Under the pieces are notes generated by a model. That model was not told where the DNA came from and did no database searches. It saw only the letters and a list, made by a program, of their open reading frames with translations. The translations under genes and the position numbers were made by a program. From the NCBI RefSeq assembly GCF_016741935.1, contig NZ_JAERRG010000002.1, forward strand, positions 186,001 through 250,000: a stretch of DNA of 64,000 bases. The letters are read 5' to 3'. Source of the DNA: Streptomyces endocoffeicus. Its GTDB lineage: Bacteria > Actinomycetota > Actinomycetes > Streptomycetales > Streptomycetaceae. Positions 1 to 64,000 of this stretch are shown one piece after another; the stretch's first letter is position 1; the number at the start of each line of letters is the position of its first letter.

Positions 1-530
1 TCCTCGGTGTCGATATGGGTGTCGGCATGCGGGTGGACGACGATATCCAGCCCGAAGCGCTCCCGCACCTCACGGCCGAGCCGCTCCATCCCGGTGGACA
101 GATGGCGCCACTGCTCGGCCGTGAGCGTCGGGGGCTCGATCAGCTCGGCGGTCTTGTCGTCCCGCCAGAAGGAGGGGATGACCACGAGGTGCTTGGCGTT
201 CATCGCCCGGGTCAGCTCGGCCACCTGGGAGACATGCTCCCAGGTGGCGTCCCAGACCTCGGGGCCGCGGTGCAGCGAGGTGAAGACGGTGCCCGCGGAG
301 ACCGTGAGACCGCGCCGGCCGGTCTCCTCGGTGAGCCGGGCCGGGTCCGTGGGCAGATAGCCGTACGGACCCAGCTCGATCCACTCGTAACCGGCCTCCG
401 TGACCTCGTCGAGGAAGCGCTGCCAGGGGACCTGCTGTTCGTCGTCGGGGAACCACACCCCCCAGGAGTCGGGGGCCGAGCCGACCCGGATGCGGTCCAG
501 GGCGGGTACGGGGGAGGCGTCGGCAGTCAT
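1..530 (-). CDS. IolE/IolH-like sugar phosphate isomerase/epimerase (partial)
   Basis: Reading the minus strand from the ATG at 530 gives a continuous frame that runs off the left edge, so only about 176 N-terminal residues are present. The opening (VGSAPDSWGVWFPDD) and the later SFWRDDK and HPHADTH stretches fit the xylose-isomerase-like TIM-barrel family that includes inosose dehydratase IolE and the IolH isomerase; the His/Asp/Glu side chains would bind a divalent metal. It is the last visible gene of a leftward operon with an inositol-type ABC transporter, so a step in inositol or inosose conversion is likely. Whether it is IolE, IolH or an inosose epimerase cannot be settled because the C-terminal metal ligands are missing. 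Confidence 0.75.
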   Translation of the reverse strand, partial: MTADASPVPALDRIRVGSAPDSWGVWFPDDEQQVPWQRFLDEVTEAGYEWIELGPYGYLPTDPARLTEETGRRGLTVSAGTVFTSLHRGPEVWDATWEHVSQVAELTRAMNAKHLVVIPSFWRDDKTAELIEPPTLTAEQWRHLSTGMERLGREVRERFGLDIVVHPHADTHIDTE

Positions 531-660
531 GGCAGAGGGTCTCCTCGGTGTGCTGGGGTGCCCGCGTCGTACTGTTTTGGGCAGCTTCACCGGCCGGGCG
601 GGGGGCCGTCAAGGCTTCGTCAGGACATTCGGACGTCTTATCAGGGAAAGGCGTCGAAGG

Positions 661-730
661 ATGGCGTCCTGTCGGAGGGAAGGCGTCTGTCGGATGGCGT
701 CTGTCGGATGGCGTCCGCAGATGGCGTCCG

Positions 731-735
<5 letters not shown>
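661..735. repeat. Short imperfect tandem repeat, unit about 14 bp
   Basis: Five head-to-tail copies related to ATGGCGTCTGTCGG begin at 661, about 680, 694, 708 and 721. The last copy runs over the stop codon of the ABC ATPase gene (731-733), and the array fills most of the gap before the downstream isomerase gene. No coding function is evident. It may be a replication-slippage product in an untranslated spacer. Confidence 0.6.
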
Positions 736-1606
<871 letters not shown>

Positions 1607-1611
1607 TCCGA

Positions 1612-2682
1612 TCACCTCCTGGCGGCCTGACGGCGCACCCACAGATTGACGAGGGTCGCGAGCAGCAGCATCACGCCGACGAAGAACTTGAACCAGTCGG
1701 GGTTCCAGTTGGCGTAGACGATGCCCTGGTTGACCATGCCGAAGATGAAGGCGCCGAGGACCGCGCCGATCGCGGAGCCATAGCCGCCGGTGAGCAGGCA
1801 GCCGCCGATCACGGCCGCGATGATGTAGTAGAACTCGTTGCCCACGCCCTCGCCGGCCTGCACGGTGTTGTACTCGAAGAGCAGATGCATGCCCACGAAC
1901 CAGGCCGCGAAGCCCACCGTCATAAAGAGCGCGATCTTGGTGAGGTTCACGGGTACGCCCACGGCCCGTGCGCTCTCCTTCGAGCCACCGGCCGCGAAGA
2001 TCCAGTTGCCGAACTTGGTGCGCAGCAGCACCCAGGTGGCGATGGCCGCGAAGATCAGCCACCACAGCACGGTGATCTTCACATCGACGCCGAAGACGTT
2101 GATCTCGGAGGCGAAGACCGACTTGGCCTGGTCGAAGCCGTCCATGTCGGTGATGGAGTCGGTGGCGACATTGCCGGTCAGCAGCTTGGTGATGGCCAGG
2201 TTGGCGCCCTGCAGCATCAGGAAGCTGGCGAGGCTGACCAGGAAGCTGGGCAGCCCGGTCTTGATCAGCAGCAGTCCGTTGATCAACCCCACGGTGAGCG
2301 AGACCAGCAGGGCGACGAGCACACCCACCCAGACATTGGCGGTGAGCTGGAAGCTGAGCATGCTCGCGGCCAGCGCCGAGGAGGTGACGGCGACTCCGGC
2401 CGACAGGTCGAACTCACCGCCGATCATCAGCAGGGAGACGGCCAGCGCCATGATGCCCATGGTGGACGCCTGGTAGAGGACGGTGGCGAAGGAGTCGGCC
2501 TGCCGGAAGGTGGGGGCCACGGCGAAGAAGAAGAGGTAGACGCCGACGGCCGCGACCAGCGCCCCGATCTCGGGCCGGGCCAGCGCCCGCCGGGCCAGCG
2601 AGCGTTCGGCGGTGCGGCTCTTGGGCGGGACCGCGGGGGAGGCGGGCGGGGTGGCGGCCGCCGGGGTGGCGGTATGGGTCAT
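1612..2682 (-). CDS. ABC transporter permease (RbsC/BPD_transp_2 type)
   Basis: This 356-aa integral membrane protein has a Pro/Ala/Thr-rich cytoplasmic N-terminus of about 45 residues followed by roughly eight to ten hydrophobic segments. The segment GGEFDLSAGVAVTSSALAAS and the C-terminal GGCLLTGGYGSAIGAVLGAF match the two conserved regions of ribose/xylose/inositol-family permeases. It would form the channel of the importer with the neighbouring ATPase and lipoprotein. It lies 7 bp after the binding-protein gene and ends 5 bp before the ATPase start, so all three are almost certainly co-transcribed. Confidence 0.92.
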   Translation of the reverse strand: MTHTATPAAATPPASPAVPPKSRTAERSLARRALARPEIGALVAAVGVYLFFFAVAPTFRQADSFATVLYQASTMGIMALAVSLLMIGGEFDLSAGVAVTSSALAASMLSFQLTANVWVGVLVALLVSLTVGLINGLLLIKTGLPSFLVSLASFLMLQGANLAITKLLTGNVATDSITDMDGFDQAKSVFASEINVFGVDVKITVLWWLIFAAIATWVLLRTKFGNWIFAAGGSKESARAVGVPVNLTKIALFMTVGFAAWFVGMHLLFEYNTVQAGEGVGNEFYYIIAAVIGGCLLTGGYGSAIGAVLGAFIFGMVNQGIVYANWNPDWFKFFVGVMLLLATLVNLWVRRQAARR

Positions 2683-2689
2683 GGCCGGC

Positions 2690-3700
2690 TCACCGCGTTC
2701 CCTTCTGCGCGAACTTGGCGATGGTGTCCACGTTGTCCTTGGTGACGAACGCGGGCCCGGTCAGCACGGGCTGCTCGCCGCCGCCGCTGAAGTTGCCGTT
2801 GTTCTTGTAGAGCCACAGGGAGTCGATCGACAGATAGCCCTGGAGGTAGGGCTGCTGGTCGACGGCGAACTGGACGTCGCCGCTCTGCACGGCCGAGACC
2901 AGGTCCTTGTTGAGGTCGAAGGTGGCGACCTTGGCCTTGTCGCCCGCGTCCTTCGCGGACTGCACGGCGGTCAGGGCGAACGGGGCGCCCAGGGTGACGA
3001 CATAGTCGATGCTCGAATCCTGCTTGAGCTTCGCGGAAATCGTCGACTTGACCGATGGCATGTCGGTTCCGTTGACGTACAGGATGTCGGTCTTGCCCTT
3101 GAAGGTCTTCTTCACACCCGCGCAGCGGGCCTCGAGGGCGACATGGCCCTGCTCCTGGATCACGCAGATGTCGTGCTTGGCGCCGATCTCGTTGAGGTGC
3201 TTGCCGAATGCCTGGCCGGCGATGTTCTCGTCCTGGCCGAAGTACTCCAGCAGACCCATGTCCTTCCACTGGTCGAGTCCGGCGTTGAAGGCGACGACCG
3301 GGATCCCGGCCTTCTTCGCCTTGGCTATCGCGCCCTTCATGGCGTCGGGCTTGGCGAGGGTGACGGCGATGCCGTCGACCTTCTGGTTGATCGCGTTCTG
3401 GATCAGGTTGGCCTGGTCGGCTCCGTTGGGGTTGCTGGAGTAGACGAGGTCGACGTTGTCCTTGGCCGCCGCGGCCTTGGCGCCCTTGCGCACCGTGTCC
3501 CAGAAGGTGTCGCCCGGGGCGGCGTGAGTGATCATCGCGATCCTCATCCGCGGGGTGTCGGCCTTACCGGCCGCGATGCCGTCGTCGGCTTCCTGGGCCT
3601 TCTTGCCACCCTGACTGCTGCAGCCCGCCGCCAGGAGGGCGGCTGCGGTGGCGAGTGCGGCGAGGCCCGCCCTGCGGTGTCGATTGAGTCTGAGGTCCAT
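2690..3700 (-). CDS. Sugar/inositol ABC transporter substrate-binding lipoprotein
   Basis: A lipoprotein signal peptide is clear: a positively charged start (RLNRHRR), a hydrophobic stretch and the lipobox LLAAGC with the lipidated cysteine at residue 27. The mature domain (about 310 residues) is a type I periplasmic-binding fold of the ribose/inositol/autoinducer-2 family, recognisable from IAMITHAAPGDTFWDTV, NGADQANLIQNAI and FAVDQQPYLQGYLS. I prefer the ATG at 3700 because GAGAGG lies about 11 bp upstream; a GTG at 3712 would overlap that ribosome-binding site. It is the first gene of the leftward operon and faces the iol control region, so it should be induced together with inositol catabolism. 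The ligand is inferred from context. Confidence 0.9.
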   Translation of the reverse strand: MDLRLNRHRRAGLAALATAAALLAAGCSSQGGKKAQEADDGIAAGKADTPRMRIAMITHAAPGDTFWDTVRKGAKAAAAKDNVDLVYSSNPNGADQANLIQNAINQKVDGIAVTLAKPDAMKGAIAKAKKAGIPVVAFNAGLDQWKDMGLLEYFGQDENIAGQAFGKHLNEIGAKHDICVIQEQGHVALEARCAGVKKTFKGKTDILYVNGTDMPSVKSTISAKLKQDSSIDYVVTLGAPFALTAVQSAKDAGDKAKVATFDLNKDLVSAVQSGDVQFAVDQQPYLQGYLSIDSLWLYKNNGNFSGGGEQPVLTGPAFVTKDNVDTIAKFAQKGTR

Positions 3701-3778
3701 CCGTTCCAGCACCTCTCAAAGCCAGGTCCGTCGAATTTGCACGGCCGTTGCAGAACGGGAGCCTCTCCCCGTGGGTGG

Positions 3779-3891
3779 CCACTGTCAAGACTTTGTCATG
3801 ACAACATTTCATCCGGACGTAACGAGGCGATAACGCGTCCCATGGGCTCGGATGATTACGTCCGTATGTAAGGACAAAGTCTTGACAGTGG
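3779..3891. promoter_or_regulatory. Divergent iol promoter/operator region with perfect 19-bp inverted repeats
   Basis: The arm at 3779-3797 is the exact reverse complement of GACAAAGTCTTGACAGTGG at 3873-3891. Each arm carries a TTGACA hexamer that points outward, to the binding-protein gene on one side and to iolC on the other. On the plus strand TTGACA (3882-3887) is followed after 18 bp by TAGACC (3906-3911), a plausible -35/-10 pair. Nested inside are a shorter inverted repeat (CGGACGTAA at 3814-3822 with TTACGTCCG at 3856-3864), TCATCCG/CGGATGA (3809-3815/3849-3855) and the palindrome TTGTCATGACAA (3793-3804). The layout suggests one repressor controlling both operons by covering both -35 elements. 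The regulator is not in this window. Confidence 0.7.
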
Positions 3892-3982
3892 GCGGGGCAC
3901 ACGTCTAGACCTGAAGGGCCGGGGTGGATCCCGGAGTTCTGAGCACCAGACCCTGAGCTGCGTCTTTCCCGAAGGGGCAGGC

Positions 3983-4930
3983 ATGAGTGAGCCGTACGAC
4001 CTGATCACGATGGGCCGCATCGGAGTGGACCTCTATCCACTGCAGACCGGTGTGCCACTGCCGCAGGTTGAAGCGTTCGGAAAGTTTCTCGGCGGCTCGG
4101 CGACCAATGTCGCGGTCTCCGCGGCCCGCCTCGGCCACCGCTCCGCGGTGATCAGCCGCACCGGGGCGGATCCGTTCGGCGACTACATCCACCAGGAGCT
4201 GCGGGCCTTCGGGGTGGACGACCGCTTCGTCACCCCCGTCGAGGAGTACCCCACCCCGATCACCTTCTGTGAGATCTTCCCGCCGGACGACTTCCCGCTG
4301 TACTTCTACCGCCGCCCCAAGGCGCCCGATCTGGAGATCCACTCCGATGAGCTGGACCTCGACGCCATCCGCGCCACCCGGATCTTCTGGATGACCGGCA
4401 CCGGGCTCAGCGAGGAGCCCAGCCGCACCAGCACCCTCGCCGCGCTCGCCGCCCGCGCCAAGAGCGGCACCACCGTCTTCGACCTCGACTGGCGGCCGAT
4501 GTTCTGGGCCGACCCGGAGACCGCCCGCCCCTTCTACGCCGAGGCGCTGCGCCACGCCACCGTCGCCGTCGGCAACGTGGACGAGTGCGAGATCGCCACG
4601 GGTGCGCGTGAGCCCAAGGCGTGCGCGCAGGCGCTGCTGGACGCGGGCGTGGAGATCGCCGTCGTCAAACAGGGCCCGCGCGGGGTACTCGCCGTGCACC
4701 GCGACGGCACCACCGCGGAGGTCCCGCCGGTCCCGGTCGAGGTGGTCAACGGGCTCGGCGCGGGCGACGCGTTCGGCGGCGCCCTGTGCCACGGGCTGCT
4801 CTCGGGCTGGCCCCTGGAGCGCGTGATGCGGTACGCCAACGCGGCGGGCGCCATTGTCGCGTCCCGCCTCGCCTGCTCCTCCGCGATGCCCACCACGGCG
4901 GAGGTCGAGGCTCTGCTGGCGGGGGACTGA
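3983..4930 (+). CDS. iolC: 5-dehydro-2-deoxygluconokinase (PfkB family)
   Basis: This 315-aa ribokinase-fold kinase phosphorylates 5-dehydro-2-deoxy-D-gluconate (DKG) to the 6-phosphate in myo-inositol catabolism. The N-terminal PfkB signature region (FLGGSATNVAVSAARLGH) and the C-terminal anion-hole/catalytic motif GLGAGDAFGG are intact; the presumed catalytic base is Asp262. Length fits stand-alone actinobacterial IolC rather than IolC-IolJ fusions. The ATG at 3983 follows GAAGGGGCAGG. It is the first gene of the rightward iol operon and is divergent from the transporter genes. Confidence 0.93.
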   Translation: MSEPYDLITMGRIGVDLYPLQTGVPLPQVEAFGKFLGGSATNVAVSAARLGHRSAVISRTGADPFGDYIHQELRAFGVDDRFVTPVEEYPTPITFCEIFPPDDFPLYFYRRPKAPDLEIHSDELDLDAIRATRIFWMTGTGLSEEPSRTSTLAALAARAKSGTTVFDLDWRPMFWADPETARPFYAEALRHATVAVGNVDECEIATGAREPKACAQALLDAGVEIAVVKQGPRGVLAVHRDGTTAEVPPVPVEVVNGLGAGDAFGGALCHGLLSGWPLERVMRYANAAGAIVASRLACSSAMPTTAEVEALLAGD

Positions 4931-5018
4931 CCCCGGGCGCCAGGCCCTCCCCCTCGTCCGGTCATGCGGGTCTCGCGCTCCGTGTGCCCTTCCTGAATCG
5001 CGAATGCGAGGAAGTACT

Positions 5019-5906
5019 TTGAGTATCAGCGTTTCGGACCTCGTGACGGTGCGCAGCCGCCACCCGGAGGCCATCGCCGAGGCGGCCGCCCGCCGGGTCC
5101 GCCGCCCCCTCATCGGTGACAGCGGCCGTCTGATGATCGTGGCCGCCGATCACCCGGCGCGCGGCGCCCTCGCCGTCGGCGGCCAGAAGCTGGCCATGGC
5201 CAACCGGGTCGATCTGCTGGAGCGGCTGTGCGTGGCGCTGTCCCGGCCCGGGGTCGACGGGGTGCTCGCCACCGCCGACATCCTCGAGGACCTGCTGCTG
5301 CTCGGCGCCCTCGAGGGCAAAGTCGTCATGGGCTCGATGAACCGCGGCGGCCTCGCCGGGGCCTCGTTCGAGCTCGACGACCGGTTCACCGGACACCGCC
5401 CCCAGGACATCGAGCGCCTCCGTTTCGACGCCGGCAAGCTGCTGCTGCGCATCGACTACGAGGACGCCGGTTCGCTGACCACCATGGTCTCCACGGCCCG
5501 CGCCATCGACGAGATGGCGGAGCGGCGGCTGCCCGTCTTCGTCGAGCCGTTCATCTCCCGGCGGACGGGCGGAAAGGTCGTCAACGACCTGTCCGCCGAG
5601 GCCGTCACCAAGTCCATAGCCATCGCCTCCGGCCTCGCCGGAACCTCCGCCTACACCTGGCTGAAGGTGCCGGTCACCGATGACGCCGACGAGATGGCGG
5701 CGGTGATGGAGACGAGCACCCTTCCGGCGGTGTTGCTCGGCGGCGACGTGGGCAAGTCTCCGCAGGACCAGGAGGAGGCGTACGAGAAGTGGCGCAAGGC
5801 GCTGGGCCTGCCCACCGTGCAGGGGCTGGTCGTCGGCCGCTCCCTGCTCTATCCGGCGGAGGGCAGTGTCGAGACCGCCGTGGACACCGCCGTCGGCCTG
5901 CTGTGA
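5019..5906 (+). CDS. Cgl0159-family (beta/alpha)8 aldolase-like protein of iol operons
   Basis: This 295-aa protein resembles the DeoC/FbaB-like family (Cgl0159 type) regularly found after iolC in actinobacterial inositol operons, where it is thought to act as the aldolase cleaving DKG 6-phosphate to dihydroxyacetone phosphate and malonic semialdehyde (the role of IolJ in Bacillus). Class I aldolase-like features include DHPARG near the N-terminus, the strand motif LLRIDYED, and TWLKVPV, which may hold the Schiff-base lysine. The start is probably TTG at 5019, preceded by GAGGAAG (5008-5014). An ATG at 5004 is in frame but would place that ribosome-binding site inside the gene. The aldolase reaction is inferred from family and context. 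Confidence 0.8.
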   Translation: MSISVSDLVTVRSRHPEAIAEAAARRVRRPLIGDSGRLMIVAADHPARGALAVGGQKLAMANRVDLLERLCVALSRPGVDGVLATADILEDLLLLGALEGKVVMGSMNRGGLAGASFELDDRFTGHRPQDIERLRFDAGKLLLRIDYEDAGSLTTMVSTARAIDEMAERRLPVFVEPFISRRTGGKVVNDLSAEAVTKSIAIASGLAGTSAYTWLKVPVTDDADEMAAVMETSTLPAVLLGGDVGKSPQDQEEAYEKWRKALGLPTVQGLVVGRSLLYPAEGSVETAVDTAVGLL

Positions 5907-5935
5907 CGCTGTAAGAAAGGCAGAGACTTCACGCC

Positions 5936-6868
5936 ATGACCACCACCGATCCGTTCCCCGGCTTCCATGTGCAGGCCGGCAAGGCGGCCGACGGCCCCTA
6001 CGCCGTGGACATCGACCCCGAGCGGGCCGGCTGGGGCTACTCCAGCCTGCGGGTCCTCGATCTGCCGCCCGGCGGTTCGCACTCCCTGGCCACCGGGGAC
6101 AGCGAGTGGATCGTGCTGCCGCTGAGCGGCGGCTGCACCGTGATCGCCGAGGGCGAGACCTTCGAACTGCACGGCCGGGAGAGCGTGTTCAGCGGGGTGA
6201 GCGACTTCGTCTATCTGCCGCGCGACTCCCACGCCCAGATCGCCAGCGGCGCGGGCGGCCGCTTCGCGCTCACCGGCGCCCGCTGCGAGCGCCGGCTGCC
6301 CGCGCGCTACGGACCGGCCTCCGCCGTCCCCGTCGAGCTGCGCGGCAGCGGCAACTGCTCGCGCCAGGTCAACAACTTCGGCGCGGCAGCCCCCGCCGGA
6401 GGCGGAAAGCCAGGTGGCGGTTTCGAATGCGACAAGCTGATCGCCGTCGAGGTGCTCACCCCGGGCGGCAACTGGTCCTCGTACCCGCCGCACAAGCACG
6501 ACCAGTGCCGCCCCGGCGAGGAGAGCGAGCTGGAGGAGATCTACTACTTCGAGATCGCCGAGGCCCACGGCAACGAGGGCATCGGCTATCAGCGGGTCTC
6601 CCCGTCCGGCCAAGGCCGTGGCACCGACGTGCTCGCCGAGGTCCGCTCCGGTGACACCGTCCTGATCCCCGACGGCTGGCACGGCCCCTCCATCGCCGCC
6701 CCCGGGCATGACATGTACTACCTCAATGTCATGGCGGGCCCGGAGGCGGAGCGCGCCTGGCTCATCTGCGACCACCCCGACCACGCCTGGATCCGCTCCA
6801 CCTGGCCGGACCAGCCCGTCGACCCCCGTCTGCCCCTCTATCAAGCACCCGCTGGAGACCCACGATGA
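5936..6868 (+). CDS. iolB: 5-deoxy-glucuronate isomerase
   Basis: This 310-aa bicupin converts 5-deoxy-glucuronate to DKG (5-dehydro-2-deoxygluconate). The metal-binding cluster PPHKHDQ...LEEIYYFE and the second cupin motif ending in DGWHGPS are the diagnostic IolB residues. An extra stretch CRPGEESE lies between the two metal motifs. It follows the aldolase-like gene by 29 bp, and its stop overlaps the iolD start in an ATGA arrangement (6865-6868), so the two are translationally coupled. Confidence 0.93.
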   Translation: MTTTDPFPGFHVQAGKAADGPYAVDIDPERAGWGYSSLRVLDLPPGGSHSLATGDSEWIVLPLSGGCTVIAEGETFELHGRESVFSGVSDFVYLPRDSHAQIASGAGGRFALTGARCERRLPARYGPASAVPVELRGSGNCSRQVNNFGAAAPAGGGKPGGGFECDKLIAVEVLTPGGNWSSYPPHKHDQCRPGEESELEEIYYFEIAEAHGNEGIGYQRVSPSGQGRGTDVLAEVRSGDTVLIPDGWHGPSIAAPGHDMYYLNVMAGPEAERAWLICDHPDHAWIRSTWPDQPVDPRLPLYQAPAGDPR

Positions 6869-8751
6869 ACGGTTCGGCAGTGCGCCGCCTCACCGTCGCC
6901 CAGGCGCTGGTGGAGTTCCTGGCCCACCAGTACACCGAGCGGGACGGGCAGCGGCATCGCCTGATCAACGCCACCTGGGGGATCTTCGGCCACGGCAATG
7001 TGGCCGGGCTCGGCCAGGCGCTGCTGGAGTCCGGGCCGGACACCATGCCGTACCTCCAGGGCCGTAACGAGCAGGCGATGGTGCACGCCGCGGTCGGCTA
7101 CGCCCGGCAGAACAACCGGCTCGCCGCCCATGCCGTCACCACCTCCATCGGCCCCGGCGCCACCAACCTCGTCACCGGTGCCGCGCTCGCCACCGTCAAC
7201 CGGCTGCCGGTGCTGCTGCTGCCCGGCGACATCTTCGCCACCCGGCCCGCCGACCCGGTGCTCCAGCAGCTCGAAGTCCCGTACGCGGGCGACATCTCGG
7301 TGAACGACGCGCTGCGCCCGGTCTCCCGCTTCTTCGACCGGGTGATGCGCCCCGAGGCGCTGATCCCGGCCGCGCTCCAGGCCGTGCGGGTGCTGGCGGA
7401 CCCGGCCGAGACCGGCGCCGTCACCCTGGCCCTGCCGCAGGACGTCCAGGCCGAGGCGTTCGACTGGCCCGAGGAGTTCTTCGCCGACCGGGTCTGGCAC
7501 GTCCGCCGCCCCGTCCCCGAGGCGGCCGAGGTGGCCGCCGCCGCGCGGACCATCCGCGCCGCCCGCCGGCCGCTGATCGTCGCGGGCGGCGGGGTCCACC
7601 ACAGCGAGGCCGAGGAGGCACTGCGCGCCCTCGTGGACGCGACCGGCATTCCGGTGGCCTCCACCCAGGCGGGCAAGGGGTCGCTGCGCTACGACCACCC
7701 CGCCGACATCGGCGGGATCGGCCACACCGGCACCGCCGTCGCGGACGACCTCGCCCGCACCGCCGACCTGGTCATCGGCGTGGGCACCCGCTACAGCGAC
7801 TTCACCACCGCCTCCGCGACACTCTTCGCGGACCCGGCCGTCCGCTTCCTCAACCTCAACATCACGCCGTTCGACGCCCACAAACTCGGTGCCACCACCG
7901 TGGTCGCCGACGCCCGCGCCGCGCTCGAAGCGCTCACCGCCGAGCTGGCGGGCCACCGGGTGGACGAGACCTACGAGGCCGAGTACCGCACCGGGAAGGC
8001 CGCGTGGGAGCTGCGGGTGGACGCCGCGTACGCCGCCGAGGACGAGACCGCCCGCCCGTCCCAGACCCAGGTCCTGGGCGCGCTGGACGCGGTCGTCGGC
8101 GACGAGGACGTGGTGATCAACGCGGCGGGCTCGCTGCCGGGCGACCTCCACAAGCTGTGGCGCGCCCGCTCCCCGCGCCAGTACCACCTCGAATACGGCT
8201 ACTCCTGCATGGGATACGAGATCCCCGGCGCCATCGGCGTACGGCTCGCGGCGCCCGCCACCCCGGTCTGGGCGCTGGTCGGCGACGGTACGTATCTGAT
8301 GATGCCCACCGAGATCGTCACCGCGGTCCAGGAGGGCATCAACATCAACATCGTGCTGCTGCAGAACCACGGCTACGCCTCGATCGGCGGTCTGTCGGAG
8401 ACCACCGGCGCCGAGCGCTTCGGCACCGCCTACCGCTTCCGGGCGCCCGACGGGCAGTACACCGGCGATCCGCTCCCGGTCGACCTGGCCGCCAACGCCG
8501 CCTCGCTGGGCATGGACGTGCTGCGCGCGAAGAGCGTGGGCGAGCTGCGGGCGGCGCTCGCCGAGGCCCGCGCCTCGGACCGGCCCACATGTGTCTATGT
8601 GGAGACCGAAACGGCCGACACAGTGTCCGGCGCACCCGAGGCACAGGCGTGGTGGGATGTGCCTGTCGCCCAGACAGCGACCCGTCCGGCCGCCGTGAAG
8701 GCCCGCGAGGACTACGACCGGCAGGCCGCCGCACGCCGCCGCCACCTCTGA
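6865..8751 (+). CDS. iolD: 3D-(3,5/4)-trihydroxycyclohexane-1,2-dione acylhydrolase (ThDP-dependent)
   Basis: This 628-aa thiamine-diphosphate enzyme opens the cyclohexanedione ring in inositol degradation. The three domains of the acetolactate-synthase superfamily are visible: an N-terminal pyrimidine-binding domain with the catalytic glutamate in GRNEQAM, a central domain, and a C-terminal pyrophosphate-binding domain whose GDGTY motif begins at residue 473 and continues to INIVLLQNHGYASIGGL. Length matches other IolD proteins. It overlaps iolB by 4 bp and is followed 28 bp later by mmsA. Confidence 0.95.
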   Translation: MNGSAVRRLTVAQALVEFLAHQYTERDGQRHRLINATWGIFGHGNVAGLGQALLESGPDTMPYLQGRNEQAMVHAAVGYARQNNRLAAHAVTTSIGPGATNLVTGAALATVNRLPVLLLPGDIFATRPADPVLQQLEVPYAGDISVNDALRPVSRFFDRVMRPEALIPAALQAVRVLADPAETGAVTLALPQDVQAEAFDWPEEFFADRVWHVRRPVPEAAEVAAAARTIRAARRPLIVAGGGVHHSEAEEALRALVDATGIPVASTQAGKGSLRYDHPADIGGIGHTGTAVADDLARTADLVIGVGTRYSDFTTASATLFADPAVRFLNLNITPFDAHKLGATTVVADARAALEALTAELAGHRVDETYEAEYRTGKAAWELRVDAAYAAEDETARPSQTQVLGALDAVVGDEDVVINAAGSLPGDLHKLWRARSPRQYHLEYGYSCMGYEIPGAIGVRLAAPATPVWALVGDGTYLMMPTEIVTAVQEGININIVLLQNHGYASIGGLSETTGAERFGTAYRFRAPDGQYTGDPLPVDLAANAASLGMDVLRAKSVGELRAALAEARASDRPTCVYVETETADTVSGAPEAQAWWDVPVAQTATRPAAVKAREDYDRQAAARRRHL

Positions 8752-8779
8752 CGTTTTTCTAGAGAAAGGCTCCGCACCC

Positions 8780-10276
8780 ATGAAGACCGTCAACCACTGG
8801 ATCGGCGGAAAGACCGTCGAGGGCGCGACCGGCGCGTACGGGCCGGTCTACAACCCCGCCACCGGCGCCCAGGACACCCAGGTCGCCCTGGCCTCCGTGG
8901 ACGAGGTCGACGCGGCCGTGGCCACGGCCAAGGAGGCGTTCCGCTCCTGGGGCACGGTATCCCTGTCCAAGCGCACCGCGATCCTCTACAAGTACCGCGA
9001 GCTGCTGGACGCCCACCGCGACGAGATCGCCGAGCTGATCACCGCCGAGCACGGCAAGGTCCACTCGGACGCGCTCGGCGAGGTGGCCCGCGGCCTGGAG
9101 ATCGTGGAATTGGCCTGCGGAATCGCCGAGAAGCTGAAGGGCGAGCTGTCCACCCAGGTCTCCACCGGGGTCGACGTCTCCTCGATCCGCCAGCCGCTGG
9201 GTGTGGTCGCGGGCATCACGCCGTTCAACTTCCCGGCGATGGTGCCGATGTGGATGTTCCCGGTGGCCATCGCCTGCGGTAACACCTTCGTCCTCAAGCC
9301 CAGCGAGAAGGACCCCTCGGCCTCCCGCCGGCTGGCCGAGCTGGCCTCCGAGGCGGGGCTGCCGGACGGTGTGCTGAACGTCGTCAACGGCGACAAGGTG
9401 GCCGTCGACCGGCTGCTCGAGCACCCGGACATCGCGGCCGTCAGCTTCGTGGGCTCCACGCCGATCGCGAAGTACATCCAGTCCAAGGCCGTCGAGCACG
9501 GCAAGCGGGTGCAGGCGCTCGGCGGCGCCAAGAACCACATGCTGGTGCTGCCCGACGCCGATCTGGACTTCGCGGCGGACAACGCCATCAACGCGGCTTA
9601 CGGCTCGGCCGGTGAGCGCTGCATGGCGGTCTCCGTCGTGGTCGCGGTCGGCGACGCGGGCGACGACCTGGTGAAGAAGATCGCCGACCGGGCCGCCAAG
9701 TTGCGGATCGGCCCCGGGAACGACCCGGCCTCGGAGATGGGCCCGCTGATCACCAAGGAGCACCGCGACAAGGTCGCCTCGTATGTGCACGGGGCCGCGG
9801 CCCAGGGCGCCGAGGTGGTCGTGGACGGCACCGGGTACTCCGTGGAGGGCCATGAGAACGGCTTCTTCATCGGCGTCTCGCTGCTGGACAGGGTCCCGCC
9901 GACGGCCGACGCCTACCGTGACGAGATCTTCGGCCCGGTGCTGTGCGTGGTGCGCGCCGAGACCTACGACGAGGCCATCGCCCTGATCAACAGCTCCCAG
10001 TGGGGCAACGGCACGGCCATCTTCACCCGCGACGGCGGCGCCGCCCGCCGCTTCCAGCTGGAGGTGGAGGCGGGCATGGTCGGCGTCAACGTGCCGATCC
10101 CGGTGCCGGTGGGCTACCACTCCTTCGGCGGCTGGAAGGACTCGCTCTTCGGCGACCACCACATCTACGGCAACGACGGGGTGCACTTCTACACCCGCGG
10201 CAAGGTCGTCACCACGCGCTGGCCGGAGCCGTCGGAGGAGGTCGGCATCAACCTCGGCTTCCCGAAGAACCACTGA
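8780..10276 (+). CDS. mmsA: Methylmalonate/malonate-semialdehyde dehydrogenase (CoA-acylating)
   Basis: This 498-aa aldehyde dehydrogenase oxidises malonic semialdehyde from inositol to acetyl-CoA, and methylmalonic semialdehyde from valine to propionyl-CoA. Family hallmarks are GVVAGITPFNFPAMVPMWMF near residue 150, the NAD-binding SFVGSTPIAKYI, and the catalytic Cys281 in GSAGERCMAVS; the GERC context without the usual upstream general-base glutamate is typical of MmsA/IolA. AGAAAGG just upstream serves as ribosome-binding site. It is the last gene of the iol operon. Confidence 0.94.
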   Translation: MKTVNHWIGGKTVEGATGAYGPVYNPATGAQDTQVALASVDEVDAAVATAKEAFRSWGTVSLSKRTAILYKYRELLDAHRDEIAELITAEHGKVHSDALGEVARGLEIVELACGIAEKLKGELSTQVSTGVDVSSIRQPLGVVAGITPFNFPAMVPMWMFPVAIACGNTFVLKPSEKDPSASRRLAELASEAGLPDGVLNVVNGDKVAVDRLLEHPDIAAVSFVGSTPIAKYIQSKAVEHGKRVQALGGAKNHMLVLPDADLDFAADNAINAAYGSAGERCMAVSVVVAVGDAGDDLVKKIADRAAKLRIGPGNDPASEMGPLITKEHRDKVASYVHGAAAQGAEVVVDGTGYSVEGHENGFFIGVSLLDRVPPTADAYRDEIFGPVLCVVRAETYDEAIALINSSQWGNGTAIFTRDGGAARRFQLEVEAGMVGVNVPIPVPVGYHSFGGWKDSLFGDHHIYGNDGVHFYTRGKVVTTRWPEPSEEVGINLGFPKNH

Positions 10277-10319
10277 GGCGTATGTGACGTGTGATTCGCA
10301 CGTTTGAGTGGTTTCCCCG

Positions 10320-10351
10320 CCCCCTGCCGGACCCGGTCCGGCAGGGGGTTT
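10320..10351 (+). terminator. Intrinsic terminator after mmsA
   Basis: Fourteen bases at 10320-10333 are perfectly complementary to 10335-10348, giving a GC-rich hairpin (CCCCCTGCCGGAC stem with a minimal loop) followed by TTT. It sits 43 bp after the mmsA stop and closes the iol operon. Confidence 0.85.
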
Positions 10352-10358
10352 CGCCGTT

Positions 10359-10963
10359 GTGACGGACGGGGATCCCAGGCGCAACAAGCACGGGAAGCCG
10401 GGGGAAAGCGGGGGAGCCGACGTGCCTGGGTTCACGGGGGGAGCGGGGACCGAGGAGTTCATCGATGCGCTCAAGGGCGCCGTGGTGCCCCGGGACCGAA
10501 AGGCCAAGGCGCGGGATCTGCTGCCGCCCGTGCTGCTGCTCGCGAGCGGCGAGGGGGCGCCGGGCCGCGCCCACGGCACCGGGCGCTGCTCCCCGGCCCG
10601 CGCCGCCGTGGTCGTCAAGGACCCCCGGGATCTGTACAGCGACGAGATCGGGACGCTGTTCGCCGAGCGGTTCGGCGGCCGTTCACCCTGGAGTACACCC
10701 CGGGCGGCCGGGGCGGCGGTCTCGCCCAGGGGCAGTCGCCGAAGGACGGTCTCGACAACGGCATCCGGAAGCAGGGCGCCAGCGGCTATCCGGACGTCGG
10801 GCGGGGCCGCTCGGTGCCCCGGGACAAGCCGGTGGTGATCCCGCACCACACCGACCGGGGCTCGGAGCCGGTGCTGTACTGCGGCGCGTTCACCCAGAAC
10901 CCGGCGGGACGGATAGCGCACTGGGGGCCGAGAGGGAAGTTCTCATGTCCCAGGGACAGTTGA
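10359..10963 (+). pseudogene. Frameshifted remnant of an unrecognised gene
   Basis: Two neighbouring reading frames each show strong coding bias (nearly every third base G or C) but no single frame is open across both. The first runs from the GTG at 10359 and reads convincingly as TEEFIDALKGAVVPRDRK to LYSDEIGTLFAERFGG. Near 10680 the signal moves to another frame, starting RPFTLEYTPGGRGGG and ending CPRDS at 10963. Joined, they would make a protein of about 200 residues with no domain I recognise. The shift could be real decay or a sequencing error. If real, the gene is dead. Confidence 0.5.
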
Positions 10964-11055
10964 GCAACCATTCGAGGGGCTGAAGGGTCTTCTTGTGTGC
11001 TCGCCCGACTAAGGGGCGAATCATCAACGCAAGACCGTACACAGGGGGATTTTCC

Positions 11056-11520
11056 ATGCTTCGTTCCATTCACGCGCTTCGCTCCCGCGCCGCGGTGGCC
11101 GGTGGCTGTGTGGCCGCGCTCGGCCTCGGATTCGCCCTGGCCGCCGGGTCGCCCGCCTCGGCCACCGAGCGGACCGACCCGAACGACCGCTACACCGCCG
11201 AGGAGATCCACCACTTCCTGGAGGGCTTCTACGGAAACCACGGCCCGCGCCCCTGGGAGCGGGAGCACCTGGTCTCGGACCAGCTCAAGGAGCAGGCCTC
11301 CCAGACGCCCGACTACGACCTGCTGCTGTGCGCGCAGAACCAGCCGCAGGACATCGAGGTCGGCGAGGTGACCACGGCCCAGTCCGCGCGGGTCGGCTGG
11401 GCGACCATCACCACCCACTGGGGCCAGACGCCGACGACCCGGTCCTTCACCGCCTATGTGGACCTCGACGCCAGCCGGCCGATCCAGCTCCTCCAGGTGG
11501 ACTGCGCGCCCGGCGACTGA
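11056..11520 (+). CDS. Small secreted protein of unknown function
   Basis: This 154-aa protein has a Sec signal peptide: RSIHALRSR, then a hydrophobic core (VAALGLGFALAA), then GSPASA as the likely cleavage site near residue 38. The mature part starts around TERTDPNDRYTAEEIHHFL and contains two cysteines (CAQNQ and VDCAPGD) that could form a disulfide. I recognise no catalytic motif. The start at 11056 is supported by AGGGGGA about 7 bp upstream; the frame is open further upstream but lacks signal-peptide character there. It is isolated, with terminators on both sides. Confidence 0.8.
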   Translation: MLRSIHALRSRAAVAGGCVAALGLGFALAAGSPASATERTDPNDRYTAEEIHHFLEGFYGNHGPRPWEREHLVSDQLKEQASQTPDYDLLLCAQNQPQDIEVGEVTTAQSARVGWATITTHWGQTPTTRSFTAYVDLDASRPIQLLQVDCAPGD

Positions 11521-11537
11521 TCCCCGCCAGGGGTCGC

Positions 11538-11582
11538 CCCCGGGAGAGCCGGACCGGAACGGCTGGTTCAGTTCTCCCGGGG
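11538..11582 (+). terminator. Hairpin terminator between the secreted-protein and FUSC genes
   Basis: CCCCGGGAGA at 11538-11547 pairs with TCTCCCGGGG at 11573-11582, with an inner AGCCG/CGGCT pair. It has no U-tract, as is common in high-GC actinobacteria. It starts 18 bp after the stop of the secreted-protein gene. Confidence 0.65.
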
Positions 11583-11602
11583 CCACCCCGTAGTCTCGCC
11601 GC

Positions 11603-13717
11603 ATGACCTGGTCGCACGCGTTGAAGGAGACCGCCCGGACGGGCCTCGCGATCGAGCGCACCAGGACCGAACCGCTGGTCGCCGTCCGTGGCGCGTGCGG
11701 GGTCGCGCTGGTCGTCGGGGTGGCGCTGTGGCTGGGCTCGCCGACGCTCGCCGTCTCGGCGGCCTTCGGCGCCTTCTCCGCCGGGATCGCCACCTTCCAG
11801 CGCAGCTGGCGCCCCCGCCCCTGGCTGGCGCTGGCCGCCGCGAGCGGTCTCGCGGTGAGCACCTTCCTCGGCTATCTGGCCGCCGCCCACACCTTCACCT
11901 TCGTCCTCATGCTCGCCGTGTGGACGCTGATGACGGGCATGTCGTGGGCGGTCGGCCCGGTCTCCGGGCTGGTCTCCACCCAGATGGTGGCCGTCATGCT
12001 GATCACGGTCACCCTCCCGACCTCGGTCATGGGCGCCCTGAGCCACGCCCTGCTGGTCGGGCTCGGCGGCGTGGTGCAGGCCGCGCTGATCGTGCTCTTC
12101 CCGGTGCGGCCGTGGGGTGTGCAGCGCGACGCCCTCGCCGACGCGCTCGCCGCCGTAGCCGACTACGCCCGCAGGCTGCGCCACGAGCCGGTGGCGCCCT
12201 TCGACCCCAAGCCGCTGATGGACGCCCGCAGCGCCGCCGCCGTGACGCCCCGTCAGGCCCGGCGGCGGCCCCGCCAGCTGAGCGGCTACCGGCTGCTGGC
12301 CGAGCGGATCCGCCCGGTGCTCGCCTCGATGGCCGACCCGGTGGTCGGCGCCCCCGCCGAGGGGCCCGAGCGCGACCGGGTGCGGGAACTGCTGGCCGCC
12401 ACCGGCACCGTGCTGGACGCGGTGGCCCACGCCATCCGCCACGGCACACCGGTGCGGGTGGACTCCGACGCCATGGCCGTCCTGCGGATGCCGGAGGACG
12501 GGCCCAAGCTGACCGGTGCCGCCCGCCGTGCCGCGCTGCGGCTGTTCTCACTGGTGGCGGACGTCGTGGAGGCGTCCGACGAGCCGGTGGAGGAGGTGTC
12601 CGCGGAAGGCCGGATGGTGCACCGCTTCCTGCCCCGCCCCGGTATCGGGGGCACCGCCGCCATGGCGCTGCGCGCCGTCCGCCGCGAGACCCGCTGGTCC
12701 TCGCCGGTGCTGCGGCACGCGGTGCGGCTGTGCGCGGTCAGCGTCAGCGGCTATCTGCTGAGCACGACGCTGCCGCTGGGGCACTCCTACTGGGCGCCGC
12801 TGACCTCCACGATGGTCCTGCGGCCGGACTTCGCCCAGACCTACTCCCGCGGTGTCGCCCGCTTCCTGGGCACCCTGGCCGGGGTGCTGGTCGGCGGCGG
12901 GGTGGTGGCGCTGGTCCAGCCCGGCGCGTATCTGAGCGCCGTGCTGGCCGTGCTGTCCGTCCTGTCGATGTATCTGCTGCTGCGCACCGGCTTCATCGTG
13001 ACCTCCGCGTGCGTGAGCGCGTACGTGGTCTTCCTGCTCAGCATCGCGGGCGAGGCGTGGCATCAGACCGTGCAGGCGCGGGTGGCGCTGACGCTGCTGG
13101 GCGGGGTGCTGGCGATGGTCGCGTACGCGGTCTTCCCCGCCTGGGAGACACCGCGGCTGCGGGACCGGCTCGCGGACTGGCTGGCCGCCAACGGCGCCTT
13201 CGCCACCGCCGTCTTCGAGGCCTACGCCCGCCCCGCCGAGCGCCGTCCCCGCCAGGTGCGGGACGCCCTGCTGGACGCCCGCGCGGCGCGGGCGGCCTGG
13301 GAGCAGAGCGAGACCCAGGCGCATCGGGAACCGGTGCGCCACCGCGGGCTGTCGCGGCCCGCGGCGCGGGCGGCGCAGACGGCGCTGTCCATGATGGGCC
13401 GGGTCGCCATGCTGCTGGAGGCGCATCTGCCGGAGCGGGACGCGCCGCCGTCGGAGGAGGCCGGGGACTTCGCCGCGGCGCTGCGGCGGGCGCTGCCGGA
13501 GGCGGTCAAGGCGGTACGGGAGCGGCGGCCGCTCAACTGGTCGCCGGTGCACGAGTCGCTGGAGCGGTGGCGGCAGCGGTCCGGGGGCCGTCCGGGGGTG
13601 GCGCTGCGCGACGCGGAGCAACTCGTCGACGCCCTGGACGATCTGGCGGAGGCGCTCAACAAGGGCGCACGACAGTCACCCACGCCCCGTGACCCCAGTC
13701 AAGAAGAATCCCCCTAG
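11603..13717 (+). CDS. FUSC/aromatic-acid-exporter family membrane protein
   Basis: This 704-aa protein consists of two similar halves. Each has a hydrophobic block of about five membrane segments (residues about 25-170 and 365-510) followed by a long cytoplasmic, Arg/Ala-rich helical region. The segment SYWAPLTSTMVLRPDFAQTYSRGVARFLGTLAGVLVGG, split across the second block, is the FUSC/YccS signature region. Family members export aromatic acids or other small compounds in the Proteobacteria; in Streptomyces the substrate is unknown. It lies directly upstream of the thioesterase gene and its stop codon falls inside a palindrome, so it may be either the last housekeeping gene or the first cluster gene. 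A role in polyketide export is speculative. Confidence 0.8.
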   Translation: MTWSHALKETARTGLAIERTRTEPLVAVRGACGVALVVGVALWLGSPTLAVSAAFGAFSAGIATFQRSWRPRPWLALAAASGLAVSTFLGYLAAAHTFTFVLMLAVWTLMTGMSWAVGPVSGLVSTQMVAVMLITVTLPTSVMGALSHALLVGLGGVVQAALIVLFPVRPWGVQRDALADALAAVADYARRLRHEPVAPFDPKPLMDARSAAAVTPRQARRRPRQLSGYRLLAERIRPVLASMADPVVGAPAEGPERDRVRELLAATGTVLDAVAHAIRHGTPVRVDSDAMAVLRMPEDGPKLTGAARRAALRLFSLVADVVEASDEPVEEVSAEGRMVHRFLPRPGIGGTAAMALRAVRRETRWSSPVLRHAVRLCAVSVSGYLLSTTLPLGHSYWAPLTSTMVLRPDFAQTYSRGVARFLGTLAGVLVGGGVVALVQPGAYLSAVLAVLSVLSMYLLLRTGFIVTSACVSAYVVFLLSIAGEAWHQTVQARVALTLLGGVLAMVAYAVFPAWETPRLRDRLADWLAANGAFATAVFEAYARPAERRPRQVRDALLDARAARAAWEQSETQAHREPVRHRGLSRPAARAAQTALSMMGRVAMLLEAHLPERDAPPSEEAGDFAAALRRALPEAVKAVRERRPLNWSPVHESLERWRQRSGGRPGVALRDAEQLVDALDDLAEALNKGARQSPTPRDPSQEESP

Positions 13718-13755
13718 ACTAGGGGTGCCCCCTACATCATTGGGCGTGTTAATCA
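13711..13755 (+). promoter_or_regulatory. TAGGGG half-site cluster and putative promoter of the thioesterase gene
   Basis: Three half-sites alternate in orientation at 9-bp spacing: CCCCTA at 13711-13716, TAGGGG at 13720-13725 and CCCCTA at 13729-13734. The first two form the perfect 15-bp palindrome CCCCTAGACTAGGGG, which covers the FUSC stop codon. A -10-like TAATCA lies at 13750-13755, so the third half-site would occupy the -35 position, an arrangement typical of activator-dependent promoters. Two more TAGGGG half-sites lie upstream of PKS1. Confidence 0.5.
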
Positions 13756-13857
13756 TGAAGGGGCAGTGCTTGCCGACGCGTCTTCGGGCGCGTGCCCGGT
13801 ACGCTCTGCCGTCTGTCCCCCACATATTGCTTGACGAGTGAAAGACTTTCCCTACGC

Positions 13858-14619
13858 ATGGGTGCACAGCGAGAAGACAGCGTCTGGATACGACGATTCC
13901 ATCCGATGCCCGAGAGTCGCGCCCGACTGGTCTGTCTGCCCCATGCCGGGGGTTCGGCGTCGTTCTTCTTCCCGATGTCCCAGACGCTTTCGTCGTCCGC
14001 GGATGTCCTGTGTGTGCAGTATCCGGGGCGTCAGGACCGGCGGCAGGACCCGCTGATCGAGAACATCGACGAGTACGCCGACGCCATCGCCGCGGAGTTG
14101 AAGCCCTGGCTCGATCTCCCGGTCGTCTTCTTCGGGCACAGCATGGGCGCCGTTCTCGCGTTCGAGGTGGCCCGCCGGCTGGAGGAGGCCGACCCGGAGT
14201 TCTCCGCGCTCGCGCTCTTCGCCTCGGGCCGCCGGGCGCCGTCCCGTTACCGCGATGAGAATGTGCACCGGCGCGATGAGGACGGCGTCGTACGCGAGAT
14301 GAAGCTGCTGAGCGGCACCGATTCCCGCGTCCTCGGAAACGAGGAGATCCTGCGCATGGCGATGCCGGCGATTCGCGGTGACTACAAGGCGATCGAGACC
14401 TACCGCTCGGTGCCCGGGGCCGCCGTCCGATCGCCGATCACCGTGCTGACCGGCGACAACGACCCCAGGACCAGCCTCGAGGAGGCGGAGGCGTGGCGGT
14501 CGCACACCACCGGCGCGTTCGACATCCGGGTGTTCCCGGGTGGCCACTTCTTCTTGGCCGGGCATCAAGGACCGATTATGAGTCTCGTCGCGAAGGCGCT
14601 TTCGGGGTCGAGACCCTGA
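13858..14619 (+). CDS. Type II thioesterase (editing)
   Basis: This 253-aa alpha/beta hydrolase belongs to the RifR/GrsT/TEII family. Such enzymes remove aberrant or decarboxylated acyl groups from PKS acyl carrier proteins in trans. The nucleophile elbow GHSMGA (Ser95), the acid-bearing TGDNDPRTS and the histidine motif GGHFFL complete the catalytic triad. The N-terminal WIRRFHP and LVCLPHAGGSASFF are typical of the family. The ATG at 13858 is chosen because family members start a few residues before WIRRF; the ribosome-binding site is weak, and an in-frame GTG at 13792 is the alternative. It marks the left flank of the biosynthetic cluster. Confidence 0.93.
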   Translation: MGAQREDSVWIRRFHPMPESRARLVCLPHAGGSASFFFPMSQTLSSSADVLCVQYPGRQDRRQDPLIENIDEYADAIAAELKPWLDLPVVFFGHSMGAVLAFEVARRLEEADPEFSALALFASGRRAPSRYRDENVHRRDEDGVVREMKLLSGTDSRVLGNEEILRMAMPAIRGDYKAIETYRSVPGAAVRSPITVLTGDNDPRTSLEEAEAWRSHTTGAFDIRVFPGGHFFLAGHQGPIMSLVAKALSGSRP

Positions 14620-14672
14620 ACCGACCGCCTCAGGCATCTGTCCGACGCACTGGAAAACCACTCGTCACGCTC

Positions 14673-14701
14673 GATGCCCCCGGCGGTCCGCTGGGGGCAT
14701 C
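14673..14701 (+). terminator. Hairpin between the thioesterase and LAL regulator genes
   Basis: GATGCCCCCGGCGG at 14673-14686 pairs with CCGCTGGGGGCATC at 14688-14701 with one mismatch and a 1-base nominal loop. It lies only 18 bp before the regulator start, so it can act as a terminator for the thioesterase gene or as an attenuator of read-through into the regulator. Confidence 0.6.
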
Positions 14702-14719
14702 AGGTGGCTTCATCGGGGG

Positions 14720-17539
14720 ATGAATTCTTTGCCTGCGAACCTTTTCGAATGGGAGAACCACCTCTCCGCGCTGCGCGAAATGCTGCGCGGCGCGACGCAG
14801 GGCCGGGGTCGGCTGGCTCTTGTCAGCGGTGCGGTGGCCAGTGGCAAGACCACACTGCTGAACACCTTTGCCGAACAGGCCATCGAAAGCGGTGCGTTGC
14901 TCCTGGAAGCGACCGGTTCGCGGGCCGAGTGGGACCTTCCCTTCGGAATTGTCCGAAAGATTTTCGATAATGGTGCGATGCCCGCCGATGTGCGATCCGA
15001 AGTGATCGCGCTGCTTGACGGAAACGCGCTGGAAAGCACCGCCGCGGGACGCATGCACGTGATGTCCCAGATTTCCTCGGCGCTGCTGCGAATGGTCGAG
15101 GATCGCACACTTGTCGTCCTTGTCGACGATGTGCACTGCGGCGACGACCAGTCCCTGCAATTCCTGCTCCATCTGGCCCGGCGGGTGCGTCAGGCGAAGG
15201 TTCTCATCGTCCTCACCGAATCCCCCCGGCTTCGTCAGGAACAGTTCACCTTCCACGCCGAACTGCTCCGCCAGCCCAACTGTGTGCGCATGCGGCTGCA
15301 CATGCTCACCGAGTCGGGCGTCGCCGAGGCGCTGTCCGGCACCCTGTCCGCCACCGTCGCCGCCCGCCTCGCCCCCGAATGCCACCGCGTCTCCGGCGGC
15401 AACCCGCTGCTGCTGCGCGCCCTGCTGGAGGACTGGCGGACCGTCGGCGAGCACGGCGAGGCCCAGCAGCGTCCGGCGCCCGGCGAGGCGTTCGCCCACG
15501 CCGTCCTCGGCTGTCTGCACCGCGGCGAGCCCGAGGTGCTGGAGATCGCCCGCGGGGTCGCCGTCCTCGGCGACGCCCGCTCCCCGCGGCTGCTCGGCCA
15601 GCTCCTGGACCTGAGCGCCAACACGGTCCAGCAGGGCGTCCAGGACCTGCACCAGTGCGCCATCCTGGAGCACAACGCCTTCCGCGACGAGGTGGCCCGT
15701 ACCGCGGTGCTCGACGCGACCCCCGCCACCGCCCGCGGCGCACTGCACGCCCGTGCCGCCCGGCTGCTGCACGCCGACGGCGCCTCCGCGCTCGACGTGG
15801 CCCGCCAACTGGTCTCCGCCCGGCAGGACGCGGCGGCCTGGGCCGTCCCCGTTCTGCGCGAGGCCGCCGAATTCGCCCTGGTCGAGGAGGAGTTGGAGTT
15901 CGCGCTCCGCTGCCTCGAATGCGCCCACCACGCCTGCGCGCCCGGCCCCGTGCGCACCGCGCTCAAGGCCCGGCTGGTCAGCATCGCCTGGCGGATCGGC
16001 CCGGCCGCGGCCGAGAGCCATCTGCCGGAGCTCACCGAGGACGCCGAGCGGGGCCGGCTCGCCCCGCGCGACGTCGCCCCGATCACCTCGTACCTCGCCT
16101 GGTCGGGACGGCTGGACGCGGCGGCCGGCGCCGTCTCCGCGCTGGCCCGCTCGGCCGCCACCGGCGACGACCTCGCGATGACCGCCGCCGTCTCCGCCTC
16201 CGCCCAGTGGCTGACCATGCTCAGCCCGCCGCTGCGCGACCGCCTCCCCACCGTCGGGACCGGCGTCACCGGCGCCACCGCCGGAGCCCCGCGCGACATG
16301 GCCGACCTGGCCCACGCCCACGCCGCCGCCACCATGTCCGCCGTGCTCACCGAGGGCCAGGCCGACCGTGCCGTCATCGAGGCCGAGCGGGTGCTGCAGC
16401 GCTACCACCTGAGCGACAGCACCCTCCAGCCACTGGTCGTCGCGCTGATGGCACTCGTCCTGGCCGGCCGGCTCGACCTCGCGCTCTCCTGGTGCGAGCG
16501 GCTGCAGGGCGAATGCTCCGCCCGCCGCGTCCCCACCTGGCAGGCGCTGCTGTCCGCCGTACGGGCCGAAATCGCGCTGCGCCAGGGCGATCTGCAGGTC
16601 GCCGCGCACCAGGCGCGCACCGCGATGTCGCGGATCTCCGTCCAGGGCTGGGGTGTGGGGCTGGGACTGCCGCTGTCCACCCTGATCCAGGCCGAGACCG
16701 GGATGGGCCACTACGACGAGGCCATGGCGCTGCTCGAACAGCCCCTGCCCGAGGAGCTCTTCCAGACCCTCCCCGGGCTGTTCTACCTGCGCGCCAGAGG
16801 CCGCTGCCACCTGGCCACCGGCCGCTACCACGCCGCGCTCGGCGACTTCACGGCCGCCGGTGAGCTGATGGGCACCTGGCGGATGGACATCCCCCTGCTG
16901 TCCCCCTGGCGGCTGGACGCCGCCGAGACCTGGCTGGCCCTCGGCGACCCGGGGCGCGCCCGCGCGCTGGCCGAGGAGCAGCTGCGGCTGGGCTCGGAGG
17001 ACGCCCGGCTGCGCGGCGCCCTGCTGGTCGTGCTCGCCCGCACCGACGAGCTCAAGCGCCGGGTGCCCCGGCTCAAGGAGGCCGTGGAGATCCTGGAGAG
17101 TGGCGACGACCGCATCCAGCTGGCCGTCGCCCTCGGTGAACTCGGCCGTGCCTACCGTTCGCTGGGCGACTTCAACCGGGGCCGGGTGCTCGTCCGCAAG
17201 GCCTGGCACGTGGCCAAGACCTGCGGCGCCGATCCGCTCTGCCGTGAGCTGATGCCCCGCCACGCGGACCCCGGCGAGTTCGCCGCGGCGGCCGCCGCCC
17301 AGCCGGGCGGCCAGGGGACCGAGGCGCAGCGCGAGGTGGAGGCGCTGACCGAGGCGGAGGTGCGGATCGCGGTGCTGGCCGCGCACGGCAACACCAACCG
17401 GGAGATCGCCTCCAAGCTGTTCGTCACCGTCAGCACGGTGGAGCAGCATCTGACCCGCATCTACCGCAAGCTGAACGTCAAGCGCCGCCGCGACCTCCCC
17501 GCGAAGCTCTCCGACAGCAGCCTCACGGAAACGGTGTAG
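14720..17539 (+). CDS. LAL-family (large ATP-binding LuxR) transcriptional regulator
   Basis: This 939-aa protein has the full LAL layout: an N-terminal P-loop NTPase with Walker A GAVASGKTT at about residues 37-45 and Walker B LVVLVDDVH at about 131-139, a long TPR-like helical middle, and a C-terminal LuxR-type helix-turn-helix (LTEAEVRIAVLAAHG to STVEQHLTRIYRKLNVKRR) at about residues 870-930. LAL proteins are usually pathway-specific activators of macrolide and polyene clusters (PikD, RapH, NysRI types). The ATG at 14720 sits directly against GGGGG, so a TTG at 14729, 8 bp from that tract, is a credible alternative start. It ends 7 bp from the convergent response regulator gene. Confidence 0.93.
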   Translation: MNSLPANLFEWENHLSALREMLRGATQGRGRLALVSGAVASGKTTLLNTFAEQAIESGALLLEATGSRAEWDLPFGIVRKIFDNGAMPADVRSEVIALLDGNALESTAAGRMHVMSQISSALLRMVEDRTLVVLVDDVHCGDDQSLQFLLHLARRVRQAKVLIVLTESPRLRQEQFTFHAELLRQPNCVRMRLHMLTESGVAEALSGTLSATVAARLAPECHRVSGGNPLLLRALLEDWRTVGEHGEAQQRPAPGEAFAHAVLGCLHRGEPEVLEIARGVAVLGDARSPRLLGQLLDLSANTVQQGVQDLHQCAILEHNAFRDEVARTAVLDATPATARGALHARAARLLHADGASALDVARQLVSARQDAAAWAVPVLREAAEFALVEEELEFALRCLECAHHACAPGPVRTALKARLVSIAWRIGPAAAESHLPELTEDAERGRLAPRDVAPITSYLAWSGRLDAAAGAVSALARSAATGDDLAMTAAVSASAQWLTMLSPPLRDRLPTVGTGVTGATAGAPRDMADLAHAHAAATMSAVLTEGQADRAVIEAERVLQRYHLSDSTLQPLVVALMALVLAGRLDLALSWCERLQGECSARRVPTWQALLSAVRAEIALRQGDLQVAAHQARTAMSRISVQGWGVGLGLPLSTLIQAETGMGHYDEAMALLEQPLPEELFQTLPGLFYLRARGRCHLATGRYHAALGDFTAAGELMGTWRMDIPLLSPWRLDAAETWLALGDPGRARALAEEQLRLGSEDARLRGALLVVLARTDELKRRVPRLKEAVEILESGDDRIQLAVALGELGRAYRSLGDFNRGRVLVRKAWHVAKTCGADPLCRELMPRHADPGEFAAAAAAQPGGQGTEAQREVEALTEAEVRIAVLAAHGNTNREIASKLFVTVSTVEQHLTRIYRKLNVKRRRDLPAKLSDSSLTETV

Positions 17540-17546
17540 AGGGCGC

Positions 17547-18197
17547 TCAGTTCAACAGGCCGTGTTCCATCGCCTTCATCACGGCGGCCGTGCGGTCGGA
17601 CACACCGAGCTTCTTGAATGAGCGCAGCAGATGCGTCTTGACCGTGGCCTCGCTGACGAACAGCTCGGCGCCGATCTCGGCGTTGGTCAGCCCCCGGCCG
17701 ACCAGCCGCAGCACCTCGCGCTCCCGGCCGGAGAGCGGGGACGGCTCGGGGGCGCGGGTGCGGAAGAGCTTGCCCGCGAGGGACGGGGTGAGCACGGTCT
17801 CGCCACGCGCCGCGGTCTGCACCGCGTCGATCAGCTCCTGGCGTGAACTGCCCTTCAGCAGATAGCCCGCGGCGCCCGCCTCCACCGCGCGCAGGATGTC
17901 GGAGTCGTCCTCGTACGTGGTCACGATGACCACCTTGCAGCTCGGCACCTGGCGCAGGATCTGCCCGGTGGCCTCGACCCCGTCCATCCCGCCCATGCGC
18001 AGATCCAGCAGGGTGATGTCCGGCCGCAGCGCGACCGCCTGGACCACCGCCTCCTCACCGGAACCGGCCTGCCCGACCACCGTGATCCCCTCGGCGGAGT
18101 CCAGCATGGCGCTCAGCCCCTCCCGCACCACGGGATGGTCGTCGGCCAGCAGGACCCTGATCGGGCTGCTCGCGCCGCCCGGCGTACCCTCAGCCAC
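17547..18197 (-). CDS. NarL/FixJ-family response regulator
   Basis: This 216-aa protein has a receiver domain (residues about 13-130) with acidic pocket Asp19/Asp20, phospho-acceptor Asp65 in LLDLRM and conserved lysine in GYLLKG, then a LuxR-type helix-turn-helix (SGREREVLRLVGRGLTNAEI to TVKTHLLRSFKKLGV). It starts with GTG, overlaps the upstream sensor kinase gene by 8 bp and is certainly its partner. The position inside the cluster's regulatory block suggests control of the cluster or of the neighbouring membrane genes. Confidence 0.94.
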   Translation of the reverse strand: MAEGTPGGASSPIRVLLADDHPVVREGLSAMLDSAEGITVVGQAGSGEEAVVQAVALRPDITLLDLRMGGMDGVEATGQILRQVPSCKVVIVTTYEDDSDILRAVEAGAAGYLLKGSSRQELIDAVQTAARGETVLTPSLAGKLFRTRAPEPSPLSGREREVLRLVGRGLTNAEIGAELFVSEATVKTHLLRSFKKLGVSDRTAAVMKAMEHGLLN

Positions 18198-19434
18198 GCA
18201 ACGCCTCCTCGGCCGGTGCCGTCATCGGCACGCTCACCTCCACGGTGGTGCCCCGTCCGGGGCCGCTGGTGACGGTCGCCACCCCGTCGATCTCCTCGAC
18301 CCGGGCCTGCATACCGCGCAGCCCGTAGCCTTCCTGGGTGCCGTCCGGGGTGAACCCCTCGCCGTCGTCGCGGACCAGCAGTTGGACGCCGCCCTCGTCG
18401 AAGACCACGATCACATCGACCGTACGGGCCTGTTTGGCGTGCTTGCGCACATTGGCGATGGCCTCCTGCACCGTACGCAGCAGCACCACGCTCACCGCCA
18501 TCGGCAGCGACTTCTCCTCGCCCATCACCGAACACCGCACCTCCAGGCCGGTCTCGGCGATCAGCCCCTCCGCCTGCCGCCGCACCGCCTGGGACAGCGA
18601 ACCGCCGCGCAGCGCGGGCGGGGTGAGGGCGGCCACGAAGCCACGGGCCTCGGCGAGCGACTCCTTGGCCACCCGCCCGGCCAGCGACAGATGGTTCACC
18701 GCCTGGTCCGGGGCCTCGCGCACCTCCGACTCGGCCGCCTGCACCAGGCTGATGATGCTGGTCAGGCCCTGCGCCAGAGTGTCGTGGATCTCCCGGGCCA
18801 GCCGCTCGCGCTCGGCCGAGATACCGGCCTCGTGGGAGAGCCGGGCCACCCGCTCCCGGCTTTGTTGCAGCTCCTCGATGAGCTGCCCGCGCCCCTTGCT
18901 CTGGCGCACCACCCGCTTGATCCACATCCCCAGCAGCACCGACAGCGCGATGCTCAGCAGTGAGATGGGCAGTACGCCCAGGACGCTCAGCCCCAGGTCC
19001 TCACCGGTGAACGCCACCACCAGCACGGGGCAGAGATTGGCCGCCGTGGCCAGCACCACCGCCGAGGCCATCGGCAGGCTCATGATCAGCATCGGGATGA
19101 CCGCGAACAGCGCGAACGCGCCGACGAGGTTGAACGCCGTGGTGAGACAGAACAACGTCACCAGGCCCGCCGCGAAGACCAGGTTCCGCGGGCCGTAGGT
19201 GTCCTCGATCATCAGCGTCCGGCCGACCGCCGCGTACCAGGGCACGGTGAGGGTCAGCGCGGCGATCGGGATGGAGTGGTTGACCTGCGAGCCGCCGGAG
19301 AGGAAGAGCAGGACCGCGGTCACGAGATAGGAGACGGCGAAGAAGCCGTCCCACAGGCCGAACCAGCGGGTGCCGGACTCGGGACCGTAGTACGCCCCGG
19401 TCTGCGAGCCGTCCCCCGGAGAGTGATTGCGCAC
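18190..19434 (-). CDS. Two-component sensor histidine kinase (HisKA_3/DesK-NarX type)
   Basis: This 414-aa kinase has about six membrane segments within residues 25-172 and almost no extracellular domain, so it may sense within the membrane. A short coiled coil (residues about 178-205) leads to the dimerisation/phospho-acceptor helix with His217 in LAREIHDTLAQGL, and the HATPase domain has its N-box (NVRKHAKQ) and G-boxes (RDDGEGF, GYGLRGM). It starts with GTG at 19434, is translationally coupled to the response regulator, and is divergent from the membrane-protein gene at 19603. No sensor ligand can be inferred. Confidence 0.93.
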   Translation of the reverse strand: MRNHSPGDGSQTGAYYGPESGTRWFGLWDGFFAVSYLVTAVLLFLSGGSQVNHSIPIAALTLTVPWYAAVGRTLMIEDTYGPRNLVFAAGLVTLFCLTTAFNLVGAFALFAVIPMLIMSLPMASAVVLATAANLCPVLVVAFTGEDLGLSVLGVLPISLLSIALSVLLGMWIKRVVRQSKGRGQLIEELQQSRERVARLSHEAGISAERERLAREIHDTLAQGLTSIISLVQAAESEVREAPDQAVNHLSLAGRVAKESLAEARGFVAALTPPALRGGSLSQAVRRQAEGLIAETGLEVRCSVMGEEKSLPMAVSVVLLRTVQEAIANVRKHAKQARTVDVIVVFDEGGVQLLVRDDGEGFTPDGTQEGYGLRGMQARVEEIDGVATVTSGPGRGTTVEVSVPMTAPAEEALRG

Positions 19435-19602
19435 GGCTCAGTACTACCACGCGTGTCCACCGTGTCCACCGGACGGTTGACAGCCAGAACCCACCGTTCA
19501 GTCGTCTCGCGGTGGCGCGCCCGCTTCTAGCGTTGAGGCAGGTGAGACGGAGAACCGTCACGCCGAACGCACATCCCCGCTTTGGCTTGGAGAACGTCGC
19601 AT

Positions 19603-20169
19603 ATGCCACAGATGAGCCAGTTCCTGTCCGCACTGATCGCCAGTGGCACGATCCTGATCATCATCCTGGCGACCGACATCGGCCGCCGCCGCATCACCAC
19701 GATGCGGATGGTGCGCTCGGTCATCGCCGTGGCCGTGGTCATCGCGATCTTCGTCGAGTCCTTCCCGACCAAGGGCAACGACATTTCCCTGCAGCTCGTG
19801 GGCGTCGGCACCGGCGTCATCTGCGGTCTGATCGCCGGAGTGCTGCTGCCCGCCTACAAGGACGCCACGTCCGGTGAGCTCTACACCATCGGTGGCATCG
19901 GCTACGCCCTGGTGTGGATCGTCCTCTCCGGCGGACGCATCCTCTTCGCCTACGGCGCCGAGCACTGGTTCACCATGGACCTGATCAAGTTCTCCATCGA
20001 CTACAAGATCAGCGGCCAGGACACCTACGCCAACGCCTTCGTCTTCATGTCGCTGGCCATGGTGCTGACCCGAACCGCCGTACTGCTGGCCAAGATGCGC
20101 AAGCTGAAGGGCCAGAACACCGGAAGCGGTCAGCTCCCGCAGCAGACCGTCACCGGTGCGTCGGTCTGA
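19603..20169 (+). CDS. Integral membrane protein of unknown function
   Basis: This 188-aa protein has about five hydrophobic segments (starting FLSALIASGTILIIILATDIG), separated by a conserved-looking basic loop (GRRRITTMRMVRS), and a hydrophilic C-terminal tail. The general shape recalls CcdC/DUF1453-like proteins, but I cannot make that assignment firm. The ATG at 19603 has GGAG about 10 bp upstream. It is transcribed away from the two-component genes, and its 168-bp upstream region is shared with them, so it is a candidate direct target of that system. Confidence 0.75.
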   Translation: MPQMSQFLSALIASGTILIIILATDIGRRRITTMRMVRSVIAVAVVIAIFVESFPTKGNDISLQLVGVGTGVICGLIAGVLLPAYKDATSGELYTIGGIGYALVWIVLSGGRILFAYGAEHWFTMDLIKFSIDYKISGQDTYANAFVFMSLAMVLTRTAVLLAKMRKLKGQNTGSGQLPQQTVTGASV

Positions 20170-20247
20170 GCCGCCTGATTTCATAGTCCACCAACCCCCG
20201 CCGGGCCCCGCCCCGGCACCCCTCGGACGCAAGAGCAGGGTGAAGCA

Positions 20248-20748
20248 GTGGAAAGCCATGACAATCTGAGGCTCCGACCGCCTCGGCACCGGGTCGACCG
20301 CCGTGCGATCGGCTGGTGGACGCTGCAGTCCGCACTCTTCGCCCTGCCCTTGCCGCTCGTCTTCGGGATCCTGTGGGCCTCCATTCCCCCCACACGTGAG
20401 TTCTTCATGTGGGCCACGCTGATCTCGCTGGTCCCCGGACTGCTCTACATGGCCGTCATGCCGGCCTGGCGGTACCGGGTCCACCGCTGGGAGGCCACCG
20501 ACGACGCGGTCTACGCGGCCTCCGGCTGGCTCTGGCAGCAGTGGCGGGTCGTGCCGCTGTCCCGGGTCCAGACGGTGGACACCCTGCGCGGCCCGCTGCA
20601 GCAGATGTTCGGGCTCTCCGGAGTCACCGTGACCACCGCCTCCGCCGCGGGCGCGGTGAAGATCAAGGGCATCGACCACAAGCTCGCCGGGGACCTGGTG
20701 GAGCACCTGGCCAAGTACACCCAGGCCGTGCCGGGAGACGCCACATGA
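20248..20748 (+). CDS. Bacterial PH-domain (bPH2, YdbS-like) membrane protein
   Basis: This 166-aa protein has two membrane helices (residues about 27-45 and 52-70) and then a single bPH2 (DUF304) domain, seen in VHRWEATDDAVYAASGWLWQQ, VPLSRVQTVDTLRGPLQQMFG and LSGVTVTTASAAG. It starts with GTG after GCAGGGTGAAG, and its stop overlaps the next gene's start (ATGA at 20745-20748). YdbS/YdbT pairs in Bacillus belong to the sigma-W regulon and contribute to intrinsic resistance to antimicrobial compounds, so a self-protection role next to this PKS is conceivable but unproven. Confidence 0.87.
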   Translation: MESHDNLRLRPPRHRVDRRAIGWWTLQSALFALPLPLVFGILWASIPPTREFFMWATLISLVPGLLYMAVMPAWRYRVHRWEATDDAVYAASGWLWQQWRVVPLSRVQTVDTLRGPLQQMFGLSGVTVTTASAAGAVKIKGIDHKLAGDLVEHLAKYTQAVPGDAT

Positions 20749-22292
20749 GCTCCGAGACCACCGTGCGGCCGGACCTAGACGCGGCCGGCCGCGACTGGGG
20801 GCGGCTCAACGGGCGGCTGCTCCTGGTCAACTTCTCCATCCTCGCCGCGCCGGTGGCCATGTTCCTGGCCAGCCTCGCGGTCACCGGAGGCGACACCAAC
20901 CTCCAGGTCATCATCACCCTCGGCTCGCTGTTCGTGACCTTCCTGGTCATCAGCGGCATCGGGCTGATGCGGCTGTTCACCACCCGCTACCGGCTCACCG
21001 AGGACCGCTTCGAGCTCCACACCGGACTGCTCTTCCGCAGCGAGCGCTCGGTCCCGATCGGCCGCATCCGCGGTGTCGACCTCACCGCCAACCCGGTCCA
21101 CCGCGTCTTCGGCCTCACCACGCTGCGCATCGACAGCGGGGACCAGAGCGACGCCGCCGCCCGCAGGCTCGCCCTTGACGGCATCACCAAGGCCGAGGCC
21201 GTGGAGCTGCGCCGCCAGATCATCGCCCTGCGCGACGCGGGCCGGGCCCGGCCGGTGGCCGACAGCGACGGTGTGCTCAGCCGGCTGGACTGGTCCTGGC
21301 TGCGCTACGGCCCGCTGACCGTATGGGGCGTGGGCGGTGTCTTCATCGCCGCCGCCAGTACCTACCGCACCCTGAGCGAACTCCAGGTCAACCCGCTGGA
21401 CCTCGGCGTCGTCAAGGACCTCGAGGACCGCTTCGGCACCATTCCGCTCTGGTACGGAATCCTGCTGGCCGCCGTCGTCATCGTCGTCCTCGGCATGCTC
21501 GGCTCCACCGCCACCTACATCGAGAACTGGGCCGGCTACGAACTGCGCCGCGAGGACGGCGGAATCCTCCGCATCCGCCGCGGACTGCTGGCCACCCGGT
21601 CCGTGAGCATCGAGGAGCGCCATCTGCGCGGCCTCGAACTCGTCGAACCCGTCCCGCTGCGCTGGGCCAAGGGCGCCAAACTCAACGCCGTGGCCAGCGG
21701 CCTGGGCAACCAGGAGGACAACCGCAGGCGCCGCGGACTGACCCCGCCCGCCCCGCGCGACGAGGCCATGCGGGTCGCCGCCCAGGCGCTGCCGACCGGC
21801 CCCGGGCTGATCGAGCGCAAGGGCCTCCTCCCGCACCCCAAGGCGGCCCTGCGGCGCCGGATCAACCGCGCCCTCATGTGGTCGGTCCTGATCGCGGCCG
21901 TCCCGGTGGGCCTGGGCCTGTGGCTGGGCCGGTGGCTCGTCATCACCGGCGTGATCACCGGTGTGCTGCTGGTTCCGGCCCTGGTGGCGTTCGCCTTCAG
22001 CGCCTACCACAGCCTGGGCCACCTGCTGCGCGGCCGCTTCCTGGTGATGTGCTCCGGGGCGTTCGCCCGCCGCACCGTCGCCCTCCAGCGCGACGGGGTC
22101 ATCGGCTGGAAGCTCTCCCGGACGCCCTTCCAGCGCCGGGCCGGGCTGATCACCCTCGGCGCCACCACCGCCGCGGGCGAAGGCGTCTACCACGTGCACG
22201 ACCTGACCGAAGGCCAGGGGATCGCCCTCGCCGAGACCGCGGTACCGGGGCTGCTGGCCCCGTTCATCGAGAGAGCCCCCGACCGCGGCTGA
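20745..22292 (+). CDS. Multi-domain bPH2 (YdbT-like) membrane protein
   Basis: This 515-aa protein has three bPH2 repeats separated by pairs of membrane helices. The repeats begin near YRLTEDRFELHTGLLFRSER (residues about 80-160), YELRREDGGILRIRRGLLAT (about 265-340) and FLVMCSGAFARRTVALQRDG (about 430-500). It is translationally coupled to the single-domain partner, as in ydbST operons. No enzyme motif is present; it probably forms a membrane complex with the partner. A hairpin terminator follows. Confidence 0.87.
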   Translation: MSSETTVRPDLDAAGRDWGRLNGRLLLVNFSILAAPVAMFLASLAVTGGDTNLQVIITLGSLFVTFLVISGIGLMRLFTTRYRLTEDRFELHTGLLFRSERSVPIGRIRGVDLTANPVHRVFGLTTLRIDSGDQSDAAARRLALDGITKAEAVELRRQIIALRDAGRARPVADSDGVLSRLDWSWLRYGPLTVWGVGGVFIAAASTYRTLSELQVNPLDLGVVKDLEDRFGTIPLWYGILLAAVVIVVLGMLGSTATYIENWAGYELRREDGGILRIRRGLLATRSVSIEERHLRGLELVEPVPLRWAKGAKLNAVASGLGNQEDNRRRRGLTPPAPRDEAMRVAAQALPTGPGLIERKGLLPHPKAALRRRINRALMWSVLIAAVPVGLGLWLGRWLVITGVITGVLLVPALVAFAFSAYHSLGHLLRGRFLVMCSGAFARRTVALQRDGVIGWKLSRTPFQRRAGLITLGATTAAGEGVYHVHDLTEGQGIALAETAVPGLLAPFIERAPDRG

Positions 22293-22321
22293 CCACCCCG
22301 AGACCAACTGGCGATCCCCCG

Positions 22322-22362
22322 AGAGGTGGAGGGGCGGACCGAAAGGCCGCCCCTCCACCTCT
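22322..22362 (+). terminator. Hairpin terminator after the PH-domain operon
   Basis: AGAGGTGGAGGGGCGG (22322-22337) is perfectly complementary to CCGCCCCTCCACCTCT (22347-22362) around a 9-base loop containing GAAA. It separates the PH-domain operon from the PKS transcript. Confidence 0.85.
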
Positions 22363-22623
22363 GAACCCCTCCAGCCCTGGGCCCCTCCATCTCCGAAAAA
22401 TTGAATACTGGGCGCATTATTTGCTTGAGATCCTTGTGGCCGCCGGAATTCTCATGCACTCTGGTGAATTAACGATGGCCATTGCCCGATGCCCCTCGGA
22501 TACGGGACCCCAAAGGGATGATAGGGGTCCATAGGGGGTTTGAAGGGGTTTCTGGTCGCCCTGCCCTGTGTAAAGCTGACGTACGGTCTTGGTGTTATGT
22601 CTGCGAGGGTAATGGGGCGCGCG
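22363..22623 (+). promoter_or_regulatory. PKS1 upstream control region with TAGGGG direct repeats
   Basis: This non-coding stretch of about 260 bp is distinctly more AT-rich than the flanking genes around 22398-22470. It holds two direct TAGGGG half-sites at 22522-22527 and 22532-22537 (10-bp spacing) and the inverted repeat GGACCCC/GGGGTCC at 22505-22511 and 22524-22530. The same half-site occurs three times upstream of the thioesterase gene. I could not settle a -10/-35 pair; TGTAAA at 22569-22574 is one weak candidate. An open frame reaches back to a TTG at 22540 but has no coding character before 22624. Confidence 0.5.
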
Positions 22624-25600
22624 ATGGTGAGTGAGTCCGTGGATTTCACGCCCGAGCACACCGAAAAGGGGGGCACGAGCCCGGAAGGGGCGTCCCCGTG
22701 GCGTGACCGGCTCGCCGCACTCCCCGAGGCCGAGCGCGCCGAGGCCCTCACCGCCTGGGTCGGCGAGATCGTCGAACAGGCCCTCAAGGACAAGGCGCCG
22801 GACCTCCTCGACCCCGAGCGTCCCTTCCTCGACCTGGGCTTCGACTCCCTCGCCACGGTCGATCTGCACGCCCGGCTGACCGCCGCCACCGGACTGCGGC
22901 TGCCGGTCACCCTCGCCTTCGACCACCCCACCCCCGCCGACCTCGCCCGCCATGTGCGGGCCGAACTGCTCGGTGCGGACGACGATTCCGACGCTTCCCG
23001 GGCCGACGCCGAAATGGGCGCGATAGCCGCCGACGAGCCCATCGCCATTGTCGGAATGAGCTGCCGGTTCCCCGGTGACGCCGGGTCCCCCGAAGAACTG
23101 TGGGAAATCGTCGCGGGCGGAAAAGACGTCATCTCCGAATTCCCGGTGAGCCGGGGCTGGGATCTCGCCGGACTTTACGACCCCGACCCGGACCGGCCGG
23201 GCAGCAGCTATACCCGCGAAGGCGGATTCCTGCACGACGCCGCCGAGTTCGATCCGGCGTTCTTCGGAATCTCCCCGCGCGAGGCGCTCGCGATGGATCC
23301 GCAGCAGCGGCTGCTGCTGGAGACCTCCTGGGAGGTCTTCGAACGCGCCGGTATCGACCCCGCGATCCTCCGGGGCGGCCGGACCGGTGTGTTCGTCGGC
23401 GCCGAGACCCAGGACTACGGACCTCGGCTGCACGAGGCCGAGCAGGGCTTCGAGGGCTATCTGGTCACCGGCAACGCCGCCAGCGTCGCCTCCGGCCGCA
23501 TCGCCTACACCTTCGGCTTCGAAGGCCCCACCGTCACCGTCGACACCGCCTGCTCCTCCTCCCTGGTGGCGCTCCATCTGGCCGTCCAGGCGCTGCGCGC
23601 GGGCGAGTGCGCCATGGCCCTCGCCGGTGGCGCCGCGGTCATGGCCAACCCCGGCTCGTTCATCGCCTTCAGCCGCCAGCGCGGCCTCGCCCCCGACGGC
23701 CGCTGCAAGCCGTTCGCCGCCGCGGCCGACGGCACCGCCTGGGGCGAGGGCGTCGGCATGCTGCTCGTCGAGCGGCTCTCGGAGGCCCGGAAGAACGGCC
23801 ACCGGGTCCTCGCCGTCGTCCGCGGCACCGCCATCAACCAGGACGGTGCCAGCAATGGCCTCACCGCCCCCAGCGGCCCCGCCCAGCAGCGCGTCATCCG
23901 CCAGGCCCTCGCCAACGCCGGACTGACGGCCGGCGAGGTCGACACGGTCGAGGCCCACGGCACGGGTACGACGCTCGGCGACCCGATCGAGGCCCAGGCG
24001 CTGCTCGCCACCTACGGCCGGGACCGCGAGGCGGACCGGCCGCTGTGGCTCGGCTCGCTCAAGTCCAACATCGGCCACACCCAGTCCGCGGCCGGTGTCG
24101 GCGGCATCATCAAGATGGTCATGGCGATGCGCCACGGGGTGCTGCCGCGGACGCTGCACGTGGACGAGCCGACCCCGCATGTCGACTGGTCCGCCGGTGA
24201 CATCGAGCTGCTGACCGAGGCACGGCCCTGGCCGGAGGGCGACCGCCCGCGCCGCGCGGGCATCTCGTCGTTCGGCATGAGCGGCACGAACGCGCACGCC
24301 ATCATCGAGCAGCCGCCGGTCGAGGACCGCGACGGAGCGGACGGTCCCGATGGTGCGGGGGGTCCTGATGGTGCCGACGGTCCTGGTGAGGAGAAGCCAC
24401 GGGGCACCGCCCTGCTGCCCTGGACCCTTTCCGCGAAGACCGCCGACGCCCTCCAGGGCCAGGCCGAGCGGCTGCACGCGCTGCTGGAGACCGACCCCGG
24501 CCTCGCCCTCACCGACATCGGCCACTCCCTGGCCACCACCCGCGCCACCTTCGAACAGCGCGCCGTGCTCCTCGCCGGTGACCGCGACGGCTTCCGCTCC
24601 GCCCTGCGCACCCTCGCCGACGGCGGCGACGGGCCGTCCGTCGTGCGCGGCGCCCCCGCCGCCGGAAAGCTCGCCCTGCTGTTCACCGGGCAGGGCAGCC
24701 AGCGCCTCGGCATGGGCCGCGAGCTCCACGCCGCCCACCCCGTCTTCGCCGAAGCCCTCGACGACGCCTGCTGGTACCTCGAGGAGCAGCTCGAACTCCC
24801 GCTCCTCGACGTGCTCTTCGCCGAGGAAGGCAGTCCCGAGGCCGCCCTCCTCGACCGCACCGACTACACCCAGCCCGCCCTGTTCGCCATCGAGGTCGCG
24901 CTCTACCGCCTCCTTGAGTCCTGGGGACTGCGCCCCGAACTGCTCGCCGGACACTCCATCGGCGAGCTCGCGGCCGCCCATGTGGCGGGTGTGCTGTCCC
25001 TGGAGGACGCCGCCGCCCTGGTCGCCGCCCGTGGTCGGTTGATGCGGGAACTTCCGGCCGGTGGCGCGATGATCGCGGTGCAGGCGTCGGAGGACGAGGT
25101 GCTGCCGCTGCTCGCCGGGCGCGAGGACCGGATCGGCATCGCCGCGATCAACGGCCCCCACTCCGTCGTCATCTCCGGCGCCGAGGAGGACGCGCTGGAG
25201 ATCGCTTCTGTTTTTGAGGCGCGGGGCCGCAAGACCAAGCGGCTCACCGTCAGCCACGCGTTCCACTCCCCGCTGATGGACGGCATGCTCGCCGAATTCC
25301 GGCGCGTCGCCCAGGTGCTGGAGTACGCACCGCCACGCATCCCCGTGGTCTCCACCGTCACCGGGCGCGTCGCCACCGCCGAAGAGCTGTGCTCACCCGA
25401 GTACTGGGTGCGCCATGTCCGCGAGGCCGTCCGCTTCCTCGACGGTGTGCACACGCTGGCCGACAAGGGCGCCACCACCTTCCTGGAGCTCGGCCCCGAC
25501 GCCGTGCTCACCGCCATGGCCCAGGACTGTCTGCCCGACGCCGACGGCACCGCGTACGCCGCCGCGCTGCGCACCGGGCGACCCGAGGCCGAGACATTGA

Positions 25601-28600
25601 CGGCTGCCGTCGCGCTGGCGTACGTCCGGGGCAAGAAGGCCGACTGGGCCGCCCCGTACGCCACCACCGGCGCCCGCACGATCGACCTGCCCACCTACGC
25701 CTTCCAGCGTCAGCCCTACTGGCTCAACGCCCCGGCCCCGGCCGGACCGGCGACCGGGGCCGGGCCGGGCTCGGCGGTGGACGGCCGGTTCTGGGATGTG
25801 GTGGAGCGCGGGGATGTGGCCGCGTTGGCGGCGGAGCTCGCGGTGGATCCGGGGCTTTCGCTGGGTGAGGTGTTGCCCGCGTTGTCGTCGTGGCGGCGGC
25901 AGGAGTCGGTGCGTTCGGCGGTGGACGGCTGGCGTTACCGGGTGTCGTGGCAGCCGGTGTCGGATCGGTTGGTCACCGGGGTGCTGGGTGGCTGCTGGGT
26001 GGTTGTGGTGCCCGGCGGTGAGGCCGAGGGTGGCTGGGCCACGGGTGTGGTGCGGATGCTGGCCGGGCGTGGTGTGGATGTGCGCGTGGTCGCGTCGGAC
26101 GCGGTGGACCGTGCCGGGGTGGCGGAGGAGCTGCGTACGGCGGTGGGCGACGCCTCGGTGACGGGTGTGGTGTCGCTTCTCGCGGTGGGCGCGGGCGCGG
26201 GCGAGCGCGCGTCGGGGCTGTTGCGTACGGCTGCGTTGGTGCAGGCGTTGGGCGATGTGGGTGTGGGTGTGGGTGCGCGGTTGTGGGTGGCGACGCGGGG
26301 TGCGGTGTCGGTGGGGCGTTCGGATGGTGTGGTGGTGCCTGGTCAGGCGTTGGTGTGGGGGTTTGGTCGGGTGGCGGCGTTGGAGCTGCCGGAGCGGTGG
26401 GGTGGTCTGGTCGATCTGCCGGAGTCGGTGGATGAGCGTGCGCTGGGTCGGTTGGCGGGTGTGCTGGCCGGGGCCGGTGGTGAGGATCAGGTCGCGGTGC
26501 GCGGCTCGGGTGTCTTCGGGCGCCGGTTGACGGAGGCTTCCGGGACCCGGACGTCGGGCGACGAGGGCTGGCGGGCCTCGGGTTCGGTGCTGGTGACCGG
26601 TGGTACGGGTGCGCTGGGCGGGCATGTGGCGCGTTGGCTGGTGGAGAACGGTGCCGAGCATGTGGTGCTGACCAGCCGTCGTGGGCTCGACGCCCCGGGC
26701 GCGGTGGAGCTGCGGGATGGGCTGGTGGCTTCGGGTGCTCGGGTGACGGTTGCCGCGTGTGATGTGGCGGACCGGGACGCGCTCGCCGAGCTGCTGGCCG
26801 GGCTTCCGGCGGAGCTTCCGCTGACCGCCGTCGTGCATGCGGCCGGTGTGCTGGACGACGGCGTACTGGACTCGCTCACGCCCGAACGGTTCGCCTCGGT
26901 GCTCCGGGCGAAGGCCGACGCCGCGCTGTATCTGGACGAGCTGACGCGCGACCTGGACCTCTCGGCGTTCGTCCTCTTCTCCTCCATCACCGGGTCGGTG
27001 GGTGCGGCCGGTCAGGGCAACTACGCGGCGGCCAACGCCTACTTGGACGCGCTGGCCGAGCGGCGGCGCGCCCAGGGCTTGCCCGCCACCTCGATCGCCT
27101 GGGGCCCGTGGGCGGACTCCGGGATGGCCGGTGACGGCGCGATGGAGCGGCGGATGCGCCGCGAGGGCATGCCGCCGATGGCGCCCGAGTCGGCCGTCGC
27201 CGCGCTGCGGCAGGCGCTGGACCTGGATGACACCGCCGTGACGGTCGCGGACATCGACTGGGAGAGCTTCACCCGTACCCTCACCGCCGTACGGCCCAGC
27301 CCGCTGATCGCCGCGCTGGCGGCGGAGGCCGGGCCGCGCGCCGCGACCGGCGCCGACACCGTCAAGGTCGTCACCGACGCCGACGCCGACTCCGCCTCCC
27401 CGCTCGGCGAGCGCCTGAGCGGCCTGCCGAGGGCCGAACAGGACCGTGCGCTGCTGGAGTTGGTGCGTGCGCAGGTCGCGTCGGTGCTGGGGCACGGTGG
27501 GGCCGAGGCGGTGGAGGCCGGGCGCGCCTTCAAGGAGCTGGGCTTCGACTCGCTGGCCGCGATCGAACTGCGCAACCGGCTGAACGCGGCGACCGGCCTG
27601 CGCCTGGCCGCCACGCTCATCTACGACTACCCGAACGCCACCGCCCTCGCCGACCATCTGCGGACGGAGCTGGTGGGTGCGGATGCTGTGGCGGCGGGTG
27701 GCGTGGTGGCGCCTGCGGTCGTGGTGGCCGATGATCCGATCGCGATCGTGGCGATGAGCTGTCGTTTCCCGGGTGGGGTGCGGTCGCCGGAGGAGCTTTG
27801 GCAGCTGTTGACGGCCGGTGGGGATGCCATCGCGGAGTTTCCGTCGGACCGTGGTTGGGATCTGGCGGGGCTGTATGACCCGGATCCGGATCGTCAGGGG
27901 ACGTCGTATGCGCGTGAGGGTGGTTTCCTCTACGACGCCGGGGACTTCGACGCCTCGTTCTTCGGTATTTCGCCGCGTGAGGCCCTCGCGATGGATCCGC
28001 AGCAGCGGTTGCTGCTGGAGACCTCGTGGGAGGCGTTCGAGCGGGCCGGGATCGACCCGGGGGCGCTGCGCGGCAGCCGTACCGGTGTCTTCGCGGGCAC
28101 CAACGGCCAGGACTACACCGGGCTCGTTTCCACCCCTCCCGAGGGCCTGGAGGGCCACTTGGGCACGGGCAACGCGGCGAGCGTGGTGTCCGGGCGGGTG
28201 GCGTACACCTTCGGTCTCGAGGGCCCGGCGGTCACGGTGGACACGGCGTGTTCCTCGTCGCTGGTGGCCCTGCACATGGCCGTTCAGGCGCTGCGCGCGG
28301 GTGAGTGCACGATGGCGCTCGCGGGTGGCGTCACGGTGATGTCCACGCCGGAGGCGTTCGTCGACTTCAGCCGTCAGCGCGGGCTCGCGGAAGACGGCCG
28401 GATCAAGGCGTTCGCGGCCGGTGCGGATGGCACCGGCTGGGGCGAGGGCGCCGGGATGCTGCTGGTCGAGCGGCTGTCGGACGCGGAGCAGAACGGCCAC
28501 CCGGTGCTGGCCATCGTGCGGGGCAGCGCGATCAACCAGGACGGTGCGTCCAATGGCCTGACGGCGCCGAATGGCCCCTCGCAGCAGCGGGTGATCCGGC

Positions 28601-31600
28601 AGGCGCTGGCCGGAGCGGGGCTGTCGGCCGGGGATGTGGACGCGGTCGAGGCGCACGGTACGGGCACCACGCTGGGTGACCCGATCGAGGCGCAGGCGCT
28701 GCTGGCCACGTATGGGCAGGAGCGGGAGGCTGACCGGCCGTTGTGGCTGGGGTCCATCAAGTCCAACATCGGTCATACGCAGGCTGCTGCCGGTGTCGCG
28801 GGCATCATCAAGATGGTGCTGGCGATGCGGCACGGTGTGTTGCCGCAGACGTTGCACGTGGACGCGCCGTCACCGCATGTGGACTGGTCGGCGGGTGCCG
28901 TTTCACTGCTGACGGAGCGGGTGGAGTGGCCGGAGACGGGCCGTCCGCGCCGCGCGGGCGTGTCGTCCTTCGGGCTCAGCGGCACCAATGCCCACACCAT
29001 CATTGAGCAGGCCCCGGCCGTTTCGGCTGCCCTGACCGAGGAGCCCGCGCCGCGTGAGCTGACCGTGCTGCCGTGGCTGCTGTCGGCGAAGGACGGGCAG
29101 GCGCTGCACGCCCAGGCCGCGCAGCTGGCCACCCACCTCCGCACCCACCCCGAACTGAGCGCGACCGACCTCGCCTTCTCGCTCGCCACCAGCCGCGCCG
29201 CCCTGGAGCGGCGCGCGGCGCTCGTCACCACGGACCGCGAGACGTTCCTTGCGGGCCTGGACGCCCTGGCCCGGGGCGAGGCCACCCCGGATGTGGTCGA
29301 GGGGACGGTCGTTGAGGGCAAGTTGGCGTTCCTGTTCACGGGGCAGGGGAGTCAGCGGCTGGGGATGGGGCGTGAGCTGTATGACGCCTTCCCGGTGTTC
29401 GCGGATGCGTTGGATGAGGTGTGCGCGCATCTGGATCTGCATCTGGAGCGGCCGCTGCGGGACGTGCTGTTCGGGGAGGACGCGGCGGTACTGGATCGGA
29501 CGGGGTTCACTCAGCCCGCGTTGTTCGCGGTTGAGGTGGCGTTGTTCCGGCTGGTTTCGGAGGCGTGGGGTCTGCGGCCGGACTTCCTCTCCGGGCATTC
29601 GATCGGTGAGTTGGCCGCCGCGCATGTGGCGGGTGTGTTGTCGCTGGCGGACGCGGCGAAGTTGGTGGCGGCGCGTGGCCGTCTGATGCAGGAGCTTCCG
29701 GCCGGTGGCGCGATGGTCGCGGTGCAGGCGTCGGAGGACGAGGTGGCGCCGCTGCTGACCGAGCGGGTCAGCATTGCCGCGCTCAATGGCCCGTCGTCGG
29801 TGGTCATCGCCGGTGATGAGGACGCGGCGGCTGAGATCGCTGCCGGTTTCGAGGCGCGGGGTCGTAAGACCAAGCGGCTCACGGTCAGCCACGCGTTCCA
29901 CTCGCCGTGTATGGACGGCATGTTGGACGCCTTCCGCGAGGTGGCCGAGGGGCTGTCGTACGCGGCCCCGCGCATCCCTATCGTCTCCAACCTCACCGGT
30001 GGCGTGGTGTCCGCCGAGGAGATCACGACCGCCGACTTCTGGGTGCGCCACGTTCGCGAGGCGGTCCGTTTCCTCGATGGTGTGCGGACGCTGGAAGCGG
30101 AGGGTGTGACGACCTTCGTCGAGCTCGGCCCCGATGGCGTTCTCTCCGCGATGGCGCAGGAGTGTGTGACCGGCGAGGACGCCGCGTTCGCCGCCGCGCT
30201 GCGGAAGGGCCGTGCCGAGGCCGAGTCGGTGACCGCCGCGCTCGCCCTGCTGCATGTCCGGGGCCAGTCCCCGGACTGGGGCGGCTGCTTCGAGGGCAGC
30301 GGGGCCCGGCGGGTCGAGCTGCCGACGTACGCCTTCCAGCGGACGCGGTACTGGTGGGAGGAGGCCCCGGCGGCGTCGGAGGTCGCGCCGGGCGGTGCCG
30401 TCGATGGGCGGTTCTGGGATGTGGTGGAGCGCGGGGATGTGGCCGCGCTGGCGGCGGAGCTCGCGGTGGATCCGGGGCTTTCGCTGGGTGAGGTGTTGCC
30501 CGCGCTGTCGTCGTGGCGGCGGCGGGAGTCGGTGCGTTCGGCGGTGGACGGCTGGCGTTACCGGGTGTCGTGGCGGCCGGTGACGGAGCGGTTGGCCACC
30601 GGGGTGCTGGGTGGCTGCTGGCTGGTGGTCGTCCCGGCGGACGAGGCCGAGGGCGTGTGGGCCACGGGTGTGGTGCGGATGCTGGCCGGGCGTGGCGTCG
30701 ATGTGCGCGTGGTCGAGTCGGACGCGGTGGACCGTGCCGGGGTGGCGGAGGAGCTGCGTACGGCGGTCGTGGGCGGTTCGGTGGCGGGGGTGTTCTCCCT
30801 GCTGGCGGTCGACTCCGCGTCGTCCGGTCTGTTGCGTACGGCTGCGTTGGTGCAGGCGTTGGGTGATGTGGGTGTGGGTGCGCGGTTGTGGGTGGCGACG
30901 CGGGGTGCGGTGTCGGTGGGGCGTTCGGATGGTGTGGTGGTGCCTGGTCAGGCGTTGGTGTGGGGGTTTGGTCGGGTGGCGGCGTTGGAGCTGCCGGAGC
31001 GGTGGGGTGGTCTGGTCGATCTGCCGGAGTCGATGGATGAGCGTGCGCTGGGACGGTTGGCGGGTGTGCTGGCCGGGGCCGGGGCCGGGGCTGGTGGCTC
31101 GGGTGAGGACCAGGTCGCGGTGCGGGCCTCGGGTGTCTTCGGGCGCCGGCTGACGGAGGCTTCCGGGACCCGGACATCGGGCGACGAGGGCTGGCGAGCG
31201 TCCGGTTCGGTGCTGGTGACGGGCGGTACGGGTGCGCTGGGCGCGCATGTGGCGCGCTGGCTGGTGGAGAACGGTGCCGAGCATGTGGTGCTGACCAGCC
31301 GCCGGGGGCTCGACGCCCCGGGCGCGGCGGAGTTGCGCGATGAGCTGGCCGTTTCGGGTGCTCGGGTGACGGTTGCCGCGTGTGATGTGGCGGACCGGGA
31401 CGCGCTCGCCGAGCTGCTGGCGTCCATACCGGCCGAACTCCCGCTGACCGCCGTCGTGCATGCGGCCGGTGTGCTGGACGACGGCCTGGTGGACACGCTG
31501 GACGCCGAGCGCCTGGAGCGGGTGGTGCGCGCCAAGGCCACCTCCGCGCAGAACCTCCATGAGCTGACCCGCGAGCTGGACCTTTCCGCGTTCGTTCTGT

Positions 31601-34600
31601 TCTCCTCGCTCGCCGGGTCGGTGGGCGCGGCCGGTCAGGGCAACTACGCGGCCGCCAACGCCTACTTGGACGCGCTGGCCGAGCTGCGCCGCGCCCAGGG
31701 CTTGCCCGCCACCTCGATCGCCTGGGGCCCGTGGGCCGAGGGCGGCATGGCCGCTGACGAGGCGCTGGAGCGCCGGATGCGCCGCGACGGAGTGCCGCCG
31801 ATGGCGCCCGAGTCCGCGCTCACCGCGCTGCGGCAGGCGCTGGACCTCGATGACACCGCCGTCACGGTCGCGGACCTCGACTGGGACCGGTTCCTCGCCG
31901 AGTTCACCGCCGTACGGCCGAGCGCGCTGTTCGGCGAGGTGCGGGCCGCGCGTCCGGCGCCCGCTGCCGAGGGCGCGCCGCGCCCGGCCGCCACCGCCGG
32001 GACCGGCACTCTCGCGGAGCGGCTGTCCGCGCTGACGGAGAACGAGCGCGCACAGACGCTGCTGGAGTTGGTGCGTGCGCAGGTCGCGTCGGTGCTGGGG
32101 CACGGTGGGGCCGAGGCGGTGGAGGCCGGGCGCGCCTTCAAGGAGCTGGGCTTCGACTCGCTCACCGCCGTCGAACTCCGCAACCGGCTCAACGCGGCGA
32201 CCGGCCTGCGGCTGCCCGCCACGCTCATCTACGACTACCCCAACGCCACCACCCTGGCCGACCATCTGCGTGCTGAACTGCTGGGCGCGGATGCTGCGGC
32301 GGCGGGTGGCGTGGTGGCGCCTGCGGTCGCGGTGGCCGACGATCCGATCGCGATCGTGGCGATGAGCTGTCGTTTCCCGGGTGGGGTGCGGTCGCCGGAG
32401 GAGCTTTGGCAGCTGTTGACGGCTGGTGGGGATGCCATCGCGGAGTTTCCGTCGGACCGTGGTTGGGATCTGGCGGGGCTGTATGACCCGGATCCGGATC
32501 GTCAGGGGACGTCGTATGCGCGTGAGGGTGGTTTCCTCTACGACGCCGGGGACTTCGACGCCTCGTTCTTCGGGATTTCGCCGCGTGAGGCCCTCGCGAT
32601 GGATCCGCAGCAGCGGTTGCTGCTGGAGACCTCGTGGGAGGCGTTCGAGCGCGCGGGCATCGACCCGGGGGCGCTGCGCGGTCAGCAGATCGGTGTCTTC
32701 GCCGGGACCAACGGCCAGGACTATCTGTCGCTGCTGATGCAGGCGCCTGAGGGCCTGGAGGGCCATCTGGGCACGGGCAACGCGGCGAGCGTGGTGTCCG
32801 GGCGGGTGGCGTACACCTTCGGGCTCGAGGGCCCGGCGGTCACGGTCGACACGGCCTGCTCGTCCTCGCTGGTGGCACTGCATCTGGCGGTGCAGGCGCT
32901 GCGGCAGGGCGAGTGCACGATGGCGCTCGCGGGCGGCGTCACGGTGATGTCCACTCCCGAGAACTTCATCGACTTCAGCCGTCAGCGCGGACTGGCCGCC
33001 GATGGCCGGATCAAGGCGTTCGCGGCCGGTGCGGATGGCACGGGCTGGGGCGAGGGCGCGGGCATGCTGCTGGTCGAGCGGCTGTCGGACGCGCGGCGCA
33101 ACGGCCACCCGGTGCTGGCGGTGGTCCGGGGCTCCGCCATCAACCAGGACGGTGCGTCGAACGGCCTCACGGCGCCGAACGGGCCGTCCCAGCAGCGCGT
33201 CATCCGGCAGGCGCTGACCAGCGCCGGGCTGACGACCGGCGATGTCGATGTCGTCGAGGCGCATGGCACGGGGACGACGCTGGGTGACCCGATCGAGGCG
33301 CAGGCGCTGCTCGCGACGTATGGGCAGGAGCGGGAGGCTGACCGGCCGTTGTGGCTGGGGTCCATCAAGTCCAACATCGGTCATACGCAGGCGGCGGCGG
33401 GTGTCGCGGGCATCATCAAGATGGTGCTGGCGATGCGGCACGGTGTGTTGCCGCAGACGTTGCACGTGGACGCTCCGTCACCGCATGTGGACTGGTCGGC
33501 GGGGGCCGTTTCGCTGCTGAGCGAGCAGGTGGAGTGGCCGGAGACGGGCCGTCCGCGCCGCGCCGGTGTGTCGTCGTTCGGCATCAGCGGCACCAACGCG
33601 CACACCATCATCGAGCAGGCGCCGGCGGTCGACGCACCGGCCGAGGCACCCGAGGGGAATGGCCTCGGCGGCCTGCTGCCGTTCGCCCTGTCGGCCAAGA
33701 ACGCCGAAGCGCTGCGGGAGCAGGCCGCGCGGCTGCACACCCACATCGCGTCGCGGCCCGAGTCGGCGCCGCTCGACGTCGCCCACGCCCTGGCCGTCGG
33801 CCGCGCCGCCCTGGAGCGGCGTGCGGTGCTGACCATCGGCGACCGGGACGAGCTGCTGCGGACACTCGACGCGCTGGCCCGGGGCGAGGCCGTCCCGGGT
33901 GTGGTCGAGGGGACGGTCGCTGAGGGCAAGTTGGCGTTCCTGTTCACGGGGCAGGGAAGTCAGCGGCTGGGGATGGGGCGTGAGCTGTATGACGCCTATC
34001 CGGTGTTCGCGGATGCGTTGGATGAGGTGTGTGCGCATCTGGATCTTTACCTTGAGCGGCCGTTGCGGGATGTGCTGTTCGGGGATGACGCGGCGGTACT
34101 GGATCGGACGGGGTTCACTCAGCCCGCGTTGTTCGCGGTTGAGGTGGCGTTGTTCCGGCTGGTTTCGGAGGCGTGGGGTCTGCGGCCCGACTTCCTCTCC
34201 GGGCACTCCATCGGTGAGCTGGCTGCCGCGCATGTGGCGGGTGTGCTCTCGCTCGCGGACGCGTGCGCGCTGGTGGCGGCTCGTGGGCGGTTGATGCAGG
34301 AGCTTCCGGCCGGTGGCGCGATGATCGCCGTCCAGGCGTCCGAGGACGAGGTGGCGCCGCTGCTGACCGAGCGCGTGTCCATCGCCGCCCTCAACGGTCC
34401 GACCTCCGTGGTCATCGCGGGTGATGAGGACGCGGCGGCTGGGATCGCGGCGGGCTTCGAGGCGCAGGGTCGTAAGACCAAGCGGCTCACCGTGAGCCAC
34501 GCGTTCCACTCGCCGCGTATGGACGGCATGCTGGACGCGTTCCGCGAGGTGGCCGAGGGGCTGTCGTACGTGGCCCCGCGCATCCCGATCGTCTCCAACC

Positions 34601-37600
34601 TCACCGGGGACGTGGTCTCCGCCGAGGAGATCACCAGCCCCGACTTCTGGGTGCGCCACGTCCGCGAAGCCGTCCGTTTCCTCGATGGCATCCGGACCCT
34701 TGAAGCCCAGGGCGTCACCACCTACCTCGAACTCGGCCCCGATGGCGTCCTCTCCGCCATGGCGCAGGAGTGCGTGACAGGCGGCGAGGAGCCTGCCTTC
34801 GCCGCCGCCCTGCGCAAGGACCGCCCCGAAGCCGAGGCGCTGCTCTCGGCCGTCGCGCGGGCGCATGTCCGTGGTGTGACGCCGGACTGGGCGGCCGTGT
34901 TCGCCGGTGCGGGCGCCGCCCCCGTGGACCCGGCCGAGCTGCCCACCTACGCCTTCCAGCGCACCCGGTACTGGCCCAGCGCCGCCGCCCTCGCGGCGGG
35001 CGACCCCGAGTCGATCGGGTTGGGCGACATCGACCACCCGCTCCTCGGCGCAGCCGTCGCGCTCGCGGACGCCGATGGACTTCTGCTCACCGGGGTGCTC
35101 TCCACCCGTACCCACCCCTGGCTGGCCGACCACGCGGTCATGGACACCGTGCTGCTGCCCGGTACCGCCTTCGTCGAGCTGGCGAGCACGGCGGGTGCCC
35201 AGGTCGGCTGTGAGCGGCTGGACGAGCTCACCCTCGAAGCCCCGCTCGTGCTGCCCGAGCACACCGGGGTGCGGGTGCAGCTCGTCGTGGACGGGCCGGA
35301 CGAGTCCGGCCGCCGCTCCTTCAGCCTGCACTCGCGTCGGCAGGACGCGCTCGGCACGGAGCCGTGGACGCGCCACGCCACCGGTGTGCTCGCCCCCGGC
35401 GCCCGGATGCCCGAGTCGGACCAGACCGCTGAGCTCGCCGTATGGCCGCCGCAGGGCGCGACGCCGATCGCGGTCGAGGGGCTGTACGAGGAACTGGCCG
35501 GGGCGGGCCTCGGCTACGGGCCGGTGTTCCAGGGGCTCAAGGGCGCCTGGCGGCTCGGCGAGAACCTCTACGCCGAGGTGGGCTTCCCCGAGGGCGCGCC
35601 GCTGACGTCGGGTGCCGAGGCCGAGCGGTTCGGGCTGCACCCGGCCCTGCTCGACGCCGCGCTGCACGTCATCGGCCTCGACAGCGCCGACCGCGAGTCC
35701 GCGCCGGCCGAGGGCGCGCTGCTGCCGTTCGCGTGGAACGGCGTCCAGCTGCACGCGGCCGGGGCCGGTGCGCTGCGGGTGCGGCTGTCCGAGCGGTCGT
35801 CGAACGCGGTCTCGCTGCTGGTGGCCGACGGCACGGGCCGTCCGGTGGCCACGGTCGAGTCCGTGGCGCTGCGGGCGGCCTCGGCCGACCAGGTGCGCGC
35901 GGCGCGCGGCGGGCTGCACGAGTCGCTGTTCCGGCTGGACTGGACGGCGGTTCCGGCGCCCGCGACCGGCGCGGTCACGGGCGACTGGGCGGTGCTCGGC
36001 GCGGACGCCGCCGAACTGGCCGCGCTGGACGGCGCGTTCGGGCCCGGCGTCCGGCTCGCCGCGTACCGCGATCTGGCGGCGCTGCGCACGGCCGTGGAGT
36101 CCGGGGCACCCGCGCCCGACACCGTCCTGCTGAGCGCTACCGGTGGCGACGGCGACGCGTCGGCCGTGCACGAGGCCACGCGGACCATGCTCGCCCTGCT
36201 CCAGGAGTGGCTGGCCGATGAGCGGTTCGCCGGGTCGCGGCTGGTGCTGCTGACCCGGGGCGCGGTGGAGACCGAGCCGGGCACGGGCGTGGCGGATCTG
36301 CCGTACGCCGCCGTGCGCGGTCTGTTCCGCTCCGCGCAGTCGGAGAACCCGGGCCGTCTGGTGCTGCTGGACGTGGACGGCGAGGAGGGCTCGTACCGTA
36401 CGGTGCCCGCCGCGCTCGGCGTGGACGAGGCGGAGCTGGCGCTCCGTGCGGGCGTGGCACTCGCACCACGGCTGGCCCGGGTGCCGGTCATGGATGAGAC
36501 GGACCCCCAAAACACCGGCGCGGAAGGCGCGGAAGACGGCGTCCCGTCGTACGACCCCAACGACACCGTACTGATCACCGGCGCCACCGGAAACCTCGGC
36601 GGCCTCTTCGCCCGCCACCTCGTCTCCGCCCACGGCGTACGCCACCTGCTGCTGGTCAGCCGCCGTGGCGCCGACGCCGAGGGCGCCGAGGAGCTGGGCG
36701 CCGAGCTCACGGCGGCCGGTGCCACCGTCACCTGGGCGGCCTGCGACGCGGCCGACCGCGACGCGCTCGCCGCGACCCTGGCCGCCATCCCGGCCGAGCA
36801 TCCGCTGACCGCCGTGGTGCACACGGCGGGCGTCCTGGACGACGGCATCCTCGGCTCGCTGACGCCCGAGCGGGTGGCCCGGGTGCTGCGCCCCAAGGTG
36901 GACGCGGCGCTGAACCTGCACGAGCTGACCCGCGACCACGAGCTGTCCGCGTTCGTGCTGTTCTCCGGTGCCGCCGCCGTGTTCGGCGCGCCCGGACAGG
37001 CGAGCTACGCCGCCGCCAACGCCTTCCTGGAGGCGCTCGCCCAGCACCGCGTCGCCCAGGGCCTCCCGGCCACCGCGCCGGCCTGGGGCCTGTGGGCCGG
37101 TGCGGGCATGGGCAGCGGTCTCGACGAGGTCGATCTGCGGCGCATCGCGCGCGGCGGGGTCGCCCCGATCGCCCCCGACGAGGGGCTCGCGCTCTTCGAC
37201 GCGGCCCAAGCCGACGGTGCCGCCGTGCTGTTCCCGATGCGGCTCGACTACGCGGGGCTGCGCACCGAGGCCATGGCGACCGGGACCGTACCGGCCCTGT
37301 TCCGGGGCCTGGTGCGGACTCCGGTCCGGCGGGCCGCCGCCACGGCCGCCACCGCCGACGGCTCCTCGCTCGCCCGGCGCCTCGCCGGGCTCGCGCGCCC
37401 CGAACAGGACCGTGAGCTGCTGGAGTTGGTGTGCGGCCGGGTCGCCGCGGTGCTCGGTTACGCGGGCCCGGACGCGGTCGAGGCCGGGCGCGCGTTCAAG
37501 GAGCTGGGCTTCGACTCGCTCACCGCCGTCGAACTCCGCAACGACCTCAAGACCGTCACCGGACTGAGGCTCCCGGCGACGCTCGTCTTCGACTACCCGA

Positions 37601-40600
37601 CCCCCACCGCCCTCGCCGGCCATCTGCGCGAGGAGCTGCTGGGCGCCGAGGAGACCACCGCGCCGCTCGTCCCCGTACGGACCGGGGCCGCCCCGGCGCT
37701 CGACGACGACCCGATCGTCATCGTCGGCATGAGCTGCCGCTACCCCGGCGGGGTGCGCACTCCGGAGGAGCTGTGGGAGCTCGTCGCCACCGGCGGCGAC
37801 GGCATCTCCGGCTTCCCCGTGGACCGTGGCTGGGACCTCGACGGCCTCTACCACCCGGACCCCGACCACGCGGGCACCTCGTACACCCGCGAGGGCGGCT
37901 TCCTGCACGACGCGGCCGACTTCGACCCGGACTTCTTCGGGATCTCGCCGCGCGAGGCACTGGCCATGGATCCGCAGCAGCGGTTGCTGCTGGAGACGTC
38001 GTGGGAGGCGTTCGAGCGGGCGGGCATCGACCCGGCGCGGGTGCGCGGCAGCCGTGTCGGCGTCTTCGCGGGCGTCATGTACCACGACTACGTGACCGGC
38101 CTCGACGGCATCCCCGACGGTGTCGAGGGCTACATCGGCACCGGCAACGCGGGCTCCATCGCCTCCGGCCGGGTGGCGTACACCTTCGGCCTCGAAGGCC
38201 CGGCGGTCACCGTGGACACGGCGTGCTCGTCGTCGCTGGTGGCGCTGCACTGGGCGATCCAGGCGCTGCGCGCGGGCGAGTGCACCATGGCGCTGGCCGG
38301 TGGTGTGGCGGTCATGGCCACGCCCGAGACGTTCATCGACTTCAGCCGTCAGCGCGGCCTGGCAACGGACGGCCGCTGCAAGTCGTTCGCGGCCGGTGCG
38401 GATGGCACGGGCTGGGCCGAGGGCGCGGGCATGCTGCTCGTGGAGCGGCTGTCGGACGCGCGGCGCAACGGCCATCCGGTGCTGGCGGTGGTCCGGGGCT
38501 CCGCCATCAACCAGGACGGTGCGTCGAACGGCCTCACGGCGCCGAACGGGCCGTCCCAGCAGCGCGTCATCCGGCAGGCGCTGGCCACCGCCGGGCTGGC
38601 GGCCGGTGAGGTGGATGTCGTCGAGGCGCACGGCACGGGCACGACGCTGGGCGACCCGATCGAGGCGCAGGCGCTGCTGGCCACGTATGGGCAGGAGCGG
38701 GATGGGGACCGGCCGTTGTGGCTGGGGTCCATCAAGTCCAACATCGGCCACACGCAGGCGGCGGCGGGTGTCGCGGGCATCATCAAGATGGTGCTGGCGA
38801 TGCGGCACGGTGTGCTGCCGCGGACGCTGCACGTGGACGCGCCCTCCCCGAACGTCGACTGGGAGGACGGCGCGGTCTCGCTGCTGACCGAGCAGGTGGA
38901 GTGGCCGGAGACCGGCCGTCCGCGCCGCGCCGGTGTGTCGTCGTTCGGCATCAGCGGCACCAACGCGCACACCATCATCGAGCAGCCGCCCGCCGCCGAG
39001 GACCGCGAGGACGCGGCGGCGCGGCCGTCCGCCGTACCGCCGGTGCTGCCGTGGCCGCTGTCGGCCGTGGGCGGCGACGCGCTGCGTGACCAGGCCCGCC
39101 GCCTGCGTGACCGGCTGCGCGCCGCCGACGAGGACGTGGACCTGGCCGCCATCGGCTACACCCTGGCCGCCGGGCGCACCGCCTTCGAGGACCGCGCGGT
39201 GCTGGTGGCCGACGGCCGCGACGGTTTCCTGCGCGCCCTGGAGGCGCTGGCCTCAGGCGAACCGGCCACGGGCCTGGTCCAGGGCTCGCCGGTGGCCGGG
39301 AAGCTGGCGTTCCTGTTCACCGGGCAGGGGAGCCAGCGGCTGGGGATGGGGCGTGAGCTGTACGACGCCTACCCGGTGTTCGCGGAGGCGTTCGACGCGG
39401 TGTGCGACGAGCTGGACGCGCATCTGGAACGGCCGCTGAAGACCGTGGTGTTCGGGGACGATGCCGAGGCGTTGGACCGGACGGGGTTCACTCAGCCCGC
39501 GTTGTTCGCGGTTGAGGTGGCGTTGTTCCGGTTGGTTTCGGAGGCGTGGGGGCTGCGGCCCGATTTCCTCTCGGGGCATTCGATCGGTGAGCTGGCCGCC
39601 GCGCATGTGGCGGGTGTGTTGTCGCTGGCGGACGCGGCGCGGTTGGTGGCGGCGCGTGGGCGGTTGATGCAGGAGCTTCCGGCGGGTGGCGCGATGATCG
39701 CCATCCAGGCGTCGGAGGACGAGGTGGCGCCGCTGCTCACCGAGCGCGTGTCCATCGCCGCCCTCAACGGGCCTACGTCCGTCGTCATCGCGGGTGATGA
39801 GGACGCGGCGGCTGAGATCGCGGCTGGTTTCGAGGCGCAGGGCCGTAAGACCAAGCGGCTCACGGTCAGCCACGCGTTCCACTCGCCGCGTATGGACGGC
39901 ATGTTGGACGCGTTCCGTGAGGTGGCGCAGGGGCTCACGTACGAGGCCCCGCGTATCCCGATCGTTTCCAACCTCACCGGGGACGTGGTCTCCGCCGAGG
40001 AGATCACCACCCCCGACTTCTGGGTGCGCCACGTCCGCGAGGCCGTCCGCTTCCTCGACGGTGTCCGGAGGATGGAAGCCCAGGGCGTCACGACGTACCT
40101 CGAACTCGGCCCCGACGGCGTGCTTTCCGCCATGGGGCAGGACTGTCTGGCCGCGGGCGACACGGCAGTGGGCTTTGTCGCCGCCCTGCGTGGTGGCCGC
40201 CCTGAGGCCGAGAGCGTCACCACCGCCATCGCCGCCCTGCACACCCGGGGCCTCGCCCTGGACTGGGAGGCGTTCTACGCCGGAGCCGAGACCGGCGCGC
40301 GGCGCGTGGAGCTGCCGACGTACGCGTTCCAGCGGCGGCGCTACTGGCTGGACGCGCGGACCGCCACCGCCACCCCCGAGGCCACGGCTCAGAACGCGGT
40401 CGACGCCCGTTTCTGGGAGGCCGTCGAGAGCGAGGATCTGGCCTCGCTCGCCGACACCCTGAACCTCGGCACCGAGAGCAACGGCGCTCTGGAGGCCCTG
40501 CTGCCTTCCCTCTCGTCGTGGCGGCGGCAGCAGTCGGAGCGTTCGACGGTGGACGGCTGGCGCTACCGGGTGTCGTGGAAGCCGGTCACCGACCGCTCGG

Positions 40601-43600
40601 CCGCGTCCCTGACCGGCGGCTGGCTCGTGGTGGTACCGGCCGAGGCGGCCGAGGACGCCTGGGTCGCGGGTGCCGTACGGCTGCTGAACGACCGTGGCCT
40701 CGACGTACGCCGCGTCGAGCTGACCGCCGACGACGACCGCGCCACGGTGGCCGAACGGCTGGCCGGGGCCATCGGCGACGCGCCCGTGACCGGCGGTGTG
40801 CTCTCCCTGCTGGCCTTCACGGACAGCGATGGCAATGGCGACAGCGATGGCAATGGCGACAGCGATGGCAATGGCGGCGGCGACGGGCTGCTGCGGACGG
40901 CCGCGCTGACGCAGGCCCTGGGCGACGCGGGCATCGGCGCGCCGCTGTGGGTCGCCACGCGGGGCGCGGTGGCCGTGGGCCGTTCGGACGGAACGGTCAG
41001 CCCCGCGCAGGCGCGGCTCTGGGGCCTGGGCCGGGTGGCCGCGCTGGAGGTGCCCGAGCGCTGGGGCGGTCTGGTCGACCTCCCGGAGACGGTCGATGAG
41101 CGTGCGCTGGGCCGGCTGGCGGAGGCGCTGGCCGGTGGCGGTACCGGTGGCGGTACCGGTGGCGGTGGCGGTGGCGAGGACCAGGTGGCGGTGCGGGCGT
41201 CGGGCGTGTTCGGACGCCGCCTCGTCCGGGCCTCCGCGCCCGCGTCCGCGTCCGGGTCCGCGCCCGCGTCCCCCAGTGGCTCCTGGACGCCGGGCACCGG
41301 TACGACCCTGGTCACCGGCGGTACGGGCGCGCTGGGCGCGCAGGTGGCCCGCTGGCTGGTCGCGGGCGGCGCCGAGCATGTGCTGCTCACCAGCCGCCGT
41401 GGCCTCGAGGCCCCCGGCGCCGCCGAGCTGCGCGATGAACTCGCCGCCTCCGGCGCCCGGATCACGGTCGCCGCGTGCGATGTGGCCGACCGGGACGCGC
41501 TCGCCCGGCTCCTCGCCGACATCCCGGCCGAGCTGCCGCTGACGGCCGTGGTGCACACGGCGGGGGTGCTGGACGACGGCGTACTGGACTCGCTCACCCC
41601 CGAGCGCTTCACCGGCGTCCTGCGCGCCAAGGCCGCCGCCGCGGCCCATCTCGACGAGCTGACGCGCGATCGGGAGCTGTCGGCCTTTGTGCTGTTCTCC
41701 TCGATCAGCGGCACGTTCGGCGCCGCCGGACAGGGCAACTACGCGGCCGCCAACGCCTACGTGGACGCGCTCGCCGAGCGGCGGCGCGCCGAGGGCCTGC
41801 CCGCCACCTCGATCGCCTGGGGCCCGTGGGCCGAGGGCGGGATGGCCACGGACGGGGCGCTGGAGCAGCGTCTGCGGCGCGGCGGACTGCCGCCGATGGA
41901 CGCCGAGTTGGCGATCGGCGCGCTCCAGCGGGCGCTCGACCTCGATGACACGGTGGTCACGGTCGCGGACATCGACTGGGACCGGTTCGCACCCGACTTC
42001 ACCGCCGGGCGGCCCAGCCGTCTGCTCGCGGACCTCCCGGAGATCCGCGCGGCGGCGGAGGACACCGCCACCGCCACCGCGGCCGACGGCTCCTCGCTCG
42101 CCGCCCGGCTGGCCGGGCTGGGCGAGGCGGAGCGGGACCGGCTGCTGCTGGACCTGGTCCGTACGCAGGTGGCCGCGGTGCTCGGACATGACGGCTCGGA
42201 GTCCATCGGCGCCGACCGGGCCTTCGGCGAGCTGGGCTTCGACTCGCTGACCGCCGTCGAGCTGCGCAACCGGCTCGGTGCCGCCAGTGGTGTCCAGCTG
42301 CCCGCCACCCTGGTCTTCGACTATCCGACGGCCTCCGCCCTCGCGGGCTATCTGCGCGGCGAGCTCATCGGAACGAGCACCGACGCCTCCCGCCCGGCTG
42401 CGGTGGCGGCGGTGGCCGATGACGACCCGATCGCCATCGTCGCCATGAGCTGCCGCTTCCCGGGCGGGGTGCGGTCGCCCGAGGAGCTGTGGCAGCTGCT
42501 CACCGCGGGCGGGGACGCCATCGCCGAGTTCCCGGCCGACCGCGGCTGGGACCTGGACGCGCTCTACGACCCGGACCCGGACACACGCGGCACCTTCTAC
42601 GCACGCGAGGGCGGATTCCTCTACGACGCGGGCCACTTCGACCCCGCGTTCTTCGGGATCTCGCCGCGTGAGGCGCTGGCCATGGACCCGCAGCAGCGGC
42701 TGCTGCTGGAGACCTCCTGGGAGGCGTTCGAGCGCGCGGGCATCGACCCGGCGACGCTGCGGGGCACCTCCGCCGGGGTGTTCGTCGGCTCCAACGGGCA
42801 GGACTACGACGCCTCGCTGCACACCGTCCCCGAGGGCGTCGAGGGCTATCTGGGCACGGGCAACGCGGCCAGCGTGGTCTCCGGCCGGCTCGCGTACACC
42901 TTCGGTCTGGAGGGCCCGGCGGTCACCGTCGACACGGCGTGCTCGTCGTCGCTGGTGGCGCTGCACTGGGCGATCCAGGCGCTGCGCCAGGGCGAGTGCT
43001 CGCTCGCGCTCGCGGGCGGTGTGACGGTCATGTCCAGCCCCGGCGCGTACATCGAGTTCAGCCGTCAGCGCGGGCTGGCCCCCGACGGCCGCTGCAAGGC
43101 GTTCGCGGCGGGCGCGGACGGCACCGGCTGGGGCGAGGGCGTCGGCATGCTGCTCGTGGAGCGGCTGTCGGACGCCCGCCGCAACGGCCACCCCGTGCTG
43201 GCGCTCGTCCGTGGCTCCGCCATCAACCAGGACGGCGCGAGCAACGGCCTGACCGCGCCCAACGGCCCCGCCCAGCAGCGCGTCATCCGCCAGGCGCTGG
43301 CCGGTGCGGGCCTGTCCACCGCCGAGGTGGACGCGGTCGAGGCCCATGGCACCGGCACCCGGCTCGGCGACCCGATCGAGGCGCAGGCGCTGCTGGCCAC
43401 CTACGGCCAGGAGCGGGACGCAGAGCGGCCGCTGTGGCTGGGCGCCATCAAGTCCAACATCGGCCACACCCAGGCCGCGGCCGGTGTCGCGGGTGTCATC
43501 AAGATGGTGCTGGCCATGCGGCACGGGGTGCTGCCGCGCACCCTGCACGTGGACGAGCCGTCGTCGCACGTGGACTGGTCGGCGGGCGCGGTGTCGCTGC

Positions 43601-46600
43601 TGACCGAGCAGGTGGAGTGGCCGGAGACCGGCCGTCCGCGCCGGGCCGGTGTCTCCTCGTTCGGCTTCAGCGGCACCAACGCCCATACGGTCCTGGAGCA
43701 GGCACCGGTCCACGACGAGACCGCCGGGGAAGCCGCACCGCGGCGCCCGCTGGTCCGGCCCGATGTGGTGGCCTGGCCGCTGTCGGCCAAGGGCGAGGAC
43801 GCGCTGCGGGCCCAGGCCGAGCGGCTGCGCGCCCACCTCGAGACCGACACCGGGCTCGACGCGGTGGACGTGGCGTACTCGCTGGCCACCACCCGGTCCG
43901 CCCTGGAGCACCGCGCGGTGGTCCTCGGCCCGGACCGGGACCGGCTGCTCGCGGGCCTCACCGCCCTCGCGCGCGGCGAGTCCGCGGCACAGCTGGTCCG
44001 GGGCGTGCCCGCGGAGGGCCGCACCGCCGTGCTCTTCACCGGGCAGGGCAGCCAGCGGCTCGGCATGGGCCGTGAGCTGTACGAGGCCAGCCCCGTCTTC
44101 GCGGAGGCGCTGGACGCGGTCTGCGCCGAGCTGGACCGGCACCTGGAACGGCCGCTGTACGACGTGCTGTTCGGCGACGACAAGGAGCCGCTGGACCGGA
44201 CCGGGTTCACCCAGCCCGCGCTGTTCGCCGTCGAGGTGGCGCTGTTCCGGCTGGCCGAGGCCGCCGGGCTGCGGCCGGACGTCCTGACCGGGCACTCCAT
44301 CGGCGAGCTGGCCGCCGCACACGTGGCCGGGGTGCTGTCGCTGGCGGACGCCGCCACGCTGGTGGCCGCGCGCGGCCGGCTGATGCAGGAACTGCCCTCC
44401 GGTGGCGCGATGATCGCGCTGCAGGCGGCGGAGGACGAGGTCGAGCCGCTGCTCACCGAGCGTGTCGGCATCGCGGCGCTCAACGGGCCCACGTCGGTGG
44501 TCATCGCGGGCGACGAGGACGCGGCTGTCGCGGTCGCGGCGTCGTTCCGGGAGCGGGGCCGCAAGACCAAGCGGCTCACCGTGAGCCACGCGTTCCACTC
44601 CCCGCTGATGGACGGCATGCTCGCCGAGTTCCGTAAGGTCGCCGAGGGGCTGACCTACAACGCGCCGCGCATCCCGATCGTCTCCACCGTCACCGGACAG
44701 CGGATCTCCGACGAGCTGGGCATGGCCGCCGACTACTGGGTGCGCCACGTCCGCCACGCCGTCCGCTTCCTCGACGGCGTCCGGACGATGGAGGCCCAGG
44801 GCGTCACCACCTACGTCGAACTCGGCCCGGACGGGGTGCTGTCCGCCATGGCGCAGGACTGCGTCACCACCGGGGACGAGGGCGCCGAGCACGAGGGCGC
44901 CGAGGACGTGGCCTTCGTGCCCGTGCTGCGCGCCGGGCGCCCGGAGACCGAGACGCTGACCGGCGCCCTCGCCACGCTGCACGTCCGGGGCGCGGCCCTG
45001 GACTGGGAGGCGCTGTTCGCCGGAACCGGCGCCCGCCGCGTCGAGCTGCCCACGTACGCGTTCCAGCGGCGGCGGTACTGGCTCGGGGGCACCCCGCGGC
45101 ACACGTCCGGCCAGGAGGCCACGGACCTCGACACGGCCGGCGCCCGGTTCTGGGAGGCGGTCGAGAGCGACGACCTCGCCTCGCTGTCGGACGCCGTGGG
45201 CATCGACGTGGACCAGCCGCTCAGCGCGCTGCTCCCGGCGCTGTCCGCGTGGCGGCGCCGCGAACGCGAGCGGTCCGCGCTCGACGGCTGGCGCTACCGC
45301 GTCACCTGGAAGCCGCTGGCGGAGCCCCGGCTCGCCGCCGCCCCCGGCCTCTGGCTGGTCGCCGAACCGGCCGGAGCCGCGGGCCACGCCGACACCGTGC
45401 GGCGCGTCGTGGCCGCGCTGGCCGACCGGGGCGCCGACATCCGGCGCATCGCTCCGGCCGACGGTGGCGACCTCGACCGGGACGCCCTGGCCGACCGGAT
45501 CCGCCGGGCCGCGGCCGACGAGCCGGTGCACGGGGTGCTGTCGCTGCTCGCGCTGGACGAGCGTGCGCACCCCGACCACCCGGCCGTGCCCACCGGGCTG
45601 CTGCGCACCGGAGTGCTGGTGCAGGCGCTCGGGGACGCGGGCCTGGACGCCCCGCTGTGGTGCGCCACCACCGGCGCCGTCGCCACCGCCGCCTCGGAGC
45701 CGGTCGGCAGCGCCGCACAGGCGCAGATCTGGGGTCTGGGCCGGGTGGTCGCGCTGGAGCACCCCGAGCGCTGGGGCGGTCTGATCGACCTGCCCGCGAC
45801 GCTCGACGAACGGGCCGCCGACCGCCTGGCCGGTGTGCTCGGCGGACACGGCGACGGCGACGAGGACCAGTTGGCGATCCGTACGGCCGGAGTCCTGGCC
45901 CGCCGCCTCGCCCACGCCGAGCGCACGCACGCCGAGGGCGCCTATGCCGAGCGCACGCAGACCGAGGGCGCGCACGCCGAGGGCACGCACACCAAGCGCG
46001 CCCATGCCGAGCGCGCCCATGCCGAGGGCACCCATGCCGAGGGCACCCCGGCCACCGGTGCGCCGTGGCGGCCGCGTGGCACGGTCCTGGTCACGGGGGG
46101 CACCGGCGCGCTGGGCGCCCATGTGGCCCGCTGGCTGGCGGAGAACGGCGCCGAGCATCTGGTGCTCACCAGCCGCCGTGGCCCCGACGCCCCCGACGCC
46201 ACCGAGCTGCGCGACGAACTCGCCGCGTCCGGTGCCCAGGTGACCGTCGCCGCCTGCGATGTCACCGACCGGGACGCGGTGGCCGGGCTGCTGGCCCGGA
46301 TCCGCGACGACCACCCGCGGCACCCGCTCACGGCGGTCGTGCACACGGCGGGCGCCGGGCAGTTCGCACCGCTCGCGGAGACCACCCCGGCCGATGTCGC
46401 CGATGTGGTGGCCGCCAAGGTGGCGGGCGCGACCCATCTGGACGCGCTGCTCGGCGACACCGAGCTGGACGCCTTCGTGCTCTTCTCCTCGATCGCCGCC
46501 GTGTGGGGCAGTGGCGGCCAGGGTGCCTACGCGGCCGGAAACGCGTTCCTCGACGCGCTGGCCGAACAGCGCCGGGCCCGCGGGCTCACCGCCACCTCCG

Positions 46601-47430
46601 TGGCCTGGGGCCCGTGGGCGGACGGCGGGCTCGTCGCCGACGACGCGGCGGCCGAACAACTGCGCCGCCGCGGCCTGCCGGCGATGGCCCCGCACTCCGC
46701 CATCGCCGCCCTCCAGCAGGCGCTGGACCGGGACGAGACCGCCGTGGCCGTGGCCGATGTCGACTGGGGCCGCTTCGCCCCCGTCTTCGCCGCGGCCCGC
46801 CCCCGTCCGCTCATCGCCGATCTGCCCGAGGTGCGTGCCGCCCTCGCGGCGGACCCGGCGGAGGGCGCGGACGGCGGCGGTTCGGCCGAGACACCGGCGG
46901 AGTCCCTGCGGCAGCGGCTCGCGGGGCTCACCGGGCCCGAGGCCGAGAAGGTCCTGCTCGACCTCGTCCGTACGGAGGTCGCCGCCGTCCTCGGACACGA
47001 CGACACCACGGCCGTCCAGGCGGGCCGGGCCTTCAAGGAGCTGGGCTTCGACTCCCTCACCGCCGTCGAACTCCGCAACCGGCTCAACGCGGCCACCGGA
47101 CTCCAGCTCACCGCCACCCTGGTCTTCGACCACCCGACGCCCAGCGCGCTCGCCGGTGTGCTGCGCGCCGACCTCCTCGGCGAGGACACCGCCCCCGGAC
47201 TCCCCGTCCTCGCCGAAATCGACAAGCTGGAATTCACCCTTTCCAACGTCTCCGACGACGCGACGGAACGCGAGCGGGTCACCGCGCGCCTCGAAGCGCT
47301 GTTGCGGACCTGGAACGAGAACGAGAGCGCGGCGGGCGCCGACGGCGCCGACGACGATGAACTCGACCTCGACGCCGCCTCCGCCGAAGACATCTTCGAC
47401 ATCATCAACAATGAATTCGGAAGGTCCTGA
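22624..47430 (+). CDS. Giant modular type I PKS: loading ACP plus modules 1-5 (PKS1)
   Basis: An 8,268-aa, five-module cis-AT polyketide synthase. Order: ACP(load); KS-AT-KR-ACP (1); KS-AT-KR-ACP (2); KS-AT-DH-KR-ACP (3); KS-AT-KR-ACP (4); KS-AT-KR-ACP (5); C-terminal docking tail. The N-terminus lacks a coiled-coil docking domain and the first domain is a lone ACP, so this is the chain-initiating protein. All ATs have GHSIGE and HAFH, the malonyl signature. The C-terminal about 75 residues (EIDKLEF to [21 protein letters not shown]) are a helical docking domain for PKS2. The ATG at 22624 is preferred, with GAGGG 14 bp upstream; the adjacent GTG at 22627 is possible. No thioesterase and no loading AT are fused. 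Confidence 0.95.
22690..22990 (+). other. Loading ACP domain of PKS1
   Basis: This carrier domain has the 4-phosphopantetheine site LGFDSL (Ser75 counted from the ATG at 22624) and [14 protein letters not shown] after it, directly followed by the module 1 KS. No AT, KSQ or CoA-ligase domain precedes it, so the starter must be delivered by a separate acyltransferase. Known PKSs with this opening are primed with 4-guanidino- or 4-aminobutyryl units or with beta-amino acyl units; which applies here is not shown by the sequence. Confidence 0.88.
23035..27675 (+). other. PKS module 1: KS-AT-KR-ACP
   Basis: The KS has active Cys310 in DTACSSS plus both catalytic histidines ([19 protein letters not shown]). 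The AT (about 24660-25560) is malonyl-type and is more divergent from the other ATs than they are from each other. The KR (about 26575-27240) has GGTGALG for NADPH, an intact Ser/Tyr pair ([15 protein letters not shown]) and the LDD motif of B-type stereochemistry. There is no DH, so a beta-hydroxyl is predicted. The KS-AT linker (24334-24390) has a [12 protein letters not shown] repeat. Confidence 0.9.
27727..32283 (+). other. PKS module 2: KS-AT-KR-ACP
   Basis: The KS (27727-29010) and malonyl-type AT (29320-30190) are intact. The KR is B-type (GVLDDGLVD) with intact Ser/Tyr and no DH, so a second beta-hydroxyl with the same predicted configuration as module 1 is expected. The ACP (32050-32283) has LGFDSL. 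The post-AT and KR region is almost identical in DNA to module 1, and the KS start is almost identical to module 3. Confidence 0.9.
32332..37638 (+). other. PKS module 3: KS-AT-DH-KR-ACP with altered DH and KR motifs
   Basis: The KS and malonyl AT are normal. The DH (about 35020-35900) keeps the catalytic His (cac at 35131) and the second-half Asp in [10 protein letters not shown], but the HxxxGxxxxP motif reads [10 protein letters not shown], with Asp for Gly. The KR (36570-37230) keeps LDD, Tyr and the NADPH site ([10 protein letters not shown]), but the serine 13 residues before the catalytic Tyr is glycine (LFSGAAA, codon 36967). Colinearity alone would predict an alkene. With an inactive KR the position would stay a ketone. 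Confidence 0.85.
37696..42366 (+). other. PKS module 4: KS-AT-KR-ACP
   Basis: The KS (37700-38990) and AT (39290-40160, malonyl) are intact. The KR (41300-41970) is B-type (LDD) with intact catalytic residues, predicting a beta-hydroxyl. The KR structural subdomain carries three perfect 18-bp repeats encoding DSDGNG (40822-40875) and a GGTGGG-rich loop (about 41134-41175). Confidence 0.9.
40822..40875 (+). repeat. In-frame 18-bp tandem repeat, three perfect copies (module 4)
   Basis: GACAGCGATGGCAATGGC is repeated at 40822, 40840 and 40858, encoding Asp-Ser-Asp-Gly-Asn-Gly three times. It lies in a loop of the non-catalytic KR subdomain just before [12 protein letters not shown]. Exact identity of the copies implies recent slippage. 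Confidence 0.95.
42415..47175 (+). other. PKS module 5: KS-AT-KR-ACP, A-type KR
   Basis: The KS and malonyl AT are intact. The KR (46075-46780) lacks LDD (HTAGAGQF instead) and has the Trp of A-type KRs ([12 protein letters not shown]), so the hydroxyl should have the opposite configuration to modules 1, 2 and 4. There is no DH. A nine-copy pentapeptide repeat precedes the catalytic KR subdomain. The ACP (46930-47175) is followed by the docking tail. Confidence 0.9.
45916..46050 (+). repeat. Nine-copy 15-bp repeat encoding AEGTH-type pentapeptides (module 5)
   Basis: Nine consecutive 15-bp units encode variants of Ala-Glu-Gly/Arg-Thr/Ala-His: [45 protein letters not shown]. The array sits in the linker between the structural and catalytic KR subdomains (between [12 protein letters not shown] and the VTGGTGALG strand). 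Other modules lack it. Confidence 0.95.
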
Positions 47431-47477
47431 CGTGATGACCGCCCTCAATTCAACTGACCTCAGGAGGTGACGTTTCC

Positions 47478-57947
<10,470 letters not shown>

Positions 57948-57972
57948 CGCGGGCCCAAGCACGGAGTACACG

Positions 57973-60900
57973 ATGACAACCCCCAACGAAAAGCTCGTTG
58001 ACGCGCTGCGGGCCTCGCTGAAGGAAACCGAGCGGCTGCGGAAACAGAACCAGCAGCTCACCGACGCCTCCCGGGAACCGATCGCGATCGTCGGCATGAG
58101 CTGCCGGTTCCCCGGCGGCGTCGGCAGCCCCGAGGAGCTGTGGCGGCTCGTGGCGGACGGCCGGGACGCCATCTCCGGCTTCCCCGACGACCGCGGCTGG
58201 GACATCGAGGCGCTGTACGACCCGGACCCGGAGCGCGAGGGCACGTTCTACGCCCGCGGGGGCGGCTTCCTGTACGACGCCGACCGGTTCGACCCGGGCT
58301 TCTTCGGGATTTCGCCGCGCGAGGCGCTGGCGATGGATCCGCAGCAGCGGCTGCTGCTGGAGACGTCGTGGGAGGCGTTCGAGCGGGCCGGGATCGACCC
58401 GGCGGCGGTGCGGGGTTCGCGCACCGGTGTGTTCGTCGGCGCGTCCACGCAGGCGTACGGGGCGGGGGAGTACGACCTGCCGGAGGGTGTCGAGGGCCAT
58501 CTGCTCACCGGCACCGCCTCCAGCGTCGCGTCCGGGCGGCTCTCCTACGCCTTCGGTCTCGAGGGTCCGGCGGCCACCATCGACACCGCCTGTTCGTCGT
58601 CCTCGGTCGCGCTGCACCTGGCGGTCCAGGCGCTGCGGCAGAGCGAGTGCTCGCTCGCGGTGGCGGCGGGCGCGACCGTGCTGTCCTCCCCGGACGTGTT
58701 CGTGGAGTTCAGCCGTCAGCGCGGACTCTCCGCCGACGGCCGCTGCAAGTCCTTCGCGGCCTCGGCGGACGGCACGGGCTGGTCCGAGGGTGTCGCCGTG
58801 CTGCTGGTCGAGCGGCTGTCGGACGCGCGCAGGAACGGCCACCCGGTGCTGGCGGTGGTGCGCGGCTCGGCGGTCAACCAGGACGGCGCGTCCAACGGTC
58901 TGACGGCGCCGAACGGCCCGTCGCAGCGGCGTGTCATCCGGCAGGCCCTGGAGAACGCCCGGCTCTCCGCCGCCGACGTGGACGCGGTGGAGGCACACGG
59001 CACGGGCACGACGCTCGGCGACCCCATCGAGGCCCAGGCGCTGCTGGCCACGTACGGCAAGGAGCGGCCCGAGGGCCGGCCGCTGTGGCTCGGTTCGCTG
59101 AAGTCGAACGTCGGCCACACCCAGAACGTCGCCGGTATCGGCGGCGTCATCAAGATGGTCATGGCGATGCGGCACGGGGTGCTGCCGCGGACGCTGCACG
59201 TGGACGAGCCCACCCCGCATGTCGACTGGTCGGCGGGCGAGGTGTCCCTGCTGACCGAGGCGCGGCCGTGGCCCGAGACCGGCCGGCCGCGCCGGGCGGG
59301 TGTGTCGTCGTTCGGTGTGAGCGGCACGAATGTGCACACCATCATCGAGCAGGCGCCGGAGGCGGAGGCCGCGGAGGTCGCGGAGGCGCCTTCGGGTGCT
59401 GTGGTGACGCCGTCGGTGCTGCCGTGGGTGCTGTCGGGTCGGGGTGCGGCCGCGCTGCGTGCTCAGGCGGAGCGGCTGGTGGCGCATGTGGAGGGGCGCG
59501 ACGAACTGCGGCCGGTGGATGTGGGGTTCTCGCTGGCGACCGGGCGGTCGGCCTTTGAGCACCGTGCGGTGGTGGTGGCCGAGGGCCGGGATGGGCTGCT
59601 GGCCGGTTTGGGCGCGCTGGCGCGGGGTGAGTCCGCGCCGGGGCTGGTCGAGGGCTCGGTGGCCGGTGGCAAGGTGGCGTTCCTGTTCACGGGGCAGGGG
59701 AGCCAGCGGCTGGGGATGGGGCGTGAGCTCTACCAGGCGTATCCGGTCTTCGCCGAAGCTCTGGACGCGGTGTGCGCGGAGCTGGACGCGCACCTTGAGC
59801 GGCCGCTGCGGGATGTGTTGTTCGGGGAGGACGCCGAGGCGCTCGACCAGACCGGGTTCACTCAGCCCGCGCTGTTCGCGGTTGAGGTGGCGTTGTTCCG
59901 GCTGGTGGAGGCGTGGGGGTTGCGGCCCGACTATCTGTCGGGGCATTCGATCGGTGAGTTGGCCGCCGCACATGTGGCGGGTGTGTTGTCGCTGGCGGAT
60001 GCGGCGAAGTTGGTCGCGGCGCGTGGGCGGTTGATGCAGGAGCTTCCGGCCGGTGGCGCGATGATCGCCATCCAGGCGTCCGAGGACGAGGTGGCGCCGC
60101 TGCTGACCGAGCGCGTGTCGATTGCCGCGCTCAACGGGCCGTCGTCGGTGGTCATCGCGGGTGATGAGGACGCGGCGGCTGAGATCGCGGCTGGTTTCGA
60201 GGCGCGGGGTCGTAAGACCAAGCGCCTTACGGTCAGCCACGCCTTCCATTCCCCCCGTATGGACGACATGTTGGAGGCGTTCCGCGAGGTCGCGGAGGGG
60301 CTGACGTACGAGGCCCCGCGCATTCCGATCGTCTCGAACCTCACCGGCGCCGTCGTCTCCGCCGACGAGATCGCGACCGCCGACTTCTGGGTCCGTCACG
60401 TCCGCGAGGCCGTGCGCTTCCTCGATGGCGTACGGACCCTCGAGGCGCAGAACGTCTCCACGTTCATCGAGCTGGGACCGGACGGTGTCCTCACCGCCAT
60501 GGCCCAGGACTGCGTGACCGGCTCCGCGTCCGACGCCGCGTTCATCTCCGCGCTGCGGAAGGACCGTCCCGAGGCGGAGGCGCTGACCACGGCCGTCGCC
60601 CGCGCCCATGTGCGCGGTGTGGCGCCGGACTGGGCCGCGTACTTCGCCGGGACCGGCGCCCAACGCGTCGATCTGCCGACGTACGCCTTCCAGCGCGAGC
60701 GGTTCTGGCTGGAGCCGGGTGCGGCCTCCGTGGGCGATGTGGCGTCCGTGGGGCTGGAGTTGGCGGGGCATCCGCTGCTGGGCGCCGCGGTGCCGCTGGC
60801 GGAGTCCGATGGGCTGGTGTTCACGGGACGGCTGGGTCTCGACACCCATCCGTGGCTGGCCGAGCACACGGTCCGGGACGCGGTGGTGGTGCCGGGCTCG

Positions 60901-63900
60901 GCGTTCGTCGAGCTTGCCGTCCGGGCCGGTGACCAGCTCGGCTGTGACCTCCTCGACGAGCTGACCCCGCACACCCCGCTGGTGCTGCCCGTACGCGGTG
61001 GCATCCGGCTGCAGGTCACGGTCGGCGCGCCGGACGACGCCGGGCACCGCTCGTTCACCGTCTCCTCCCGTGCGGAGGACGCCGCCGCCGACACCGCGTG
61101 GGTGCGCAACGCGAGCGGTGTGCTCGCCTCCGGCGCCCCCGGCCCGTCGTTCGACCTGGCCGAGTGGCCGCCGACCGCCGCCGAGGCCATCGAGCCCGCG
61201 ACGCTCTACGCCCGACTGGCCGAGGACGGGCTGCGGTACGGCCCGGCGTTCCAGGGACTCACGGCCGCCTGGCGGCGCGGGGACGAACTCTTCGCCGAGG
61301 TCCGGCTGGACGACGACACCAAGCCCGGCGCCGAGGAGTTCGCCGTCCACCCGGCGCTGCTGGACGCCGCACTGCACGTCCTTCACGGCCGCGACGGCGC
61401 CCGGCTGACCGACGGCTGGCAGGGCGTCTCCCTGTACGCGGAGGGCGCGTCCGCGCTGCGGGTACGGATCGCACCCGCCGGAGCCGACACGGTGTCCCTG
61501 GCGCTCGCCGACGCCACGGGCGAGCCGGTCGCCGCCGTGGACGGCCTGCGTCGCCGTCCGCTCCCGGACCACCTCACGGGTGACGTGGACGTGGCGCGGC
61601 AGAGCCTGTTCCGGCTGGACTGGGTGGCCCCGCAGACCGCCTCCGCCGGTCCGGACGCCGCCGCGCGCCGTATCGTCCTGGGCGAGGACCCGTTCGGGCT
61701 GGTCGCGGCCGGAGTGGCCGCCGACTCCGCCCCCGACCTGGCCGCGCTGGGCGCGTCCGTCGAGGCGGGCGACACCGCCGCCCCGGAATTGGTCCTCGCG
61801 TCCTTCGCGCCCATATCCGGCGACGCGGACGAGAACGTGGCCGAGGCCGCGCACCGGGAGGCGCGGCGTGCGCTGGCCCTGGTGCAGGGCTGGCTGGCCG
61901 ATGAGCGGTTCGGCGCGTCCCAGCTGGTGCTCGTCACCCGGGGCGCGATGGCCACCGACGCCGAGGAGGGCGTCACCGACCTGGCGCACGCGCCCCTGTG
62001 GGGTCTGGTGCGCTCCGCCGAGACCGAGAACCCGGGCCGTTTCGTCCTCGTGGACGTAAACGAGACCGCTGAAGCCGCGGGGACGGCTGAAGCCGCGGGG
62101 ACGGCTGAAGCCGCCGGGACCGCCGAGGCCACTGGCATCGCTGGGCCCACTGGCGCCGCTGGGTCCGCCGAGGCGGCTGGCATCGCCGGGACCGCCGGGA
62201 CCGCCGGGACCGCTGGCGCCGCCGAGGTCGCCGACACCTTCGCCGACGTGCTCTCCGACGCTCTGGCCACCGGCGAGCCTGAGCTCGCCCTGCGCGCGGG
62301 CCGGGCCCTCGTGCCCCGGCTGGCCCGCGCCACGACCCCGGCGCCGACCTCGACCCCGGACTCGGCCTCGGGCTCGAACAACAACTCCGTTGCCGACGCC
62401 CCCGCGTTCGACGCGGACGGCACCGTGCTCATCACCGGCGGTACCGGCGCCCTGGGCCGACTGCTCGCCCGCCACCTCGTGGCCGAGCACGGCGTACGTC
62501 ACCTGCTGCTGACCAGCCGCCGTGGCGCGGCCGCCGACGGCGCCGCCGAGCTGGCCGCCGAACTCCGTACGCGGGGCGCCGAGGTCACCCTTGCCGCCTG
62601 CGACGCCGCGGACCGCGACGCGCTCGCCGCGACCCTGGCCGCCGTCCCGGCCGAGCATCCGCTGAGGGCCGTCGTGCACACCGCCGGTGTGCTGGACGAC
62701 GGCACGGCCGCCGCCCTGACGCCCGAGCAGCTGGAGCGGGTGCTGCGTCCGAAGGTGGACGCGGCGTGGAATCTGCACGAGCTGACCCGCGACCTCGACC
62801 TGTCGGCATTCGTGCTGTTCTCCGCCATCGCGGGCACGCTGGGTGGTGCGGGCCAGGCCAACTACGCCGCGGCCAACGTCTTCCTCGACGCGCTCGCCGC
62901 ACACCGCCACGCCACGGGTCTGCCCGCCACCTCGCTGGTGTGGGGCCTGTGGGCCCAGTCGGGCGGGATCACCGGCGGTCTGACCGAGACCGATCTGCTG
63001 CGGTTGGCCCGCAGCGGCATGGGCGCCCTCACCGACGACGAGGGCATGGCGCTCTTCGACGCCGCCCGCCGCACCGGCCGTACCCTGCTGATCCCGGCCC
63101 GCCTCGACCTCGCCGCGCTGCGCTCCGCCGCCGGATCCGGCCCGGTCCCGGCGCTGCTGCGCGGGCTGATCCGGACCACCGGCCGGCGCACCGCCGCGGG
63201 CGCGCTCGCCGCCGGTTCGTCCCTGGCCGAGCGGCTGCGCGCGCTCTCCCCGAACGAGCGCCGCCGGACGCTGCTGGACCTCGTACGCGGCCATGTGGCC
63301 ACGGCCCTCGGCCACGCCTCCGCCGACGCCGTCGAGGCGCGCCGGGCCTTCAAGGAGCTGGGCTTCGACTCGCTCACCGCCGTCGAACTGCGCAACCGGC
63401 TCTCCGCCGCCACCGGGCTCAAGCTGCCCACCACGATCGTCTTCGACCACCCCAACCCCACCGTCCTCGCCGACCATCTGCGCGCCGAACTCCTCGGCCC
63501 GGACGAGAACGAGGCCGGGGCCGGGGCCGAACAGGCGGACCCGGCACTCGCCGCCACCGTCGCCACCGCCGCCTCCCTCGCCGACGACCCGATCGCCATC
63601 GTCGCGATGGGCTGCCGCTACCCCGGCGACGTCCGCTCGCCCGAGGACCTGTGGCAGCTCGTGGCCACGGGCTCGGACGCCATCACCGGATTCCCCGTCA
63701 ACCGCAACTGGGAGAGCCAGTGGGCGGCGGACGGCGACGAGGCCGACGCGGGCCCGTCCGACTACGCCCGCGCCGGTGGCTTCCTGCACGAAGCGGACCT
63801 CTTCGACGCGGCCTTCTTCGGCATCTCGCCGCGTGAGGCCCTCGCGATGGACCCGCAGCAGCGGCTGCTGCTGGAGACGTCCTGGGAGGTCTTCGAGCGC

Positions 63901-64000
63901 GCCGGGATCGACCCGGACTCGATACGCGGCCGCTCGGTCGGCGTGTTCGTGGGCGCGGCCTACAGCGGCTACGACGCGGGTCTGGAGCAGGCCGGTTCGG
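57973..64000 (+). CDS. Modular type I PKS, module 8 and start of module 9 (PKS3, partial)
   Basis: The frame from the ATG at 57973 (GGAG 6 bp upstream) stays open to the window edge, giving 2,009 residues of an incomplete protein. An N-terminal docking helix ([20 protein letters not shown]) matches acceptance from PKS2. Module 8 is KS-AT-DH-KR-ACP and is followed by a second KS, so the protein has at least two modules. The AT is malonyl-type (GHSIGE, HAFH). Confidence 0.93.
58075..63498 (+). other. PKS module 8: KS-AT-DH-KR-ACP with altered DH and KR motifs
   Basis: KS active site [12 protein letters not shown]; malonyl AT. The DH (60750-61590) has His (cac at 60865) and [10 protein letters not shown] but reads [10 protein letters not shown], with Asp at the motif glycine. 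The KR (62420-63100) has LDD and Tyr but alanine at the catalytic serine position (LFSAIAG, codon 62824). These are the same two positions altered in module 3. Predicted output is an alkene if both domains work, or a ketone if the KR is dead. Confidence 0.85.
62068..62223 (+). repeat. Degenerating tandem repeat in the module 8 KR structural subdomain
   Basis: Three 18-bp units encode AEAAGT (62068, 62086 and 62104; the first two identical), then decay through related units into a 9-bp GCCGGGACC-type run encoding AGT repeats up to about 62215. All remain in frame, in a loop after FVLVDVNE. Confidence 0.92.
63580..64000 (+). other. PKS module 9: KS domain, 5-prime part only
   Basis: KS opening motif [15 protein letters not shown], then [23 protein letters not shown]; the window ends before the active-site cysteine. 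The segment after FPVNRNWES departs from the consensus seen in modules 1-8 ([19 protein letters not shown]), so this KS belongs to a slightly different subgroup. Confidence 0.85.

Follow-up and report, generated by a model that had tools for sequence, protein, structure and literature searches.

A giant polyketide synthase of Streptomyces endocoffeicus that opens with a solitary acyl carrier protein very probably takes an arginine-derived 4-guanidinobutyryl starter

The stretch of DNA analysed here (the window: 64,000 nucleotides, C111:186001-250000) comes from a Streptomyces endocoffeicus genome (G000) of 13.1 Mb in 268 contigs. It carries a polyketide synthase (PKS) whose first protein, PKS1, begins with an acyl carrier protein (ACP), which raises the question of which starter this ACP receives and from which enzyme. 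Our analysis points with high confidence to a linear polyene cluster of the clethramycin/mediomycin type, in which the solitary ACP would be loaded with arginine-derived 4-guanidinobutyryl by way of a ligase and a VinK-family acyltransferase (AT). Architecture, enzyme families, gene neighbourhood, conservation and predicted composition are read from the sequence in hand; the identity of the substrate, the catalytic steps and the product are carried over by inference from published homologous systems. In this way a guess made from the window becomes a named pathway, that of an antifungal linear polyene with an arginine-derived starter. The features are collected in Table 1, where positions without a contig prefix refer to the window. 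The gene lists were made with a simple ORF script based on GC frame rather than with a gene finder, and some of the listed ORFs are spurious.

Table 1. Features of the cluster within and beyond the window.
Feature	Location	Strand	Basis
LAL-type LuxR regulator	14720..17539	+	Pfam
Response regulator, kept upstream of PKS1	17547..18197	-	domain search, relatives' gene order
Histidine kinase, kept upstream of PKS1	18190..19434	-	domain search, relatives' gene order
bPH-domain protein, kept upstream of PKS1 in 6/6 relatives examined	20745..22292	+	domain search, relatives' gene order
PKS1: loading ACP and modules 1-5 (KR, KR, DH-KR, KR, KR; all AT malonyl, HAFH)	22540..47430 (ORF)	+	ORF list, domain scan, motifs
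Solitary N-terminal loading ACP of PKS1	22720..22959	+	domain scan, motif, best PDB sequence match, signature scan
KS of module 1, active (DTACSS, not KSQ)	23032..24306 (residues 165-589)	+	domain scan and motif
PKS2, modules 6-7: DH-KR, KR	47478..57947	+	ORF list, domain scan
PKS3, modules 8-12: DH-KR, KR, DH-KR, KR, DH-KR	57973..64000, on to C111:269991	+	domain scan
PKS4, module 13: KR	C111:270056-275110		
PKS5: KR, DH-KR, DH-KR			
PKS6: four DH-KR			
PKS7: KR, KR			
PKS8: DH-KR, DH-ER-KR, DH-KR			
PKS9: DH-KR, DH-KR			
Discrete AT	C111:358938-359897	-	VinK family (VinK_C)
AMP-dependent ligase	C111:363394-364803	+	PF00501
ArgMO-like flavin amine oxidase	C111:364882-366660	-	PDB sequence matches
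Sulfotransferase	C111:369972-371090	+	PF13469 E 9e-20

The domain scan gives the order ACP-KS-AT-KR-ACP at the front of PKS1. The loading ACP spans PKS1 residues 61-140 and has the motif LGFDSL, with the phosphopantetheine serine codon at 22846-22848 and a helix-II signature, DSLATVDLH, that ends at 22869. The PKS1 ORF contains in-frame start codons at 22597-22627, and because all 12 orthologues share the block MGR[AV]M[VMK]SES, the true start is likely to lie there. Only about 30-40 residues then stand ahead of the loading ACP, which therefore leaves no space for an AT, a KSQ or a ligase. The original prediction that PKS1 opens with one ACP lacking a loading AT, KSQ or ligase is confirmed on both counts, the ACP being followed directly by an active KS. 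No earlier PKS protein, the alternative that had been named, appears ahead of PKS1: a six-frame profile search of the 62.5 kb upstream (C111:146001-208500), with profiles built from this PKS and the PKS itself as positive control, found neither KS nor ACP.

Judged by sequence, the PKS1 loading ACP is distinct from other ACPs. Together with its flanks (135 aa) it finds a dedicated orthologue in the genomes of 12 of 14 relatives, at 62-96% identity and 142-269 bits, and the next best ACPs in these genomes reach at most 94 bits among the matches listed, usually at 41-54% identity and in a short stretch at up to 64%. Against itself the query scores 282 bits, and the next best ACP of its genome scores 90 bits. 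The 20 matches listed from a plasmid collection searched with the ACP stretch are only partial PKS matches, at ~68-73% identity. The best PDB sequence match is 8h6s_C, which we take to be the VinP1 loading ACP, by the narrow margin of 75.6 bits to 73.6 bits for the next entry.

Upstream of PKS1 the LAL regulator, the two-component pair, the bPH protein and a small membrane protein (assigned by eye) follow one another in the same order in all six relatives examined, and the LAL regulator is the probable upstream edge of the cluster. Pfam gave no match for four of nine upstream window ORFs tried. Still further upstream, outside the cluster, window positions 5936-10276 hold inositol-catabolism-type genes (KduI/IolB family, TPP enzyme, aldehyde dehydrogenase); in the relatives G006 and G009, too, the TPP enzyme and the aldehyde dehydrogenase lie on the upstream side of PKS1.

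The starter genes are outside the window, at least 109 kb beyond its end. After PKS9 the order is AT, ABC exporter pair, type II thioesterase, ligase, ArgMO-like enzyme, LAL regulator and sulfotransferase, with the AT beginning 6.5 kb after the last PKS gene. The AT matches PF21124 (VinK_C) with E 1.2e-27 and 96.6 bits, against a curated cut-off of 27, and aligns over its GPSFG serine and PAVHAPAF histidine with PDB entry 5czc (E 2e-95), presumably VinK. The separate acyltransferase that the original prediction had called for thus has a counterpart, by sequence, in this discrete VinK-family AT past PKS9. The ArgMO-like protein matches a PDB L-amino acid oxidase/monooxygenase with E 1.6e-217 and tryptophan 2-monooxygenase with E 1.5e-60; it is assigned as ArgMO at the family level, and the genome has a second copy, 63% identical, on contig C45. 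The ligase, likewise assigned at the family level, has a single close homologue elsewhere in the genome, next to an azalomycin-like cluster and 62% identical, the others reaching no more than 36% among the matches listed. The gamma-amino route had been expected to show itself past position 64,000 through a monooxygenase, an amidohydrolase, a ligase and a trans-AT: the trans-AT, the ligase and the ArgMO-type enzyme do lie there, within C111:358938-366660, but the amidohydrolase is not in the cluster.

The three genes are conserved as a set. A search of genome contigs with the AT returned 15 loci, of which 13 combine AT, ligase and ArgMO; in the exceptions, L027 and L028, the AT is 49-50% identical, the ligase match reaches only 28-29% and there is no ArgMO match. 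The searches of relatives' genomes cover the genomes of 14 of the 15 loci (L016 left out), and the loading-ACP orthologue is present in the 12 genomes with the cassette and absent from the two without it (L027, L028).

According to the domain scan, the assembly line comprises nine PKS proteins and 27 modules over C111:208.6-352.4 kb (the last PKS gene ends at C111:352431), with a thioesterase motif close to the C-terminus of PKS9 and a single ER, in module 24 (PKS8). The early modules had been called all-malonyl and KR-only. The first statement is right for all five PKS1 modules, each with HAFH, and the second for modules 1, 2, 4 and 5, whereas module 3 contains a DH as well. The motif YASH is found only in modules 13, 21, 22 and 27; we take HAFH to denote malonyl and YASH methylmalonyl specificity. 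Two domains are clearly inactive as judged from their motifs: KR13, where the catalytic tyrosine is replaced by glutamine (GNQAPGN), and DH12, which has HGP instead of YGP and DGALQ instead of the DxxxH motif. A ketone is predicted at the position of module 13 (PKS4). DH8 retains its histidine, aspartate and YGP, the LPFxW stretch being all that is missing, and the KRs of modules 3, 8, 12, 22 and 23, counted as active in the composition, lack the usual serine at what we assume to be its catalytic place. With a 4-guanidinobutyryl starter and with 14 of 16 DH, 26 of 27 KR and the ER active, the predicted composition is C63H99N3O15 ([M+H]+ 1138.71; sulfated [M+Na]+ 1240.65). Desulfoclethramycin has a published ion of 1138.8 and clethramycin one of 1240.8, and those of the mediomycins are 1096.8 and 1198.8 (PMC5704753). 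The composition derived from the domains fits the published clethramycin masses, as a consistency check and not as a blind prediction, the calls of DH8 as inactive and of the serine-less KRs as active having been made with the published mass known.

The organisation is that of the cle and med clusters, for which 27 modules on nine subunits and a sulfotransferase at the flank are described (PMC5704753). The present cluster resembles cle of Streptomyces malaysiensis DSM4137 and med of S. mediocidicus / Kitasatospora mediocidica in its nine PKS proteins and 27 extension modules, in a sulfotransferase at one edge (compared by way of the published description and matched here at the family level), in a predicted composition that agrees with the published masses, and in that no amidinohydrolase was found in the cluster. 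It differs from cle of DSM4137, where six lantibiotic-type genes are interpolated at a place that the description leaves unnamed (PMC5704753), in having an ATP-grasp/methyltransferase RiPP pair between PKS9 and the AT. The mediomycin-assigned cluster t1pks-2 of Streptomyces sp. N11-34 / S. hygroscopicus likewise has nine proteins, begins with an ACP and follows the same module-for-module order, but the table for N11-34 shows no ER where module 24 (PKS8) has one here (PMC8880029). A loading ACP, a dedicated AT and a CoA ligase are also shared with azalomycin F and the marginolactone protein AzlA1, for which the starter is 4-guanidinobutyryl (PMC5082578); unlike the linear polyenes, azalomycin F is cyclic, and a cluster of its type is present separately in this genome. 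Neotetrafibricin of S. rubrisoli Inha501 differs in its genes for guanidine removal and rhamnosylation, whereas C111 has no arginase-family gene. The system is of a kind already described.

Hong et al. 2013 are said to have described a guanidinobutanoate starter. In published systems the route leads from arginine monooxygenase through 4-guanidinobutyramide hydrolase, CoA ligase and dedicated AT to the loading ACP (PMC5082578, PMC10322714). Because of the set of starter genes, the clethramycin/mediomycin organisation and the fit of the composition, the starter here is very probably 4-guanidinobutyryl from arginine. The flavin monooxygenase would convert L-arginine to 4-guanidinobutyramide, an amidohydrolase encoded elsewhere would give 4-guanidinobutyrate, and the cluster AMP-ligase would turn this into the CoA ester. 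The loading ACP, probably recognised through its distinct helix II, would then receive the acyl group from the discrete VinK-family AT. KS1 would accept the starter and the 27 modules would extend it to a C63 product, to be sulfated later.

VinK_C has three matches in the genome, on C111, C1 and C221. The C1 locus (G000:C1:889829-985000) is a giant PKS locus of azalomycin-like type, where an ACP-first PKS is accompanied by an AT, a ligase and a nitrilase-fold hydrolase of its own. Its PKS protein has the order ACP-KS-AT-DH-ER-KR-ACP, with ligase and AT adjoining; the published table lists this domain set for the starter protein of azalomycin (PMC8880029); the C1 AT was read from family-search coordinates. 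The C221 locus (G000:C221:20003-37949) is vicenistatin-like: beside an ACP-first PKS it encodes two adenylating enzymes and a PLP decarboxylase, as well as an alpha/beta-hydrolase that shares a single open frame of 784 aa with the VinK-type AT, possibly as a fusion.

Could the C111 ACP instead receive a beta-amino acid starter of the macrolactam type, which a VinK-type AT would pass on in dipeptide form from a stand-alone ACP? The C111 AT does belong to the family shared with vicenistatin VinK/VinP1, and its loading ACP slightly favours 8h6s_C, with which it has VDLH in common. However, the published account gives macrolactam clusters five shared enzymes including a stand-alone ACP, and in vicenistatin VinK takes the dipeptidyl beta-amino starter from such an ACP, VinL (PMC11284099). 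None was found by profile search in the six frames of the 57.6 kb past the PKS (C111:352432-410000), nor did the C221 PLP decarboxylase have a match at E 1e-5 in 264 kb around the C111 PKS. The only matches of the C221 adenylating enzymes near this PKS, at 25-26% identity, are the cluster ligase and an AMP-ligase gene that lies 52 kb upstream of PKS1. The C111 cluster has an ArgMO-type flavoenzyme, and its AT is 57.8% identical to the azalomycin-type AT of C1 compared with 44.6% to the vicenistatin-like AT of C221. The macrolactam route, which the original prediction had set out for checking, is not supported for this PKS and is extremely improbable; a vicenistatin-like cassette of that kind is found inside the same genome at the C221 locus. 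An amino- or guanidinoalkyl polyol end, which it had considered the likelier outcome, is supported by sequence, with the guanidino route favoured and the class that of clethramycin/mediomycin. A simple acyl-CoA such as acetyl or malonyl, loaded by a general AT onto a degenerate loading module, is scarcely credible: the AT is FabD-like in scoring 64.6 bits against TIGR00128, but this is far under the fabD cut-off of 260.9, whereas VinK_C is over its own. All 12 orthologues keep the active serine and the signature of the loading ACP, 13 of 15 AT loci have the starter enzymes linked, and no loading AT for simple acyl-CoA was found.

Two further alternatives concern the amine. Mediomycins end in a primary amine, which would suit direct loading of 4-aminobutyryl itself, but this amine arises by late deamidination of clethramycin and not from a 4-aminobutyryl starter (PMC5704753); with an ArgMO-like enzyme in the cluster and no arginase-family gene on C111, such a starter is highly improbable. 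It is conceivable, though unlikely, that the same starter and PKS lead to mediomycin as final product through an amidinohydrolase encoded elsewhere in the genome. The deamidinating enzyme of S. mediocidicus is 670 kb from its cluster (PMC5704753), and three arginase-family genes do occur in this genome (on C89, C1 and C227). However, arginase-family genes are common, the same search being positive in 9 of 14 control genomes, and sequence alone cannot separate cle from med clusters according to the authors of the comparison (PMC5704753).

How the AT might recognise its ACP is suggested by helix II. After the serine and one further residue, loading ACPs read A-x-V-[DNE]-L-H in 14 of 14 cases (the PKS1 ACP, that of C1 and the 12 orthologues), as does that of C221. 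Extension ACPs have arginine where the loading ACPs have histidine (15/15 on C1 and 27/27 on C111). The chain 8h6s_C also shows VDLH, and the entry 8h6s contains an AT as well. VinK touches its carrier VinL at helix II, which is negatively charged there (PMC6164871), and this makes helix II a plausible recognition site for the AT on the loading ACP.

A degenerate DNA pattern for the signature has three matches in the 13.1 Mb genome, which are exactly the three ACP-first PKSs, and the reversed control pattern has none there. In the 14 relatives there are 19 matches: 12 are the cle orthologues, and the 7 others each lie no more than ~9 kb from a VinK_C match. Since the three own loading ACPs and the 12 orthologues had served to define V-[DNE]-L-H, matches on these follow by construction; its real tests are the absence of other matches and the 7 further matches in relatives. 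The counts of signature and VinK_C agree in 10 of 14 relatives, one VinK_C being unpartnered in each of G008, G009, G013 and G014, and the totals in 15 genomes are 22 signature ACPs and 26 VinK-type ATs. For genome mining, a short DNA signature thus picked only ACP-first loading domains in this genome. A literature search, with the main VinK structural papers outside it, found no statement of the V-[DNE]-L-H rule, and newness is not claimed.

The remaining step of the 4-guanidinobutyryl pathway is the amidohydrolase. The genome has 14 CN_hydrolase matches, none of them on C111 and none in the 264 kb around the PKS; the pathway requires a 4-guanidinobutyramide hydrolase, not its linkage to the cluster. 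One candidate lies on C1, ~8 kb from the azalomycin-like AT. Another is on C45, where it adjoins the second ArgMO (G000:C45:35364-37925, with a nitrilase-fold hydrolase beside the 63% homologue and, across the 20 kb covered, no ORF of PKS size). In 6 of 14 relatives there is a hydrolase with at least 92% identity to that of C1, always within ~9 kb of a VinK_C match, and a 46-49% homologue is present in 14 of 14. The three more distant relatives G010, G011 and G012, with a single VinK_C match each, have a further 40-42% homologue 9-10 kb upstream of the loading ACP and ~1.1 kb from the LAL gene, with one ORF between; this nitrilase-fold hydrolase is nearer the C45 type (49-50%) than the C1 type. 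No hydrolase upstream of PKS1 was found in G002, G006 or G009. In the simplest reading, the cluster's own hydrolase was lost in this clade or gained in G010, G011 and G012.

The hydrolase step is perhaps supplied here by the azalomycin-type cluster or by the stand-alone monooxygenase-hydrolase pair. The linear-polyene cluster would then have lost its own amidohydrolase while retaining the arginine monooxygenase, the azalomycin-type cluster would have kept the amidohydrolase without a monooxygenase, and each would lean on the other or on the stand-alone pair. The azalomycin cluster as published has a hydrolase and a ligase but no ArgMO (PMC5082578), which fits such sharing. G005, G006 and G009 have only the 48-49% hydrolase type, and dependence on an azalomycin cluster is therefore not general. 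The azalomycin cluster placed in S. lividans required fed 4-guanidinobutyramide (PMC5082578). Part of a starter pathway can sit in a different cluster, which matters for heterologous expression, and for genome mining it is a warning that the starter pathway may be partly encoded in another cluster. We hold the joint proposal, that the pathway is split between two arginine-primed giant clusters of this Streptomyces clade and that V-[DNE]-L-H marks most loading ACPs paired with a VinK-type AT, only tentatively, at somewhat below even confidence.

The interval between PKS9 and the AT, here C111:352432-358937, is a variable insertion site. It was compared in 12 of the 13 cle-type loci in addition to our own (in L019, left out, the PKS9 end is not on the contig), and its length ranges from ~80 bp to 9.5 kb in the 12 loci and is 6.5 kb here. 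Both this genome and S. violaceusniger NBRC 13459 (L018:10958-19715) have at this site an ATP-grasp/methyltransferase RiPP pair together with a candidate precursor.
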